The position numbers and the translations under genes are program-made. Shown in pieces: positions 1 through 64,000 of a stretch of DNA of 64,000 bases. The stretch is from Rhodoflexus caldus (GTDB lineage: Bacteria; Bacteroidota; Bacteroidia; Cytophagales; Thermoflexibacteraceae). The notes below the pieces were generated by a model. That model saw only the letters and a list, made by a program, of their open reading frames with translations. It was not told the DNA's origin and made no database searches. The stretch is taken from assembly GCF_021206925.1 (NCBI RefSeq), contig NZ_JAJPRF010000002.1, forward strand, positions 310,001 to 374,000. Reading direction: 5' to 3'. Position 1 is the first letter of the stretch, and every line of letters starts with the position of its first letter.

Positions 1-56
1 CACAGAAATACTCAGAAAGAATGTAACAATTGCAAGGGTTTGCCTCAGATAGCTCA

Positions 57-947
57 TCAGATTAATTGATAGTTTTTATATTCAAACAGCCGCTTGCCTG
101 TAAGTTGTTCCACCTTGGCAAGGATGCGGTTTTTCAGGCTCAGGTTTTTTACCCCCGGGTCTAAATTTACCTCCCAGTCGGCATTATTAATACGGTTTTG
201 CATGACCGAAGGATGCGTTCCCTGAAAAAGTGCAACCGAATCTATGCTGCCGTAGTCATATAACTCATTGGCTTCCAACACATGGCGCGGCATATCCATA
301 TCACTCCAATAAGCGTGCAAATCTTGCATTTTAAGTTGTTGTTGGTAAGGATTTTTTACCCATCCGTAATGATAAATATGCGCGTCTATCGGTTTTACTT
401 GCAATTTCCGATTATTGCGGCGGAAGCCTTGCGCGTCTCGATAGGAGCGTATATCTTTCAGGTTGCGAATAATGCGTATTTCGTGGCGATACCAGTTGCG
501 CGAATCGGCTACAAACCGGTATGTGCCGTAGAAATGCGTGTAGTGAAACAGCAGCCCTTCAACGTTGCGGTCATTTGCATACATGGAGGCGGCATCTAAA
601 ATAGTACGATGGTATTTTTCATGCACTACTTCATCGGCCTGAATGTAAAACGCCCAGTCGGCATCGGGCGAAACCGCATCAAAGGCCTTGTTTGTCTCGG
701 CGGCCAGCACTCTGCCTCCGGTGCGCAGCGACTCATCCCAAACAGTTTCTATAATCCTGATTTTGTCCGACGGGATACTTCGGATTAAGTCCAGCGTATC
801 ATCTTCCGACTTACCGACAGCAACAACCACCTCATCGCATACAGGCAAAATAGAAGTAATAGATTCGACAACCGGGTAATCATACTTAATGGCATTGCGA
901 ACAATTGTAAAGCCGCTGATTTTGGGGCGAAAAGGCGAGATACTCAT
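57..947 (-). CDS. Glycosyltransferase family 2-like protein
   Basis: The 296-residue protein starts with a GT-A type strand (KISGFTIVRNA) and carries a DADWAFYIQADE segment that resembles the metal/nucleotide-binding acidic motif of family 2 transferases. It has no signal peptide or membrane helix, so it should act in the cytoplasm, adding a sugar during surface glycan assembly. The acceptor and donor cannot be read from the sequence. It is divergent from the GT4-deacetylase gene that starts at 1031 and belongs to a run of polysaccharide genes that probably continues off the left edge. The ATG at 947 is the first in-frame start and the N-terminus fits the family. Confidence 0.8.
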   Translation of the reverse strand: MSISPFRPKISGFTIVRNAIKYDYPVVESITSILPVCDEVVVAVGKSEDDTLDLIRSIPSDKIRIIETVWDESLRTGGRVLAAETNKAFDAVSPDADWAFYIQADEVVHEKYHRTILDAASMYANDRNVEGLLFHYTHFYGTYRFVADSRNWYRHEIRIIRNLKDIRSYRDAQGFRRNNRKLQVKPIDAHIYHYGWVKNPYQQQLKMQDLHAYWSDMDMPRHVLEANELYDYGSIDSVALFQGTHPSVMQNRINNADWEVNLDPGVKNLSLKNRILAKVEQLTGKRLFEYKNYQLI

Positions 948-999
948 TTAAACAAACGATAAACAAATTGCAAAATAAGACTATTCAATCGGGACAAAC

Positions 1000-1007
1000 T
1001 AATTTTG
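1000..1007 (+). promoter_or_regulatory. Candidate Bacteroidota -7 box (TAATTTTG)
   Basis: TAATTTTG matches the Bacteroidota consensus TAnnTTTG and lies 23 bases before the ATG at 1031. No good -33 TTTG is seen at the usual 19-21 base spacing, so the call rests on the -7 box alone. Confidence 0.35.
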
Positions 1008-1030
1008 TAAAAAGCAACCTATAAACACAC

Positions 1031-2878
1031 ATGAACATTTTGCATGTAATGTGTACGAACTTTTTATCAGGTTCTACCAATTACGTCCTCAGTTTAGTAC
1101 AAAGGCAGATACAAGAAGGCCATCGCGTATCTATCATTACCGATGACGGCACGTTAGAAACGCAGGCTTCCTTGATTCCTTTCCCTATATCTGACAGGTC
1201 ATATGCCCAAAGGTTTAAAAACGTTCGGTTCATTCGGCAATTTATTTTAGCCAACGATGTTCATGTGGTGCATACCCATTCGCGAGCATCTAGTTGGGTC
1301 AGCTATTTTGCCACACTTGGGCTGAAAACACCGCTTGTTTCTACCATTCACGGCAGGCAGCAACTGCATACATCTGTTAAATTTTTTGATATATACGGCG
1401 ACCAAGTCATTTCGGTTTGTCCCAATTTGACCAAACATTTGATTGGAGAAGTGGGAATGCAGGCCAATAAAATACACGACATACCCAACGGGGCAGAGTT
1501 TGGCCTTATTCCCGAGCTTAGGGCAGATGCCGAAAACAGCTATCCCGTTTATCGCGATATATTGCTCATCGGGCGGCTTAACGGCAGAAAAGGCGAAATT
1601 GCCGCACAAATTGCCACCGTGGTTTTCCCTGAATTGCTGGCCAAATACCCCGATATACGCCTGTTTTTGATTGGTGGTGGCTACGAACAACTCGCTACGC
1701 CCTATCGCCATGCAATAGATGAACTGAACAGCCGATACAATCAGCGCATCGTAATCACAGGCTTCATTAATGATGTACCTAAGCGAATGCTTGCCGCCCA
1801 TACCATCATTGGTGCGGGCAGGGTCGGTTTGGGAGCTTTGGCGCTGCAAAAACCACTGTTTGCCATTGGCGAAGCCTGCTACCACGGGCTGATTACCGAA
1901 CAAAATCTGCAAGAAGCCATTGACTCCAACTACGGCGATATTTTGCCCACCAAAGATTTTCCGGGATTTGATTGGCAACAATTCCGACAAGATTTGGATA
2001 AATACCTTGCAGAAGACTCTTATTTGCCTTCCAAAAAAATCAGAGACCATGTAATCAATCTCTACGATGTAGAAAAAGTTTATCAGGCCATTCATCGCGT
2101 CTATGAAAAAGCCATTGCTCGCAGGTTATGGCCTGAACCTATCCCCGTGCTGATGTATCACAAAGTGCCGAATGAGCCTATTGAAAGCCGACATAAGATT
2201 TTCGTTACCAAAAGTACGCTCCGAAAGCACCTGCAACTCATCAAACTCAGAGGATTGCAACCCATTACTTTCCGTGAGTATCTGGCCTATGCCAAAGGCG
2301 AAAAATTGAGTAAAACCGCCCCCAAGCACCCCATTATCCTGACTTTTGACGATGGATACAAGGATAATTACGAAAACATGCTGCCTCTGATGAACGAATT
2401 CGGCTACAAAGGTGTCATTTTTCTTTTGGGGGATACACGCATCGGCTACAATTACTGGGATGCAGACAAGGGCGACCACCGCGACGAACTGATGAATGAG
2501 CAGCAGCGTGCAGCCTTCATACAGGCCGATTGGGAAATTGGTGCACACACCATGACCCACCCCAACCTGACACAACTCAGCAATACAGAGGCAATGGAAG
2601 AAATAATCAACAGCAAAAAAGCCCTTGAAAACGAATCAGGTCAGCCCGTACAGACTTTTGCTTATCCTTTCGGCTTTTATGATACAAAAATTAAACAAAT
2701 GGCACAGCAGGCGGGATTTGAAATGGCACTTGCAACCGACAAGGGCGGTATGCACATAGAAGACGACCGCTTTGAAGTTTTCCGAACCAGTATTTTCCCG
2801 CAAGACACGTGGGTACAGATGTACAAAAAGACTTCCTCGTGGTACAGAAAATACTACAAATGGAAACGCAACATTTAA
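1031..2878 (+). CDS. GT4 glycosyltransferase fused to a CE4 polysaccharide deacetylase
   Basis: This 615-residue protein combines two enzymes usually encoded separately. Residues about 1-365 form a GT-B fold of family 4, with an STIHGR segment, IPNGAEFG, and a C-terminal nucleotide-sugar half (LLIGRLNGRKGE, IVITGFINDV). Residues about 373-600 form a NodB-type carbohydrate esterase 4 domain, beginning IPVLMYHKVP, with TFDDGY (metal and base Asp440/Asp441), HTMTH (metal ligands His506 and His510) and FAYPFG. There is no signal peptide, so both halves should act in the cytosol on a lipid-linked or nucleotide-linked sugar, or the deacetylase may trim the transferase's product. The next methyltransferase begins 22 bases downstream, which suggests an operon. 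Confidence 0.8.
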   Translation: MNILHVMCTNFLSGSTNYVLSLVQRQIQEGHRVSIITDDGTLETQASLIPFPISDRSYAQRFKNVRFIRQFILANDVHVVHTHSRASSWVSYFATLGLKTPLVSTIHGRQQLHTSVKFFDIYGDQVISVCPNLTKHLIGEVGMQANKIHDIPNGAEFGLIPELRADAENSYPVYRDILLIGRLNGRKGEIAAQIATVVFPELLAKYPDIRLFLIGGGYEQLATPYRHAIDELNSRYNQRIVITGFINDVPKRMLAAHTIIGAGRVGLGALALQKPLFAIGEACYHGLITEQNLQEAIDSNYGDILPTKDFPGFDWQQFRQDLDKYLAEDSYLPSKKIRDHVINLYDVEKVYQAIHRVYEKAIARRLWPEPIPVLMYHKVPNEPIESRHKIFVTKSTLRKHLQLIKLRGLQPITFREYLAYAKGEKLSKTAPKHPIILTFDDGYKDNYENMLPLMNEFGYKGVIFLLGDTRIGYNYWDADKGDHRDELMNEQQRAAFIQADWEIGAHTMTHPNLTQLSNTEAMEEIINSKKALENESGQPVQTFAYPFGFYDTKIKQMAQQAGFEMALATDKGGMHIEDDRFEVFRTSIFPQDTWVQMYKKTSSWYRKYYKWKRNI

Positions 2879-2900
2879 TGATGACCATCACCGAACAATT

Positions 2901-3773
2901 ATGACATATTCTTTTACAAGTTTTCTTTGTGCTCCCGACTCACAAAGCGAAATTACTCAAATAACTAATAATCAAATTATTGCAGCAGACAATACGAGCT
3001 ATCCGCTGATAGATGGCATACCGGTTATGCTCAAAAAAGAGTTGATGGAAAAAGAGGATGCCACTGTTTTTTTTGAGAACTTCTACCAAAGCACCGAAGA
3101 GCCCTGGGACTACAGCGAACGCGCAGCCGAATTGCTTCGCCACGACTATGTAGTGGAACAAGTGGCCAATTTCAGCAAATTGCTGGGGCGCAAAGCAGTT
3201 ATTTTAGACATTGGTTGCAGTTTGGGACACATTACCGCACGGCTGCACCCCTACGCCGACTTACTGATAGGCATGGATATTTCCATTACTGCCATCAAAA
3301 AGGCACGGCAACACTGTTTGCAGGCTGTTGCAGGCCAAAACAACCCTTATCAGTTTGTTGTAGGCAGCGCAACGGAACTGCCTTTCAAGAGCGATTTTTT
3401 TGACATAGTAGTTGCCTCCGATGGTTTGCACGGTTGGCATCTTTCCGATGATTTACAGGCAAAAGTAGTCAAAGAAATTTACCGCGTGATGAAGCCTGTT
3501 TCCTATGCCGTTTTTACGGACTATCTGCATCCGCGCCTTCATGCTAAAATTGAACCTACCCTGCGCAATGTGCCTTGGCATATTGACCGCATAGAACCGC
3601 TTTATGACCGCCTTTGGTATCGCTTTGAAAGCCTACTGAAAGCATTCCGACATACAGGCTGGGCACAAAAAGCACTTGCGGATAAATCTTTTGCGTTATT
3701 TTTGAAAGGTGTTGCAAAAAAAATAGGCAAAAGCCAATCCAAACACATAGCCGCCATTGTGCATAAAAAATAG
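2901..3773 (+). CDS. Class I SAM-dependent methyltransferase
   Basis: The 290-residue protein has a short N-terminal region resembling a Trm112-like zinc-ribbon remnant (FLCAPDSQSE, then YPLIDGIPVML). A Rossmann methyltransferase core follows, with SAM-binding motif LDIGCSLGHIT, an acidic GMDIS at the end of strand 2 and VVASDGLHGW at motif IV. Such enzymes methylate glycan or lipid intermediates in O-antigen clusters, and the context here supports a sugar methyltransferase. The frame is open from 2772, inside the upstream gene, but the ATG at 2901 lies just after that gene's stop and gives the expected domain boundary. It overlaps the following glycosyltransferase by 17 bases. Confidence 0.75.
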   Translation: MTYSFTSFLCAPDSQSEITQITNNQIIAADNTSYPLIDGIPVMLKKELMEKEDATVFFENFYQSTEEPWDYSERAAELLRHDYVVEQVANFSKLLGRKAVILDIGCSLGHITARLHPYADLLIGMDISITAIKKARQHCLQAVAGQNNPYQFVVGSATELPFKSDFFDIVVASDGLHGWHLSDDLQAKVVKEIYRVMKPVSYAVFTDYLHPRLHAKIEPTLRNVPWHIDRIEPLYDRLWYRFESLLKAFRHTGWAQKALADKSFALFLKGVAKKIGKSQSKHIAAIVHKK

Positions 3774-4788
3774 AAAAACATTGAAAATCAGCGTTATACT
3801 ACCTGTATATAATGCCGAAAAATACGTATCGGCTGCCATTGACAGCATTTTGCAGCAAACCTTCACCGACTTTGAGTTGCTGCTAATAAACGATGCCTCA
3901 ACCGATAGCAGCCGTGCTATTTTGCAAAATTATGCCGCACAAGACAATCGCATCAGGTTGATTGACAATCCGCAAAATTTGGGGCTGACGGCTACACTGA
4001 ATAAGGCCATAGACCTTTGCAAGGGCGAGTACATCGCCCGCATGGATGCGGATGACCTCTCGCTGCCGCAACGATTGGAAATACAGGCTGCCTTTTTGGA
4101 TGCCAACCCCGATATCGGGTTTTGCGGCACGTGGACAGCCATTATGGACGCCGAGGGACAACTGACAGGCGAACAGTGGGTCATGCAACTCACTCCGGAA
4201 CTTGTTCATGCGCGCATGTACTTTCACAACTGCTTCCTGCATACCAGCGTGATGCTGCGGCGCCAATATGCCCAATTGAAATACGATGCGGCCAACTACC
4301 CTATCCAAGAAGATTATGAGTTCTGGACGCGGCTTGTCAAAATAACGAAGGGAGCAGTGATTCCCCAAATTCTGACCTATTACCGCATCCATACGGAAAG
4401 CATTACCGCATCAAAGCAAGAAAGAGCACGTCAATTTACCCGTCGGATTGTGCTTCGGGAATTGGAAGGGCTGGGGCTGCAACCATCGCCACAGGAGTTT
4501 GACCTGCATTTGTCCATCGGCAATCAGGCCATCAGCCCTGATGAGGCATTTGTAGAAGCAGCCAATCTCTGGCTTTTAAAATTCCGGACAGCTTTTGCCC
4601 GACATTATGCCTCGCAACCCGCATTGAAAGAGGCCATGCGCCAACTGTTAGGTAAATTCTGGCTGGCCATTTTGACACAGGAAGGCATCGCTCCGCGAAT
4701 AACGAAAAAATATGCCTGCGCACCACTTTCCCGACAACTGCTCAGCCTGAATCAGCGGCTGCGGTTGAAAATTAAGCATCTGCTGTAA
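3757..4788 (+). CDS. Family 2 glycosyltransferase
   Basis: A typical GT2 enzyme of up to 343 residues. It has ISVILPVYNAEKY at the N-terminus, LLINDASTDSS, and the DXD-type ARMDADDLSLPQR that binds the metal and nucleotide-sugar, followed by EDYEFWTRL near the acceptor site. It should transfer one sugar during surface polysaccharide synthesis in the cytoplasm. The start is uncertain: no ATG precedes the domain, and the candidates are TTG at 3757 (overlapping the methyltransferase by 17 bases) or TTG at 3781, nine codons later, directly before KISVILPVYN. Translational coupling with the upstream gene is likely. Confidence 0.8.
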   Translation: MCIKNRKTLKISVILPVYNAEKYVSAAIDSILQQTFTDFELLLINDASTDSSRAILQNYAAQDNRIRLIDNPQNLGLTATLNKAIDLCKGEYIARMDADDLSLPQRLEIQAAFLDANPDIGFCGTWTAIMDAEGQLTGEQWVMQLTPELVHARMYFHNCFLHTSVMLRRQYAQLKYDAANYPIQEDYEFWTRLVKITKGAVIPQILTYYRIHTESITASKQERARQFTRRIVLRELEGLGLQPSPQEFDLHLSIGNQAISPDEAFVEAANLWLLKFRTAFARHYASQPALKEAMRQLLGKFWLAILTQEGIAPRITKKYACAPLSRQLLSLNQRLRLKIKHLL

Positions 4789-4878
4789 TCTTTCTGAAAA
4801 TCAGGCGTTAAAATACCGAAGATTTACGCCGTATTCAGTAAATTTACACTTGATGTGTCGCAATAATCATTTCAAGAA

Positions 4879-7800
4879 ATGTCCCGAAAATTAACCCTAT
4901 TACTACTGCTATTAACCGTATTGCTGCCTCTGTTTGCCCAAAATATGGATGAGGCAGCGCGTGAGCGCACGGCATTTCCGCCTGATTTCTGGCAAAGCAA
5001 ACAAGGTATTGCATACATCCGAAAAAACGCCCATAAGAACAAAATAACCCTATTGGTACGCTTCCGGCAAGAGCTGACCGCCGCGCAGCACTATCTGCTG
5101 GAAACCTATGGCGGCGAAAAAATCGGCTATCGGGGCAACGGCTCCTATCTGATGCGCTTTCCTGCCGAGGTACTTGCCAAAGTACAGGCGTTGCCGTTTG
5201 TAGCAGAAATCGTTGATTTTGATGCATTGTCAAAAGCCGCCCCCGAATTTTGGGAGGCTGTACCTGCGGAAGCTAAACAAAGTAAATCCGAGGTTTGGAT
5301 AGATGTACTGACCGTTCCGCAAAGCACCCGCGAGGATATTGAAAACAACTTGCCCGCAGGTGCACAATTGCTGCATTATTACCCTGATTTTCAATTGGCA
5401 AGAATCAATATTGCCAAGAAAAACACCCGAAAACTGCTTGAAAAACCATGGGTTCTTTGGGTTGACTATGTGATGCCTGATGAGTTGAACAATCAATTTG
5501 GCGTAACTACCACCCGTGCAGGCAGTTTGCAGTTTCATTTGCCCCAACTGACAGGCAAAGGGGTCAATGTGGGTGTTTGGGACGGCAGCGCATGGATTGG
5601 CCCTCATGTAGATTTTGTCAATCGCACCTCGCAGGAAGAGCCGCTGATGGGTGAGCCTTTTAGTTGGCGCGAACATGCCACGCACGTATCGGGAACGCTG
5701 GCAAGTGCAGGTTTGCGCTTTATCTATGGGCGAGGGATAGCCCCCGAAGCCAAATTGTTTAACTACAACATTGTATCCACAGGCACGGCGGAAGGTTACA
5801 TCCCTTTCAAGATGCTCAAAGCCGCTGAGCAGCACGGCATTGTTATTACACAAAATTCCTATGGCCCCTCGCATACGTGCAGTTCAGGCGGCATTCTTTA
5901 CAGCACTACCAATCGCTCTCAGGATTTAGTGGCTAATGCCTTTCCCGAACTGCTGCACGTATTTGCGGCAGGCAACAACGGCGGTGCCTGCGGCGGGTAT
6001 TACAATACAGTAAACGGTGCCAAAAACATCATCAGCGTTGCCAGCCTGAACGCAGCCGACCAGCGCATGTGGTTAGCTTTCATGCAAAGTGCAGGAGGCC
6101 CTACCCACGACGGTCGCCTGCAACCGCATATTGCCGCACCCGGAGTGGATATATTCTCTACCACACCCGACCATTTTTATGCAAGCAGCGGGTGGAGTGG
6201 TACTTCAATGGCTGCCCCTCACGTTTCGGGGATAGCTGCCCTACTCTATCAGCGCTACCGCGAGCTCAACGGAGGGCAAACACCTGCCGCCGCGCTTATC
6301 CGTGCCGTACTGCTCAATGGTGCCAATGACTTAGGAAACCCCGGCCCCGATTATGTTTTCGGCTATGGAAAAGTAAATGCCGTAAATGCTGCGGCAGCTA
6401 TTACGGAAAATCGCTTCCTGACAAATTCGGTAGCTCAAAGTCAAACAAACACCCACTATATCAACGTACCTTCGGGCAGTCGGGAGTTGAAAGTGATGCT
6501 TTCATGGAACGACCCCGCTGCGCTCCCCGGTGCATCGCCCTCACTTGTCAATAACCTGAACCTGCAAGCCAAGTCGCCCTCGGGAACGGTTGTGCTGCCA
6601 TTGGTGCTCAATCCTGCTGCGCCGGCAAATGTAGCCGTGCAAGGCGTTGATAACCGCAATAACAATGAGCAGGTAGTGGTCAGCCTGCCCGAACCCGGTA
6701 TGTGGGAAATCACCGTAACGGGTGCAACCATTGCCATGGGCAGCGAACAGAGCTATGCCCTCACTTGGCAGTCGGAAGGCGAATTTCTTGCCCTGCGCAA
6801 CCCTACCACTACCGAGCGCGATATTTCTACCGTTCATTGGGACAGCCGAGGCGTCCCGGGCAATGTAACCGTTGAGTTTTTTGACGGTTCGTCATGGACA
6901 ACGCTCGGCAGTGTTCCTGCCTCACAAGGAAGATTCAACTGGACGCCGCCTGCCATTGTTACCGACAATGCACGCATCCGCATTTCGGCAACGGGTGAAA
7001 GCGGCGCCTTGCTTTCGGAAACCTCGCCCCCCTTGCTGTTTTTGGGAGTACCGAATATTACCCCCAATCCCAATATTACCCCTTATACGGCAGGTAATAA
7101 TAGCCTGACCTTTTCATGGTCTGCCGCATTGGGAGCCGATGCCTACGAGATTTTATGGCTCAATCTGCAAAAAGGCGCATGGGAAGTCATTGCAACCGTT
7201 CCGCCTACTACCACCACCTACACGGTTACGGGACTTGAAAACGGAGTTCGGCACTGGCTGTCGGTAAGAACGCGCAATAACACCCTCAACGCATCGGGCA
7301 TATTTGCCTATGCGGGTTTTGGTACACCCACGGGCGCAGGCGCAAGTCAAGACATAGAACTTGCACAGGTAACACACCAAATACCCACAGGAGGTTGCCT
7401 CGCACCTATGCAGCCGCTGCAAGTACTGATTACCCTCCGCAACAAAGGGACAAATCCTATCCCTGTCGGTACCGTCATACCTGTATCTTACCGCATCAAC
7501 AACGGCACATGGGTTAGCGAAGACTTTACATTATCGGCAGAATTGGCTGTTAATCAGATGGTTGCCTACACATTTACACAAACATTCACCCCTTTGGCAA
7601 CCGGAGAGGTAAGCATAGAGGCACAAAATTCGTGGGCAGCCGACTTGATTTTTACCAACAACAGCCGTACAACAACGGTGCAAATTCCGCCTGCACCCCT
7701 ACCGATTGTCAGCGCAATGCCCGGGCTTAGTTCCTGCACCGTGCCGACATTGGTCAGAATTGACAACATTCCCGACGACGGCTATCAACTGGGAGCTATT

Positions 7801-10800
7801 GCGTTTGGTACAGAGGACATGAGCGGCGCTACTGAAATTACAATAAGTGATGACGGTGTTTCCGGTGCAGTACCCATCGGCTTTCCTTTCAGATTTTACA
7901 ACAACTCTTTTGAAAACGTTTACATCAGCGCAGAGGGCTTTATCACCTTCCGCAGCATAGATTTTGACTACATCAACTTCTTGCAACGTGCTATTCCCAA
8001 TACGCTGTTGGTCAATGATTTTATTGCCTTGGCTTGGAACAACATGAGCTTTGTGGCTGGCAGTAAGATTCGCTACCAAACCTTTGGCACAGCACCGCAG
8101 CGCAAGTTTGTGGTAGAGTTTCTGGATATGGCGCAGAAGAACGATAACAGCAAGCGCCTCAGCGGTCAAATTATGCTGTACGAAAGTTTTAACCGCATAG
8201 AACTGCACATTGCAAGGCTTGATGCCTCACCTTTGGCAAGCATTATTGCAGGTATTGAAAACCGCGAGGGTACGATAGGCTTTGCGCTGCCAAACATGAA
8301 CAACCAAAGCATTGCCGGCGATATCATCAATCAGGCATGGGCTTTTACGCCTGTGGTCAATAATTTTACATGGTTAGACAACAGCAGCACCTCTACAGTG
8401 CGCCTGTTTACGGCGGCGGGCACTTACCGTTTCCGCTACGAACGCAACGGCTGTGTGATTGAACAAGACGTGGATGTTTGCAACAATGCCGACGTTCCGG
8501 CAATTGCATCCATTGCCGATGTTACCACGCCCGAAGATGTAGCAGTCAGCGTACCTGTTGCCATTACCTACGGCACCCTTTCGGAAACCCTGCTGACCAT
8601 TACCCAAACCGGTGATAATCCCTCGTTAATTCCTGATACCAATTTGGTTTGGGTGGGCACAGGCGCAAGCCGACAGTTACAAATCACCCCCTTACCCAAC
8701 CAAAACGGAGTTGCGCAAATCACTGTTACTGCTACTGACGGCATTAACACCGCCGCAAGGACTTTTCAGGTTACAGTTACTCCCGTAAATGACCCGCCCA
8801 TTGTCAGCACGTTCAGTCTTGACTTGTTTGAAAACAGTCTGAGATATTTTAACACGACAATGTTTACCACCCGATACAGCGATGTGGAGGGTTCGCCCAT
8901 GGCAAGCGTAAAAATCGTAACCCTGCCTGCCAACGGGCAGTTACTGTTCAATGGTACGCCAATTATTACGGGCACCATCATTCCTGCCGCACAATTACCG
9001 CTATTGGCATATAAGCCCAATCTTCACTTTTGGGGAACAGACAGTTTTCAATGGGTAGCCTCCGACGGTACCGACTTTGCCGATGTGCCGGCGCTTGTAA
9101 ACCTGCGGATAAGCAAACGCCCTGAACTCATATTGCCTGTTCCGACTATTGATGCCATTGCCGATGTTACGACACAGGAGGACACCCCCGTTTCTGTTCC
9201 GGTGCGCATCAACTACGGCGACCTTTCCGACGAGCTGCTTACTATTCAGGTTTTTGCCGACGACTATACACTTTTACCCGTCAGTTCATTCCGATGGACA
9301 GGCAGCAATACTACCCGCCGCCTGATAATTACTCCTGCCGCCAATCGCTTTGGCAGCACACAGGTTACGATTGTTGTCAGCAATGGAAGAAACGGTACCG
9401 TCAAGAAATTTAACATACACGTACAGCCTGTAAACGATGCCCCCGTTATCGCTTCTTCGGTTATACGCGTTAAATCGGGACGGGATTTTGCGTTTACCGC
9501 CGCCTTTTTTGATTCGCTTTATCGAGATATTGAAAATGAGCCGCTTGCACAAGTGCGCATCACGCAGTTGCCACGAAACGGCCGCCTGCGCATTGGCGAG
9601 CGCCCGATAACCGATGCGCCTGTTGTATTAAGCAGAGATTTGACAGGGCGTTTGATTTATGAACCCTCACAAGGTTTCACGGGCGACGACGGTTTTGAAT
9701 GGCAGGCTTCCGACGGCACCGATTTCAGCAATATGGCACACGTGCGCGTGCAAGTATGGAATACACCGCCGCAAGCAAGTACATTCACAAAACGCATACA
9801 TTGGCGGCAGACACTAAGCCTGAGCTATGCCGACTGGCTGGCTGCATTTACAGACCCCGACGGCGATTTGCCTGCTGCTGTTCAACTGACGGGCGATGTG
9901 CAGCCGCGCCAATGGCAGTATAATAACCGCCCGATAGTTGCAGGCATGTCCTTGCCTTTAGACCGCTCAACTGTCATCGCCTTCCGACCTGAACGGGCTA
10001 CGGGTACACTGCGCCTTTTCTGGAATGTTTCCGACGGTACGACATGGGCAGACAACTTTGCCGAATTGAATATAATTGTTCGGAATACCCCTCCTTCAAT
10101 ACAGGATTTCAATCTGGAAGGGACAGGGGACATTCGGTTTGCGGCGCGTTCGTTTGAGGCTGCCTATGCCGATGCAGACAATGACCCTATGGAAACGGTG
10201 CGCATCACGGCATTGCCACAGTTCGGGCAGTTGCTGTGGCAGGGTTTACCCCTAAGCGAACCCGTAACGCTTGCAATAACACAACTGAATGAACTGCGCT
10301 ATATACCCCGCAATACGGCGCAACCGCAACCCGACCGCATCGGCTGGCAGGCATCCGACGGCGTGGATGTGTCAAATGCAGCCGTCATTCATTTGAACAT
10401 TCAGCCTGTTATGCTACCACAGGTAAGTTCGTTCAGCAGAGAAGTAACTGAAAATCAAGCATATTCATTCAGCAGTGCTGACTTTGCAAGCAACTACAAC
10501 TACCGCAATGAACAACCTGAGTTTATCCGCATCCTTTCGCTCCCTGCCTATGGTACGCTCCGAATAGGCAGCACACCTGTAACAGCAGGCAATACTTACA
10601 CCATGCGCGAAGCGGCGCAACTCAGCTATCAGCCGTTTAGAGAGTTCATCGGCACAGACGGCTTCCTGTTTACCGCAGGTGTGGGTGCGGTTACAGCCAC
10701 AACACCTGCCATGGTAACGCTGCAAGTCCATTTAGCACCTATTTCAGCACCGCAAAACTTGCGATTTGCTGTTAATCGCCTGAGTTGGCAACAACCTTTG

Positions 10801-11274
10801 CAGGGCAATATACGGCAGTACGAAGTGCAGGCGCAAATCATTGGCAGCGAAAACCTTGTGATTCAAACTTTTACTGCCGAGGAGAACTTCGCATTACCCG
10901 CCGAGTTGATGCAAGCTAATATTCGCTTTCGGGTGCGGGCATGGGGCTACCACAACAACGCGGGGCCTTTTACCGAATGGCTGAACCGCCCTTCGGAAGT
11001 TGTGGCCAATTTACCCGATGTCATTTCAGTACCCCAAATGTTAAAATTATTTCCCAACCCCGCATTGGCATATATTTTTCTGCAATGGCAAAGTATGCCC
11101 GGCGCACAAGTCAGGATAACAGACAATTTGGGCAGAGTTTTGCAGGAATGGCAATTACAGGATGCGACAGGCATACAGCGCATTGATATACAAAGTCTTA
11201 GTGCAGGTGTGTATCATATGCAAACCCTTTATGCAGGTCAGCGATATGTACATAGCTTTGTGGTTATAAAATAG
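4879..11274 (+). CDS. Secreted subtilisin-like serine protease with cadherin-like repeats and T9SS sorting domain
   Basis: A 2131-residue exported protein. A signal peptide (residues 1-21, ending LLPLFAQ) precedes a pro-region and an S8 protease domain (about 210-510) with a complete triad: Asp235 in GVWDGS, His266 in HATHVSG, Ser443 in SGTSMAAPH. FAAGNNG supplies the oxyanion-site Asn. A beta-sandwich follows (about 520-640), then an FN3 domain (about 735-810), a CARDB-like domain (about 830-930), and alternating repeats from about 1208 to 1950. These include two copies of an IADVTT-ED-VSVPV module and five copies of a cadherin-like module with PVND and ASDGTDF signatures. Residues about 2050-2131 form a type A T9SS C-terminal domain (LKLFPNPA to SFVVIK), so it should be secreted across the outer membrane and probably surface-attached. 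It is likely cotranscribed with the giant gene 79 bases downstream. Confidence 0.9.
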   Translation: MSRKLTLLLLLLTVLLPLFAQNMDEAARERTAFPPDFWQSKQGIAYIRKNAHKNKITLLVRFRQELTAAQHYLLETYGGEKIGYRGNGSYLMRFPAEVLAKVQALPFVAEIVDFDALSKAAPEFWEAVPAEAKQSKSEVWIDVLTVPQSTREDIENNLPAGAQLLHYYPDFQLARINIAKKNTRKLLEKPWVLWVDYVMPDELNNQFGVTTTRAGSLQFHLPQLTGKGVNVGVWDGSAWIGPHVDFVNRTSQEEPLMGEPFSWREHATHVSGTLASAGLRFIYGRGIAPEAKLFNYNIVSTGTAEGYIPFKMLKAAEQHGIVITQNSYGPSHTCSSGGILYSTTNRSQDLVANAFPELLHVFAAGNNGGACGGYYNTVNGAKNIISVASLNAADQRMWLAFMQSAGGPTHDGRLQPHIAAPGVDIFSTTPDHFYASSGWSGTSMAAPHVSGIAALLYQRYRELNGGQTPAAALIRAVLLNGANDLGNPGPDYVFGYGKVNAVNAAAAITENRFLTNSVAQSQTNTHYINVPSGSRELKVMLSWNDPAALPGASPSLVNNLNLQAKSPSGTVVLPLVLNPAAPANVAVQGVDNRNNNEQVVVSLPEPGMWEITVTGATIAMGSEQSYALTWQSEGEFLALRNPTTTERDISTVHWDSRGVPGNVTVEFFDGSSWTTLGSVPASQGRFNWTPPAIVTDNARIRISATGESGALLSETSPPLLFLGVPNITPNPNITPYTAGNNSLTFSWSAALGADAYEILWLNLQKGAWEVIATVPPTTTTYTVTGLENGVRHWLSVRTRNNTLNASGIFAYAGFGTPTGAGASQDIELAQVTHQIPTGGCLAPMQPLQVLITLRNKGTNPIPVGTVIPVSYRINNGTWVSEDFTLSAELAVNQMVAYTFTQTFTPLATGEVSIEAQNSWAADLIFTNNSRTTTVQIPPAPLPIVSAMPGLSSCTVPTLVRIDNIPDDGYQLGAIAFGTEDMSGATEITISDDGVSGAVPIGFPFRFYNNSFENVYISAEGFITFRSIDFDYINFLQRAIPNTLLVNDFIALAWNNMSFVAGSKIRYQTFGTAPQRKFVVEFLDMAQKNDNSKRLSGQIMLYESFNRIELHIARLDASPLASIIAGIENREGTIGFALPNMNNQSIAGDIINQAWAFTPVVNNFTWLDNSSTSTVRLFTAAGTYRFRYERNGCVIEQDVDVCNNADVPAIASIADVTTPEDVAVSVPVAITYGTLSETLLTITQTGDNPSLIPDTNLVWVGTGASRQLQITPLPNQNGVAQITVTATDGINTAARTFQVTVTPVNDPPIVSTFSLDLFENSLRYFNTTMFTTRYSDVEGSPMASVKIVTLPANGQLLFNGTPIITGTIIPAAQLPLLAYKPNLHFWGTDSFQWVASDGTDFADVPALVNLRISKRPELILPVPTIDAIADVTTQEDTPVSVPVRINYGDLSDELLTIQVFADDYTLLPVSSFRWTGSNTTRRLIITPAANRFGSTQVTIVVSNGRNGTVKKFNIHVQPVNDAPVIASSVIRVKSGRDFAFTAAFFDSLYRDIENEPLAQVRITQLPRNGRLRIGERPITDAPVVLSRDLTGRLIYEPSQGFTGDDGFEWQASDGTDFSNMAHVRVQVWNTPPQASTFTKRIHWRQTLSLSYADWLAAFTDPDGDLPAAVQLTGDVQPRQWQYNNRPIVAGMSLPLDRSTVIAFRPERATGTLRLFWNVSDGTTWADNFAELNIIVRNTPPSIQDFNLEGTGDIRFAARSFEAAYADADNDPMETVRITALPQFGQLLWQGLPLSEPVTLAITQLNELRYIPRNTAQPQPDRIGWQASDGVDVSNAAVIHLNIQPVMLPQVSSFSREVTENQAYSFSSADFASNYNYRNEQPEFIRILSLPAYGTLRIGSTPVTAGNTYTMREAAQLSYQPFREFIGTDGFLFTAGVGAVTATTPAMVTLQVHLAPISAPQNLRFAVNRLSWQQPLQGNIRQYEVQAQIIGSENLVIQTFTAEENFALPAELMQANIRFRVRAWGYHNNAGPFTEWLNRPSEVVANLPDVISVPQMLKLFPNPALAYIFLQWQSMPGAQVRITDNLGRVLQEWQLQDATGIQRIDIQSLSAGVYHMQTLYAGQRYVHSFVVIK

Positions 11275-11353
11275 CTGTACCTGCTTTGCCTTTTGTTTTT
11301 ACAGCGTGCCGAATCGTTTTTTGGGGCGCGCTTATGATATTATTGCACTTGAT

Positions 11354-14300
11354 ATGACAGCAAATCTACGCTACCTACTATTACTACTTGCTTTCTTTAC
11401 GGTTGCAACCTCTGAACTTTTTGCGCAGCCGCAACCGGACGGCACCCGCGGCATATATTTCAACGGCAGCACTTTTGTGCAAGTGCCGAACGATGCCAGC
11501 CTGAACCTAACCAACAATTTTACCATTGAAGCATGGGTAAAGTTGAGTGAAATACCGACGGGCTCTTCCGCACAAACCATCGTGAGCAAACGCGCCACCT
11601 CTTTGGGCGGTTATCAGTTCGGTATTACCGATGGCGGAAAACTTCGCCTGTCGCTGCCGGGGACGGCTGTACACATTACTCTCAATAACTACATCACCGA
11701 TGTTAATCGCTGGTATCATGTGGCTGTGTCTTTCAGCAACATCATTAACGGTGTAAGGTTTTTTGTAAATGGCGCACCGGTAGAGCAACTTGACGGAACG
11801 GGGCTTCCCGGCATAGCAACCGACCCTATGCGCATAGGAGCGGACAATATTGGTTCAGGGAGTGATTTTTTTCTCGGACAGATGGACGGGGTGCGGATTT
11901 CAAGCTTTGTTCGCTATATCATCGGGTTTACTCCGCCTGTGAATCCGGCACCGGATATTAATACAGTAGCAGTTTACAACTTTGACGAAACGGCGGGACA
12001 AACCGTTACAGACCAAAGCATATTAGCCAACAACGGATGGTTAGGCACAAGTGCCGCACCGGAAACAAGCGATGCTATCAGGGCTATTCGCACCATCAAT
12101 ACCAACGACAGCGGCACAGGCAGCCTTCGACAGGCAGTATTGGACGCCAATTTTGATACAGATATCAACTTTCTGGATTTCAGCATTCCAAGCCCTGCAC
12201 CGTGGGTGATTAACTTGACAAGCAATCTGCCATCTATCAACTCGCGGGTTATTGTGGATGGCACATCGCAGTTAGGCTGGTCGGAGACTTCATTGGTAGA
12301 ATTAAACGGTGCGGGAATTTCCGTAGCTGATGCTTTGGGCTTTACTCTCGCGGCAGGTAGCGCATCAAGCGAAATTTACGGAATGGAGATTTACGGCTTT
12401 ACGGCCGGGGCAGACGCGGCAGGCATCAGAATAGGAGCATCGGCCGATAACTGTATCATTGGGGCGGTGGATAAAAGAAACGTACTCCGAGATAATTTAT
12501 CGGGTATCAACATTTTCGGCAGCATTACGGGGGGCACCATCGCACATAATTACATCGGACTTGATAACACGGGCAGCAGTGCACAAGCCAATACCAACGG
12601 CATTTTGATATCGCCTTCCTTAACAGTATCGGGTTTACAGATACTCAATAACGTAATTTCTGCCAATACCAACAATAACATTCGCGCCGTATCGGGCAAC
12701 AACCTGATTATCAGGGGTAATAAAATTGGCACAAATGCAGCAGGCACAAGTGCTGCTTTTACACAAAATATCGGGATTTTTCTCGGAGGTACTACACTCA
12801 ATGCAACCATAGGCGGTACGGCACCGACAGAAACCAATATCATTGGCGGGCACAACGGGCAGGGCATCCAATTGCTCGGCGGCGATAATCATACCGTTAC
12901 GGGCAATCGGATTGGTACAGACCTTGGCGGCACAGCCAACTTTGGCAACGGCACCGGTATAGAAATTACTTTCAGTTCAACGGGAAACACCATCGGCTCG
13001 GCGGTGGCAGGCCAAGAAAACATCATTGCATTCAACGGCTTTGGCATCAACATCACCAACACAGGAGCGAATAACAACAACCGCATTACGCGAAACTCAT
13101 TCTATTGCAACACAGGAGCAGCCATACGATTAGAAGGAGCCGGTTCAAATATCAACAAAACAGCACCTGTCATAACTTCTGCCAGTACAACAACCGTTTC
13201 GGGAACGGCAGCTGCCAACGATATTATTGAAATATTCAGAGATAACGCAACCGTTTGCGGTTTTGCCAATCAGGGGCGCGTTTATGTGGCAACCGTAACG
13301 GCAGATGCAGGCGGCAACTGGACTTACACAGGTTCATTTCCTGCGGGCAGCCGCATTACCGCAACCGCTACGGATGCAGCTAACAACACTTCGTCATTTT
13401 CAACAGCTTTTGCATTGCCCGCACCTTACACTACTATGGGCAGTGTGGTTTGGAATGTGAATGGCAACTGGTCGTTGGACGATGGCGTAACCGATTGCGG
13501 ATGCAATCCTGCGGGACAAAACAATGTAACCGTCATCCTCCGCCATTTAGCAACCGTATCTAACGCGGGAGATATTGGTGTTAATAACACCATTGAACTG
13601 CAAGACAATGCCGAGTTATTCTTACAGGTTGAACCGACCAATCAAATTGCCGAAATCAGAACATCGGGTGCCATAACATCTGTGGCCAATTTGCGATTTG
13701 ACTATGTGCCTGTGAGCAACAACGTAGTAGCACTCAACAATTTGGATAATACTAACCCGCTTGTGACCGTTATTTTCGGTGGCGGTGATGGTGCCATTCC
13801 TGCAAGGTTGGGAACAGAACTAACACCGAAGCCTTACCCTTCGGTAGTTATCTTATCGGGCAATAAAACCATGCAATTTCCTGCCGGGGTTGGTAATTAC
13901 TTCATCAATGGAAACTTTTTCCTGAGTGGAGGCGCTTCATTAAGTTTTGATGCAGCCACTGCCGGTAATACACTGGAAATCAACGGTTCGCTTGCTACGG
14001 TAACAGGTGGCGCTACATTGAACGCCAACGACACAGAGGTTAAACTGATTATCAACTACACACTGCGCAACAGCGGCGGCACCGTCAATGGCTCTGTGGC
14101 AGGTTTGGAATTTTCAAACATTTCTACCGCCAACTATCAGCATGACACAAACGGTGGAAATATTCCGCTTGCCAATTGGGGATTAAACTCTTTCTGTAAT
14201 GTTACGGGCGTAACAAACGTTATGCCCGGCGGTTGGGCGGGACAGACCTTCGGCAATTTGATATGGAACTGTGGCAATCAGAGTACCTATCTGGCTTTTA

Positions 14301-17300
14301 ATGCCGATTTTGAGGTGGCGGGTACGTTCAGCGTTATTACTACGCGCAACCCCTCGTTCCCGTTAGGACTTTCAGTAGCAAGTACAGGCAGCTACACAAT
14401 GAAAGTCAAAAACTTTGAAATGACTGCTCCAATCAACGATGCCAACTTTTACCCGTATGGTGGGGTGAATCCGGCAGATGTGGGGACGCTGGAAATCACA
14501 GGAGATTGCTCAATAACAGGCGGCGGCACGGGCGTATTAAGCAATATCGGTACAAGTCGCCTGCTATTTACGGGAAACACCAACAGCCTGTTGAGTTTCA
14601 ACCCGGGGCTGACTTTTAACGGTGATGCAAGATGGGTATTTGAAGTGGATAAATCAGGCGGTGCAACAGTTGCTACCGCAAGTGATGTATCTGTTACGGT
14701 CAGCGGGTTTGGCACACCTGCCTCTTTCCTGCGACTGACCAACGGCATTTTCAATATTGACAATAACCATTCGGTAAATGTCAGCAATATTGAAGGCAGC
14801 GTCGGCATTCTGCAAATGAGCACGAACAGCCGATTGTTTCTGGAACAACACAATCCTTCGTTCAGCAACACGTTCAACGGCACAGTTAGTCTTGACCCTA
14901 CCAGCCGCATTTTTTATCGTTCGGCCAATGAGCAGCGCATTTTTGTGCCGTCTTCGGGCAACTATGCCAACATCACATTAGATGGTGAAAATAACTCCAC
15001 ACCCGTCAGCAAAAACATAGACGGCAACATACAGGCAGCTTCTGTTGATATTATCAACAATGCCAACCTGAATTTTGAAGCCTCAACCGATGTACTGGTG
15101 CGCATCAATGGTGCTTTGACCAATACCCTTGGCCAAAGCACCATTACGCATAACATGGCAGGCTACAACCATACGCTGGAATTGCGGGGAACGGTCAATC
15201 AAGCAGATAATTTTGTTGTAACAGGTGCCGGTAACAGCAGCCATGTTATTTACGGCAGAACCGATGACCAACAAGTTTTTGCCTCACCTAATTATGTAGA
15301 ACTTACCATTGACGGCGGCGGCACAAAAACACTGCAAGGCACCAGCGAAGTGGCCTACAAACTCAACTTGACCAATGGCAAACTACAATTAGGTACATTT
15401 GACCTTACCTATAACGGCACTCCCGCGAACCTTTCGGCAAGCAGTGCGGGATGGGTTGCTACCAACGGTTCAGGTAGATTTGTTCAGGGGGCAGCAGGAA
15501 GCAACTTGTTATTCCCCGTTGGCAGCGATGTAGCCTATCAGCCCGTGCGCTTGGCAACCGCTGTTGCCGGTTCTTCTGCACGCTTTGGCAACTCTACCCC
15601 CGGCCTTCCTGTCGGAAGCGTCGGCTCGTGGTTCATTGATAACCTGACAACCGATACAGACGTACTGATTGAAAATCCGCAGGGCGGTTCCATCATCTGG
15701 AACTTATCGGAGATTGGCCGCTACACAACTGCGTGGAATACACTTACTACCGCCTACCCTTCAACGAATGTGTATCAGGCTTTCTTGCCATCCACAGGCA
15801 CAGTGCAGGAATTGGCAGTGATTGCATCAACGCCCGTAATACCTACACAACCCATAGGCAACAGAGGGCTGTACTTTGACGGTGCAGATGATTACATCAG
15901 TGCCGCCCCCATCGTTCTTTCCAACATGACCATGTCGGCATGGATTAAACCTGCTGCATGGGGCGGCGGTATTGTTTCAACCTTGGGAGAAAACGGAAGC
16001 GGCAATAACGGCTTTGCATTAGAAGTGGCAACCGATGGTCAGGTGGTTTTCAGTTTTGGAGAAGACGGCAACCGCGACTGGATATTTTCAGGTTTGACCA
16101 ATGTTGTACCTGTCAATCAGTGGAGTCATGTTGCGGGCACCTACGAAGCGGCAACCAATACCATGCGCCTGTTCGTGAATGGCGTAGAAGTTGCTAACGG
16201 TCTTTCATTTCGCACCGCAGGCACTCGCATTGTCAGCATTGGCTCTGTTTTTACTTGGGGCTGGCGTTTCAACGGACAAATTGATGAGGTGCGCATTTTT
16301 GACACCGCACTTAATACCCCGCAAATTCAGGTAAACATGGGCAGCGCCGCGGTGAACGGGGCAGCGGCATTCTGGCGATTTGAGGAAGGCACAGGCAGCA
16401 CTACCGCCGATGCAAGCCCGAACAGCAACACGGCTTCGCTGCCCGCAGCCCCTGAAAATCCCCTCTGGGCACTGCGCGTCATCAATACCGATGCGGCGGG
16501 CGCAGGCAGTTTCCGTCAGGTTATCACAGAGGCCAATACGCTTGCAGGACGCAACTACATAGATTTCAGCATCCCCGATACCGACCCCAATTATAGCACA
16601 GGTGTATGGACGATTCAATCCTCCGTTGGTGTGCCTGACAACGTGCTTGACGGCAGCATCATTGACGGCTACTCTGCTTTCGGCTCTGCACCGGCCACAA
16701 CAGGCACGCCTGCAACCATCGTTATACAGTTGCAACAGCCTACCGCAGGCAACACCTTACAACTGGCCGGTACGCAACCTGTAACGGTCAGGGGCTTGTC
16801 CATTGCTCAAAGCGTATCTAACGGTTTGGCTGCCTTGTGGCTTTCGGGCACGGCAGGACATATTGTGCAAGGCAATCACATCGGCGTAAATGCAGCAGGC
16901 AATGTGCCGTTCCCTGCTGCAACCAGTGGGAGCCTTGTGATACAATCAAGCGCGAACAATATAGTAGGCGGAATTGCACCCGCAGCCCGCAATATAATCA
17001 GCGGTGCAGACAACTACGGCATCCGCATAGACGGGTTTACCCCGTCAGCCAATAACCAGATTTTGGGCAATTATATCGGCGTAGCTGCCGATGGCACAAC
17101 GCCTTTACCCAACGGCAACAGCGGCATCTTTATTAATTCCGCTGCCACAAACAACCTAATCGGCAACGGCGCTCCCACCGGAAGAAACATTATTGCCAAT
17201 AATATCGGATGGGGTGTAGAAATTACAGGAGTAAGCGTGAACAATACCGTCAGCAACAATCACATCTACGCCAACGTTGCAGGCGGCATTTTGGTACAGG

Positions 17301-20300
17301 CAGGTTCTAACAACGACAAAGCAGCACCCGTACTTACTACCTTCTCCCCTACGCAGTTATCGGGTACATGCGTAGCAGGTGATATTGTAGAGGTATTTTC
17401 CGACAGCCCGCAAACAGGCACAACCAATCAGGGGCGGCAGTTTTTGGGGCAAGCAACTGTTGTAGGTACAACATGGACGCTGAACGGCACTTTTACGGCA
17501 GGAACGCGCTACACGGCAACAGCCACAGATGCAACAGGCAGCACTTCTCCTTTCTCGGCAGCACTACCCTTTGATTTTACCACCGCACAGTCGGGCAACT
17601 GGAACGACCCTGCCACATGGGCAGGAGGGAATGTTCCGCCTGCGGGTTCCAATATCACGATTGTAAACAGCCACACCGTTACGGCCGATGTCAATGTCAA
17701 TATCAACAGCCTCATTATTGAGCCCAATGCAGCACTGAATATGAGCAACTTCGCGCTGACCATACCTGCCGTATCTTTGGGCGGTACATTGGACTTGGGC
17801 ACAGGTGCGCATACGCTGAGTGCAGTTACCGACAACGGCGGAGCGGGGCAACTTATCGCCAATGACAATGCCACTGCCGCAGTCATCGGGTCGCTTACAG
17901 GCGATTTTTTTGATGTGGCGGGAAATACCGTCGTTTTTGCAGGTTCGGGCAGCTACACGCTTCCGATTCGCAACTATCCTACATTAAAAGTAACAGGCAC
18001 GGGTATCCGAACCGTGCCTACGGGCAGCCCGATTGTCGTATCGGGGCACATTGTCAATAATGCAAGCGGCGCGGAGCTCAATATCAATGCAGAGGTTACG
18101 TTGCCCATTACAGGCCTTTTACCGCATCTGATACAAGGCACAAGCGGCAACACCCTCAGATTCAACAACAGCCTTACGGCTTTGGGCGATGTACAGGTTA
18201 CAGGCAATGCCAACTGCGAAGTCAATGGTGTGCTGACCGTTACGGGAGGCTTATTTGAAAATCAGAATCCGCTGTTCAGCATCGGTACGGGAGGCGATAT
18301 TACAGGCACCGGCACTTTCCGCAATTTGGCTACCGTGCTTTATCAATCGGCCAATACACCTTCCGTCAGTACGCTGAATGTCTCCACTGTTCCCAACCGT
18401 TTTATTTATGCCAACGGAACAGCCGCAGTAGCTGCCGTTAATTACGATGTATTGGCCATCAGAGGCAACCGTTTGAGCAATGCGGGCATTATTAGCGCCA
18501 ATGCGATAGAATTGGACAATGCCGCCACCGCTACTGAATGGACGCTCAACAACGGCTCAACTGTCGTCATTAACGGCAATCTGACATTGGACAATGCCAA
18601 TGGCGCAATACTTGATTTAGGAACGGGCAATGCAACCGTAGTGGTAAACGGCAACTTGCTGGGTGCTGCCGCCAACTCCGAAATACGCAGCTTCCCGGGA
18701 ACGGGCAATGCACACTTGCTCGAGTTGAAAGGCGCAATCAACACGGTAGCCCTTTACGATGCTTCGGGCGATGCTACCGTCCGCTACAACGGTGCCAATC
18801 AGCAGGTGTTTGGCTCATTTGACTACATGTTCGTGGAAATTACGGGCGGCGGAGTTAAATCTTTGCAGGATGAAGCAAGCATTAACGGGCAGCTGCGTTT
18901 GCTCAACGGCAGGCTGCAACTCAACAACCACAACCTGACGCTCGCCAACCCGATTGTAGCCGACCAACTCACGGGCATATTTGCCAACAGTTGGATACAA
19001 ACCAACGGCAGCGGCAGGCTGATTCGTCAGGGTGCGGGTGCGAATGTGGTGTTCCCCGTGGGAGATGCTACGGCAGCGCGTCCCGTAACCGTGGCTACTA
19101 CCGCAACAGGCAATACAGAAGTTGCATTTACCAACACCATCAGCCCGACTGTTACGGCCGCCAATATCGCGGCAGGCATGTGGAGCATCAACTCGCCTGC
19201 CATTGCAACCAATCTGACCTTTGCCGGTGTTGGCGGAACGGCTAATAGTACTTCTGAAATTTACAGTTCCAACAGCCCGTGGGTGTTAGTGCCTACGCTG
19301 CCTGCAAGGCCGCCCTATACCACGGCAAGCCCTGTAACATTCAGCGGCACATCGCAAAACTTTACCGTATTTTCCAATGCCTGTATAACGCCTGTCATTA
19401 GCGCGGTGCAGGACGAAAGCGCTTTCCTTTGCTCGCCAACTTTGGGAAGAGTTACCATCCGCCTGCAAGAAGCCTCTGTTACCACAGGTGCGCTGTACGA
19501 TATAGACCTCAACGGCGACGGCATTTGGGAGCGCACCAATGTTTTGCCGTTGAACACCTCTGTATTGTTGGCGGATAACTTGGCAGCAGGAACCGTTATT
19601 AATAACCCAAGGGTACGGGTTGCGGGTTCAAGCTGTGTTTCCGCCCCCTTCCCTTTCAATCTGACCATCAGCAGCAAAAAGCCTGTCATTCTGGCTGCGG
19701 AAATTACCCGCCCTATCTCATGCGCCACCTCCGATGGCAAACTATTGCTGCGCATTCGCAACGGTGTTGTCAATGGGTTTTATCACGTAGATTTGAACAA
19801 CGACGGTATCAACGAATTCAGCAACCTGCGCCTCCGAAGCGACAGCACTATTTCAGTAGAAGGAATCGCTGAAAAAACACCGCTGCCTGCCGTTAAGGTA
19901 ACTTATGCCATCAGCAGTTGCGCATCAGAGGCGTTGCCGCTGAGCCAAGTAATGCCCGATGCCATCCGCCCTGCGGTGAATTTAGCCGTAACAGGTGAAA
20001 CGGAAGCCGACCCCGACGAAATCATCGCTATTCGCGTACAAGACATTCAGGCAGGAGTCAGCTATCGCCTGATGCGCGACACCGTACAGATAGGACAACC
20101 GCAAAGCGGCACGGCCGGAGCTACCCTTACTTTCAATACCGAACCACTCCTCCGCAACTCTGTCTATCACATCCTTGCCAAAAAAATTGACTCGGGTTGT
20201 GAGGTTGAGCTGGAACAGAAAATCAGTATTCGGGTGTATCACGAAGTAACCGATTCGCTCACATTGGTGGCACTTTACAACAGCGCCAACGGTGCAAACT

Positions 20301-22636
20301 GGCAACCCGTGTGGAATCTACGAACCCCTGTGCGCACATGGCACGGTGTAAGTGTTCGCAAAGGGCGGGTTGTTTCCTTAGGCCTGAACGGTAAAGGGCT
20401 GGCAGGCATTATCAATCCTGTTTTGCAGTTACCCCGACTGAACACACTCCATGTGGCTAATAACCGTTTGGAGTTTGATGCTTTTGAGAACGTGCTTCCT
20501 GCCTTGACAAATCGTGGAATGGCACTTGTTTTTTCACCGCAAGCACCTGTTAATGAAGAACTTACCATCACAGAGTTTGAAACCAAAACCGTAACGCTGC
20601 GCACTACCGCAAGAGGCACGCGTAATACTTACCAATGGTTCAAAGACGGCCGCCCGTTGACAGGCAGTACGGCCTCGGAACTCACCTTGCGCAACCTGAA
20701 CATACGGGATACGGGCGTTTACCATTGTGAAGTGCGCAACCCCGAAGCGCCCGGATTGGTTATCCAACGCCGCCGCATTACGCTGAATGTGCTGCAATAC
20801 ATGCGCTCACAAACCGATTCGTTAGTGCTGGTAGAGCTTTACCGCACACTCGGCGGCGATAACTGGATTCAGCGTTTTGACTTCCGCAATCCTGTGGCTA
20901 CTTGGCCGGGTATTCAGACCACCAACGGACGCGTAACGGGTATTAACCTGTCCAACAACAACCTCACAGGTGAAATTCCCGATATTTTCATTGAACTGCG
21001 CGGGCTGGGCATTCTGGACGATTTGGAGTACCTCAACCTGTCTAATAACAAAATCACGGGGCGCATTCCCGAATCGCTGACCAACCACCGCAAACTCACC
21101 TATTTAGACCTGAGTTTCAATCTTTTAGAAGGAGATATTCCTGCTTATATCGGTGCTTTTGCAGAATTGCGCACCCTTTGGCTGTCGGGCAATCGCTTTA
21201 CAAGCCTGCCGCGTGAAATTGGGCAGTTGAGCAAGCTCACCAACCTGCTGCTGGACGGCAACCTGCTGGCACAAATCCCCGATGAAATCGGGCAGTTGCG
21301 CAACCTGCAAATTCTGCGCATGAGCGGCAACCGCCTGCGTACCGTTCCCTCATCCGTCTCAGGTACTTTTGGCAGCCTGAAAATATTGGGTCTGGCAGAC
21401 AACAACATAGAGTCGCTTCCTGCTGTTTTTGAAAGCCTGCCTGATGGATTGGAGCAACTGCTGCTGCACAATAACCGCCTGTCGGTTGTACCGCTCAACA
21501 CTGCCGACCGACCGCGCCTGCAACTGCTTACCATCTATGGCAACCGCATGGACTTTGGCCTCATTGAGCCGCTGATGCTTCGTTTCCGCGACCGTCGGAG
21601 TGCGGCAGAAGTGCTCTATGCGCCACAAGCACCCATCGGAACAGCAGGTGAACTGACCGTACAAAACGGACAGGCATTTACCCTGACCATCCGCACAGGA
21701 GGCACGGCCAACCGCTACCGATGGTTCAAAGACAATAATCCGGTGGACAATGACTTAAACATTGCAGATTATACCATCGCGCGTTCGCAAGCCGATGATA
21801 CGGGCAGCTATCGGGTACAAGTTACCAACCCCAACGCCCCCGATTTGACCTTGGTAAGCCTTCCTGTGCAAGTGCAAATAACTTGTGCTACGGCAGCAAC
21901 TTTTACCATACGTGCACAAGGGGCTACCGAACTCTGCGGTAATGAACCTTTTACCACTGTTTTGCAAGTAACGGGCATGGAAAATGCCGCTGAAATCCGC
22001 TGGTTACGCAATGGCAGTCTGCTGGCAGGCGTGCAAGGGCGCAACTTTACCCCGCAAACAGCAGGCAGATATCGCGCAATGGTACGCACCGAAGGCGCTA
22101 ACTGTTTTGCTGTCAGCAGTAACGAAATTGAGATTCAGATATCGGAAAATATCAGTACGGCACTGACAGTGGCACAAGGCGGCAGGCTGTTTGTACAAGT
22201 GGCAGGCAATCCCGCCGTACAGCGCTATGAGTGGTTCCGCAATGGTCAGTTGATAGCCTCCACTATCTCACGTGAGTTTACCGCCGAGCAGGCAGGCAAT
22301 TACAGCGTCAGCCTGATTACTTCCAACGGTTGTCGCTTTACTTCTGCGGTAGTTGCTGTGGATAATACCATCGTCGGCATAGAAGAGTGGCCGACAGTGG
22401 TTCCTTTGCGCTTGTACCCCAACCCTGCCCGCGACCAATTACAGATTCAAAGTTCATTGCTGAAAATAGAAGACTGTAAGGTATTTAATGCACTGGGGCA
22501 GCAGCTGTCCGTTCGGGCAGAGAAGCAACTGCCGCATGAGTGGCTGTTAGATATCGGCGGGTTGGTACCCGGTGCTTACTTGCTGCGTTGCCGCACCCAG
22601 CAAGGCGACATATGGCTGAAATGGATTAAGGAGTAG
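11354..22636 (+). CDS. Giant LamG/beta-helix/LRR/Ig surface protein with T9SS sorting domain
   Basis: A 3760-residue exported protein. The frame is open from a GTG at 11306, but the ATG at 11354 gives a clean signal peptide (LLLLLAFFTVATSELFAQ). The order is: LamG (about 32-185), a GTGSLRQ segment opening a right-handed beta-helix (about 245-610), a long beta-rich stretch, then a second LamG (about 1505-1652), a second GAGSFRQ beta-helix (about 1705-1990) and a second beta-rich stretch. Next come two LRR blocks (about 2960-3055 and 3153-3419), each followed by an Ig-like domain (YQWFKDGRP, YRWFKDNNP), two more Ig-like domains, and a T9SS type A C-terminus (LRLYPNPARDQ). Both the first half and the LRR-Ig part are internal duplications. 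A role in adhesion or glycan binding at the cell surface is inferred from the domains. The 3' end overlaps the convergent phytochrome gene by 11 bases. Confidence 0.85.
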   Translation: MTANLRYLLLLLAFFTVATSELFAQPQPDGTRGIYFNGSTFVQVPNDASLNLTNNFTIEAWVKLSEIPTGSSAQTIVSKRATSLGGYQFGITDGGKLRLSLPGTAVHITLNNYITDVNRWYHVAVSFSNIINGVRFFVNGAPVEQLDGTGLPGIATDPMRIGADNIGSGSDFFLGQMDGVRISSFVRYIIGFTPPVNPAPDINTVAVYNFDETAGQTVTDQSILANNGWLGTSAAPETSDAIRAIRTINTNDSGTGSLRQAVLDANFDTDINFLDFSIPSPAPWVINLTSNLPSINSRVIVDGTSQLGWSETSLVELNGAGISVADALGFTLAAGSASSEIYGMEIYGFTAGADAAGIRIGASADNCIIGAVDKRNVLRDNLSGINIFGSITGGTIAHNYIGLDNTGSSAQANTNGILISPSLTVSGLQILNNVISANTNNNIRAVSGNNLIIRGNKIGTNAAGTSAAFTQNIGIFLGGTTLNATIGGTAPTETNIIGGHNGQGIQLLGGDNHTVTGNRIGTDLGGTANFGNGTGIEITFSSTGNTIGSAVAGQENIIAFNGFGINITNTGANNNNRITRNSFYCNTGAAIRLEGAGSNINKTAPVITSASTTTVSGTAAANDIIEIFRDNATVCGFANQGRVYVATVTADAGGNWTYTGSFPAGSRITATATDAANNTSSFSTAFALPAPYTTMGSVVWNVNGNWSLDDGVTDCGCNPAGQNNVTVILRHLATVSNAGDIGVNNTIELQDNAELFLQVEPTNQIAEIRTSGAITSVANLRFDYVPVSNNVVALNNLDNTNPLVTVIFGGGDGAIPARLGTELTPKPYPSVVILSGNKTMQFPAGVGNYFINGNFFLSGGASLSFDAATAGNTLEINGSLATVTGGATLNANDTEVKLIINYTLRNSGGTVNGSVAGLEFSNISTANYQHDTNGGNIPLANWGLNSFCNVTGVTNVMPGGWAGQTFGNLIWNCGNQSTYLAFNADFEVAGTFSVITTRNPSFPLGLSVASTGSYTMKVKNFEMTAPINDANFYPYGGVNPADVGTLEITGDCSITGGGTGVLSNIGTSRLLFTGNTNSLLSFNPGLTFNGDARWVFEVDKSGGATVATASDVSVTVSGFGTPASFLRLTNGIFNIDNNHSVNVSNIEGSVGILQMSTNSRLFLEQHNPSFSNTFNGTVSLDPTSRIFYRSANEQRIFVPSSGNYANITLDGENNSTPVSKNIDGNIQAASVDIINNANLNFEASTDVLVRINGALTNTLGQSTITHNMAGYNHTLELRGTVNQADNFVVTGAGNSSHVIYGRTDDQQVFASPNYVELTIDGGGTKTLQGTSEVAYKLNLTNGKLQLGTFDLTYNGTPANLSASSAGWVATNGSGRFVQGAAGSNLLFPVGSDVAYQPVRLATAVAGSSARFGNSTPGLPVGSVGSWFIDNLTTDTDVLIENPQGGSIIWNLSEIGRYTTAWNTLTTAYPSTNVYQAFLPSTGTVQELAVIASTPVIPTQPIGNRGLYFDGADDYISAAPIVLSNMTMSAWIKPAAWGGGIVSTLGENGSGNNGFALEVATDGQVVFSFGEDGNRDWIFSGLTNVVPVNQWSHVAGTYEAATNTMRLFVNGVEVANGLSFRTAGTRIVSIGSVFTWGWRFNGQIDEVRIFDTALNTPQIQVNMGSAAVNGAAAFWRFEEGTGSTTADASPNSNTASLPAAPENPLWALRVINTDAAGAGSFRQVITEANTLAGRNYIDFSIPDTDPNYSTGVWTIQSSVGVPDNVLDGSIIDGYSAFGSAPATTGTPATIVIQLQQPTAGNTLQLAGTQPVTVRGLSIAQSVSNGLAALWLSGTAGHIVQGNHIGVNAAGNVPFPAATSGSLVIQSSANNIVGGIAPAARNIISGADNYGIRIDGFTPSANNQILGNYIGVAADGTTPLPNGNSGIFINSAATNNLIGNGAPTGRNIIANNIGWGVEITGVSVNNTVSNNHIYANVAGGILVQAGSNNDKAAPVLTTFSPTQLSGTCVAGDIVEVFSDSPQTGTTNQGRQFLGQATVVGTTWTLNGTFTAGTRYTATATDATGSTSPFSAALPFDFTTAQSGNWNDPATWAGGNVPPAGSNITIVNSHTVTADVNVNINSLIIEPNAALNMSNFALTIPAVSLGGTLDLGTGAHTLSAVTDNGGAGQLIANDNATAAVIGSLTGDFFDVAGNTVVFAGSGSYTLPIRNYPTLKVTGTGIRTVPTGSPIVVSGHIVNNASGAELNINAEVTLPITGLLPHLIQGTSGNTLRFNNSLTALGDVQVTGNANCEVNGVLTVTGGLFENQNPLFSIGTGGDITGTGTFRNLATVLYQSANTPSVSTLNVSTVPNRFIYANGTAAVAAVNYDVLAIRGNRLSNAGIISANAIELDNAATATEWTLNNGSTVVINGNLTLDNANGAILDLGTGNATVVVNGNLLGAAANSEIRSFPGTGNAHLLELKGAINTVALYDASGDATVRYNGANQQVFGSFDYMFVEITGGGVKSLQDEASINGQLRLLNGRLQLNNHNLTLANPIVADQLTGIFANSWIQTNGSGRLIRQGAGANVVFPVGDATAARPVTVATTATGNTEVAFTNTISPTVTAANIAAGMWSINSPAIATNLTFAGVGGTANSTSEIYSSNSPWVLVPTLPARPPYTTASPVTFSGTSQNFTVFSNACITPVISAVQDESAFLCSPTLGRVTIRLQEASVTTGALYDIDLNGDGIWERTNVLPLNTSVLLADNLAAGTVINNPRVRVAGSSCVSAPFPFNLTISSKKPVILAAEITRPISCATSDGKLLLRIRNGVVNGFYHVDLNNDGINEFSNLRLRSDSTISVEGIAEKTPLPAVKVTYAISSCASEALPLSQVMPDAIRPAVNLAVTGETEADPDEIIAIRVQDIQAGVSYRLMRDTVQIGQPQSGTAGATLTFNTEPLLRNSVYHILAKKIDSGCEVELEQKISIRVYHEVTDSLTLVALYNSANGANWQPVWNLRTPVRTWHGVSVRKGRVVSLGLNGKGLAGIINPVLQLPRLNTLHVANNRLEFDAFENVLPALTNRGMALVFSPQAPVNEELTITEFETKTVTLRTTARGTRNTYQWFKDGRPLTGSTASELTLRNLNIRDTGVYHCEVRNPEAPGLVIQRRRITLNVLQYMRSQTDSLVLVELYRTLGGDNWIQRFDFRNPVATWPGIQTTNGRVTGINLSNNNLTGEIPDIFIELRGLGILDDLEYLNLSNNKITGRIPESLTNHRKLTYLDLSFNLLEGDIPAYIGAFAELRTLWLSGNRFTSLPREIGQLSKLTNLLLDGNLLAQIPDEIGQLRNLQILRMSGNRLRTVPSSVSGTFGSLKILGLADNNIESLPAVFESLPDGLEQLLLHNNRLSVVPLNTADRPRLQLLTIYGNRMDFGLIEPLMLRFRDRRSAAEVLYAPQAPIGTAGELTVQNGQAFTLTIRTGGTANRYRWFKDNNPVDNDLNIADYTIARSQADDTGSYRVQVTNPNAPDLTLVSLPVQVQITCATAATFTIRAQGATELCGNEPFTTVLQVTGMENAAEIRWLRNGSLLAGVQGRNFTPQTAGRYRAMVRTEGANCFAVSSNEIEIQISENISTALTVAQGGRLFVQVAGNPAVQRYEWFRNGQLIASTISREFTAEQAGNYSVSLITSNGCRFTSAVVAVDNTIVGIEEWPTVVPLRLYPNPARDQLQIQSSLLKIEDCKVFNALGQQLSVRAEKQLPHEWLLDIGGLVPGAYLLRCRTQQGDIWLKWIKE

Positions 22637-24965
22637 GCGGTGGCGTATTTTCTCGCTCAAACTCTTCAATCAGGCAGGTTTTATCTACTATCTGATGAAT
22701 CATTTCATCCAGTTGGGTGATGCTTATGTGTAATTTGTCCATAACCTCTTTGTTGAAGGGATCATTCAGGTCGTCATAATTAAAAATACTGAGCAAGCCC
22801 ATGATATTGGCTACAGGCCTTCTGATTTCGTGCGACTGTATGTAGGCAATTTCTTTGAGTACCGCGTTTTGCTTCTCTATGTAGCTCACATACTTTTTAA
22901 GGTCTGTGATATCTGCCAGCAAAATGGTAACGCCTATTATCTGCTCTTCTTCGTAAACAGGGTTGTACTCCACACGAAACCAGCGGGAAGGTGCAAATGC
23001 TTCATGGAAAAACTCGCGTTCCATTACAAAAGACTTGCCTTGCAACACTTGCTCAAAAATCTGTTCAAAGCCGGCCAGTTCTTCCTTGGTACGGAAATAT
23101 TGCTTAAAGTTCTCTCCTGCAATTAATTCCCGCCCGTGCAGTATCTGTGCGTTGCGGGCTGCCATCTTGTTGAAAAACAGCAGATTAGCCTGCGTATCCA
23201 GAAAAAATATCACCTGTCCGGTATTGTCAAAAATGGCCTTTAACTGTTGCTGTTTGTTTTGCAGGCGATATTGCGAAGAGGCTATCTCTTCCGATTGACT
23301 CCGCAACTCCTCGTTTTGCTGTGCCAACTCCTCATTGAGTTCTTGCAGTTGTGCATTGGCTTGTCTTACTTCCTGAACCTTCTCCTCAACTTTCAAGTTC
23401 AATTCCGCATTTTGGACTTCCAACTGCGCACTCTGATTCGCAATTTGCTCAATCAGAAAATTGCGGAAATTATGTGCCTGTTGAATTTCGGAGTTGTCCC
23501 ACCGCACCGCACGATTGCGCACCGTTTCTTCCCACTTCTCAAAGGACTTGCGCGGGCTGAGGCGAAAACCGTCCTCGCCGGGCAATAGCAATACTTTTTC
23601 CGCAGGATTGCCGCCCCACGTAATCGTTTGTATGGTTTCGGGTTTAAACCATATGATGTAGCGCTTTTCGTATTGAGAAAGCCGAATGGCAAGTATACCA
23701 CTGGCAACACTCGCGTGCCTGCCTGCAATGGGGAAATGTTTTTGCAGGCTGTCCGTATAAAATATATTCTCGCCGTGATAAGTGAATAACCATTGAACGA
23801 TTTCCCGAATAACCTCTTTGGGTGGCAGCAAGCCCGTTCCCATAGAGTTATTCTCCCACCAAATAACAACGCCGGAAGCAGAGTTGAGCTTCAGCAGCAA
23901 CGAAAGATCATGCAAAAGCCCGTTAATAACGCTGCGCTCGCGGGCAATGTGCTTGATGATTTCCTTTTCGTAGGACTGCACCTGAATATGGTGGCGTTGT
24001 GCATTGACATTTTCCACCATTTCAATCTGATATGCCGCAATGCTACCGACATGCTCCAATAATAAACGGAGTTTGCTGTCAATAAATTTTTCATGATAAT
24101 GGTGGCAAGTCAGCAGCCCCCACAGCTTGTTATTGATGATAATGGAAATCACCAGCGTAGCCTTTACGCCCATATTTTGCAAATACTCCACATGGATGGG
24201 AGATACGCTCCTGAGAAATGACTTGGACAAATCCAAAGGCTCTTTTGTCTTTGGATTTATTTGCGGCACTATATCCACCGGCACATAATCTACGTCAGGA
24301 ATCATTCGCAGCACATTGGTCAAGTAAAGTTTACGTGCTTGTGCCGGTATATCGCTTGCAGGAAAATGATGCCCAAAGAAAGAATACAGCTCAGGCCTGC
24401 GCGATTCGGCTATGATTTTCCCGTTCCATTCTTCATCAAACTGGTAAACCATTACCCGGTCATAGGATGTTATCTGGCGGACATTGCGGGCAAGCACATC
24501 ACACAACTCGTTTACCTGATGGCAGGCTTTCAGGCTCTGCATCAGATGGTTGGTGGCACTGTAATAATCGGTAGATTGTAAATAAAATTTTCGGACTGTT
24601 TCGCACTCAATAATGAGCACTCCCTGCTGCCAAATATGGAGCACACTCTGGTAGCTCTTGCCGTTTTGAAACTCCAACTCAATCGGATTGATAAATATGA
24701 GTTGGTCTTTTTGCAGAGCAGTCGTAATCTGCAAAAGGGTGTAAGTTGTCAGCAAATCCGACAGCGGTTTGCCTAACGCCGCATCAGGTGTTACACCTAT
24801 ATATTCCTCCGTATTATTGCTGCACTGTGTAACAGTCAGCGTATCCACATCTACCGCCAGTAAAAACCCGAAAGGTTGAATTTTACCGGGTATATGGATA
24901 GGCTCACGGTCGCAATTAGATAAGTCTATAACAGTATCAGAAAAGGGCAATTCAGACGCTTCCAT
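22626..24965 (-). CDS. bphP: Bacteriophytochrome-like photosensor with PAS and phosphoacceptor domain but no kinase ATPase domain
   Basis: The ATG at 24965 gives 779 residues that begin like known bacteriophytochromes. Cys18 lies in SNCDREPIHIPG, the biliverdin attachment site of the family. The PAS domain (about 18-120) leads to a GAF domain (about 150-310) with PASDIP at 202-207 and CHH at 287-289, then a PHY domain with WFKPE and the tongue motif PRKSF at 471-475. A coiled coil (about 515-590) and a second PAS domain (about 595-700) follow. The C-terminus holds a HisKA-like helix pair with SHEIRRP (phosphoacceptor candidate His712) and stops at PPPTP. No HATPase_c domain is present and none is encoded beyond the stop. 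It is a red/far-red light sensor whose output must depend on a partner. An earlier ATG at 25124 would add 53 unrelated residues and is rejected. Confidence 0.88.
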   Translation of the reverse strand: MEASELPFSDTVIDLSNCDREPIHIPGKIQPFGFLLAVDVDTLTVTQCSNNTEEYIGVTPDAALGKPLSDLLTTYTLLQITTALQKDQLIFINPIELEFQNGKSYQSVLHIWQQGVLIIECETVRKFYLQSTDYYSATNHLMQSLKACHQVNELCDVLARNVRQITSYDRVMVYQFDEEWNGKIIAESRRPELYSFFGHHFPASDIPAQARKLYLTNVLRMIPDVDYVPVDIVPQINPKTKEPLDLSKSFLRSVSPIHVEYLQNMGVKATLVISIIINNKLWGLLTCHHYHEKFIDSKLRLLLEHVGSIAAYQIEMVENVNAQRHHIQVQSYEKEIIKHIARERSVINGLLHDLSLLLKLNSASGVVIWWENNSMGTGLLPPKEVIREIVQWLFTYHGENIFYTDSLQKHFPIAGRHASVASGILAIRLSQYEKRYIIWFKPETIQTITWGGNPAEKVLLLPGEDGFRLSPRKSFEKWEETVRNRAVRWDNSEIQQAHNFRNFLIEQIANQSAQLEVQNAELNLKVEEKVQEVRQANAQLQELNEELAQQNEELRSQSEEIASSQYRLQNKQQQLKAIFDNTGQVIFFLDTQANLLFFNKMAARNAQILHGRELIAGENFKQYFRTKEELAGFEQIFEQVLQGKSFVMEREFFHEAFAPSRWFRVEYNPVYEEEQIIGVTILLADITDLKKYVSYIEKQNAVLKEIAYIQSHEIRRPVANIMGLLSIFNYDDLNDPFNKEVMDKLHISITQLDEMIHQIVDKTCLIEEFERENTPPPTP

Positions 24966-25076
24966 CAAAAAAAATTGACAATTATTAGTCTTGTGTCGAT
25001 ACAATAAACTTTTGTAGCAATATAACAAATGACAAGCAAAAAATTCATCTTTCATTCCGCTTTTTGTTTTCTTTTG

Positions 25077-25084
25077 TATATTTG
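25077..25084 (+). promoter_or_regulatory. -7 box (TATATTTG) of the doxX-ohrR operon
   Basis: TATATTTG is an exact match to the Bacteroidota TAnnTTTG element, 30 bases before the DoxX-like ATG at 25115. No convincing -33 box is visible at the usual distance. Confidence 0.5.
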
Positions 25085-25098
25085 TATCGCTTACGATA
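25085..25098 (+). promoter_or_regulatory. Inverted repeat TATCG-CTTA-CGATA, candidate OhrR operator
   Basis: The 5-base arms TATCG and CGATA are separated by CTTA and directly abut the -7 box, so they would cover the transcription start. A further ATCG lies just downstream and an isolated CGATA lies at 24997-25001 on the phytochrome side. The second gene of the operon encodes a MarR/OhrR repressor, a class that often represses its own operon from such a site. Binding is inferred. Confidence 0.4.
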
Positions 25099-25114
25099 TA
25101 ATCGCAAAAGACAA

Positions 25115-25546
25115 ATGAAAACAACTCTTATGCAAACTGTATTTCGGGTACTGTTAGGTATATTAATGGTATTGCCCGGCGTTGGTCATCTTACTTTCCA
25201 ACGGCAGGAGTTTTTGGCGCAGGTTCCTCGCTGGCTGCCCAATGACCCTGCTTTTATGGATTTTGTTGTGCTTGCCTCCGGCGTAGTTGAAATTGCGCTT
25301 GGGCTGGCTATGATTTTCTGGGAGCGCCGCAAAGTTCAGGTGGGCATTGCGCTGGCTATTTTCTACGTACTGATTTTCCCGGGTAATATTTCGCAGTACA
25401 CCAACGGCATCAGTGCATTTGGGCTGGATACGGATACCAAGCGATTGGTGCGCTTGTTCTTCCAACCCGTCCTGATTCTGTGGGCTTTGTGGAGTACGGG
25501 GGCGCTGCATTATCTGATAAGCAAGCGGCACATGTCAAAAAGGTGA
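25115..25546 (+). CDS. DoxX-like membrane protein
   Basis: A 143-residue protein with four predicted membrane helices (starting TVFRVLLGILMVLPGVGHL, FVVLASGVVEIALGLAMIF, VGIALAIFYVLIF, and LVRLFFQPVLILWALW). This is the size and layout of the DoxX/DoxD-like family of inner-membrane proteins. Members are often linked to thiol or oxidative stress, but a biochemical activity is not settled for this subgroup. The ATG at 25115 is chosen over one at 25064, because the earlier start would place the -7 box inside the gene. It is 44 bases upstream of ohrR, same strand, so the two are probably one operon under peroxide or electrophile control. Confidence 0.75.
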   Translation: MKTTLMQTVFRVLLGILMVLPGVGHLTFQRQEFLAQVPRWLPNDPAFMDFVVLASGVVEIALGLAMIFWERRKVQVGIALAIFYVLIFPGNISQYTNGISAFGLDTDTKRLVRLFFQPVLILWALWSTGALHYLISKRHMSKR

Positions 25547-25590
25547 TTTGGCATCCAAAGGCTACCTTTGCCGAAAACCGATTAGCAGGC

Positions 25591-26046
25591 ATGGAACACG
25601 ACGGCACTTCGCTTTATTTGGAAAATCAGTTATGTTTTCCTTTGTATGCCGCTGCAAGGCTCACCAACCAGATTTACACGCCTTTTCTGAAAGCGTTAGA
25701 CCTCACCTACCCGCAATATCTCGTGCTGCTGGTTTTGTGGCAGTTCGGCAGCCGGTCGGTCCATGAAATTGGTGAGCAACTGCTACTGGAATCAAACACA
25801 CTGACTCCTCTTTTGAAGAGATTAGAAGAAAAACAAATCGTACAGAGAAGCAGGTCTGCCGATGATGAACGCGTGGTAATGGTTACACTTACGGAAAAAG
25901 GGCAACGATTGAAGTCGGATGCCATACACATCCCCGAAAAAATTATCAACTCGTTCCGCAACGATTCCATCAGCACAGAAGAAATTACTGACTTGCAAAA
26001 GACCCTGCACAAACTTATTCGCGTACTCGGCGAACAGTTGAAATAA
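25591..26046 (+). CDS. ohrR: OhrR-type MarR family redox-sensing repressor
   Basis: The 151-residue protein has the OhrR signature LENQLCFPLYAAAR, placing the reactive N-terminal cysteine at Cys15. The LDLTYPQYLVLLVLW helix and a winged helix-turn-helix follow (LLLESNTLTPLLKRLE, then the wing DDERVVMVTLTEKG). In this family, oxidation of the cysteine by organic hydroperoxides releases DNA. Only the single N-terminal cysteine is apparent, as in one-Cys OhrR proteins. No ohr peroxidase gene is in the window; the partner is the DoxX-like gene. The start at 25591 matches the family N-terminus. An upstream ATG at 25480 would overlap doxX and is unlikely. Confidence 0.85.
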   Translation: MEHDGTSLYLENQLCFPLYAAARLTNQIYTPFLKALDLTYPQYLVLLVLWQFGSRSVHEIGEQLLLESNTLTPLLKRLEEKQIVQRSRSADDERVVMVTLTEKGQRLKSDAIHIPEKIINSFRNDSISTEEITDLQKTLHKLIRVLGEQLK

Positions 26047-26076
26047 TGCCGAAATGCGTGTTAATCAGGTGTGTGG

Positions 26077-26140
26077 ATTATACAAAAGTGCAAGAGGTTT
26101 ACGAAAAATCGTTTGTATAAATTATTGAAAAACAAATATT
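26077..26140. repeat. Intergenic element, copy A
   Basis: It contains TTATACAAA and TTTGTATAA as perfect 9-base inverted arms, with AAAAGTGCAAG after the left arm and TGAAAAACAA after the right one. The same ordered boxes occur at 43189-43250 (copy B). It lies about 30 bases after the ohrR stop. Both copies are followed by a hairpin. Confidence 0.5.
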
Positions 26141-26148
26141 TAAAATAC

Positions 26149-26198
26149 CGGCAGGGACTTTGTCCGATGACAGATTTTCTAAGACTGTATCCCTGCCG
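26149..26198. terminator. Inverted repeat between convergent ohrR and lipoprotein genes
   Basis: CGGCAGGGA (26149-26157) pairs with TCCCTGCCG (26190-26198) around a 32-base loop, which itself holds a small TGTC/GACA stem. There is no T-run, so termination is inferred from the position between convergent genes. Confidence 0.35.
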
Positions 26199-26236
26199 AT
26201 AGATGTAGGTAAAGGCAATTTAAACCGCTCAATTAC

Positions 26237-26644
26237 TTACTTCTGCTGTCTGCGCCAAGTGTTGGTATAGCTGCCGTCTAAGGCTTGCTCTACGAACTCG
26301 GTTTCTGTGAGTTTGATGATTTTGTTTTTGCGGGGTTCGCCGCCAAGTACTTCGTTGGTGTAGGTGATAATATCGCCTTCAATGCTGATTTTATCGGGTC
26401 CGTATTCTTCGCCCACGTTAGACATAGCCTCGTTACCTGTAATGATAAGAGAAGCCCACGTTTCGCTGTCGTTGGGGTCGCCGGTTTCCCAACTGCCTTG
26501 CAGCATGTCTAAGTAAGATTTGGCAGGTGCTGCTTCGGTGGCGGCAGTAGCGGTTTCGGTGCTTTCTCCTTGCTTAGCACCGCCGCAGGCTGCGGCAAAA
26601 AACATGACGGCAACAGTTGTTGCCCAAAGGGTGATTTTTTTCAT
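26237..26644 (-). CDS. Small lipoprotein
   Basis: A 135-residue lipoprotein. The signal peptide (MKKITLWATTVAVMFFAAAC) ends in a lipobox with a Cys followed by GGAKQG and a Ser/Thr/Ala-rich linker. The mature part (LDMLQGSWETGD to NTWRRQQK) looks like a small beta-rich domain, possibly lipocalin-like given the LQGSWE start and closing WRR, but no family is recognised with confidence. The ATG at 26644 is preferred over one at 26668. It lies 25 bases downstream of the next lipoprotein gene on the same strand and is probably its operon partner. Confidence 0.65.
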   Translation of the reverse strand: MKKITLWATTVAVMFFAAACGGAKQGESTETATAATEAAPAKSYLDMLQGSWETGDPNDSETWASLIITGNEAMSNVGEEYGPDKISIEGDIITYTNEVLGGEPRKNKIIKLTETEFVEQALDGSYTNTWRRQQK

Positions 26645-26669
26645 GCGTGAATAAAAGTTTGGTTGCAAA

Positions 26670-27332
26670 CTACTTTACTTCAACAAATTTTTTCTGCGAA
26701 AAGTCAAAGCGGTATCGCTTTTTGCTGGTTGCTTCATCTTTTGCGTTGCCGTCATCATCTACTTTGGAAACTGTTTCCGTAATGGTGATAACGTTGTCCG
26801 AAGCAACAGCGGCATCGGTTGTGTAGGTGTTCATACCGTCTGAGGTACCGCCGCCTACCATAAACTCGCCGACAACTTCTTTGTTGTTTTTATCAAAAAC
26901 AAGCAAATGTGTAAACTGCTGCCCGCGCAAGCCTAAGATACTGCCCAATACGAAAGTAAAATCATTGACAACTGCGTAGCCGTGTATGTGTGCCTCGTTC
27001 ACTGCACCCTCTTCGGTAGTGGGTTGGATGAAGGTTTCGGGCGTTTCACGGTAAGGTGTTTCAATGCCCTGATAGTCGCCGTAATTGCTCAACAGGGTTT
27101 TCAGGTCGGCGACCTTTTTGGCTTTGGCACGCACTTCCGCCACAAAAGCGGTGTATTGCTTGCCTTCGTCAGAGGTTTCGCTTGTTGCTTCCGATTCCTG
27201 AACTACGGCATCAGCGGTTGAGGCAACTGTTTCTGTGTCCATTGTTTCAGCAGCAGTTTCCGCTTGCTTTTTGCCGCAGGCTGTCGTCAGTAGTAAGGCA
27301 GCCACGGCAAGGGTGAGAATGGATTGTTTCAT
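26670..27332 (-). CDS. Lipoprotein of unknown function
   Basis: A 220-residue protein with a lipoprotein signal peptide (MKQSILTLAVAALLLTTAC, then GKKQAE). An acidic Thr/Glu/Ala-rich linker leads to a mature domain of about 160 residues (KQYTAFVAEVRAKAKKV to QKKFVEVK). No catalytic motif is visible and I do not recognise the family. The GKKQ after the lipid-anchored Cys is shared with the lipoprotein at 28002-28841. The ATG at 27332 gives the signal peptide directly at the N-terminus; the longer frame starting at 27434 adds an unrelated sequence. It belongs to the minus-strand lipoprotein island. Confidence 0.65.
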   Translation of the reverse strand: MKQSILTLAVAALLLTTACGKKQAETAAETMDTETVASTADAVVQESEATSETSDEGKQYTAFVAEVRAKAKKVADLKTLLSNYGDYQGIETPYRETPETFIQPTTEEGAVNEAHIHGYAVVNDFTFVLGSILGLRGQQFTHLLVFDKNNKEVVGEFMVGGGTSDGMNTYTTDAAVASDNVITITETVSKVDDDGNAKDEATSKKRYRFDFSQKKFVEVK

Positions 27333-27351
27333 ATGAGTAAAAAGATTTGGA

Positions 27352-27972
27352 TTATGCTTCAACGGTTTTTTGTTGGTTTTTGGTTGGGAAAAGTTTGCAG
27401 GGCACTTGCAGAAATTTAGCCATTTCTGCTGCAATGTAATTCAAACTGAACTCTTCGCCTGTGGCGTACATGTTAGAGATGAGTTTGCGCGCCTTTCCTT
27501 GTTTATCTATCACATATAGGGTGAAATAGGTGCTTACTACATTCCCCATTTCCGACCGGGCATGTATCTGCTTATCAGTTACCATCAATCGCTCAATCTC
27601 GGAAGTGGCGATTTTCAGCCCGCCCGGCATGGGCAGCGGACCAAAACGAAGGCGCAATTCGGTAGGCGTAAGTGTAAAAACCGACCGATTGACAAAGCCG
27701 TACAGTAGCCAGATGAAGTCTCTTGAACTGAGAACGCTTGCTACAATCAACGCGGTTTTTACGCTGTTGTATGCTTCTGCAACCTCAGATGAAAAATAGA
27801 ATGCAACTACGATAAAGAGATAAATCGCAGCGATACGCATCATTAACACCTGATGGTAGGCGCAGAAAAAGTTAAGGCGGATAGACAATTCAGAACCTCG
27901 CCGCTCTACTTTTAGCTTGCCTTGTGCCAGCAATTTGTTTACATCGGTTGCAATAAAGCGATTATAAGCCAT
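27352..27972 (-). CDS. Membrane protein of unknown function
   Basis: A 206-residue protein without a signal peptide. Hydrophobic segments near residues 43-62 (MMRIAAIYLFIVVAFYF) and 72-95 suggest a two-helix hairpin. Soluble parts lie on either side, and the C-terminal half (FTLTPTELRLRFGPLP to YIAAEMAKFL) looks like a beta-rich, pleckstrin-like fold of the kind found in bacterial membrane-associated domains. No function can be assigned. It sits among lipoprotein genes, with 19 bases to the next gene downstream and 29 bases to the one upstream, so it is probably cotranscribed with them. Confidence 0.6.
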   Translation of the reverse strand: MAYNRFIATDVNKLLAQGKLKVERRGSELSIRLNFFCAYHQVLMMRIAAIYLFIVVAFYFSSEVAEAYNSVKTALIVASVLSSRDFIWLLYGFVNRSVFTLTPTELRLRFGPLPMPGGLKIATSEIERLMVTDKQIHARSEMGNVVSTYFTLYVIDKQGKARKLISNMYATGEEFSLNYIAAEMAKFLQVPCKLFPTKNQQKTVEA

Positions 27973-28001
27973 TGTGTGATGTCGGTATGGGGGGATGAAT
28001 A

Positions 28002-28841
28002 TTATTTCTGATGCATCAGCGTCATTATCTCTTCCCCTGTCGGCGCATCAAAATGCAGTTCCAAGCCGCTCCCGTAAACCATTTTTACTTTGATAGAAAA
28101 ATCTTCAAAACCTTCGGTAGCGCAGCGGATGCTGTTATCTTTTTGTACTTCGCAGGTGAAAACTGCCTTTGTGCCGCCTTCGGTGAGGGTGAAAATAACG
28201 CGATTGCCTTGCTGTGCGGTGCTTACCTTAGTTGTGGCAGAACCCTGAAAAGTTTTAGGGTCACGGATTTGCCATTTCATGCCTGCAAAGGCTTCGGCAA
28301 GATGCTGCGACAAAGGTTGGCTTTCCGTAATCGGAACGACAGAGGCATCGGCAAGAAAAACAGCCACTTGCTGCGGCACATCGCCTACAAATCGGTCAAT
28401 ATTTTTAGCGCCGTCATTTTCCTTGTGTATAATCAGTTTCACGGGTTGGTTTTGCAGAGTAACTTCTACGGTTTGTTCTGCTTCCTGATATTCAAAAAAT
28501 GCCGACGGCTTTTGCGAGCGGATAGCGGCTTTTTGCCAATTGCCTTTGGCATCGCTTACGTACACGGAAGTAGCTTCGCCTTTTTGTGTGTCCCAATAAA
28601 TGTAATAGCCTGTGGCGGTGTTCAAATCATAATACAAGCCGCTGAAATTGATGGAAGAAGGTACTTTTTCGGGCTGTCGGTCGTCGCCGCCTGTTTCTCC
28701 TTCAAATGCAGATTCCGTGTCGGGTACGGCGTTTTCAGTAGCGGTACTTTCGCCTGTTTGGCTGTCTTGCTTTTTACCGCATGCAACTGCCAACATCAGC
28801 AGCGATGCGGCAAACAGCATGGAAAGAAATTTGTTTTTCAT
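28002..28841 (-). CDS. Lipoprotein, member of the island's paralog family
   Basis: A 279-residue lipoprotein (signal peptide to LMLAVAC, then GKKQDSQ) with a long acidic linker and a mature domain from INFSGLYYD to TLMHQK. The mature part shares an ordered set of features with the protein at 28873-29703: FSG(L/V)Y near the start, a central KLIIH-type strand, then TLTEGGTKAVFTCEV and IRCATEG near the end. The two cysteines, ten residues apart, can form a disulfide. No known family is recognised. A long antisense frame covers the gene but is a shadow. Confidence 0.65.
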   Translation of the reverse strand: MKNKFLSMLFAASLLMLAVACGKKQDSQTGESTATENAVPDTESAFEGETGGDDRQPEKVPSSINFSGLYYDLNTATGYYIYWDTQKGEATSVYVSDAKGNWQKAAIRSQKPSAFFEYQEAEQTVEVTLQNQPVKLIIHKENDGAKNIDRFVGDVPQQVAVFLADASVVPITESQPLSQHLAEAFAGMKWQIRDPKTFQGSATTKVSTAQQGNRVIFTLTEGGTKAVFTCEVQKDNSIRCATEGFEDFSIKVKMVYGSGLELHFDAPTGEEIMTLMHQK

Positions 28842-28872
28842 GGGTTGAAAATTTGATAATGATTGTTACGAT

Positions 28873-29703
28873 TTAGAAAATAGGGCTGTCTTGCACCAGC
28901 GTAAACAAACGTTGCCCTGCGTTGGTGTCAAATGCAATGCTCCACGTTGCCAGATTGTACGGCATAACGGTGGGTATCATGCTGAAATTAGTATCGCCTT
29001 CGGGCTTGCAACTCATGGTAAAGTTGTTATAGACTTCGCAGTGATAAGTGGTCTTTTTGCTGCCTTCGGTAATGGTAAAATCCAAGGTTACTAATTCCAT
29101 CGCTGTTTTTTTGACGCTTACTTTGGCAGTGGCGGGTTTGCCTGTGGCATCGTCCAACAATACCCATCGGCGATTAGCCAAAGCCTCTGCCCAATCGTAA
29201 TGCGTAAAAACATCACCTTTGCCAATATCGGACTTCGCATCGGCAATTTGCATGAGCGGATATTGCAGTTTCTCGCCTTGCCATTGCACGTAGAGCAGCG
29301 GCAAATCCTGCTCGGATTGCTTAATCAGCGTGAGTCGGTGCGTTTTGCCTTGCAGGCGAACGGTCAGGCTGTGTTCGGCAACGGAATACTCCGCCATATC
29401 GTGTGAGGGGGACTCTTTCACGATGTCGCAGGTTTGGTAACTGCCGCCGTTCAACGAATAGCGAACCGCTGTCGGTTTGCCGTTGCGCCACGTAACGTGG
29501 AAAACATCAAAGCCTTCGCCGCGCCCGGCATATACGCCGCTGAAATCAAAGGCAGTTGCCTCCGTGTTGTGGTGAACCGCTTCGGCAGCTTCCGTATCGG
29601 GGAAATAGTCATTGCTTTGTGCGGTTTCTTCGGTAGCGGCGGTTTTGCCTTTGCAGTTCCACAGCAAGAGGGCAAGCAGGAAAATAGTTAATTGATGTTT
29701 CAT
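28873..29703 (-). CDS. Lipoprotein, member of the island's paralog family
   Basis: A 276-residue lipoprotein with signal peptide MKHQLTIFLLALLLWNC and lipid-anchored Cys in WNCKGK. The mature domain begins FDFSGVYAGRG and contains DFTITEGSKKTTYHCEV with a second Cys in MSCKPEGD, the same two-cysteine arrangement as its neighbour at 28002-28841. The signal peptide region is nearly identical in DNA to that of the next gene upstream (29719-30525), although the mature domains differ. That gene's stop lies 15 bases away, so the pair is probably one transcript. Confidence 0.65.
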   Translation of the reverse strand: MKHQLTIFLLALLLWNCKGKTAATEETAQSNDYFPDTEAAEAVHHNTEATAFDFSGVYAGRGEGFDVFHVTWRNGKPTAVRYSLNGGSYQTCDIVKESPSHDMAEYSVAEHSLTVRLQGKTHRLTLIKQSEQDLPLLYVQWQGEKLQYPLMQIADAKSDIGKGDVFTHYDWAEALANRRWVLLDDATGKPATAKVSVKKTAMELVTLDFTITEGSKKTTYHCEVYNNFTMSCKPEGDTNFSMIPTVMPYNLATWSIAFDTNAGQRLFTLVQDSPIF

Positions 29704-29718
29704 TTTTGCATCATTTTA

Positions 29719-30525
29719 CTACTGAAAATACGGCTTGCCGTTGGCAGGGAAAAATACGATGCGCTCGTTACATTCGGGACCGTCCCAGAGGTAATGCTTT
29801 TCGTTATAGGCTTTCATGTAAGCCATTTTGGCATCATTGCCGACAGGTGCAAGCGGAACAGTCAGGTGCGGGCAGTAAGTCATGCTATATGAGCCGTCTT
29901 CATTTTGTCCAAGCAACTCATCTAACGATTTTTTGCCTATCAGCACAAAGGCAGGTTGATTATAGCCGGGCAGCGATTTTTCTAACAAAATATCGTTCAG
30001 GACAAAGTGCTCGTCAAGCATCACGCTTTCGCCTTCTTGGGGGACTAAATCCAACACGGTCAGGCGGCTTTCGTTGGCATAGCCGTAGCCTTCTATTATC
30101 AGAAAAGCATTTTTTGTCCCTTTGTGCTGCAAGCGAAGCAGATAAGGACATTCCTTGCCGCCAAAAACATTGCTCACAATTACATCGCTTTGCGTAAGGC
30201 GCGTGAACCGCTCGGGTTCGCTGATTTTATCGTAACCTTCCGCATAGGTGTGTGCCATGCTTCCCGCGTTGGAATAGTCAATTCGGATTTGTGTGAAAAC
30301 GCCCGCATCCTGTGGCTGACCGTAGAGCACGATGGTTTCGGGTTTGCCGTCGCCGTCCATGTCGTCCAGCGGATAAGTACCGATGAGGTTTTCAAGGCTT
30401 GAATAGTCGGCTGTTGCAACGCTTTCTTCGGCAGTTGTTGTGCCGTCAGACTCGTCGGTGCTTGTTTTGCCCTTGCAGTTCCACAGCAAAAGGGCGAATA
30501 AGAAAAGGGTTAGTTTATTTTTCAT
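29719..30525 (-). CDS. Lipoprotein with an FG-GAP-like calcium-binding motif
   Basis: A 268-residue lipoprotein with signal peptide MKNKLTLFLFALLLWNC and a short acidic linker. The mature domain opens with YPLDDMDGDGKPETIVLYG, an Asp-rich loop of the kind that binds calcium in FG-GAP/VCBS-like repeats, followed by several beta strands (TQIRIDYSNAGS, YLLRLQHKGTKNAFLII). Only one such loop is evident, so a full beta-propeller is not supported. It is not obviously homologous to the adjacent lipoproteins beyond the shared signal peptide, which suggests a swapped export signal. Function unknown. Confidence 0.6.
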   Translation of the reverse strand: MKNKLTLFLFALLLWNCKGKTSTDESDGTTTAEESVATADYSSLENLIGTYPLDDMDGDGKPETIVLYGQPQDAGVFTQIRIDYSNAGSMAHTYAEGYDKISEPERFTRLTQSDVIVSNVFGGKECPYLLRLQHKGTKNAFLIIEGYGYANESRLTVLDLVPQEGESVMLDEHFVLNDILLEKSLPGYNQPAFVLIGKKSLDELLGQNEDGSYSMTYCPHLTVPLAPVGNDAKMAYMKAYNEKHYLWDGPECNERIVFFPANGKPYFQ

Positions 30526-30581
30526 GGTGGAAGTGGTTACAAATAAAATTTCGGTTGAGTGTTTCGTACTTCTAAATTTTC

Positions 30582-30672
30582 TGCCGCTAAGTTTTACGCC
30601 AAGCGCGCTAAGTGTTCTTCCAACGATATTTCTTTGTGTACTTTGCGATTGAACCTTTGCGAACGTTGCGTT
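30582..30672. repeat. Degenerate CGCNAAG-type inverted repeat
   Basis: The left part carries CGCTAAG, CGCCAAG and CGCTAAG; the right part carries CTTTGTG, CTTTGCG and CTTTGCG, close to the reverse complements. This pattern resembles the mobile CGCAAAG-repeat elements scattered in many environmental bacterial genomes. It sits between two lipoprotein genes. Confidence 0.45.
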
Positions 30673-30693
30673 AAATAATGCGTTAGTTAATGC

Positions 30694-31437
30694 TTACTTA
30701 GGCTCTGCCAGCGTACCTAGTGCGTTGCCTTTTTTGTCAAACAGAGAAAGCATCCAGCGGTTGTCTTTCAGCAGGCTGAGTTTGCCGATGAACTCTTTTT
30801 GGGTGTACATCACATTGTCGTTACCCATTAGCACGGTCAAATCTTTGTCAAAAGCGCAGTAGAAAACGGCGCGTTGTTCGCCTTCACCAATTGCCAGCTC
30901 AAACATGATAGGGTCTTCCATCACACCGAAAGCTATCGGAATATTATCCGCATAAACATCGTGGGTGGGGTCGTAGAACTGCATACGCACACTTTGCATG
31001 GCAGTTGCCATCGTAGCGGTTGCAGGGTCTTCGTTGTCAAAAGACATGTTGTCTTCCTGTGCCAAACGAACCAGCGTGCGTTGGTTGTTTTGGCGCAAGG
31101 TGTTGAATTGCAGCGTGCATTTGTCTTTGCCTGTATGCGTCAGCGTCATTTCGTAGACTACATTGGGGGCTTTTTCGTGGTAGAGGCGAAGTGCTTTTTG
31201 CGGCATCTTATTAGCAGTCGGCTTGTCTTCCTGACGCATGATTTCGTAGCGCAAGTATTTGCCGCCTTTGGGTGCATGATAAACCGCGCTTATCATTCCA
31301 TCTTTGGCATCGCATTGCACCATAATAACCTCTTGATTATCAGGCAATACATACAAGCCGCCAAATAAAAACGGCTGTTGGGCAAACAGCGGGCTGCTCA
31401 ACAGCAACACAGCAAAAAAAGTGTACAGCTTTTTCAT
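30694..31437 (-). CDS. Secreted protein, likely distant paralog of the island's lipoproteins
   Basis: A 247-residue protein with a classical signal peptide (MKKLYTFFAVLLLSSPLFAQ) and no lipobox, so it is periplasmic or secreted. The mature part begins FLFGGLYVLPD and near its end has GEGEQRAVFYCAFDKD, which lines up with the TEG...CEV segment of the lipoproteins at 28002 and 28873; the second cysteine is missing. Homology is weak and should be treated as a suggestion. Function unknown. The gene is separated from its upstream neighbour by a terminator at 31456-31488 and from the downstream one by the 30582-30672 repeat, so it may be transcribed alone. Confidence 0.6.
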   Translation of the reverse strand: MKKLYTFFAVLLLSSPLFAQQPFLFGGLYVLPDNQEVIMVQCDAKDGMISAVYHAPKGGKYLRYEIMRQEDKPTANKMPQKALRLYHEKAPNVVYEMTLTHTGKDKCTLQFNTLRQNNQRTLVRLAQEDNMSFDNEDPATATMATAMQSVRMQFYDPTHDVYADNIPIAFGVMEDPIMFELAIGEGEQRAVFYCAFDKDLTVLMGNDNVMYTQKEFIGKLSLLKDNRWMLSLFDKKGNALGTLAEPK

Positions 31438-31455
31438 GGATATTTTTTTGAAAAA

Positions 31456-31488
31456 GCACAGGCTGCAATAATTTTTGCCAACCTGTGC
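31456..31488 (-). terminator. Terminator of the 31523-32464 gene
   Basis: On the minus strand GCACAGG and CCTGTGC form a perfect 7-base stem around a 19-base loop, with an inner TTGGCAAA/TTATTGCA-like pairing, followed by CTTTTTC. It lies directly after the gene's stop. Confidence 0.5.
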
Positions 31489-31522
31489 CGGAAAGTGTAT
31501 TTTATAGAAAGGGTTGAGTTGT

Positions 31523-32464
31523 TTATTTAATCCACCACCATTTACGCAGTTTGGTTGCCATGTCGGTCAGCGCAGCAGGCTCATCTTTCGTACCGATAAC
31601 GGGCACAATTTCATCTATCATGCTATCGGCAGGGGCGGTCAGGTAGTTTAAATACATTTCGTTACCTATAAAAGGTGTGATTGGGCGCACATAATGACCA
31701 AATATGTAAATACCGGTGTTAGGGTCTCTTCCGTAGAAGCCAATGGCACTGCCTTCCATATAATCCGGGGTTTCATATTGTGTCAGGCGCTGACCTTTGC
31801 AGGCACCTGTTTCTATGCCTTCACGCACGCCTTCCACGCGACATTCGCAATAGTACAGTTCCTGAAGAGTAGTGGTATAAGTATAAACTGTAAAAGTTTT
31901 GCCATCAGGTGCAGGAACTATTTTCACACGACTTTTGGGATAGGAACCCGCCATCATCAAAGGAATTGCCATGTGCTGGTTTTCGTCTAACAGAAACTCA
32001 CCTTTCCTCTTTTCCGCTACCAGATACAGATTCATAAACTCATCTAAGGGATAAGCAAAATGTGTGTCGGTGAGCTTAATAAACGGTGTGGGCGTGCCGT
32101 CAAAAATCACACTTTTGCCGTCGGCTGCTACCTGCCAAGTGCCTTGCTGAACGTCGGTATTCTGTATGCGCAGGTTGTAAGAGCCATTGCGGTTAAATTG
32201 CATCTGTATCTGTTGGAAAACGAACAAAGCCTTAAACGCTTCGGTCTTTTTTCTTTGCAGTTCCTCGCGTTGTGCGCGTGATAATTGCTGTGCTTCTGCT
32301 GCCTTGAACTTCTCTACCAGTGCTACTTCCATAGATTTCAGGTCGGCGACCCAGTTGTCTGAGGTCAGCCAAGCTGCCATTTGCTGCGGTGTTTGCGCCT
32401 GTGCGATAGCTGCCAGCCATAACAGGGCAAACACAAAGGTTGATAAAAATGGTACTTTTTTCAT
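31523..32464 (-). CDS. Exported protein of unknown function
   Basis: Starting at the ATG at 32464 the protein has 313 residues with a signal peptide (MKKVPFLSTFVFALLWLAAIAQAQ). Next comes a helical, charged region with AEAQQLSRAQREELQRKK, then a lipocalin-like beta segment (QMQFNRNGSYNLRI, QQGTWQVAADGKSVIF). The C-terminal half has several cysteines (YYCECRVEG and GACKGQ) reminiscent of the paired cysteines in the nearby lipoproteins. No family is recognised. A 51-residue His-rich extension in the same frame is probably untranslated, because the signal peptide would then be internal. Confidence 0.6.
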   Translation of the reverse strand: MKKVPFLSTFVFALLWLAAIAQAQTPQQMAAWLTSDNWVADLKSMEVALVEKFKAAEAQQLSRAQREELQRKKTEAFKALFVFQQIQMQFNRNGSYNLRIQNTDVQQGTWQVAADGKSVIFDGTPTPFIKLTDTHFAYPLDEFMNLYLVAEKRKGEFLLDENQHMAIPLMMAGSYPKSRVKIVPAPDGKTFTVYTYTTTLQELYYCECRVEGVREGIETGACKGQRLTQYETPDYMEGSAIGFYGRDPNTGIYIFGHYVRPITPFIGNEMYLNYLTAPADSMIDEIVPVIGTKDEPAALTDMATKLRKWWWIK

Positions 32465-32662
32465 TGGGTTAATCATTTGTTTTGATTGATGATACGAAAG
32501 TAGGGGCTTACCGCGACTCTTTTTCGGCAAATGAGGATGCGCAACGGCTGTATGAGAATCCGTCAGGTTTGTGTGAGAATTTGATTTTTCGGCTTTTCCA
32601 TGCGTTGCCTCAGTCATATCCCGCGTTCCCTCAACGGTGCTTTAAGCCTGTCGGGTGCTGTA

Positions 32663-32670
32663 TAGTTTTG
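32663..32670 (+). promoter_or_regulatory. -7 box (TAGTTTTG)
   Basis: An exact TAnnTTTG match 28 bases before the ATG at 32699, with TTTA 18 bases upstream as a weak -33 element. Confidence 0.45.
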
Positions 32671-32698
32671 CTTCATCAACCAATCATTTGTAAGCACA

Positions 32699-33757
32699 AT
32701 GAAAAGTTTCATTAAACAAGTTTTAGTAATCGCTATGGTAGGCGCATGGGCTGTCAATCCCGCCGCTGCGCAATTGAGCAAACTCAAAGAAAAAGTAAAA
32801 GGCAAGTCGGGAGAGGCATTGGTAAGCAGTGTACCGGCAGGTGTTGACAAGTTAGACAAGTTCCTAATTAAGGCAACTGAAACACAAGAGAATACACCGC
32901 GCCCCATGCTCGGATTTACGGGTTCAACGTTTTTGAGCAAGCAGGTAGTCTATTTCAATGTACTTGACAGAAAAGATATGGCTGCCAAGTTGGGCGTACC
33001 ATTCTTTGGCACGGTTTACCGCAGTTTTCAGCTGAGCAACGACCAAGAGTGCCCCGAAGACAGCCGCGTGTTCTCGCCCGAAGAAAATACTTACATTTTC
33101 TACAAAGGCAAAAGCGACGACAAAAAGCCGGGCAAGACAATACCCAAGCGCATGGGCTATCTCGTATTTTATCCTTATGACAAGCAGATGCCTGAAGTGA
33201 TGCTGGTACTTGCTCCTGATGCAGATGCTTTGGCCAAATGGCAGGGCGAAGAGGGCAAAAAAGCCATTAAAGACCTTGAAGCCAAAATTTGGGAAGTAGC
33301 AGGCGATATGGAAAAAGAAATAGAAAAAGAATTTATCGCCAAATATGCCAAAGAAGTAGAAAGCTACCGCGACAACAACAGTTTCATGGAAAATTCCATT
33401 GAAAAGCCGGGCAAGCTGCACTCTGAGGAAGTATTGAAGCAAATCCGCGAAACGCTGCAAGGCTGGGCAAACAATGCCTTCGGGGGCAATACCGAAATGA
33501 TTGCTGTATCGTTGGTTGGCAACGACTATGTAATTTACCGCAACAACCTGACGGGCGTAGTTACCGGACGCGGCATACAAGGCAAGATGGCCTTTATAGA
33601 ACCATCCCTGAAAGAACACGGCCTGTTTATGTACTACCCCTTTGATGCGGTACAAAACCACGACGGTAAGAACTTTTCAGGCGGCTGGACAGCGGTAGGT
33701 ACGTCAAGCACAGTAAGCAGAGTTTGGAAAGAAAAAATTGCGTCATTCCAAAAGTAG
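32699..33757 (+). CDS. Exported protein of unknown function
   Basis: A 352-residue protein with a signal peptide (MKSFIKQVLVIAMVGAWAVNPAAAQ). A short Lys-rich helix follows (LSKLKEKVKGKSGE), then a domain of about 300 residues with a charged helix in the middle (DMEKEIEKEFIAKYAKEVES). No catalytic or binding motif stands out and I do not recognise the family. It is divergent from the exported protein at 31523-32464 and has its own promoter. A strong terminator separates it from the convergent regulator gene. It may belong functionally with the neighbouring secreted proteins, but that rests only on position. Confidence 0.6.
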   Translation: MKSFIKQVLVIAMVGAWAVNPAAAQLSKLKEKVKGKSGEALVSSVPAGVDKLDKFLIKATETQENTPRPMLGFTGSTFLSKQVVYFNVLDRKDMAAKLGVPFFGTVYRSFQLSNDQECPEDSRVFSPEENTYIFYKGKSDDKKPGKTIPKRMGYLVFYPYDKQMPEVMLVLAPDADALAKWQGEEGKKAIKDLEAKIWEVAGDMEKEIEKEFIAKYAKEVESYRDNNSFMENSIEKPGKLHSEEVLKQIRETLQGWANNAFGGNTEMIAVSLVGNDYVIYRNNLTGVVTGRGIQGKMAFIEPSLKEHGLFMYYPFDAVQNHDGKNFSGGWTAVGTSSTVSRVWKEKIASFQK

Positions 33758-33795
33758 TTTACAACCTAAACCTATTCTACTTACAATTCCATCAA

Positions 33796-33833
33796 ACAAA
33801 GCTTCGCCGCGTGGGGAAGCCTTTGTTTTTTTA
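33796..33833. terminator. Terminator between convergent genes
   Basis: ACAAAG-CTTC pairs with GAAG-C-CTTTGT (one bulged C) around a GC-rich loop, followed on the plus strand by TTTTTTT. It can end the 32699 gene on the plus strand and, by its symmetry, the LytTR gene on the minus strand. Confidence 0.65.
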
Positions 33834-34577
33834 CAACGCCTGTAAAACTTTCAGCAGCGCTTCCTTCTTGCGGATGGCCAGCGGCAGTTCGGTGCCGTCT
33901 TTGAGTACCACCGCCCCCGCGTCCGATTTTTCAATCCGTTTCAGGTAAGCAAGGTTGAATAGGTACGATTTATGACAGCGGAAGAAACCCTGATTTTCAA
34001 GCAGTTGTTCGTATTCTTTTAAAGTTTTGGCAACCATCATTTTCTGCCCGTTATTCAGAAAAAAGGTGGTGTAGTTATCCTCTGCCTGCAAGTACATAAT
34101 CTCGGCGGTTTCTATGATGTGGATTGCCTCCATGTCTTTAAGCACCAAGCGACGCGCTGCGGCATTGCCTGCTTGCAAGTACTGCATCATGACGGTAATC
34201 TGTTGTTGCAACTGCTTGCTTTGAATTGTCTCCCCTGCCCGATTGATGGCAGCCACCAACTCCTCAGGGTCAGTTGGTTTAAGCAAGTAATCTAATGCAG
34301 AGATACGAAATGCCTGCAATGCGTAGTTATCAAATGCGGTAATAAAAACCACCTGAAAATCAACACTTTGCAATTGCTGTAACAAATCAAAACCCGTTCC
34401 GTCGGGCATGTCTATGTCTAAAAGCACCAAATCGGGGCGTGTTTCCTCAATAAGTACCTTGCCTTTTTGCACATTTTTAGCCTCACCCGAAAAAACAGCT
34501 TGCGGACAAAACCTGCCGATGATGTCTTTTACAAAGTTGCGTTGTTGTTTGTCGTCGTCTATCGTTATCCAGCGCAT
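33831..34577 (-). CDS. LytTR-family response regulator
   Basis: A 248-residue two-component regulator. The receiver domain (1-120) has the acidic pocket IDDD, phosphoacceptor Asp54 in LVLLDIDMPDG, a Thr in the VVFITAFD strand and the conserved Lys in YLLKPTD. The C-terminal LytTR DNA-binding domain (about 145-245) shows IIETAEIMYLQAEDNYTTFF and FRCHKSYLFNLAYLKRIEK. Its start codon overlaps the kinase stop (TGATG), so the two are translationally coupled. Target promoters are unknown. Confidence 0.9.
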   Translation of the reverse strand: MRWITIDDDKQQRNFVKDIIGRFCPQAVFSGEAKNVQKGKVLIEETRPDLVLLDIDMPDGTGFDLLQQLQSVDFQVVFITAFDNYALQAFRISALDYLLKPTDPEELVAAINRAGETIQSKQLQQQITVMMQYLQAGNAAARRLVLKDMEAIHIIETAEIMYLQAEDNYTTFFLNNGQKMMVAKTLKEYEQLLENQGFFRCHKSYLFNLAYLKRIEKSDAGAVVLKDGTELPLAIRKKEALLKVLQAL

Positions 34578-36400
34578 CAGGTAATGTATTTGAGTAGCAT
34601 CTGCAAAGATGCTGCCGTACCTTGTTCCAAATCTCTGATGTGGAAAATTACCTTAAAGCCTGCTTGTTTTTCCAGCAGGCGGATGCGGTCTTCGGTAATG
34701 GTGGTAGCTCTGGAAATATGCTCTTTTCGGCGCAAGTGGCTTGCTGCCTGCCTGCCGATGCCGTTGTCCGTCAGTCTGATGAGCAGTTGCTCGCCCTTGG
34801 TTCGGATGTCCAAATGCAATTTGCCGCCTGTGGCAAGCCCGCGCAGCCCGTGTTCAATGGCATTTTCTACTAACGGTTGCAGCAGCATCACAGGGATTTG
34901 CACTTCGTCTGCATCTGTTTCATCGTCAATACTTACCTGATAGTCAAAGGGTTGCTCAAAACGAATACGTTGCAGGTCTATGTAGGCTTGCAGCGTTTCC
35001 AACTCTTCGGAAAGAACGGTAAATTCCTTTTCGGAACTGTCCAATACGCGGCGCATCAGGCGGGCAAAACGGGCAATGTAGCTGCTGGCAGTGAGGGTTT
35101 CCGCTCGATTGACATACTGCTGAATTGCCATGAGTGCATTGAAGAAGAAATGCGGGTTCATTTGTGCCCTGCGCCATCGCTGCTCGGTTTCCAACAATGA
35201 AGCCTGCATGGTCAGGCGGCGGTTGCGGTTGTAAATGCCGACAGCGGCCAATATCACAACGGCCAACAAAGCTCCGCTTGCCATCAGCACGTTGCGACGC
35301 TGGATTTGAAGTTCCTGTATCTGCGTTTGTTGCGAAAGTTGCGCAATTTCATTCTCTTTTTCGCTCACTTCGTAGCGGGTTTGCAGTTCGGCAATTTGCT
35401 TGCTGCGTTCGCTGTTGAATACACTGTCCGAAAGTTGTTTGTGGCGTTTGTACCATTGGTAGGCCTCCCTGAACTTTCCTGCGACAGAGTCCAACTCGGC
35501 GTAGGCCAAGTAAACCTGCGCCAGTTCTTTGGTGGCACCGATATTTTGGGCGCTCACTGCTGCGCTGTCGTAGTAATTTTTTGCCTGTTGCAGATTGCCT
35601 TGCTGTTTGTGCAAATCGCCGATGTGTTGGTAGGAATGAGTCATCAGATACGGCTCACCAATGGCTTTCTCAATTGCAAGTGCCTGCGTGTAAATATTCA
35701 ATGCCTCCTTTGTATTGCCTTGCTTTTCGTAAATGCCGCCCAAAAAGTTCAGTGAATAGGATTCTCCCTGCCTGTCGCCAAGTTCCTTTTTTAACGCCAA
35801 GGAACGTTCTATGAGTTGTTGAGCCTTGTTAAAATCGCCTGATTGCGCATACAGGTTGCCCAGATTGCCGCTGATAACGGCCATGGCGGGTTTTGCCTGC
35901 AACTTTTCAACAATTTGCAGCGCCTGTTCCATGTATTGCAGCACCAGCGGATACTGTTGCAGTTCGTGATAAACGGCAGCCACATTGTTCAGTGCCCGAG
36001 CGCGGTTGAGTTGGTCATTTGCTTTGTTGAAGTTTTCGGCAGCCTTAAACAAAAAGTCCAATGCCTCTTTGTGTTGCGAACGGTCGCAGAGGATAGTGCC
36101 CAGCCGCATGGATGCCATTGCCTGCTGACCGGCAGAAAGTTTTTGAACCGACAAACGATAGGCCTCTCGCGCTGTTTGCTCTGCGCGGCGGTAATCTCCT
36201 TTTTGCTGCTGTGCACTTGCCAATTGCACGAGCACCTCGCACCGCGCAGTGTCTGAAAGTGTGGTTTGGAGCAGTTGTGTCAGGCTATCGGCTACACCCT
36301 GCCCCAACAGCGGAGCAACCCACAAAAAACAGAGGCCAAGCAATAGCGGCATTGGTTTGGTTGCAGGGTGTTGAAAGCCGAATGGCCGAATTTGTTTCAT
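34577..36400 (-). CDS. TPR-containing LytS/YehU-type sensor histidine kinase
   Basis: A 607-residue kinase with a signal peptide-like first helix (LLLGLCFLWVAPLLGQ) and a periplasmic stretch of about seven tetratricopeptide repeats (residues about 45-350, with ALNNVAAVYHELQQY and SYSLNFLGGIYEKQGN). A coiled coil and one membrane helix (VLMASGALLAVVILAAVGIY) follow. The cytoplasmic His_kinase domain has MNPHFFFNAL with His417 as phosphoacceptor, then VMLLQPLVENAIEHGL (N-box) and LTDNGIG (G-box). This layout is common in Bacteroidota. It phosphorylates the LytTR regulator encoded immediately downstream. The sensed signal is unknown. Confidence 0.9.
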   Translation of the reverse strand: MKQIRPFGFQHPATKPMPLLLGLCFLWVAPLLGQGVADSLTQLLQTTLSDTARCEVLVQLASAQQQKGDYRRAEQTAREAYRLSVQKLSAGQQAMASMRLGTILCDRSQHKEALDFLFKAAENFNKANDQLNRARALNNVAAVYHELQQYPLVLQYMEQALQIVEKLQAKPAMAVISGNLGNLYAQSGDFNKAQQLIERSLALKKELGDRQGESYSLNFLGGIYEKQGNTKEALNIYTQALAIEKAIGEPYLMTHSYQHIGDLHKQQGNLQQAKNYYDSAAVSAQNIGATKELAQVYLAYAELDSVAGKFREAYQWYKRHKQLSDSVFNSERSKQIAELQTRYEVSEKENEIAQLSQQTQIQELQIQRRNVLMASGALLAVVILAAVGIYNRNRRLTMQASLLETEQRWRRAQMNPHFFFNALMAIQQYVNRAETLTASSYIARFARLMRRVLDSSEKEFTVLSEELETLQAYIDLQRIRFEQPFDYQVSIDDETDADEVQIPVMLLQPLVENAIEHGLRGLATGGKLHLDIRTKGEQLLIRLTDNGIGRQAASHLRRKEHISRATTITEDRIRLLEKQAGFKVIFHIRDLEQGTAASLQMLLKYIT

Positions 36401-36425
36401 TCGTTAATTCATTGATTACTCAACC

Positions 36426-39092
36426 CTAAAAATCACCTATCAGCGCGGCCACCAATCCTGTCCAGCCACACTGGTGCGATGCGCCCAGCCCGCGCCCTGT
36501 ATCGCCGTCAAAGTATTCGTAAAACAGAATGTGGTCGCGGAAATTGGGGTCTTGCTGTATGAGCGGATGATTGCCAAATACAACCCGCTCGCCTTTATCG
36601 TTTTTGGCAAATAATTTAATCAAGCGCTGCTTCAGGTCATTGGCAATTTCTTTGAGTGTGTGCATACTACCGCTGCCGGTCGGGTACTCAAACTTATGCG
36701 AATCGCCGTAGTACTCATGGAATTTGAGCAATGCCTCAACTATCAGGTAATTAATCGGAAACCAAACAGGGCCACGCCAGTTGGAGTTGCCGCCGAACAT
36801 AGATGAATCCGACTCGCCGGGAACATATTCCACCGTGTACGCTCTATCCTTGAAATAGTACACATAGGGGTGTTTTTCGTGATATTTGGAAAGCGAACGG
36901 ATACCATAATCAGACAAAAACTCGTTAGGGTCTAACATGCGGCGCAGAATGCACTTCAAGCGGTGGATGCGCAACAGCGACAGCATACGACTTTCGCCGC
37001 GTCCCAGTTCGTACCAACGGGAAATAAGGCTTGCCGTAGCAGGTTTGTTGCGCAATACCCACTCTAACCGACGACGAAAATCGGGCAATTTATCTATCAG
37101 CTCGGGGGTGAGTACTTCCACTGCCAGAATGGGCATAATGCCTACAATGGAACGCACTTTCAAGCGGTGGCTGCGATGATTGGCAGGATGCAGCACGTCA
37201 TAATAAAACTCGTCCTCATCGTCCCACAAATCAATGTGCTCAGAACCCATGTTGAACATAGCGGCTGCAATGGCCAAGAAGTGTTCAAAAAATTTGGACG
37301 CCATTTCCTGATAGTAGGGCTTGATTTGCGCCAGTTCCAGCGCAATGCGCAACATATTGAGGCAATACATCGCCATCCAACTGGTGGCATCGGCCTGCTC
37401 TAAGTAGCCGCCCATGGGCAGGCTGGTACTGCTGCGGTCAAATACCCCGATATTATCCAATCCAAGGAAGCCCCCCTCAAAAAGGTTGTTTCCTTCGCGG
37501 TCTTTTTGGTTAATCCACCACGTAAAGTTCATCAACAGTTTTTGAAAAACAATTGACAAAAACTCCGTATCGCCTTGTCCGTTGTTGGCTTTTTTTTCAA
37601 TATTGTAAACTTTCCACGCCCCCCATGCGTGTACGGGAGGGTTTACATCGCTGAAATGCCACTCATAGGCGGGTATTTGTCCGTTGGGGTGCATGTAGTA
37701 CTCGCGGAGCATCAGTACCAACTGCCGCTTGGCAAATGCAGGGTCTATCTTGGCAATCGGCACGCAGTGAAAAGCCAAATCCCACGCCGCATACCAAGGA
37801 TACTCCCATTTGTCGGGCATGGAAATCAGATTGGAATTATACAAGTGTTTCCATTTGTGGTTTCGCCCTTGTTTGCGTTCTTCCGGCAAATTATCGCCAT
37901 GAATAGGGTCGCCGTTCAGCCACTGCTCCACATTGTAGTAATAGTATTGCTTGTTCCACATCATGCCCGCAAAAGCCTGACGCTGAATATTGAACAGGTC
38001 GGTATTGTGGGGTATGTCTTTGTGGATGTCTTCATAAAACAAATCCGCTTCGTATTTGCGCAATTCAAAAATATTGTCAAAATCATGAAAAGGATTTTGT
38101 GCAGATGTGATATTATTTAACCGCAGGCGAATGGTATGCGACTTACCGGCAGGAATAATCGTTTGATAGTGCAGCGCCGCTTTGGTGCCTTTCTGTTCCG
38201 GATTTTTAAAACGCTTATCGCCCGTAATGATGTAGTCGTTAATGGCATCCTTCGGAAAAGGTCTGTCGGGCTTTACGGCATCTGCCAAATGGCGTAGGCG
38301 GCGGTGATTGGTTTCATTTTCACAGAACAAAAGCTCGGGAGAGCCTTCGTAGTGCAAACGCATTTCGCCCAAATTCTTGTGCTGGATGTGCAAATAATTT
38401 GCTTCGGGGTCAGCAAAAAGGCTTGGTTTGTATTTCCACTCCCACGTTTCGTAGCCCCACGACCACGTATTGCGGAACCATATGGTCGGCAAAAAATGCA
38501 AAATAGCATCTGTATCGCCGCGATTAATGGCTGTTATTTTGATTAAAATATCCTCGGGGTCAGCTTTGGCATATTCAATGAAAATATCAAAGTAGGCGTT
38601 GTTGTCAAAAACGCCGGTATCCGTAATCTCATATTCGGTTTCCCGACGGGTGCGGCGCTTGTTTTCTTCCACCAACTGCTCATACGGAAATCGGCTTTGC
38701 GGGTATTTATACAGCATTTTCATGTATGAATGCGTCGGTGTGGAGTCTAAATAGTAGTACAACTCTTTCACATCCTCGCCGTGGTTGCCTTCGCCGTTGC
38801 CCAATCCGAAAAGCCGTTCTTTGATGATGGTATCTTTGCCGTTCCAAAAAGCGTTGGCAAAGCACACCGTTTGTTTCGTATCCGAAATGCCGCCGATGCC
38901 GTCCTCCCCCCAGCGATAGGCTTTGCTGCGTGCCATGTCGTGTGTGATATAGCCCCATGCATAGCCGTGCTGGCTGTAATCTTCACGAACTGTTCCCCAC
39001 TGTCTTTCAGAGAGATAAGGCCCCCAGCGTTTCCAGCCGGTATTGTTGTGCGTTGCTTTCAGACGAATCGCTTCAGGATTGTTAGCTGTCAT
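36426..39092 (-). CDS. GH63-like (MGH1-type) glucosidase
   Basis: An 888-residue protein without a signal peptide, so probably cytoplasmic. It matches the bacterial glucosidase/mannosylglycerate-hydrolase type of clan GH-G by its (alpha/alpha)6 barrel features: YAWGYITHDMARSKAYRWGE near the start, YPWYAAWDLAFHCVPIAK, GDPIHGDN, and the conserved NWRGPVWFPINYL with HQCGWTGLV at the end. Members hydrolyse alpha-linked glucose or mannose from small glycosides or compatible solutes. The exact substrate is not readable. It lies 25 bases upstream of the kinase gene on the same strand and may be cotranscribed. Confidence 0.8.
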   Translation of the reverse strand: MTANNPEAIRLKATHNNTGWKRWGPYLSERQWGTVREDYSQHGYAWGYITHDMARSKAYRWGEDGIGGISDTKQTVCFANAFWNGKDTIIKERLFGLGNGEGNHGEDVKELYYYLDSTPTHSYMKMLYKYPQSRFPYEQLVEENKRRTRRETEYEITDTGVFDNNAYFDIFIEYAKADPEDILIKITAINRGDTDAILHFLPTIWFRNTWSWGYETWEWKYKPSLFADPEANYLHIQHKNLGEMRLHYEGSPELLFCENETNHRRLRHLADAVKPDRPFPKDAINDYIITGDKRFKNPEQKGTKAALHYQTIIPAGKSHTIRLRLNNITSAQNPFHDFDNIFELRKYEADLFYEDIHKDIPHNTDLFNIQRQAFAGMMWNKQYYYYNVEQWLNGDPIHGDNLPEERKQGRNHKWKHLYNSNLISMPDKWEYPWYAAWDLAFHCVPIAKIDPAFAKRQLVLMLREYYMHPNGQIPAYEWHFSDVNPPVHAWGAWKVYNIEKKANNGQGDTEFLSIVFQKLLMNFTWWINQKDREGNNLFEGGFLGLDNIGVFDRSSTSLPMGGYLEQADATSWMAMYCLNMLRIALELAQIKPYYQEMASKFFEHFLAIAAAMFNMGSEHIDLWDDEDEFYYDVLHPANHRSHRLKVRSIVGIMPILAVEVLTPELIDKLPDFRRRLEWVLRNKPATASLISRWYELGRGESRMLSLLRIHRLKCILRRMLDPNEFLSDYGIRSLSKYHEKHPYVYYFKDRAYTVEYVPGESDSSMFGGNSNWRGPVWFPINYLIVEALLKFHEYYGDSHKFEYPTGSGSMHTLKEIANDLKQRLIKLFAKNDKGERVVFGNHPLIQQDPNFRDHILFYEYFDGDTGRGLGASHQCGWTGLVAALIGDF

Positions 39093-39113
39093 TTGTTGAA
39101 AGAATGTTTAATA

Positions 39114-39121
39114 CAAATATA
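39114..39121 (-). promoter_or_regulatory. -7 box (TATATTTG) of the glucosidase gene
   Basis: On the minus strand an exact TAnnTTTG match lies 21 bases before the ATG at 39092, with ATTG 21 bases further upstream as a partial -33 box. Confidence 0.5.
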
Positions 39122-39195
39122 GTTGTATGCTCTGCCAATAGGCAATAGTTGCGCATATTTACGGGATTTCCAAACTTTATTTGCAATTGTTGATT

Positions 39196-39840
39196 ATGAA
39201 ACAATACCGATGGATATGGTTGCCGTTTGTTGTGTTGCTTGCCGCATGGCAAATGCCCGACAGCACCGGCAAAAGGTTACAGGTCCAAATCCTGTTACCC
39301 CCCGATACTTCGTGGGTAGAACTGCTGACCTTGGATTCTACCTTTGTGCTGGATGTAAAATATGCCACCACCGACAACTTTACGGGCGACGTCCTGTACG
39401 ACTGCGGCAAGGTTTTGCTGCGCAAAAAAGTAGCAGAGGATTTGGTAAAAGCTCATCAATTGGTAAAAGCCAAAGGCTACCGCATGAAAATTTACGACGG
39501 CTATCGCCCCCTTTCGGTGCAGTGGCGGATGTGGAAAAAAACGCCAAACAAAAACTATGTGGCCGACCCGCGCAAAGGCTCGATGCACAATCGCGGCTGC
39601 GCGGTAGATTTAACACTTGTGGATGGGCAAGGCAAGGAACTTGACATGGGCTCTCCGTTTGATTTTTTCGGGAAAGAAGCCCATCTGGACTTTCCGCACA
39701 GCCCGCAGGTGATGGAAAACCGCCGCATTTTGCAGGATGCCATGAAAAAGCATAATTTTAGGACGATTAAAACAGAATGGTGGCATTTTTCGCACCGCAA
39801 CCTATACGCAATCAGTGATTTCCCGATTCCTTGTCAGTGA
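39196..39840 (+). CDS. D-alanyl-D-alanine dipeptidase (VanX/DdpX-like)
   Basis: A 214-residue M15D-type zinc peptidase. The metal site is complete: His131 and Asp138 in SMHNRGCAVD, and His197 in TEWWHF with Glu194 as the general base. MKIYDGYRPLSVQW is the substrate Arg region. A hydrophobic N-terminus (WIWLPFVVLLAAW) suggests export or membrane anchoring, so it probably cleaves D-Ala-D-Ala from peptidoglycan turnover in the periplasm rather than conferring glycopeptide resistance; no vanHA-like genes are nearby. The ATG at 39196 is preferred over an upstream TTG at 39181. The next gene starts 21 bases downstream. Confidence 0.85.
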   Translation: MKQYRWIWLPFVVLLAAWQMPDSTGKRLQVQILLPPDTSWVELLTLDSTFVLDVKYATTDNFTGDVLYDCGKVLLRKKVAEDLVKAHQLVKAKGYRMKIYDGYRPLSVQWRMWKKTPNKNYVADPRKGSMHNRGCAVDLTLVDGQGKELDMGSPFDFFGKEAHLDFPHSPQVMENRRILQDAMKKHNFRTIKTEWWHFSHRNLYAISDFPIPCQ

Positions 39841-39861
39841 TTTATTAACCTCTTTTTCAGC

Positions 39862-41031
39862 ATGTTACCATTAGTAAAAAAAATTGGTGCCTCGCTTGCC
39901 GTATTCAGCCTGTTGGCTTGCGGTACTGCGGAAAATACACAAAACACCGCTGCCACACAAGCAGAACCACACCCTTTTGACAAAAAACTGCCCTTAGACC
40001 AAATTAAATTGCCCAAAGGGTTCACCATCAGCGTTTTTGCCGAAGTAAACAACGCCCGATCGATGTGCTTGTCGCCTTCGGGTATCCTCTATGTGGGCAA
40101 TCGCCAAGGCGATAAAGTTTATGCCGTTATTGACAAAGACAAGGATTTTCGCGCCGATGAGGTGAAAGTAATCGCTTCGGGGCTGGATATGCCCAACGGC
40201 GTAGCTTTTCGCAACGGTAGTCTCTATGTGGCAGAAGTAAGCCGTATCCTGCGCTTTGATAACATTGAGGCTAATCTGGACAACCCGCCCAAACCGGTGG
40301 TGGTTTACGACCAATTCCCGACTGACAAACACCACGGCTGGAAGTTTATTGCTTTCGGGCCTGACGATAAACTCTACGTGCCCGTTGGTGCGCCTTGCAA
40401 CATCTGCGAACGCTTGGATAAACCCGTTTACTCTACCATTACCCGCATGAACCCCGATGGTTCGGGCTTTGAGATTTATGCGCATGGTATCCGCAACAGC
40501 GTGGGCTTCACTTGGCATCCCGACGACAAACACCTGTGGTTTACCAGCAACGGACGCGATATGATGGGCGACGATATCCCGGGCGATGTGCTGCATCACG
40601 TACCGCAAGCAGGTATGCACTTTGGCTACCCCTACTGCCATCAGGGCGACATACCCGACCCCGAATTTGGTAAAAAGCGCCCTTGTTCGGACTTTCCGCC
40701 GCCTACGCAGGTGCTCGGCGCACACGTAGCCGCATTGGGCTGCCGATTCTACGACGGCAATATGTTCCCCGATACCTACAAAAAGCACTTGTTTATTGCC
40801 GAACACGGTTCATGGAATCGCTCCAAAAAATCAGGCTATCGCATCAGCTTGGTGCGTGTTACGCCCGACAATAAATCGGCAGGTTATGAAACCTTTGCGG
40901 AAGGCTGGCTCAACAGCACAACCGACGAAGCATGGGGGCGGCCTGTGGACGTACAACTAATGCCCGACGGCTCTATGCTCGTTTCCGATGACAAGGCCAA
41001 CGTAATTTATCGCATTGCTTATAAAGGCTGA
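39862..41031 (+). CDS. Sorbosone/glucose dehydrogenase-like lipoprotein
   Basis: A 389-residue protein with a lipoprotein signal peptide (lipobox SLLAC, then GTAENTQ). It is followed by a six-bladed beta-propeller of the GSDH/L-sorbosone dehydrogenase family: LPKGFTISVFAEVNNARS, ILYVGNRQGDKVY, KFIAFGPDDKLYVPVGAP, YAHGIRNSVGFTWHPD and FIAEHGSWNRS. Family members bind PQQ and calcium and oxidise sugars or aldehydes in the periplasm. Many relatives have no proven activity, so the reaction is uncertain. Two cysteines (APCNIC) are notable. It is probably cotranscribed with the dipeptidase upstream. Confidence 0.8.
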   Translation: MLPLVKKIGASLAVFSLLACGTAENTQNTAATQAEPHPFDKKLPLDQIKLPKGFTISVFAEVNNARSMCLSPSGILYVGNRQGDKVYAVIDKDKDFRADEVKVIASGLDMPNGVAFRNGSLYVAEVSRILRFDNIEANLDNPPKPVVVYDQFPTDKHHGWKFIAFGPDDKLYVPVGAPCNICERLDKPVYSTITRMNPDGSGFEIYAHGIRNSVGFTWHPDDKHLWFTSNGRDMMGDDIPGDVLHHVPQAGMHFGYPYCHQGDIPDPEFGKKRPCSDFPPPTQVLGAHVAALGCRFYDGNMFPDTYKKHLFIAEHGSWNRSKKSGYRISLVRVTPDNKSAGYETFAEGWLNSTTDEAWGRPVDVQLMPDGSMLVSDDKANVIYRIAYKG

Positions 41032-41130
41032 TAAGTAAATCGGGATTTCGGATTTACAAAAATCAGTGAAAAATATTGTCGGCAGCCACTCGCGTGCTTG
41101 TACATTCAAAGACCCAAAACTGTCTCAACC

Positions 41131-41841
41131 ATGCTCAATTTTCACGGAAAAAATATCTTAATTATCGGTGCAAGTTCCGGCATCGGCTATGCCATGGCGC
41201 ATCGGCTGATTGACGCAGGCGCAAATGTTTACTCGGCTTCGCGCAGTTTTCCATCGGGGTTGGATATTGCGGGACACACCATCTACGACGTATTAGACCC
41301 TAATGCCAAATTGGAAAATCTTCCGGAGCACTTAGACGGCTTGGCCTATTGCCCGGGCAGTATCACGCTAAAACCTTTTAACCGCCTGACTCCCGAAGAC
41401 TTTCGCAAAGACTTTGAAATCAACGTTTTGGGTGCCGTAAAAGTCATTCAGGCTACGCTGCCCTATCTGAAAAAAGCACCCGAAGGGGCAGGTATCGTGC
41501 TGTTCAGTACGGTTGCCGTTTCGGTGGGGATGGGTTTTCACGCCAGTATTTCCGCTGCCAAAGGTGCCGTTGAAGGGCTCGCCCGCTCGCTGGCGGCAGA
41601 GTTAGCACCCGCCAAAATCCGCGTGAACGTTGTTGCGCCTTCGCTGACCAAAACACCATTGGCGCAGCAGTTGCTTTCGTCTCCCGAAAAAGAAGAGGCT
41701 TCCGCCAAACGCCATCCCATCGGGCGCATAGGCGAAGCGCAGGATGTGGCGGGAGCTGCTATCTTCCTGCTGTCTCCCGCTGCCGGTTGGATTACCGGAC
41801 AAATTGTCGGCGTAGATGGCGGCATGGGTACGCTGAAATGA
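41131..41841 (+). CDS. Atypical short-chain dehydrogenase/reductase
   Basis: A 236-residue Rossmann protein with the nucleotide-binding GASSGIGY motif at the N-terminus, YCPG in place of the usual NAG, VLFSTVAVS, and a C-terminal GQIVGVDGGMG. The usual catalytic YxxxK is changed: the segment reads HASISAAK, so Lys144 is present but position 140 is Ile instead of Tyr. The active-site serine is also shifted. It may still bind NAD(P)H but should be a poor classical oxidoreductase. The frame opens at a TTG at 41098, but the ATG at 41131 fits the family start. A terminator follows at 41863-41912. Confidence 0.8.
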   Translation: MLNFHGKNILIIGASSGIGYAMAHRLIDAGANVYSASRSFPSGLDIAGHTIYDVLDPNAKLENLPEHLDGLAYCPGSITLKPFNRLTPEDFRKDFEINVLGAVKVIQATLPYLKKAPEGAGIVLFSTVAVSVGMGFHASISAAKGAVEGLARSLAAELAPAKIRVNVVAPSLTKTPLAQQLLSSPEKEEASAKRHPIGRIGEAQDVAGAAIFLLSPAAGWITGQIVGVDGGMGTLK

Positions 41842-41862
41842 TATTCCCGATTCGTTTACCGT

Positions 41863-41912
41863 AAATGACGCAATGATTTTCTGCCAAAAACAGCAGCCCC
41901 ATTGCGTCATTT
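41863..41912 (+). terminator. Terminator after the SDR gene
   Basis: AAATGACGCAATG and CATTGCGTCATTT form a perfect 13-base stem around a 24-base loop, followed by TAAATTC. It lies 21 bases after the SDR stop and 18 bases before the next ATG, so it could also act as an attenuator. Confidence 0.6.
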
Positions 41913-41930
41913 TAAATTCAAAACTACCTC

Positions 41931-43163
41931 ATGGCATTAAACTACATCTGGCTGGCGTTTTTTCTGATTGCTTTTGTTGTTGCGCTCGTAAAGCTCATCT
42001 TCTTTGGCGATATGGAAATTTTCCAAAAAATTGTTGCCAATACTTTTGACACCTCTAAAACCGCCTTTGAAATATCGCTGGGGCTGACGGGCGTAATGAC
42101 CCTTTGGTTAGGGCTGATGCGCATTGGCGAAAAAGGCGGTGCGGTACAAATTTTAGCCCGCTTGGTAAGCCCGTTTTTCCACAAGCTATTCCCTGAACTG
42201 CCTAAAAATCATCCCGTTATCGGCTCAATTTTGATGAATTTCTCAGCCAACATGCTGGGGTTAGACAATGCTGCTACTCCGCTCGGCCTGAAAGCCATGC
42301 GTGAAATGCAGGAACTCAATACCGACAAAGACACGGCTTCCAATGCACAAATTATGTTTCTGGTGCTGAACACCTCGGGGCTAACCATCATCCCGATTAA
42401 CATTATGGTATATCGGGCGCAAATGGGGGCGGCTGACCCTTCGGATGTATTTATTCCCATTCTGCTGGCAACTTTCTTCTCGTCGCTCATAGGTTTAATT
42501 GCCGTTGCTTTTTATCAGAAAATCAACTTGTTACAGCCTGTTATATTTGCCTATTTAGGCGGTTTGAGCCTTTTTATTGCCGCCGTTATTGCTTATTTCA
42601 GCACCCTTCCGCAGGAAAAAATCGGGGTAGTATCTGCCGTAGCAAGCAATGTGATTCTGTTTTCCGTTATCATTGGTTTCTTGCTGCTTGCTTGGCGCAA
42701 CGGGGTCAATGTGTACGAATCATTCATTGAAGGAGCCAAAGACGGTTTTCAGGTAGCGGTAGGCATTATCCCCTATCTGGTAGCAATTTTGGTAGCGGTA
42801 GGCGTTTTTCGCACCTCGGGCGCGATGGACTACCTGATTGAAGGTTTGCAATGGACAGTAGCGGCAGCAGGTTTCAATACCGATTTTGTACCCGCAATGC
42901 CTACTGCCTTTATGAAACCTCTCAGCGGAAGCGGAGCGCGCGGCATGATGCTCGACACAATGAAGACCTACGGGGCGGATTCCTTTGCAGGCAGGCTTTC
43001 TGCTATGATTCAGGGCTCTACCGAAACCACTTTTTACGTATTGGCTGTTTATTTTGGCTCAGTGAGTATCCGCAAAACCCGTTATGCACTCACCTGCGGA
43101 CTAATTGCCGATGCGGCAGGTATTCTTGCGGCTATTTTGCTCGCCTATTTGTTTTTTCATTGA
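41931..43163 (+). CDS. Fused SpmA-SpmB (nucleoside-recognition/gate domain) membrane protein
   Basis: A 410-residue inner-membrane protein with two Gate-domain halves. The N-terminal half resembles spore maturation protein A (FDTSKTAFEISLGLTGVMTLW, SANMLGLDNAATPLGLKAM, VLNTSGLTIIPINI). The C-terminal half resembles SpmB (GAKDGFQVAVGIIPYLVAI, MPTAFMKPLSGSGARGM, IQGSTETTFYVLAVYFGS). About ten membrane segments are predicted. In Bacillus the two are separate genes affecting spore core dehydration; in non-sporulating bacteria the role is unknown and transport of a small solute is likely. It is preceded by the SDR terminator and followed by the copy B element and hairpin. Confidence 0.85.
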   Translation: MALNYIWLAFFLIAFVVALVKLIFFGDMEIFQKIVANTFDTSKTAFEISLGLTGVMTLWLGLMRIGEKGGAVQILARLVSPFFHKLFPELPKNHPVIGSILMNFSANMLGLDNAATPLGLKAMREMQELNTDKDTASNAQIMFLVLNTSGLTIIPINIMVYRAQMGAADPSDVFIPILLATFFSSLIGLIAVAFYQKINLLQPVIFAYLGGLSLFIAAVIAYFSTLPQEKIGVVSAVASNVILFSVIIGFLLLAWRNGVNVYESFIEGAKDGFQVAVGIIPYLVAILVAVGVFRTSGAMDYLIEGLQWTVAAAGFNTDFVPAMPTAFMKPLSGSGARGMMLDTMKTYGADSFAGRLSAMIQGSTETTFYVLAVYFGSVSIRKTRYALTCGLIADAAGILAAILLAYLFFH

Positions 43164-43188
43164 TTCAATGCTGTACCAATAGCCACAA

Positions 43189-43250
43189 CGTGTATATAAA
43201 AGTGCAAGTGATTTGCAGCCCTGCTTGTATAAGTTACTGAAAAACAACCA
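43189..43250. repeat. Intergenic element, copy B
   Basis: It shares with copy A (26077-26140) the exact blocks AAAAGTGCAAG, TTGTATAA and TGAAAAACAA in the same order, with the same 5-base gap between the last two. An inner TGCAA/TTGCA stem is present. It lies 25 bases after the SpmAB stop and is followed, as in copy A, by a hairpin. Confidence 0.5.
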
Positions 43251-43255
43251 ATTAA

Positions 43256-43286
43256 AACCAGACAGGTCTAAAAGACCTAACTGGTT
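43256..43286 (+). terminator. Hairpin after copy B
   Basis: AACCAG-AC-AGGTC pairs with GACCT-AA-CTGGTT around a TAAAA loop. It is REP-like and ends in a short T-run. It probably ends the SpmAB transcript. The rest of this 295-base gap up to 43458 holds an AT-rich stretch and the promoter of the next gene. Confidence 0.5.
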
Positions 43287-43435
43287 TGTGTATAAAGGCT
43301 CAAAACAAGTATTTGCAAAAGGTAGTGCTCGCCAACCTCATAAGAAGCGTTATACACATCAAAAGTGAAACTGAAAAGGCATAACAACAGTACTTTTTTG
43401 GGTAGAAAAATCGGAAGTTTTAACAGCCATATTCT

Positions 43436-43443
43436 TAGTTTTG
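43436..43443 (+). promoter_or_regulatory. -7 box (TAGTTTTG)
   Basis: An exact TAnnTTTG match only 15 bases before the ATG at 43459, which predicts a very short leader. No -33 TTTG is seen at the right distance. Confidence 0.4.
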
Positions 43444-43458
43444 CACAAAAACACTATT

Positions 43459-43863
43459 ATGAAGCTACATGAGTCAAAGTACGTCATTATTGACTGGGAA
43501 CCCTCAACCTCTATTATCAGCTACATCTACACACCCGATGCAGATGAACGCATGACAGCCGATGATTTCAAGTACAATATGACGGCCTACGGAAACCTCT
43601 GCGAACAACATCAACCCGAGCGTTTGTTGATTGACTTGCGCCACCTGCGATTTACCATTACCCCCGATTTGCAGGAATGGACAGCCAAAGAGATAGCACC
43701 ACGTACAACCAGCCTGCAACGCATGGCCATTCTGGTAAGCAATGACATCTTTGCGCAGGTATCACTGGAACAGTTGATGGAAGAAGAAGGCATTGCCGAC
43801 AAGTACAGTGCCCCGCGTTACTTTGACAGCGAATCGGAAGCAAAAAACTGGCTGACAGAGTAA
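43459..43863 (+). CDS. STAS/SpoIIAA-like small protein
   Basis: A 134-residue cytosolic protein with an alternating beta-alpha pattern: YVIIDWEPSTSIISYIYTP, a central strand PERLLIDLRHLRF, then RMAILVSNDIFAQVSLEQLM. This resembles the STAS/SpoIIAA-like fold, but the function in Bacteroidota is unknown. The Asp in LIDLRH occupies a position near where STAS phosphoserines lie, so phospho-regulation is not implied. The ATG at 43459 is preferred to a TTG at 43441 because the latter overlaps the -7 box. It stands alone, with a hairpin downstream. Confidence 0.6.
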   Translation: MKLHESKYVIIDWEPSTSIISYIYTPDADERMTADDFKYNMTAYGNLCEQHQPERLLIDLRHLRFTITPDLQEWTAKEIAPRTTSLQRMAILVSNDIFAQVSLEQLMEEEGIADKYSAPRYFDSESEAKNWLTE

Positions 43864-43876
43864 TTGGTCGTAATCG

Positions 43877-43919
43877 CGAACTCAGCGCATTCTGTTGCTT
43901 CCTCAATGTGCTGAGTTCG
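43877..43919 (+). terminator. Hairpin downstream of the STAS-like gene
   Basis: CGAACTCAGC and GCTGAGTTCG form a perfect 10-base stem, extendable to 13 with one G-U pair, around a loop of 17-23 bases. There is no T-run. The rest of the gap up to 44086 contains further overlapping short inverted repeats (AATTTGG/CCAAATT, AATT-rich) and no gene. Confidence 0.4.
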
Positions 43920-44086
43920 GCATAAGCAATTTGGGAAATTCTGAATCGCCAAATTCTCCCGTGCAATTTTGAAAAATCAGCAAGAATAGAACGCTGATAA
44001 AGCGACAGGGACAGATTTACACTGTTTTTTTTAGAATTATCCGCGAAAATCCGCCCAAGCCATGTCATCAGCAGGCATGTATCCGA

Positions 44087-45529
44087 TTATCCCCGCCGGC
44101 TGAACAGTAACAAACCTAAAAACGTGATAGCTCCATTCACAACCAGCAGTTCAAAGCCAAACTTAAACCCATTGAACCATGCTTCGGAATTGACATTCAG
44201 AATGTAACAAATCACAGGTGAGGCCACGCACACAAAAGGTACTGCCCAATCTCGCACTTTGACTTTGGTAAATAAGCCAAATGTGAACAAACCCAGCAAC
44301 GGGCCGTAGGTGTAGCCTGCAACTTTAAACACCGCATTAATAACGGCATCATCATTAATCCACTTAAAAATCAGGATAATAAAATAAAGCAGTGCGGAAA
44401 AACCTACGTGTACCCATAATTTCAAACGGGCTTTTTCGGCTTCATCCGAACGATTTTTAAAATCGAGAAAGTCCACGCAAAAGGCAGTAGTCAGCGATGC
44501 CAAAGCCGAATCGGCACTGGCATAAGAGGAAGCCGTGATACCCAACAGGAAAAATACAGCCACCAGCAAACCGAAATGATTTAACGCCAGCATGGGATAC
44601 AAATTGTCAGTTTTGGCGGGAATCTCAATGCCGCGACTGTTTGCATAGGCGTAGAGCAGTGAGCCTAACGTAAGGAAAAGAAAATTGACAAATATAAGCA
44701 CCATGCAAAAGGAAAACATGTTTTTCTGTGCATCGCGCAGGTTCTTACAAGTCAAGTTCTTTTGCATCAAATCCTGATCCATGCCCGTCATCGTAATGGC
44801 AATAAAAGTTCCTGCTAAAAACTGCTTGAAAAAGTTTTTATCGTCGTTCCAATCCCAGAAAAAGATTTGAGAATACGGACTTTGCTCTACGCTTTTTACT
44901 AATCCCGCAAAATCCAGATTCAACTCGCCTGCTATCAGAAAAACACTGACAATCAGTGCACTGACCAAGAAAAAAGTTTGGAGCGTATCGGTAAAAATGA
45001 TGGTTTTGATACCGCCTTTGAACGTGTAAATCCAGATAAGGGCAATGGTTACCATCACATTAATTTCAAAAGGAACGCCCCAATGCTCAAAAATGCCGAG
45101 TTGCAATACCAATGCGGCCAGGTACAACCTAAATGCCGAGCCGATGGAACGCGAGAGGATAAAGAAAAACGAACCGGTTTTATATGACCAAAATCCAAAT
45201 CTTTCTTCCAGATAGGTGTAAATAGATACCAGATTCAGGCGATAGTAGAGCGGCATCAGCACCAGCGCGATGAACGCATAACCGGGTAAGTAGCCCAGCA
45301 CCATCTGAAAATAGGAAAACGCATGTTTGCCTACTGCCCCCGGTACGGAAATAAACGTTACCCCCGAAAGAGAAGTACCAATCATGCCGAACGCAACCAA
45401 GTACCATGGGGCGGACTTATCGGCCGTGAAAAAGGTATCGGTAGTAGCGCCGCGCGAAGTGTACCAAGCCACAGCCATCAGCATAGAAAAGTAAATAACG
45501 ATTATTGTTAAGACCAGTATAGGCGACAT
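44087..45529 (-). CDS. Sodium:solute symporter
   Basis: A 480-residue member of the SSS family with about 13 membrane helices. Family features include the N-terminal helix (ILVLTIIVIYFSMLMAVAWYTSRG), the conserved FGMIGTSLSGVTFISVPG near helix 2, RLYLAALVLQLGI, and ITMTGMDQDLMQKNL with the sodium-site region AIT. The late ITASSYASADSALASLTTAF stretch matches the family's helix 8 sodium ligands. The substrate cannot be told from sequence; relatives carry sugars, amino acids or sialic acid. The frame extends 43 codons further upstream, but that part contains the upstream gene's terminator, so the ATG at 45529 is chosen. Confidence 0.85.
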   Translation of the reverse strand: MSPILVLTIIVIYFSMLMAVAWYTSRGATTDTFFTADKSAPWYLVAFGMIGTSLSGVTFISVPGAVGKHAFSYFQMVLGYLPGYAFIALVLMPLYYRLNLVSIYTYLEERFGFWSYKTGSFFFILSRSIGSAFRLYLAALVLQLGIFEHWGVPFEINVMVTIALIWIYTFKGGIKTIIFTDTLQTFFLVSALIVSVFLIAGELNLDFAGLVKSVEQSPYSQIFFWDWNDDKNFFKQFLAGTFIAITMTGMDQDLMQKNLTCKNLRDAQKNMFSFCMVLIFVNFLFLTLGSLLYAYANSRGIEIPAKTDNLYPMLALNHFGLLVAVFFLLGITASSYASADSALASLTTAFCVDFLDFKNRSDEAEKARLKLWVHVGFSALLYFIILIFKWINDDAVINAVFKVAGYTYGPLLGLFTFGLFTKVKVRDWAVPFVCVASPVICYILNVNSEAWFNGFKFGFELLVVNGAITFLGLLLFSRRG

Positions 45530-45583
45530 AATAAAATCGGTGAAAGCGTTGGATACAGTAAAACAAGCGAAAAAATAGCTCCC

Positions 45584-45620
45584 AAAAAAACAAAAGCCCA
45601 AACTTTTGGCAAGATTGGGC
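45584..45620 (-). terminator. Terminator of the 45665-46477 gene
   Basis: On the minus strand GCCCAA and TTGGGC with inner CTT/AAG pairing form a stem, followed by TTTTGTTTTTTT. It is a classic intrinsic terminator placed 45 bases after the stop. Confidence 0.7.
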
Positions 45621-45664
45621 TTGGCGGATAAACCAAATCCGATGTTTGACAACTGCAAAACTCG

Positions 45665-46477
45665 TTATTTATAGACTGCCAACTTGGGCAAGCGGCTGAG
45701 CTTAGACTTGTACTGCTCAATGGCATCGAGCAATGCCAATTGCTTTTCACTCGTCAGCGAATGATGCGCCAAAATTCCTTCCAACGACAATATCATAAGC
45801 TCCATGCCTCTTTCGGTAGTCATCAGCGATTGCGATTGGAACAGGTAATCGGCGGCGAGCGCAAACTGTTTATTGTTATAGGCCGTTACCGCCCGATTGA
45901 AACATTGCAAACCGGCTAACTCCTCAAACGGGATGGCGCGCATAATTTGAAACTCGGAGCGATAGTGAGAGGCTTCCTGCTCACGATAGGCCGCAAACCG
46001 ACGGATATACTCTTCTTTGCGCCGCGCAACCATCGTCGGAGATGTTACTAATCCGTTAATAGGGTCTGTGGTTTCTATCAGCACCTCTACCCCGTTACCA
46101 AGAACTACCGTAAGAAACACATGGATATTGGTTTCATACACAACCGTTTGGAAACCTGCCTGCCGTAAAACGTGAGCAAACACAATTGTTCCGCTGAGGC
46201 AGTCATAGTGGCCTGACTGTAAAACATTGGCGAGCGTACTCCCCTGCCTGTAATGTTTGAGATACTTATTGAAAATCCTCCTGAAAATGGTTCGCAATCG
46301 CTTTTCTTCCGATTCGGGCAAATCTTTCAATACATTGTCCGAAAGTGCAGCCAAATTGGCCTGTAATTGCGCTGTATCTGCCGATTGCGCCTCACAACGG
46401 AAAAATTCAGGTGCAATTTGCGCCTGTGCGAAGGCATACAGCCAAAAGACGATAAAGGATAACAACAGGGTTCTCAA
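45665..46477 (-). CDS. Exported transglutaminase-like protein
   Basis: A 270-residue protein with a signal peptide (MRTLLLSFIVFWLYAFAQAQ). Its middle has a papain-like/transglutaminase arrangement: Cys93 in YDCLSGTIVFAHVLRQAGF, His119 in TNIHVFLTVVL and Asp138 in IETTDP, in the order and spacing of a Cys-His-Asp triad. The C-terminal part is helical and TPR-like (AVTAYNNKQFALAADYLFQS). A protease or cross-linking function is plausible, but the substrate is unknown. It is divergent from parA and has its own -7 box and strong terminator, so it is probably a single-gene transcript. Confidence 0.65.
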   Translation of the reverse strand: MRTLLLSFIVFWLYAFAQAQIAPEFFRCEAQSADTAQLQANLAALSDNVLKDLPESEEKRLRTIFRRIFNKYLKHYRQGSTLANVLQSGHYDCLSGTIVFAHVLRQAGFQTVVYETNIHVFLTVVLGNGVEVLIETTDPINGLVTSPTMVARRKEEYIRRFAAYREQEASHYRSEFQIMRAIPFEELAGLQCFNRAVTAYNNKQFALAADYLFQSQSLMTTERGMELMILSLEGILAHHSLTSEKQLALLDAIEQYKSKLSRLPKLAVYK

Positions 46478-46521
46478 CGGCGTAAGGGATTAGCTATGTC
46501 ATACAATCGTTTTTTTGTAAC

Positions 46522-46540
46522 ACAAAATTAACAATTTTGT
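46522..46540. promoter_or_regulatory. -7 box within a palindrome between the transglutaminase-like gene and parA
   Basis: On the minus strand TAATTTTG (46523-46530) matches the -7 consensus for the 45665-46477 gene. It is embedded in ACAAAATT-AAC-AATTTTGT, a perfect 8-base inverted repeat that could be an operator. A further AT-rich flank reads GTAACA/TGTAAC-like on both sides. Confidence 0.4.
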
Positions 46541-46654
46541 AACATTAGAACGTTCAAAGTTGCGAATTTGTTGTGTTGAACAACACTTTTTTTATGGTTC
46601 GGCGCGTGCCGGAAAGTACGCGGCTAACTATTTAGTTTTCAGGGGATAAAATCA

Positions 46655-46662
46655 TATATTTG
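46655..46662 (+). promoter_or_regulatory. -7 box (TATATTTG) of the parA operon
   Basis: An exact TAnnTTTG match 51 bases before the ATG at 46713. TTTA lies 20 bases upstream as a partial -33 box. Confidence 0.5.
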
Positions 46663-46712
46663 CAATGCTTGCAAGCACGCTTTTCATTAACTAATTGATT
46701 ATCAGACCTTCC

Positions 46713-47486
46713 ATGGGTAAAATCATAGCTATTGCCAACCAAAAGGGCGGTGTGGGCAAAACCACGACAGCCATCAACCTCGCGGCCAGTTTAGCAGCAT
46801 TGGAATACAAATGCTTAGTAGTAGATGCAGACTCCCAGGCCAACTCTACTTCCGGGCTTGGCTTTAATCCACGCGAAGTGCAAAAAAGCATCTACGATTG
46901 CATGATTAATGAAACCCCTGTGAGTGAGGTCATTAAAGAAACTTCGTTTGAGTTTTTAGACCTTATCCCTTCACATATAGACTTGGTAGGTGCTGAAATT
47001 GAGATGATTAATATCCCGCGTCGCGAGGAGCGAATGAAAACTGCGCTTGAACCGGTCAAAGACAAATACGATTTTATATTTATAGACTGTTCGCCTTCAC
47101 TGGGTTTGATAACGGTTAATGCCCTAACGGCTGCCCATTCGGTCATCGTTCCGGTGCAATGCGAATATTTTGCGTTGGAAGGTTTGGGTAAGTTGCTGAA
47201 TACCATCAAGATTATTCAAACAAGGCTCAATACCGAATTGCAAATTGAAGGCATTTTGCTCACCATGTATGATGTGCGCCTGAAACTTTCCAATCAGGTG
47301 GTAGAAGAGGTAAATATGCACTTCAAAAATCTGGTGTTCCAAACCATGATTCCTCGCAATATCCGCCTGAGCGAAGCACCGAGTTACGGGATGCCTGCCA
47401 TCGCCCACGATGCGGAAAGCAAAGGTGCACTCAGCTATTTGAACTTGGCGCGTGAAATTCTTAACAAAAACGGCATTACTAAGTAA
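46713..47486 (+). CDS. parA: ParA chromosome-partitioning ATPase
   Basis: A 257-residue deviant Walker ATPase (MinD/ParA type). It has KGGVGKTT with signature Lys11 and Walker Lys16, [25 protein letters not shown] (Walker B region) and a C-terminal [15 protein letters not shown] typical of chromosomal ParA/Soj. With ParB it moves and segregates the replication origin. The ATG at 46713 is used; an upstream TTG at 46695 is unlikely. It is followed after 3 bases by parB. No clear parS site was found in the window. Confidence 0.97.
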
Positions 47487-47489
47487 CCC

Positions 47490-48404
47490 ATGTCCGACAA
47501 GCCACAATTGAAAAAGCGCACCGGTCTGGGCAAAGGACTGAGCGCCTTACTGGAAGACAATACAACCGAACACCTTTCTACCGATGCCATCGCAGAAGTA
47601 GTTTCCGTTGGTCGCATCCATGAAATTCCGCTCGAGCAAATTGAGGTAAACCCTTTTCAGCCTCGCACGGAATTTGACCGGACGGCGCTGGAAGAACTTG
47701 CCGAATCTATTCGCGTACAGGGAATTATTCAGCCCATCACCGTCCGACAATTAGAACCGGGCAGCTATCAACTGATTTCGGGTGAACGCCGCCTGAAAGC
47801 CTCCAAGTTGGCAGGGCTGACACACGTACCGGCCTATATACGCACTGCCAACGACCAGCAGATGCTGGAAATGGCACTGATAGAAAACATTCAGCGCGAA
47901 GAGCTCAATGCCATTGAAATCGCGCTCAGCTATCAGCGGTTACTGACCGAATGTAATTTGAAGCAGGAAGAACTCGGCGACCGCGTGGGTAAAAACCGAA
48001 GCACCGTTACCAACTATCTGCGCCTGCTGAAACTGCCTCCCGACATTCAGGCAGGGCTGCGCGACCGCAAAATATCCATGGGACATGCCCGTGCGCTTAT
48101 CAATATCGAGAATATTGACACGCAACTTTCACTGTTTAAGAAAATCGTTGATGAGGAATGGTCTGTCCGCAAAACAGAAGAAGCCGTGAGGTCGCTGCTG
48201 ACGAAACCCGAAGCCTCGGAAACTGCTAAAAAGGCAGCCCCCCGCATCCATCCGGAAATCATTCAGTTACAAAACAGGCTTTCCAACCGCTACGGTACCC
48301 GCGTACAGGTAAGTCGCAATGAGCAAGGCAAAGGTGAAATCAAAATCCCTTTCTTTTCCGACGAAGACCTTAACCGCATATTGGAACTACTGGAACTTTC
48401 TTAA
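47490..48404 (+). CDS. parB: ParB chromosome-partitioning protein
   Basis: A 304-residue CTPase/DNA-binding protein. The N-terminus KRTGLGKGLSALLED is the ParA-interacting helix, and the ParB/Srx domain follows (NPFQPRTEF, then SGERRLKASKLAGL, the CTP-binding patch). The HTH region (LKQEELGDRVGKNRSTVTNYLRLL) binds parS, and the C-terminus (IQLQNRLSNRYGTRVQV) dimerises. It is cotranscribed with parA and with the DUF5683 gene 5 bases downstream, an arrangement seen in other Bacteroidota. Confidence 0.97.
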   Translation: MSDKPQLKKRTGLGKGLSALLEDNTTEHLSTDAIAEVVSVGRIHEIPLEQIEVNPFQPRTEFDRTALEELAESIRVQGIIQPITVRQLEPGSYQLISGERRLKASKLAGLTHVPAYIRTANDQQMLEMALIENIQREELNAIEIALSYQRLLTECNLKQEELGDRVGKNRSTVTNYLRLLKLPPDIQAGLRDRKISMGHARALINIENIDTQLSLFKKIVDEEWSVRKTEEAVRSLLTKPEASETAKKAAPRIHPEIIQLQNRLSNRYGTRVQVSRNEQGKGEIKIPFFSDEDLNRILELLELS

Positions 48405-48409
48405 CGCCA

Positions 48410-49087
48410 ATGATTCAACATAAGGACATACAAAAGCGCCGCTTTGCTGAAAAGTGGCATTTTTATTTGCTGTTGTTCCTGTTCGGCAGCCTCAGCCGAT
48501 TTGCCGATGCACAAATAACACCTGCCAACGATATCGGCATGGATACCGTGGCGCTCAAAAAGCGGCTGGATTCTTTAACCCGCCTGATAGAAGGCCCGAA
48601 ACCTATTTCAGAGCCTACGAAAGCAGCCCTGCTTTCGGCAGCCTTGCCGGGGTTGGGTCAAATCTACAACAAGAATTTCTGGTATCTCAAAGTGCCTGCT
48701 ATTTATGCTGCGGCAGGTGTTCTGGCCTTCACGCTGAATTTTAACCAGCGCAATTACACGGGCTTTCGCGATGCCTACCAATACAGACTTGACAAAAACC
48801 CTTTTACAATCCCCGATGCGCGATTCAATACAGGCAATGACGACGGTATCCGCTCGCAACGAGACCGATTCAGGCGCGAACGCGATTATACCATCATTCT
48901 CGGTATTGGGTTGTATTTGCTCCAAATAGCAGAAGCCGCCACTACCGCACACCTGAAAACTTTTGATGTATCCGACGACCTTTCCATGCGTTTCAAACCC
49001 AGCATAGAGCCTGTTCCGATGCAAGGCGCGCCTGCCTTAGGTATTGGCATTGCTTTCCGATTTGAACGCCCTGTATGGAAAAACTGA
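48410..49087 (+). CDS. DUF5683 membrane protein
   Basis: A 225-residue protein with an N-terminal signal/anchor (FYLLLFLFGSLSRFADAQ) and the DUF5683 core: KAALLSAALPGLGQIYNKNFWYLKVP, a membrane segment AIYAAAGVLAFTLNFN, RDRFRRERDYTIILGIGLYLLQIAEA with another membrane helix, and a final FKPSIEP beta segment. Members are typically encoded after parAB in Bacteroidota and have no known function. They may be envelope proteins linked to segregation or division. It ends 47 bases before a small DUF6435 gene. Confidence 0.8.
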   Translation: MIQHKDIQKRRFAEKWHFYLLLFLFGSLSRFADAQITPANDIGMDTVALKKRLDSLTRLIEGPKPISEPTKAALLSAALPGLGQIYNKNFWYLKVPAIYAAAGVLAFTLNFNQRNYTGFRDAYQYRLDKNPFTIPDARFNTGNDDGIRSQRDRFRRERDYTIILGIGLYLLQIAEAATTAHLKTFDVSDDLSMRFKPSIEPVPMQGAPALGIGIAFRFERPVWKN

Positions 49088-49134
49088 ACAAATCGGCTTA
49101 CAAGAGGTTAAGGAGTAAACTGATTAGATAAGCC

Positions 49135-49326
49135 ATGTTCGGACTGTTTTCAAAAAAGAATACCGCTGAAAAGGAAATTGAACGCCTGACCAAACGCTAT
49201 GCGCAACTCTCGGAGGAGGCCATGCAACTGCAACGCAAAGGCGATATTAAGGCCTTTGCTCTCAAAACACAGGAAGCGGAAGAAGTGATGAAAAAAATAG
49301 AAAATCTCAGACAGTCAGGCAGTTAG
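49135..49326 (+). CDS. DUF6435-like small protein
   Basis: A 63-residue protein beginning MFGLFSKKNTAEKEIERL and then almost entirely helical and charged (YAQLSEEAMQLQRKGDIKAFALKTQEAEEVMKKI given in two parts by position 20-58). This is the size and pattern of DUF6435, a small cytosolic coiled-coil family of unknown function. Its last 20 bases overlap the 3' end of the convergent GT4 gene. Confidence 0.7.
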   Translation: MFGLFSKKNTAEKEIERLTKRYAQLSEEAMQLQRKGDIKAFALKTQEAEEVMKKIENLRQSGS

Positions 49327-50512
49327 TCGGTTGCAGCACATCAGCCAGCAATTTGTTTTGAGCATCTAAATGGAAATGCTGCACGGCAAACAGCCTGCCC
49401 GCACTGCCAAGAGCGTGCAGTTGTTCGTCATCAGCGGCGGCAAATTCGTAGATACACTGCCTGAGTTGCTGCCAGTTACCTGCTGAGGCCGTCCACCCGC
49501 AAGATGCCCGTTGCACAATTTCCGCTGCTTCTCCTTCCCCCGAAAATATGACAGGCAACCCTGCTGCCATTGCCTCATACAACTTGGATGGGACAGTGCC
49601 GTACAAACGCTGCTGCTGCGGAATCAGTGCTCCGTCAAAATCGGCCAACAAGGTTGGTATGGCCGTGTAGTCCACCGATTCGTGCAGCTGACAAAACGCC
49701 TCATTGGGAGTTCCCGCCAAGGAATTTTGCAAACGGTTGCGCAAAGGCCCATCGCCGAAAATGTGCAACTCAACGCCTAATCGGGCAAAAGGAATGGTTT
49801 GGCAAATATCTTCCAACCCCTGCGCCATGCCTATCAGTCCAAAGTAAATCAAGCGGCGCGGTTGATGCATTCGCGGTTTTTTGGTTGTGTATTTTTCGGG
49901 CAAAATGCCCACGCGGTAGAGTAAAACCTGTTTTTCAGGTACATACCGCTGAATATAGGCGACCGACTCTTCCGATTGGGCTATGATAATATCCGCCTTT
50001 TCGTACAGCAACAACTCGGTTTGCTTTGCCCATCGGAAAAGCAGATTGCTTCGGGAAATTACCCCCATCTGAGCAAGCACATCCGGCCATAAATCGGAAA
50101 TATTGAGTATCAAGCGCGCCTGATTTTGTCGGGCAAACCACCACCCAAGCAGTGCCAACGGCAGTGGCGGCGATTGCACAATTATCCATTCGGGCGCAAA
50201 AGCAGCGACCGTTTTGCTGCGCAACAGCATGAAAAACATGAGTGAAAGCACCGAAAATAGGCGCGGCAATATGCTAACCGAAGCCGAAGGCATTAAAGCG
50301 CATCGCCAAACCTCGTAACCCTTAAAAAAATCTTGATGAAATAATTTTCCGCGAAAATGGTTGTCAATCTTCCCTTGCGGATAGTGAGGCAGTGCCGTAA
50401 GCACCACTACCTCGTGTCCTGCCTGTACAAGACCATCTACCACTCCTTGCATATGGCGAGGACAAGCCCCCCTGTCAGGAGGAAAACTCGGCGTAATCAG
50501 CAGTACTCTCAC
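49307..50512 (-). CDS. WbuB-like family 4 glycosyltransferase
   Basis: A 401-residue GT-B enzyme. The start has RVLLITPSFPPDRGACPRH and GHEVVVLTALPHYPQGK, typical of WbuB/WcaI-like transferases. The C-terminal donor domain has RLIYFGLIGMAQGLED, LHIFGDGPLRNRL and PSKLYEAMAAGLPVIFSGEGEAAEI, with the E-x7-E pattern that binds the nucleotide-sugar. It should add a sugar to a surface polysaccharide precursor at the inner membrane. The start codon is GTG and overlaps the nuoD stop (TAGTG), implying translational coupling to a respiratory subunit gene. Convergent with the DUF6435 gene. Confidence 0.85.
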   Translation of the reverse strand: MRVLLITPSFPPDRGACPRHMQGVVDGLVQAGHEVVVLTALPHYPQGKIDNHFRGKLFHQDFFKGYEVWRCALMPSASVSILPRLFSVLSLMFFMLLRSKTVAAFAPEWIIVQSPPLPLALLGWWFARQNQARLILNISDLWPDVLAQMGVISRSNLLFRWAKQTELLLYEKADIIIAQSEESVAYIQRYVPEKQVLLYRVGILPEKYTTKKPRMHQPRRLIYFGLIGMAQGLEDICQTIPFARLGVELHIFGDGPLRNRLQNSLAGTPNEAFCQLHESVDYTAIPTLLADFDGALIPQQQRLYGTVPSKLYEAMAAGLPVIFSGEGEAAEIVQRASCGWTASAGNWQQLRQCIYEFAAADDEQLHALGSAGRLFAVQHFHLDAQNKLLADVLQPTNCLTV

Positions 50513-51729
50513 TAACGGTCAATTTCCCCCAAAACTATGTCAATTGAGCCTAAAACGGCAATTAAATCGGCGATTAGCCCCCCGCGCGCCATCTCTGCAA
50601 TAACCGAAAGATTGGAAAAAGAGCAAGAGCGGCATTTTACCCGCCAAGGCACATCGCTGGTGGGCTGGCTTCGGAAAAAGAATCCCAATTCTCCTTTGGG
50701 AGTTTCCGCACGCGAATAAATTTCCATTTGCTTTTTCACACGCAGATTTTTAGGAACTGCCGCCTGCGGGTCAAAATCACGGGAACGGGCGCAATCTGTG
50801 GTCAATCGCTGCAAACATTGTGCAATAATGCCAACGCTTTCGCGACACTCCAACAGCCGCACATAGGTTCTGTCCCAGCAGTCGCCTTGTGTGCCCATCA
50901 ACCCCTGCCCGATTGGTACATCAAATTCCAATTCGGGGTAAACAGAATAGCCGTCCACTTTGCGCAGGTCATATTTCAGTCCCGATGCCCGCAACATCGG
51001 CCCTGTTACGCCGTAGTTAATGGCCGTTTCTAAGGGCAACACGCCAATATTGGCTGTACGTTGAATAAAAATCTTATTTTCAATCAGCAGCCGCTCACAT
51101 TCTGCCAATTTAGGTCGCAAATATTGTATAAAATCCTGACATCGCTCTTCAAAGCCAAGCGGCAGGTCATAATACAAACCGCCGACCCACATATAATTGT
51201 AGAGCATTCGTGCGCCGCAAATCCATTCCAACAAACGAAGTATGTGCTCGCGGTCGCGCATCATCCACAAAAAGGGAGTAAATGCACCCATGTCAATGGC
51301 ATACGTCCCGATTGCCACGAAGTGAGATGCCAGACGGTTCAGCTCAGCAACCAATACTCTGATAAACTCCACACGACGCGGTATTTTGCCCTCCAAATCG
51401 AGCATCTTCTCAACGCCCAGCACATAGGCGTGCTCGCAATTCATGGCAGCCACATAGTCCAGCCTATCTACGAAAGGGATAATCTGGTTGTAGGGCAAAT
51501 GCTCGGCGTGCTTTTCAAAACAGCGATGCAAATAGCCCAAATGCGGTACTACGTCTATTACGGTTTCACCGTCGGTGAGTACTTCCAGACGCAAAACGCC
51601 GTGGGTTGAAGGATGCTGCGGCCCCAAATTAAGAATGAAACGCCCCTCGCCCAGTTCCTCTATCTTGTATTTGGACGGCTCTGAAATCCGCAAATTATCT
51701 TCCGCAAAATCGTACGTAATGGCAGGCAT
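50512..51729 (-). CDS. nuoD: NADH-quinone oxidoreductase subunit D
   Basis: A 405-residue 49-kDa-type complex I subunit. It has LNLGPQHPSTHGVLR near the N-terminus, HLGYLHRCFEKHAEHLPYNQ and DRLDYVAAMNCE lining the quinone site, SHFVAIGTYAIDMGAFTPF, GVTGPMLRASG, and a C-terminus ending VLGSIDIVLGEIDR, where the family has the conserved SxDxVxGExDR. No other nuo genes are nearby, so this is a detached subunit gene. An in-frame TAA lies two codons upstream of the ATG at 51729, so the start is fixed. Confidence 0.97.
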   Translation of the reverse strand: MPAITYDFAEDNLRISEPSKYKIEELGEGRFILNLGPQHPSTHGVLRLEVLTDGETVIDVVPHLGYLHRCFEKHAEHLPYNQIIPFVDRLDYVAAMNCEHAYVLGVEKMLDLEGKIPRRVEFIRVLVAELNRLASHFVAIGTYAIDMGAFTPFLWMMRDREHILRLLEWICGARMLYNYMWVGGLYYDLPLGFEERCQDFIQYLRPKLAECERLLIENKIFIQRTANIGVLPLETAINYGVTGPMLRASGLKYDLRKVDGYSVYPELEFDVPIGQGLMGTQGDCWDRTYVRLLECRESVGIIAQCLQRLTTDCARSRDFDPQAAVPKNLRVKKQMEIYSRAETPKGELGFFFRSQPTSDVPWRVKCRSCSFSNLSVIAEMARGGLIADLIAVLGSIDIVLGEIDR

Positions 51730-51735
51730 AGGTTA

Positions 51736-51743
51736 CAAAATTA
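51736..51743 (-). promoter_or_regulatory. -7 box (TAATTTTG) of nuoD
   Basis: An exact TAnnTTTG match on the minus strand whose last base is 6 bases from the nuoD ATG. It would place the transcription start at or next to the start codon, i.e. a nearly leaderless mRNA. Confidence 0.4.
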
Positions 51744-51758
51744 ACACAGGAATTTGTA

Positions 51759-51766
51759 TAAATTTG
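51759..51766 (+). promoter_or_regulatory. -7 box (TAAATTTG) of the thioredoxin-like gene
   Basis: An exact TAnnTTTG match 24 bases before the ATG at 51791. It supports that start over the ATG at 51767, which lies directly at the end of the box. Confidence 0.45.
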
Positions 51767-51790
51767 ATGTCGTTTGCCAAATCACCTGCT

Positions 51791-52285
51791 ATGAAAGTAC
51801 GCCAAAGTCTGTTCAGGCTTGTATTCCTGATAACTGCCTTGTATTCGCTCAATGCCCACAGCCAGCAAGTAGAAGTGGTTGATGTAGACAAAGTAGAACA
51901 ACTCATTAAAAATCAGTCAGATACGCTTCATATTGTAAACTTTTGGGCTACGTGGTGCGCACCTTGCGTAAAAGAACTGCCCGATTTTATACGCATCGGT
52001 GAAACATTCGGCCATAAAAACGTTCGTTTGTGGTTGATTAGCATGGACTTCCGGTCGTCCCTTGAAACAAAATTGAAGCCTTTTCTTCGCAGTAAAAATA
52101 TTCAACAGCCTGTCTGGTTATTAAACAATACCGACTATGACCAATGGATTCCGTTGATAGACGGCAACTGGCAGGGCGACATCCCTTTCACCCTGATTTT
52201 CAATAATCAACGCAACCAAAGGGTAACGATTAGCGGCGAAACGAACTATCAACGGCTTGAACAACTTTTGGAGGAAATGTTTTAA
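51791..52285 (+). CDS. TlpA-like exported thiol-disulfide oxidoreductase
   Basis: A 164-residue protein with a signal peptide (MKVRQSLFRLVFLITALYSLNAHS). The thioredoxin fold has the redox motif WATWCAPC (Cys56, Cys59), then VRLWLISMDFRS and a cis-Pro region before FTLIFNNQ. It should reduce or exchange disulfides in the periplasm, as TlpA/ResA-type proteins do. The frame is open further upstream, inside nuoD on the other strand, but the -7 box and signal peptide support the ATG at 51791. The next thioredoxin-fold gene starts 51 bases downstream, so the pair may be one operon. Confidence 0.8.
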   Translation: MKVRQSLFRLVFLITALYSLNAHSQQVEVVDVDKVEQLIKNQSDTLHIVNFWATWCAPCVKELPDFIRIGETFGHKNVRLWLISMDFRSSLETKLKPFLRSKNIQQPVWLLNNTDYDQWIPLIDGNWQGDIPFTLIFNNQRNQRVTISGETNYQRLEQLLEEMF

Positions 52286-52336
52286 ATTGGTATGAATTTA
52301 GAACATACATGTTTGAACCAAACCCTCCGCAAGAAG

Positions 52337-52951
52337 ATGAAAGGTAAAGTTTTACTGCTGACAACCCTATTACTGGGGCTGGCCTCCATGGGATGGACAC
52401 AGCGCACGGGCGGCCTGCAACCCGGTGATGACGCTTCCGACTTTCGCTTAAAAAATATTGACAGCCAGATGGTTTCATTGGCAGACTACAAGCAGGCAAA
52501 AGGCTTTATTATCGTTTTTACCTGCAATCATTGCCCGTTTGCCAAACTGTACGAAGACCGCATTATAGCCCTGCACAATAAATATGCAAGCAAAGGATAT
52601 CCTGTGGTGGCCATCAACCCGAATGATGCGACCAAACAACCGGAAGATAACTTTGAGATGATGGTGCAACGCGCACAAGAAAAGTCATTCCCTTATGTCT
52701 ATCTGCAAGACGAAACACAGGAAGTCGCACGCACCTACGGGGCGGCACGCACGCCTCATGTATGGATTTTACAAAAGCAGGATAACAAACTGAAAGTCAT
52801 GTATGTAGGCGGCATAGACAATAGTCCGGAAGATGCTGCCAACGCCACCGAAAAGTATGTGGAGCGTGCCATTGATGAGTTGCAGGCAGGCCGCGTGGTC
52901 AGCAAAGCCACTACAAAGGCCATCGGATGTACCATCAAGTGGCGCGAATAA
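52337..52951 (+). CDS. Exported thioredoxin-fold (AhpC/TSA-like) protein
   Basis: A 204-residue protein with a signal peptide (MKGKVLLLTTLLLGLASMGWTQ). The peroxiredoxin/thioredoxin fold (GDDASDFRLKNIDSQMVSL) carries FTCNHCPFAKLYEDR, with Cys63 and Cys66 as the redox pair, and PHVWILQKQDNKLKV near the end. This CNHCP type is common in Bacteroidota and is thought to be a periplasmic thiol-disulfide reductase or peroxidase. The frame is open from 52292, but the ATG at 52337 gives the signal peptide at the N-terminus. It converges on the phosphosugar mutase gene. Confidence 0.8.
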   Translation: MKGKVLLLTTLLLGLASMGWTQRTGGLQPGDDASDFRLKNIDSQMVSLADYKQAKGFIIVFTCNHCPFAKLYEDRIIALHNKYASKGYPVVAINPNDATKQPEDNFEMMVQRAQEKSFPYVYLQDETQEVARTYGAARTPHVWILQKQDNKLKVMYVGGIDNSPEDAANATEKYVERAIDELQAGRVVSKATTKAIGCTIKWRE

Positions 52952-52980
52952 TCACCGCACAGTCAAGGTTTTACAAGTAT

Positions 52981-53014
52981 CGGAGGTGCAGCAAGTTTAC
53001 CCGTTGCACCTCCG
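52981..53014. terminator. Hairpin between convergent genes
   Basis: CGGAGGTGCA and TGCACCTCCG form a perfect 10-base stem around a 14-base loop. There is no T-run on either strand, so it is a bidirectional hairpin rather than a canonical terminator. Confidence 0.5.
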
Positions 53015-53031
53015 ACTCTGATACAGTCGGC

Positions 53032-54750
53032 CTATTTCAGTTGCATTTCTTCCACAATGCGGGCTATTTTGTCTTTTAATTGCTGCTCTGTGGTATCAAA
53101 CATTGCCTTGTCGGTCAGTTGGGTATTAACGCTGAAATAGAACTTTATTTTAGGTTCAGTACCCGAAGGACGCGCAGAGATTTTGCAGCCGTCGGCTGTG
53201 TAAAACTGCAATACATCACTCTTAGCCAATGTAATAGGCTTTTCTGTTCCATTCAGCAAATCGTATTCTTTTTGCGCTTCATAGTCCAGCATACGGGTTA
53301 CAGGGCTGCCGTCAATGGTTTTGGGCGGATTGTTGCGCCAGTTTTGCATCATGGCCTTAATTTCTTCGGCACCGCTTTTGCCTTTTTTGGTTAGAGAAAC
53401 TAATCCTTCATAGAAAAAGCCGTAGTGCATGTAGTTGTCGAGCAGCATATCAAACAAACTCATGCCCTTGTCTTTGGCATAGGCGCATAACTCCGCCAAC
53501 ATTCCGCAGGAAGCAATAGCATCTTTATCGCGCACTGCGTCGCCAATCATATAGCCATAGCTTTCTTCGCCGCCGGCAATAAATTTTTCAACACCTTCTT
53601 TTTCGCGAATCAACTGGGCAATGTATTTAAAGCCTGTCAGCGTATTGTAGCACTTAACGCCGTTGGCTTCTGCCATGCGGTCTATCAGCTCGGAGGTTAC
53701 GATGGTTTTGATAATCATCTGATTACCGTCAATTTTTCCGGCATTTTTCCATGCCTGAATCATATAGCCGATGAGCAGACTGCCTGTTTGGTTGCCGTTG
53801 AGTAATACCCATTCTCCCTTATGATTTTTCACACCGATACCCACGCGGTCGGCATCAGGGTCGGTTGCCATTACAATATCCGCATCAATGGCTTTGGCTT
53901 TGGCAAGCGCCAGACTCATGGCTTCCTGCTCTTCCGGATTCGGATAAATTACCGTCGGGAAATTGCCGTCGGGTGTTGCCTGCTCTTCTACTATGTGCAC
54001 ATTGGTAAAGCCCATTTTTTCTAACAGCTTAGGCACAAGGGTAATGCCTGTACCGTGGATGGGTGAAAATACGATTTTCAAATCGCGATGGCGGGCAATG
54101 GCATCTTTTGATATGGACAGTTTTAGTATCTCGTTCAGATAAACTTCGTCCACATCAGCCCCAATCAGTTGAATATTTTCAGGCTTGCCATTGAAATGAA
54201 TGGCATCTACCGATGTGATGGCATTAACTTCTGTAATAATGTTCTTGTCGTGCGGAGGCGTTACCTGTGCACCGTCTGTCCAGTAGGCTTTGTAGCCGTT
54301 GTATTCTTTGGGGTTATGGGAGGCAGTGAGCACAACGCCGCTATGACATCCCAAATGACGGATGGCAAATGACAGTTCGGGTGTAGGCCGCAGAGATTCA
54401 AAGAAGAACACTTTGAAGTCATTGGCAGAGAAAACATCTGCCACTATCTGCGCAAACTCAGGGCTGTTATTGCGGCTGTCATGCGCAATGGCTACTTTAA
54501 TTTGCTCGTTAGGGAATGTTTTTTTCAGATAGTTGGCCAGCCCTTGTGTGGCTGCACCTACTGTATATTTGTTCATGCGGTTAGACCCTACCCCCATGAT
54601 GCCGCGAAGGCCGCCTGTACCGAATTCAAGGTCTCGATAAAACGATTCGGTCAGTTCCTCCTCGCTCATTTGGCGAATAGCGGCTTTGGTTGCTTCGTCA
54701 TAATTTCCTGAAAGCCAAGTGTTTACTTTTTGCTGAATAGTTGCATCCAT
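53032..54750 (-). CDS. Phosphoglucomutase/phosphomannomutase
   Basis: A 572-residue alpha-D-phosphohexomutase. The catalytic phosphoserine is Ser144 in LTASHNPKEYNGYK, the metal loop is ATDPDADRVG, the sugar-binding loop is GGEESYGYMIGD, and the phosphate-binding loop near the end is SARPSGTEPKIKFY. It interconverts hexose 1- and 6-phosphates, feeding nucleotide-sugar and polysaccharide synthesis or glycogen use. The length fits the longer phosphoglucomutase-like (PgcA/PMM2-type) bacterial subgroup. The DinB gene upstream is separated by a strong hairpin at 54781-54813. Confidence 0.92.
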   Translation of the reverse strand: MDATIQQKVNTWLSGNYDEATKAAIRQMSEEELTESFYRDLEFGTGGLRGIMGVGSNRMNKYTVGAATQGLANYLKKTFPNEQIKVAIAHDSRNNSPEFAQIVADVFSANDFKVFFFESLRPTPELSFAIRHLGCHSGVVLTASHNPKEYNGYKAYWTDGAQVTPPHDKNIITEVNAITSVDAIHFNGKPENIQLIGADVDEVYLNEILKLSISKDAIARHRDLKIVFSPIHGTGITLVPKLLEKMGFTNVHIVEEQATPDGNFPTVIYPNPEEQEAMSLALAKAKAIDADIVMATDPDADRVGIGVKNHKGEWVLLNGNQTGSLLIGYMIQAWKNAGKIDGNQMIIKTIVTSELIDRMAEANGVKCYNTLTGFKYIAQLIREKEGVEKFIAGGEESYGYMIGDAVRDKDAIASCGMLAELCAYAKDKGMSLFDMLLDNYMHYGFFYEGLVSLTKKGKSGAEEIKAMMQNWRNNPPKTIDGSPVTRMLDYEAQKEYDLLNGTEKPITLAKSDVLQFYTADGCKISARPSGTEPKIKFYFSVNTQLTDKAMFDTTEQQLKDKIARIVEEMQLK

Positions 54751-54780
54751 ATTAAAGAAGAGTTTGTTGTGCGTAAGATA

Positions 54781-54813
54781 ACACCCTAAGAGTTACAAAA
54801 ACTCTTAGGGTGT
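54781..54813 (-). terminator. Perfect hairpin after the DinB gene
   Basis: ACACCCTAAGAGT and ACTCTTAGGGTGT form a perfect 13-base stem with a 7-base loop. On the minus strand it follows the DinB stop and precedes the mutase. The downstream T-run is weak (TTATCTTA). Confidence 0.5.
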
Positions 54814-54859
54814 TCGGGCGTATAAACATACACAAAAGACTTATGCAAGTCAAGCCTGT

Positions 54860-55348
54860 TTAGCTGTAATCATAAATACTCGGAGGCTTAATTCCTTCCA
54901 TCCGCAAGCAGATGGTCAATTGCCCACGGTGATGGATGGCTTCTTCCTGCAATACATTCAACATTCGCAACGGATTCATGGTAACGCCAAAAGTGGTGGC
55001 GATTGGCTTTACGGCATCTTCCTCGTTCATGGATTCTACAATCTGTTGCAGGTGCGCCTTTACTTTGTTGCCGTAGTCCACAATCTGCGCAGCACTGTGC
55101 ACATCATCCCCGGAGAACGGAATCAGTTGCAAATCTGCTTTATCCATTTGTCCGGTTTTCATGGAATGCCCCACCATTAATGCGGTTTGGTACACATGGA
55201 CGGCAATTTGTTTAAAAGACATGTTGTCGGGAGAGGGTTTCATGTCTAACCTCTCATCGGGCATGGCCGCTACAATCTTGTCAAACGATTTGTAGATATT
55301 ATTAACAAGACGATTGTATGCCTGCTTCACCAATTCAAGTTTTGTCAT
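54860..55348 (-). CDS. DinB family protein
   Basis: A 162-residue four-helix-bundle protein of the DinB/YfiT-like metalloenzyme superfamily. The three metal histidines are visible in order: SFKQIAVHVYQTALM, then the HHRGQLTICLRM segment near the C-terminus with the paired His. Relatives include thiol-S-transferases that use bacillithiol or mycothiol, and proteins of unknown function. A conserved tail (GIKPPSIYDYS) is typical of the Bacteroidota subgroup. It stands between the mutase and gamma-glutamyltransferase genes with its own hairpin downstream. Confidence 0.8.
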   Translation of the reverse strand: MTKLELVKQAYNRLVNNIYKSFDKIVAAMPDERLDMKPSPDNMSFKQIAVHVYQTALMVGHSMKTGQMDKADLQLIPFSGDDVHSAAQIVDYGNKVKAHLQQIVESMNEEDAVKPIATTFGVTMNPLRMLNVLQEEAIHHRGQLTICLRMEGIKPPSIYDYS

Positions 55349-55476
55349 GGTTGTTAAAGTTAATTTCGGAATTCGGATTTGGTATTTTGGATTGAAGCAT
55401 CAGCGAAAACGTCCGTAGATTTGCCTAATTAAACTGCAAGCAGATGTAGACCGCGCGTTTTAATTGGCTCAACCGT

Positions 55477-57198
55477 TTAATAACCGGCAGCGTGTCCGTC
55501 TTTGCGGCTTTCAGAAGCTCCGTAATAGACCTTCTTTTCTGCATCGTACATAATGGCCTGATAGCCACCGTATCCGCCGAAACCGAAGCCTACCTGATGT
55601 CCCATGCGCATCAATTCGCGAATAGTTTCATACGGGAAGCCGCTTTCAAGTGTAATCTGTCCGCCGCGAGGCATACGCGGGTCTGCACCGGTAGGGTCTG
55701 TGCTGCCGATGTGGTCTATTCGGGGCGCATCCCCTGCTTCCTGCAAACCCATGCCAAAGTCAATCAGGTTCATGGCTATCAGCGTATGGCCAATTGGCTG
55801 GTAGTCGCCGCCCATAACGCCATAGCTAACCCATGGTTTGCCGTTTTTGGTAATAAAGGCCGGAATAATGGTATGGAACGGGCGCTTGCCGGGTGCGTAG
55901 GCATTGGCGTGGTTTTCATCGAGGTTAAACAATTCGCCCCGGTCTTGCAACATGAAGCCTAAACCGGGAGGCACCATGCCGCTGCCCATGCCGCGATAAT
56001 TACTCTGAATGAATGACACCATGTTGCCTTCTTTGTCGGCAGTAGTCAGGTAGATTGTTTCTTGTGCAAATCCTTCGCCGGCCTGAAAATTATAGCTGGC
56101 GCGGTTGGGGTTAATCAGTTTGCGGCGCTCTGCTGCATACTCTTTGCTAATCAACTGTTTTACAGGTATTTTGGCAAATGCAGGGTCAGCATAATAACGT
56201 GCGCGGTCTTCAAAAACCAGTTTTTTGGCTTCCGTTACCAAATGAATGTGCTCAGGGCTGCCAAATTGGATTTTGCTGAAATCAAAACCTTCCAAAATAT
56301 TCAGCATTTGCAATACGGCAATGCCTTGGCCGTTGGGTGGCAATTCCCATACATCATAGCCGCGGTAATTGGTGCTTACGGGTTCTACCCAATCGCTTGT
56401 ATGAGAGGCCAAATCTTCTACACTCAAAAAACCTCCCTGTTCCTGAATAAATTTGGCCATGGTTTGAGCGATGGCTCCTTTGTAGAAAGCATCGCGACCG
56501 CCTTTGGCTATTTGGCGCAAGGTGTTGGCAAGGGCCGGATTTTTGAATACATCGCCTTTTTGGAGGGGTTTACCGCCCGGCATGTAGGTTTCCGTAAAGT
56601 TGGGATATTTCGGGTTATTGCCGAATCGAGCAGCCGCCCCTTGCAAATAGTAGGCAATCAATTCGGTTACAGGAAAGCCGTTTTCGGCATAGCTGATGGC
56701 AGGGGCTAAGATGTTCTCCATCTTCATTTTGCCGAATCTGCCGTGCAGCATAAACCAACCGTCCACACAACCCGGTACACTTACGGGCAGTGGCCCGTAG
56801 GAAGGGATACTTTTATAGCCGTTCTTTTTGAAATATTCCATTGTAAGCCCTTTGGGAGAGCGTCCGCTGGCATTCAAACCGTATAATTTCTGCGTTTTGG
56901 CATCCCACACAATGGCGTAAAGGTCGCCGCCGATACCTGAGCCTGTGGGTTCCATCAAGCCGATGGCTGCGTTAGCCGCAATAGCCGCATCAATGGCATT
57001 GCCGCCGCTTTTCAGGATGTCCAACCCGACTTGTGTGGCAAGCGGATGACTGGTTGCTACCATGCCGTTTTGTGCAATAACTTCCGAACGGGTGGCAAAA
57101 GTTTTCCCTGTAATGCGGTCTTGCGCCTGTACAGGCATGGCAAATGAGGTTGCCAAACAAGAAAAGGTAACTCCCAGTAGTAAGTTTTTCATTTTCAT
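55477..57198 (-). CDS. ggt: Gamma-glutamyltransferase
   Basis: A 573-residue Ntn-hydrolase precursor with a signal peptide (LLLGVTFSCLATSFAMPVQAQ). Features are MVATSHPLATQVGLDILKSGGNAIDAA near the N-terminus, GSGIGGDLYAIVWD, and the autoprocessing site: Thr381 of ETIYLTTADKEGN aligns with the catalytic nucleophile that starts the small subunit. The residues after it are Ile-Tyr instead of the usual Thr-His, as in YwrD-like members. GSGMVPPGLGFMLQDRG and PFHTIIPAF complete the active site. It cleaves or transfers the gamma-glutamyl group of glutathione or related peptides in the periplasm. It is 19 bases downstream of the GAF sensor gene, probably in one operon. Confidence 0.9.
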   Translation of the reverse strand: MKMKNLLLGVTFSCLATSFAMPVQAQDRITGKTFATRSEVIAQNGMVATSHPLATQVGLDILKSGGNAIDAAIAANAAIGLMEPTGSGIGGDLYAIVWDAKTQKLYGLNASGRSPKGLTMEYFKKNGYKSIPSYGPLPVSVPGCVDGWFMLHGRFGKMKMENILAPAISYAENGFPVTELIAYYLQGAAARFGNNPKYPNFTETYMPGGKPLQKGDVFKNPALANTLRQIAKGGRDAFYKGAIAQTMAKFIQEQGGFLSVEDLASHTSDWVEPVSTNYRGYDVWELPPNGQGIAVLQMLNILEGFDFSKIQFGSPEHIHLVTEAKKLVFEDRARYYADPAFAKIPVKQLISKEYAAERRKLINPNRASYNFQAGEGFAQETIYLTTADKEGNMVSFIQSNYRGMGSGMVPPGLGFMLQDRGELFNLDENHANAYAPGKRPFHTIIPAFITKNGKPWVSYGVMGGDYQPIGHTLIAMNLIDFGMGLQEAGDAPRIDHIGSTDPTGADPRMPRGGQITLESGFPYETIRELMRMGHQVGFGFGGYGGYQAIMYDAEKKVYYGASESRKDGHAAGY

Positions 57199-57217
57199 AA
57201 GAGAACAAACAACGGTT

Positions 57218-58939
57218 TTAGGAATGAATTTTTGCAGTAAGTTGTTCGATGATATGTTCTTTTTCCAGAATAATTTTTTGAAGCCTCTGCTGTTCTGCTC
57301 TTAGTTTTTCTTCGGCAATAAGTTTTGCCTGCTCCAACTCCTCAAACTGATTGAAAAGTTCGGTTTGCGAGCGCATCATTTCTTCCTGCGTGGCGGTCAG
57401 TTCCTCCATGTTCTGACGCATTTCCTCTTCGCGTGAACGAAGGTCTTCGGCCAACATCTGGCTTTGTTCCAACAAGCGGCTGTTCGTTTCAAAATTTTGG
57501 ATAGACTCTACGGTAGCTGCAAACAGGGTGCATACTTTTTCCATCAAGTCTATCTGATGCTCCTCAAAAGGTCTTACGGAAGCAATTTCCAGCACGCCCA
57601 GCGTTTTGTTGTTCAGCTTGATGGGAACATAGGCTGCTGCAGTTGGCTCTATATCGCCAATACCTGCCGGAATCGTGAAAAAGTTTTGGGGAGTGGTTCG
57701 GATAACAATTGTTTCTCCTTCCAGATAACACTGTCCGCACAACCCTTCACCCGGAGCGATGGTTTTTTGTAAACTCTTATCGCGGCCGTAGGCATAAGCA
57801 GCCGTCAGAGCCAAGTGGTGCTTTTCTTCGCCTGCATTTTGCGCCAGATAAATCCCCCCTACTTGTGCATGTAGCTCGGCAACCATCAATTGCAGGAAGC
57901 TGCGTGCGTGCATCTGAGCCGTCTTGGTATTGTCGCGCAGCAACTCGGAGAATCGGGCGGTAGTCTCGTTAGCCCAATTGCGCTTGCTGTCTCTGATGGC
58001 CAATTCGCGAAGAGCATCGCGCATTTTTAAAAGCGACGACGAATAGTGGTCGTCATCATTAAATTTCTCTAAATCAACATCATATTTGCCCTGACCAAGT
58101 GCATCTACAAAATGAACGGTTTGGACGAGTTTGTCCGTAATTTGGTCTGATATTTTATCCAATATTTTCAATTCGTTGCGCAACAAATCCGTGTTGTCTT
58201 TCACAAGTTTTCCCGTCAAAATATTGCGGAGTTTGTTGTACACTTTGCCGATGGAAAAATTTACACGCCGCGTGAGCAGATACCAGAATAAAACGATTAT
58301 GGTTAATGTGATGAAGAAAATAATGGTGTTCAGATCACCGGAGGTGCTAATCATAGTACTTTGTTCTTCCAATAATACCAGCCTCCTGTCATCTACATAG
58401 TTTTTACCCAAATTGAAATAAAGCAATTTGAGCAATGCGGGCTCAATCTCATCCTCGATTTTGCTCAGGTAAATCTCCTCATAAATTTGCTTGCGCTGTT
58501 CATAGCTTATGGAATCCGCATCGGCCTTTGCAAACATTTGCAAACCCTTATTCTCGAAGTCCTGAATAATAATCGCAAGCGAATCGGTAACGATTTTACT
58601 TTCAACCAAATCAAGCGAATCAAAGTTGAGCGCAATACTCTTTTGCAAATCGGTCATATTCAGAATATTACGCTTGAAACGTGCCTGCCACGACTGCCTG
58701 TCATCTTGCATGAATCCTTGCATCAAATGCATCAGCGACAACTTGGCACTGTTAAATTCTGTCTCGATGTCTTTCAGGTTTGCTCTGATATTATTCAGCA
58801 GGCGCAACTGGTTTGCCTGTGTTTGTAAAGTGGCAGTAGAAAAAATGACAATGCCAAACCTGATGATATTAAACGTTAGCAGCAGCGTAAATACAAGGTT
58901 TAGTTGCCCCTTAAAACTTGCCAGATTGAAGAAGCGCAT
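57218..58939 (-). CDS. Membrane-anchored GAF-domain sensor without output domain
   Basis: Starting at the ATG at 58939 the protein has 573 residues. A membrane helix (about 12-35) is followed by a periplasmic helical sensor of about 180 residues, a second membrane helix (TIIFFITLTIIVLFWYLL), and a HAMP-like linker. A GAF domain (about 340-510) has AGEEKHHLALTAAYAYGR, GEGLCGQCYLEGETIVIRTTP and LGVLEIASVRP. The C-terminus is a coiled coil with REEEMRQNMEELTATQEEM, a pattern frequent in Bacteroidota sensors. No histidine kinase, GGDEF or methyl-accepting output is present. An extension to 59014 would leave 4 bases to the hldD start and is less likely. Confidence 0.75.
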   Translation of the reverse strand: MRFFNLASFKGQLNLVFTLLLTFNIIRFGIVIFSTATLQTQANQLRLLNNIRANLKDIETEFNSAKLSLMHLMQGFMQDDRQSWQARFKRNILNMTDLQKSIALNFDSLDLVESKIVTDSLAIIIQDFENKGLQMFAKADADSISYEQRKQIYEEIYLSKIEDEIEPALLKLLYFNLGKNYVDDRRLVLLEEQSTMISTSGDLNTIIFFITLTIIVLFWYLLTRRVNFSIGKVYNKLRNILTGKLVKDNTDLLRNELKILDKISDQITDKLVQTVHFVDALGQGKYDVDLEKFNDDDHYSSSLLKMRDALRELAIRDSKRNWANETTARFSELLRDNTKTAQMHARSFLQLMVAELHAQVGGIYLAQNAGEEKHHLALTAAYAYGRDKSLQKTIAPGEGLCGQCYLEGETIVIRTTPQNFFTIPAGIGDIEPTAAAYVPIKLNNKTLGVLEIASVRPFEEHQIDLMEKVCTLFAATVESIQNFETNSRLLEQSQMLAEDLRSREEEMRQNMEELTATQEEMMRSQTELFNQFEELEQAKLIAEEKLRAEQQRLQKIILEKEHIIEQLTAKIHS

Positions 58940-59018
58940 AAATGATTTGCTGATTAAGGCCTTAAATCTAAGCCTAAAATTGGATATTTGCTCACTTGAA
59001 GTAAAACTGAACAAAATT

Positions 59019-59990
59019 ATGTCCTACATAGTAGTAACCGGTGCGGCAGGTTTCATCGGCAGTTGCTTGATTGCGGAGTTGAATCGGGCAGGCCATGACA
59101 GCATTGTTGCCGTTGACCTTTTTGATAATCCGGAAAAAAATAAAAACCTGATAGGCAAGCAGATATCTCATCGCATTGAAAGAACCGTTTTCCCCGAATG
59201 GCTGACCGTAAATGCTGCTCATATTAGTTGCGTGTATCACATAGGTGCTCGGACAGATACCACCGAGTTTAATTACCGCATTCTGGAACAACTCAATGTT
59301 ACTTACAGCCAGCAATTGTGGCGGATATGCGCAAAACACGATATTCCGTTGGTTTATGCTTCCTCGGCTGCCACCTACGGCTTAGGCGAAATCGGCTACA
59401 AAGACGACGAAAATATTATCAACCAATTAAAGCCACTCAATCCCTACGGAGATTCTAAAAACAATTTTGACAAATGGGCAATTGCACAGCCTGAAAAACC
59501 ATCTTTTTGGTACGGTTTGAAGTTTTTCAATGTGTACGGCCCTAACGAATATCATAAAGGCCGCATGGCTTCGGTAATTTTTCATGCCTACAACCAAATC
59601 AGACAAACAGGTGGCATGAAACTGTTTCGCTCGCACAACCCGCAATACAAAGACGGCGAACAGCTGCGCGACTTTATTTACGTGAAAGATGTTATCAATA
59701 TTTGCCGTTTTCTAATGGACAACAAGCCTAAATCGGGGCTTTACAACGTAGGCACAGGCAAAGCACGCACCTTTTTGGATTTGGCAAAAGCAACCTTTGC
59801 GGCAATGAACGTACCTGAAAACATCAGCTTCATTGATACACCCGAAGATATCCGCGACAAGTACCAATATTTTACCCAAGCCGATATGACCAAACTGTTA
59901 TCCGTAGGCTACTCACAGCCGTTTTACAGTCTCGAGGCGGGTGTAACAGAGTACGTGCAGGAATTTTTAATGAAAAACCGTTACTTTTAG
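59019..59990 (+). CDS. hldD: ADP-L-glycero-D-manno-heptose 6-epimerase
   Basis: A 323-residue extended SDR with VVTGAAGFIGS at the NADP site, HIGARTDTTE (the signature loop of HldD), LVYASSAATYG, catalytic Tyr and Lys in NPYGDSKNNFD, and NVYGPNEYHKGRMASV near the C-terminal substrate domain. It epimerises ADP-D-glycero- to ADP-L-glycero-D-manno-heptose for lipopolysaccharide core synthesis in the cytoplasm. The ATG at 59019 fits the family; the frame is open to 58626 only because it overlaps the divergent sensor gene. The other heptose genes are not in the window. The hydrolase gene starts 23 bases downstream. Confidence 0.93.
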   Translation: MSYIVVTGAAGFIGSCLIAELNRAGHDSIVAVDLFDNPEKNKNLIGKQISHRIERTVFPEWLTVNAAHISCVYHIGARTDTTEFNYRILEQLNVTYSQQLWRICAKHDIPLVYASSAATYGLGEIGYKDDENIINQLKPLNPYGDSKNNFDKWAIAQPEKPSFWYGLKFFNVYGPNEYHKGRMASVIFHAYNQIRQTGGMKLFRSHNPQYKDGEQLRDFIYVKDVINICRFLMDNKPKSGLYNVGTGKARTFLDLAKATFAAMNVPENISFIDTPEDIRDKYQYFTQADMTKLLSVGYSQPFYSLEAGVTEYVQEFLMKNRYF

Positions 59991-60013
59991 TCATCAAATT
60001 AACCTACAAACAT

Positions 60014-60805
60014 ATGCCGATAGCACAGGTAAACGGAACAGAAATTTACTACGAAATACACGGCAACGGCCCGGAGACCATTGTTTTCTCGCACGGTTTG
60101 CTTTGGAGCGGGGAAATGTTTCGCGAACAGGTACGCCACCTGAAAGACCGCTACACCTGCATCACTTACGACCACCGCGGGCAAGGGCGCAGCGCCGACA
60201 GCAAGACACCGTTTGACATGGAGACCCTCTACAACGATGCCGTAGCACTGTTGTTGCACCTCCAATGCACACCGTGTCATTTTGCGGGGCTTTCTATGGG
60301 AGGATTTATTGCCATGCGTTTGGCAGCCCGCCGCCCCGACCTGCTCAAAAGTTGCATTCTGATGGAAACTTCTGCCGACGAAGAACCGAACAAATTCAAA
60401 TACACGCTGCTCAATACCATTGTCAAATTATTTGGCGTAAAGGCTGTTACGTCCAAAGTGATGCCCATTATGTTCGGGCAGTCGTTCCTCAAAGACCCAC
60501 AAAAAGCAGGGCTTCGTGCCGAATGGACGGACAAACTGGAAGCCAACAGAAAAAGCATTACCCGCTCCGTGGAGGCTGTTATCAGCAGGCGCGCTGTTTT
60601 TGACGAGTTGAAGCGCATTCAGTTGCCCGTACTGATTTTGGTAGGCGATGAAGACGTTGCTACCGTACCGGAGAAAGCAGAACGCATCAAAAGTCAGATT
60701 CCGCAAGCAAAACTCTACCGCATACCCGCTGCCGGTCATACATCAACCGTAGAAGCGCCCGAAGAGGTAAATCGCCGATTGGATGAGTTTCTGCAAAACC
60801 TCTGA
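60014..60805 (+). CDS. Alpha/beta hydrolase
   Basis: A 263-residue alpha/beta-hydrolase fold protein. The nucleophile is Ser94 in FAGLSMGGF, the acid is probably the Asp in VGDEDVATVP, and the His is in AGHTSTVEAP near the C-terminus. The oxyanion HG motif is in SHGLLWSGEMF, and DHRGQGRS follows. The sequence resembles 3-oxoadipate enol-lactonase and other carboxylic ester hydrolases, but the substrate is open. It has no signal peptide and is cytosolic. It is 23 bases after hldD and 43 bases before the small membrane protein gene. Confidence 0.85.
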   Translation: MPIAQVNGTEIYYEIHGNGPETIVFSHGLLWSGEMFREQVRHLKDRYTCITYDHRGQGRSADSKTPFDMETLYNDAVALLLHLQCTPCHFAGLSMGGFIAMRLAARRPDLLKSCILMETSADEEPNKFKYTLLNTIVKLFGVKAVTSKVMPIMFGQSFLKDPQKAGLRAEWTDKLEANRKSITRSVEAVISRRAVFDELKRIQLPVLILVGDEDVATVPEKAERIKSQIPQAKLYRIPAAGHTSTVEAPEEVNRRLDEFLQNL

Positions 60806-60848
60806 CCATGTTTTGCGTACAAACCATTAAACTTAAACTTTACGCAAA

Positions 60849-61184
60849 ATGTCTGCTATCATTAATTTTTTGGTTTATGCTGCGGCTGTTTACATAACGG
60901 CCTTTATTGTGCCGGGTATCAAAATCAAGAGTTTTGGCACGGCCGTTATTGCGGGGCTTCTGCTCATTTTAGCACGATACACCATCGAGCCCATTCTCGT
61001 ACTGCTTACGCTCCCCGTAACAATACTCACGCTTGGGCTTTTCCTGATTGTGATTAACGCATTTATTGTCCAAATTGTGGCTGCCGTTTTGGATGATTTC
61101 AAGGTAGAAGGGTTTATTCCCGCCATCATTTACAGCATCGCACTTTCGGTAGTAGGCACCGTTTTACAGTGGATTTTCCAATAA
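60849..61184 (+). CDS. Phage-holin-4-like small membrane protein
   Basis: A 111-residue protein with four predicted membrane helices (INFLVYAAAVYITAFIVPGI, TAVIAGLLLILARYTI, LVLLTLPVTILTLGLFLIV and IPAIIYSIALSVVGTVLQWI). It matches the phage_holin_4_2/YvlD type of small membrane proteins, which are widespread in bacteria outside prophages. The PVTILTLGLFLIVINA stretch is the family hallmark. No function is known and there are no phage genes around it. A hairpin follows 9 bases after the stop. Confidence 0.8.
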   Translation: MSAIINFLVYAAAVYITAFIVPGIKIKSFGTAVIAGLLLILARYTIEPILVLLTLPVTILTLGLFLIVINAFIVQIVAAVLDDFKVEGFIPAIIYSIALSVVGTVLQWIFQ

Positions 61185-61193
61185 AAAATTAAC

Positions 61194-61227
61194 GGCGGCA
61201 ACATGGATAAAAGTCTGTGTTGCCGCC
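61194..61227 (+). terminator. Hairpin after the holin-like gene
   Basis: GGCGGCAACA and TGTTGCCGCC form a perfect 10-base stem with a 14-base loop, 9 bases after the stop. It is not followed by a T-run. Confidence 0.5.
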
Positions 61228-61234
61228 TGAATCA

Positions 61235-61266
61235 TTTGTCCGACAGCCATTTTTTGCGTAATTTCG
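61235..61266 (+). promoter_or_regulatory. gyrB promoter (TTTG-N20-TAATTTCG)
   Basis: A -33 TTTG (61235-61238) and, 20 bases later, TAATTTCG (one mismatch to TAnnTTTG) lie 24 bases before the gyrB ATG. Both boxes and the spacing fit the Bacteroidota consensus, the best-formed promoter in the window. Confidence 0.55.
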
Positions 61267-61284
61267 CAGGTAATTTTTATCTGA

Positions 61285-63264
<1,980 letters not shown>

Positions 63265-63289
63265 AAAAAATCCACATACATCCGATATT

Positions 63290-63325
63290 CAGCCCTTGTC
63301 GTTCACATGAATACGCCAAGGGCTG
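63290..63325 (+). terminator. gyrB terminator
   Basis: CAGCCCTTG and CAAGGGCTG form a perfect 9-base stem with an 18-base loop, followed by TTTAATTGT, 25 bases after the gyrB stop. Confidence 0.6.
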
Positions 63326-63349
63326 TTTAATTGTAAAAAAATTGTGCTT

Positions 63350-63897
63350 ATGGAAGCTACACTTGAACAACTCAAATTTCCCGTCGGAAAATTTCAGGCA
63401 CCTGAAGTTTTTACCACAGACCTACTGCAACAAAACATGCAAGAACTTGCCACACTGCCGCAAAAACTCAAAGAAGCCGTTGCAGGCTGGTCGGAAGAAC
63501 AGTTAGACACTCCCTATCGCCCGGGAGGCTGGACAATCCGTCAGGTAATTCACCACTTGGCAGACAGCCACATGAACGGACTAAGTCGCATCAAATTGGC
63601 ACTGACAGAGGAAAACCCAACCGTTAAACCTTACCATGAAGACCTATGGGCGGAATTGGCAGACAGTAAGCTCATGCCTGTTGAGCCTGCCTTGCAAATT
63701 ATAGAAGGTGTTCATGCCAAATGGGTGATGTTACTTCAACACATGCACAGCGAACAGTGGCAGCGCGTATTTACGCATTTACGCATCCGCAATATGGTAA
63801 AACCTTTACCATCGCTTACCAAACAGCTATGTATGCATGGCATGGCAAACACCGTTTGGCACATATCACACAACTAAAAAGCCGCATGGGTTGGTAG
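63350..63897 (+). pseudogene. YfiT/BstA-like bacillithiol transferase, frameshifted
   Basis: The reading frame from 63350 (MEATLEQLKFPVGKFQ) matches YfiT-type DinB-fold putative metal-dependent hydrolase/bacillithiol transferases: GWTIRQVIHHLADSHMN holds the first metal His. At 63771-63786 the 8-base unit TTACGCAT occurs twice in tandem. After it, the frame codes for an unrelated tail and stops at 63877. Removing one copy gives VFTHPQYGKTF, then AMYAWHGKHRLAHI and a stop at 63897, the expected family C-terminus with the remaining metal-binding His. As sequenced, the metal site is lost and the gene is probably inactive, unless this is a sequencing or assembly error or a phase-variable repeat. 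Confidence 0.75.
63771..63786 (+). repeat. Tandem duplication of TTACGCAT
   Basis: Two exact, adjacent copies of an 8-base unit (63771-63778 and 63779-63786) inside the YfiT-like coding region. The extra copy shifts the frame by 8 bases, i.e. +2. Confidence 0.9.
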
Positions 63898-64000
63898 TTG
63901 TCATTGGTCTAAATAAAAAACTTTTTGTTGGTTTTTTTAAACACAGATAACGCGGATTTGTTTACATGAACACCTTCATTAGTGTTTACCTGTATCATAC
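63898..64000. other. Intergenic sequence at the right edge
   Basis: AT-rich, with T-runs (TTTTTTT near 63931) and an ACACAGATAACGCGGATTT stretch of the kind found in degenerate dispersed repeats of Bacteroidota. No gene starts inside the window here; the sequence is cut at the edge. Confidence 0.3.

Follow-up and report, generated by a model that had tools for sequence, protein, structure and literature searches.

Nine genes at positions 26237-33757 of the window, that is the 64,000-nucleotide stretch of Rhodoflexus caldus DNA analysed here, may form a lineage-specific envelope locus that rests on an older core of the genes g and h and whose barrel proteins would bind a hydrophobic ligand; we put the probability of this reading at about 40%. 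As judged from a structure model, the d/e/g proteins may serve to transport or trap a lipophilic small molecule within the cell envelope. If this is right, they represent a so far unnamed family of exported proteins, probably of double-barrel type, and possibly illustrate how a soluble form can give way to one tethered to the membrane. The presumed island of paralogs is smaller than first thought, as it comprises three related genes out of nine.

Gene content and the d/e/g family

The nine genes (Table 1) encode five putative lipoproteins (a, b, d, e and f), which have a hydrophobic N-terminus with a Cys at its end, three other exported proteins (g, h and i), whose signal peptides carry no lipoprotein-type Cys, and one membrane protein. 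The initial annotation, whose open reading frames we found at the positions given there, had counted eight secreted or lipid-anchored proteins. Five lipoprotein-type and three exported proteins are indeed present, but there are nine genes, and c, with a transmembrane-like segment but without a signal peptide, is not secreted. The likely starts of a, b and h lie inside the listed frames (at 26644, 27332 and 32464, respectively). The surroundings had also been described as free of enzymes. This holds in part only, since the cluster is directly followed by genes for a LytTR regulator, a histidine kinase and a GH63-like glycosidase. Scans for promoters (12 sites versus 9.2 ± 3.0 in shuffled sequences) and terminators (17 versus 11.4 ± 3.5) were uninformative.

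Table 1. Positions of the cluster genes, the signal-peptide segments of e and f, and the adjoining regulatory pair in the window.
Feature	Positions	Strand	Description	Remark
a	26237..26644	-	small putative lipoprotein, 135 aa	T. ruber f-a fusion has homologous C-terminal part
b	26670..27332	-	putative lipoprotein, 220 aa	dN/dS 0.37, highest among seven tested
c	27352..27972	-	membrane protein, 206 aa, without signal peptide	70% identity to T. ruber; internal stop in sister MAG
d	28002..28841	-	putative lipoprotein (CGKKQ), 279 aa	d/e/g family; model shows two 8-stranded beta domains in tandem
e	28873..29703	-	putative lipoprotein (CKGKT), 276 aa	aligns with its paralog d over 269 aa at 27.5% identity
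f	29719..30525	-	putative lipoprotein, 268 aa	only signal peptide in common with e
g	30694..31437	-	exported, no lipobox, 247 aa	third d/e/g member
h	31523..32464	-	exported, 313 aa	by sequence not homologous to d/e/g
i	32699..33757	+	exported, 352 aa	strand opposite to rest of cluster
e signal-peptide segment	29641..29703	-	first 63 nt	near-copy of f segment
f signal-peptide segment	30463..30525	-	first 63 nt	near-copy of e segment
LytTR response regulator	33831..34577	-		adjoins cluster
TPR histidine kinase	34577..36400	-		adjoins cluster; related kinase adjacent in T. ruber too

Sequence comparison gives good support for d, e and g being a single protein family that is homologous in the mature region. 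In blastp searches of a nine-protein database, d aligned with e (27.5% identity over 269 aa, E 1.25e-17) and with g (21.9% over 178 aa, E 2.6e-5), and an outside homolog, G125_g, bridges d (E 9e-17) and g (E 3.7e-15). An unrooted tree places d and e apart, with g on the side of the single-copy homologs found in other genomes (support 97/97). In a ten-sequence alignment of the family, G68 and Y70 are invariant, forming a G-x-Y motif in all ten sequences; the first Cys (C230 of d) is present in nine, and the second Cys ten residues further on (C240 of d) in five of the ten, which are exactly the d and e sequences. The d protein of L013 entered alignment, tree and dN/dS calculation without its start codon. 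The motifs FSG(L/V)Y and xCEV noticed previously are real in d and e, and the common core that had been proposed for up to four proteins is borne out by the homology of d, e and g (28002, 28873 and 30694) but does not extend to h (31523), which is not detectably related. Likewise, the term diverging paralogs applies to d, e and g only, the other cluster proteins being unrelated by sequence in blastp.

The initial annotation did not recognise the family, and indeed d/e/g proteins have no match above cutoff in Pfam, NCBIfam or PADLOC (in these scans, as in the nine-protein blastp, the sequence of protein a was one codon short). A BRCA-2_OB3 line for d (E 8e-5) was dismissed, as it scores 22.8 bits against a cutoff of 24, covers 49 residues and appears in one of ten family members; NCBIfam lines for the cluster proteins are far under cutoff, and many begin in the signal peptide. 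The view of tandem paralogs specific to a lineage was likewise confirmed: the family occurs in 3/13 genomes of Thermoflexibacteraceae and in 5/390 sampled genomes of the order.

The neighbour gene h and the locus in other genomes

We reject h as a fourth paralog: its blastp alignment with d (E 0.56) covers residues 2-44, i.e. the signal-peptide end only, and profile-profile comparison with the d/e/g family (hhalign) yields a probability of 1.4%, or 0.1-0.7% when profiles of halves are compared. That h is an unrelated exported neighbour retained beside the family is well supported. In all five family-bearing genomes, a family member adjoins an h-type gene or lies one gene away from it, and therefore g and h look like a conserved core. 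As to the nature of h, its structure model is poor (pLDDT 49.8) and gave no useful result in a Foldseek search, so that h might still share a fold with d/e/g; h has no match at E ≤ 1 in Pfam, Lipocalin_4 included. Its profile, though, is matched by two small exported proteins, L039 (E 2.3e-7) and L041 (E 8.9e-7), which exceed the Lipocalin_4 cutoff of 22.4 bits (28.4 and 22.7 bits, respectively), and the three h orthologs scanned show sub-threshold Lipocalin_4 lines (E 0.017-0.028). By these profile comparisons, the first half of h is related, via intermediates, to small Lipocalin_4-like proteins. It differs from the small exported proteins of the Lipocalin_4 family (PF13648) by an added second part, which contains a CxC...C motif conserved in 4/4 aligned sequences.

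Thermoflexibacter ruber, whose culture-collection strain DSM 9560 has d, g and h in one cluster, carries counterparts of a, b, c, d, f, g and h together, apart from the glycosidase, and other exported genes occupy that spot. Alternatively, the locus might represent mostly unrelated exported genes gathered at a recombination-prone spot, with a joint function limited to g and h. Such a scenario would fit the variable gene content, as, of the 13 genomes of the family, only R. caldus has i, apart from a remnant in a sister MAG, and a counterpart of e was not found in T. ruber. It would also fit the different exported genes, the rearranged gene order and the fusion of f to an a-like domain in T. 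ruber, and the other genes that the genus-mates G006 and G007, both without the d/e/g family, have on the cluster side of the glycosidase. However, h and a family member stay paired across two taxonomic families, and seven counterparts remain clustered in T. ruber at a different place, and we consider this alternative rather unlikely. Recent acquisition of foreign DNA was rejected by composition (GC 0.447-0.497 over 22-40 kb), and searches of d against plasmids and of g against phages yielded no match that would indicate carriage by either.

The sister MAG lacks most of the kinase/regulator region and of i, and its c contains a stop, yet the remaining cluster genes look constrained; either these parts can be dispensed with, or the assembly contains errors. 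These losses bear on the idea of an envelope-stress or housekeeping module, in which damaged lipids or misfolded proteins would be sensed or buffered by the barrels, with a signal passed on to the TPR kinase and its LytTR partner. The pair adjoins the cluster in the window and in T. ruber (a remnant of the kinase persists in the MAG), and the best kinase matches in G006 and G007 are weak (28% identity). Against a link between kinase and cluster, G012, which also lacks the family, has a kinase with 34% identity. In the MAG, moreover, d, e, g and h are under constraint although the locus has no intact pair, and because kinases of this type are numerous, with up to 14 matches per genome, their adjacency in two genomes may be due to chance, so that a stress module appears doubtful to us. 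Kinase and regulator trees conflict as to the ortholog of the T. ruber pair. R. caldus has a second kinase/LytTR pair, and its kinase shows a comparable similarity (46%). The second pair adjoins a gene for a secreted protein of 297 aa (G000:C18) without a Pfam match, which resembles a lipocalin by eye; its best match to the cluster proteins (E 0.057) is unconvincing.

Structure model of d and the proposed role

The AlphaFold2 model of d (mean pLDDT 73.8, pTM 0.69) shows eight strands, a helix and again eight strands, with pLDDT values of 74-93 in the blocks of the mature part, apart from three at 68. We model d as two consecutive eight-stranded beta domains in a calycin-like arrangement, with modest Z scores. 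Nearly all VIA-align rows span one half of the model, and no one family stands above the others: designed barrels reach Z 8.3 and 7.4, parts of a penicillin-binding-protein homologue and of a D-aminopeptidase 8.1 and 7.9, Tp0751 7.2, TbpB and HphA 6.5 each, AimA 6.3 and lipocalins 5.2-6.2, where values below about 8 may reflect merely a common arrangement. Foldseek returned no match with E ≤ 0.001 for the d model, and sequence searches of solved structures gave no match either. A repeat between the N- and C-terminal halves of d/e/g that would be visible in the sequence was rejected (probability 0.9%). In the C-terminal domain, seven of eight strands have one hydrophobic face (mean ≥ 1.8) and an opposite face that is negative; the N-terminal domain shows this pattern in one of eight strands and is missing a clear hydrophobic face.

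Lipocalins proper carry a G-x-W motif in the first strand, whereas d, e and g have G-x-Y in its place. The barrels of TbpB, HpuA and HphA align with the N-terminal domain of d at Z 3.9-6.5, i.e. within the range of common arrangements, and show no sequence similarity to it. The Aeromonas protein AimA (6b7l; 87 residues aligned) consists of two tethered calycin domains, as the d model likewise comprises two consecutive small beta domains, and both proteins are exported. AimA also is without sequence homology to other calycins (PMC6219842). Differences from AimA and calycins in general are the lipoprotein signals of d and e, which also have no known host link and no sequence match among solved structures.

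In the favoured reading of a ligand-binding envelope locus, each barrel would hold a small hydrophobic ligand. Protein g would be free in the periplasm. Proteins d and e, held by their lipid anchors and probably facing the periplasm from the outer membrane, would keep a ligand of this kind at the membrane, and the adjacent kinase/LytTR pair would adjust or read the system. The locus contains no ligand, transporter or receptor gene hinting at a substrate, and no transport receptor is encoded among the scanned neighbour genes. LolA and LolB form a carrier/acceptor pair for lipoproteins. By analogy in idea only, a soluble periplasmic g would stand against lipid-anchored relatives, d and e, within one family. 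Protein g could be a double-barrel carrier of a hydrophobic ligand from which d and e arose as anchored receptors with the same fold, and recombination restricted to the signal-peptide/lipobox segment (e and f) would repeatedly re-set the anchoring; such a relay seems very unlikely. A LolB1_Flavo line for e (E 0.17, residues 6-58, from the signal peptide on) is not significant.

Export signals, selection and a shared signal-peptide segment

The initial annotation had favoured a surface system for defence or adhesion. In this scenario, the lipoproteins would be flipped outward and would diversify against partners in adhesion, defence or competition, which would agree with lipid anchors followed by long linkers that, by eye, abound in Ser, Thr and Glu, with the restriction to a lineage and with the rearrangement, fusion and loss seen at the locus. 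However, none of the proteins a-i has a C-terminal T9SS tail, which two giant proteins elsewhere in the window possess. Acidic export signals such as QKDDE, SDDDD and SDDFE are described for Capnocytophaga, Bacteroides and Flavobacterium (PMC5080379). At least two acidic residues at positions +2 to +6 are present in none of the five cluster lipoproteins, although the published motifs may not be those of this order; d has a single one at +6, and all 13 lipoproteins checked have zero or one. PADLOC reported nothing for the nine proteins beyond a weak, unconvincing line (b, residues 1-67, E 0.033), and Pfam found no adhesin domain in them. Moreover, all seven testable genes (c was left out of this count) are under purifying selection, with dN/dS values of 0.08-0.37. 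Purifying selection and the lack of a T9SS tail and of a published-type export signal do not favour a diversifying surface or defence system, which we regard as improbable.

Since the signal peptide of the outside homolog G125_g has no Cys, lipidation in the d/e/g family may be derived. Against this, the second outside homolog, G099_g, may itself be lipidated, given an LFGC within its signal peptide. The signal-peptide segments of e and f share 78-90% DNA identity, as compared to 81-83% among orthologs, and the mature parts of both proteins are unrelated. This identity on a par with orthologs suggests recombination confined to the export-signal segment and, if right, would provide a natural example of signal-peptide-only exchange between unrelated lipoprotein genes.

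Gene layout and the d/e/g family

The open reading frames of the window place nine genes, a to i, in the interval 26237-33757, eight on the minus strand and i alone on the plus strand (see table). An intergenic gap of 85 nt separates h from g and one of 168 nt separates g from f; the next four gaps, down to b, measure 15-31 nt each. The gap between b and a is 28 nt when counted from an a start three bases too short. The same window encodes a giant secreted subtilase with cadherin-like domains (4879-11274; 2131 aa), a giant secreted protein of 3776 aa carrying laminin-G, LRR and Ig domains (11306-22636), both with a T9SS tail, and a phytochrome (PAS-GAF-PHY) protein (22626-25124), whose kinase part looks incomplete (HisKA below cutoff, ATPase domain without match at E <= 0.01).

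Features of the locus and its surroundings
Feature	Position	Strand	Remarks
h	31523-32464	-	first in transcription order; signal peptide without terminal Cys
g	30694-31437	-	second; signal peptide without terminal Cys
f	29719-30525	-	third; hydrophobic N-terminus closing with Cys
e	28873-29703	-	fourth; hydrophobic N-terminus closing with Cys
d	28002-28841	-	fifth; hydrophobic N-terminus closing with Cys
c	27352-27972	-	sixth; transmembrane-like segment, no signal peptide
b	26670-27332	-	seventh; hydrophobic N-terminus closing with Cys
a	26237-26644	-	last; hydrophobic N-terminus closing with Cys
i	32699-33757	+	signal peptide without terminal Cys
LytTR response regulator and TPR histidine kinase	33831-36400		beyond the cluster; followed by a GH63-like glycosidase
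e signal-peptide segment	29641-29703		first 63 nt; near-copy of that of f
f signal-peptide segment	30463-30525		first 63 nt; near-copy of that of e

Three of these genes, d, e and g, encode one family with export signals, a member of which is kept together with h. In blastp, d matches e over nearly all of the mature length (27.5% identity, 269 aa, E 1.25e-17) and, more distantly, g (21.9%, 178 aa, E 2.6e-5), while direct comparison of e with g is not significant (E 0.49). All three are assigned to one family because they are linked by homologs from two other genomes of the order: E is 9e-17 against d and 4e-15 against g for G125_g, and 1e-17 against g, 4e-16 against d and 9e-10 against e for G099_g. 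A tree of ten proteins, unrooted and accompanied by a program warning of long branches meeting, splits d and e from g and the single-copy homologs with support of 97/97. Hence, the shared paralog core proposed in the initial annotation holds for d, e and its third candidate g, whereas for the fourth, h, blastp, profile-profile and half-versus-half profile comparisons detected no relation.

Distribution, rearrangement and selection

A ten-sequence profile found the family in 5 of 390 genomes and 4 of 129 genera of the Cytophagales; this set and those for class and phylum are samples, searched with a coarse first pass. Carriers include the sister MAG CALHUI01 and Thermoflexibacter ruber DSM 9560. 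With e as query, 3 of the 13 genomes of the window's family were positive, and no member was found in the genus-mates G006 and G007. Seven of 395 genomes of the class sample match at E <= 0.01, six of them partially (best E 5.9e-5), and the single carrier among 296 genomes of the phylum sample is the window's own, whose three copies all lie in this cluster. The expectation of lineage specificity is thus borne out in these samples, full-length matches in those of the class and the phylum being confined to the own genome.

The profile of h matches 29 of the 390 genomes and covers most of its length in six, namely the own genome, the MAG, T. ruber, G125, G041 and G099. Matches in the remaining 23 are confined to the first 170 of 302 positions; two (L039, L041) of six small proteins underlying such partial matches pass the Lipocalin_4 cutoff. 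A full-length h lies near a family member in all five genomes with the family: it adjoins one in three of them (own genome, MAG and T. ruber), is its divergent neighbour in G125 and is separated from it by one YARHG lipoprotein in G099. G041 has h, and the d/e/g family was not found there.

T. ruber has g, h, d, an f-a fusion, c and b, located away from the glycosidase, and the d/e/g profile search did not find e. The counterparts of f (26.9% over 249 aa, E 1e-13) and a (35.5% over 76 aa, E 2e-5) are fused into one 349-aa lipoprotein (L014:10886-11935). Identity to the window is uneven, with 70% for c and d, 45% for g and 29% for h; b of T. ruber was recognised via the MAG copy alone (24%, E 3.7e-7), the window's b giving no match at E <= 0.05.

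In the MAG, all the minus-strand genes of the cluster are intact except c, which has an internal stop. A stretch of about 3 kb is missing, and with it the regulator and the greater part of both i and the kinase; what is left are 56 residues of i and kinase residues 11-196 with a stop, and the beginning of i runs into antisense kinase DNA (L013:5838-6200). This gap reflects either a deletion or an assembly fault. The own genome carries a second TPR-kinase/LytTR pair (L093:9565-13118; kinase 46% identical), followed by a secreted 297-aa protein without Pfam match.

The seven tested cluster genes are under purifying selection. Their dN/dS values between window and MAG are lowest for h (0.08) and g (0.09), followed by a (0.10), e (0.11), d (0.12) and f (0.19), and highest for b (0.37), as compared to 0.05 for the glycosidase used as yardstick, and bootstrap intervals stay below 1 in 8/8 genes (highest upper end 0.59, for b).

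Predicted fold of d and proposed role

An AlphaFold2 model of d from eight input sequences (mean pLDDT 73.8, pTM 0.69; N-terminal linker low) places eight strands on either side of a helix, which would make d a double barrel; the mature part scores 74-93 per ten-residue block, bar three blocks at 68. The model of h was too poor for use (pLDDT 49.8). Foldseek returned no PDB match for d at E <= 0.001. In VIA-align, small beta-barrels rank high, nearly always covering one half only: Z is 8.3 and 7.4 for designed barrels, 8.1 for part of a penicillin-binding-protein homologue, 7.9 for part of a D-aminopeptidase, 7.2 for Tp0751, 6.5 for TbpB and HphA, 6.3 for AimA and 5.2-6.2 for lipocalins, where values below 8 may, by the program's own warning, reflect a common arrangement only. 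As judged by strand alternation, strands are hydrophobic on one side in 7/8 cases in the C-terminal and in 1/8 in the N-terminal domain. C230 and C240 of d lie on adjacent modelled strands and could form a disulfide over the hairpin if residue 232 faces 238.

We infer that the barrels would bind a ligand and that family members would reside in the envelope, soluble and tethered forms acting as a pair; the adjacent kinase pair would regulate the cluster. The tethered form may be derived, because the signal peptide of G125_g has no Cys; that of G099_g, with LFGC inside, is ambiguous. A surface system for defence or adhesion, as initially suggested, gained no support, although none of the points against it is decisive. 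T9SS tails were not found in the cluster proteins, a test that works because tails were detected in two other window proteins; the lipoproteins lack export signals of the type given in PMC5080379, which stem from other organisms and may not be those of this order; PADLOC gave no convincing match among the cluster proteins; and dN/dS is low. The cluster is absent from the titles among the matches listed in a literature search of limited extent, which covered Thermoflexibacter, lipoprotein export signals, signal-peptide gene conversion, bacterial lipocalins and AimA (PMC6219842).

Closely similar signal-peptide segments of e and f

The mature parts of e and f show no homology in blastp. Their first 63 nt are identical at 51/63 positions in the window and at 54/60 in the MAG; across genomes, e of the window matches f of the MAG at 57/63 and f of the window matches e of the MAG at 47/60, as compared to 50/60 (e) and 51/63 (f) for the true orthologs. 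Past nt 63, e versus f drops to 44-51%, whereas orthologs hold 82-83%. The next-best pair among eight exported genes of the window reaches 35 matches in 63 nt (ungapped). The repeat stops at the start codons, and the upstream DNA shows no similarity evident by eye. The simplest reading of these patterns is that the segment was copied between e and f, possibly repeatedly. Constraint on the signal peptide alone would be a weaker explanation, which retains some plausibility because the segment comprises only some 60 nt. The corresponding segment of the T. ruber f-a fusion is less similar to those of e and f. The signal peptides of b and d, whose DNA is not strikingly alike (56/104 in the window), agree at 44% over 36 aa as protein.
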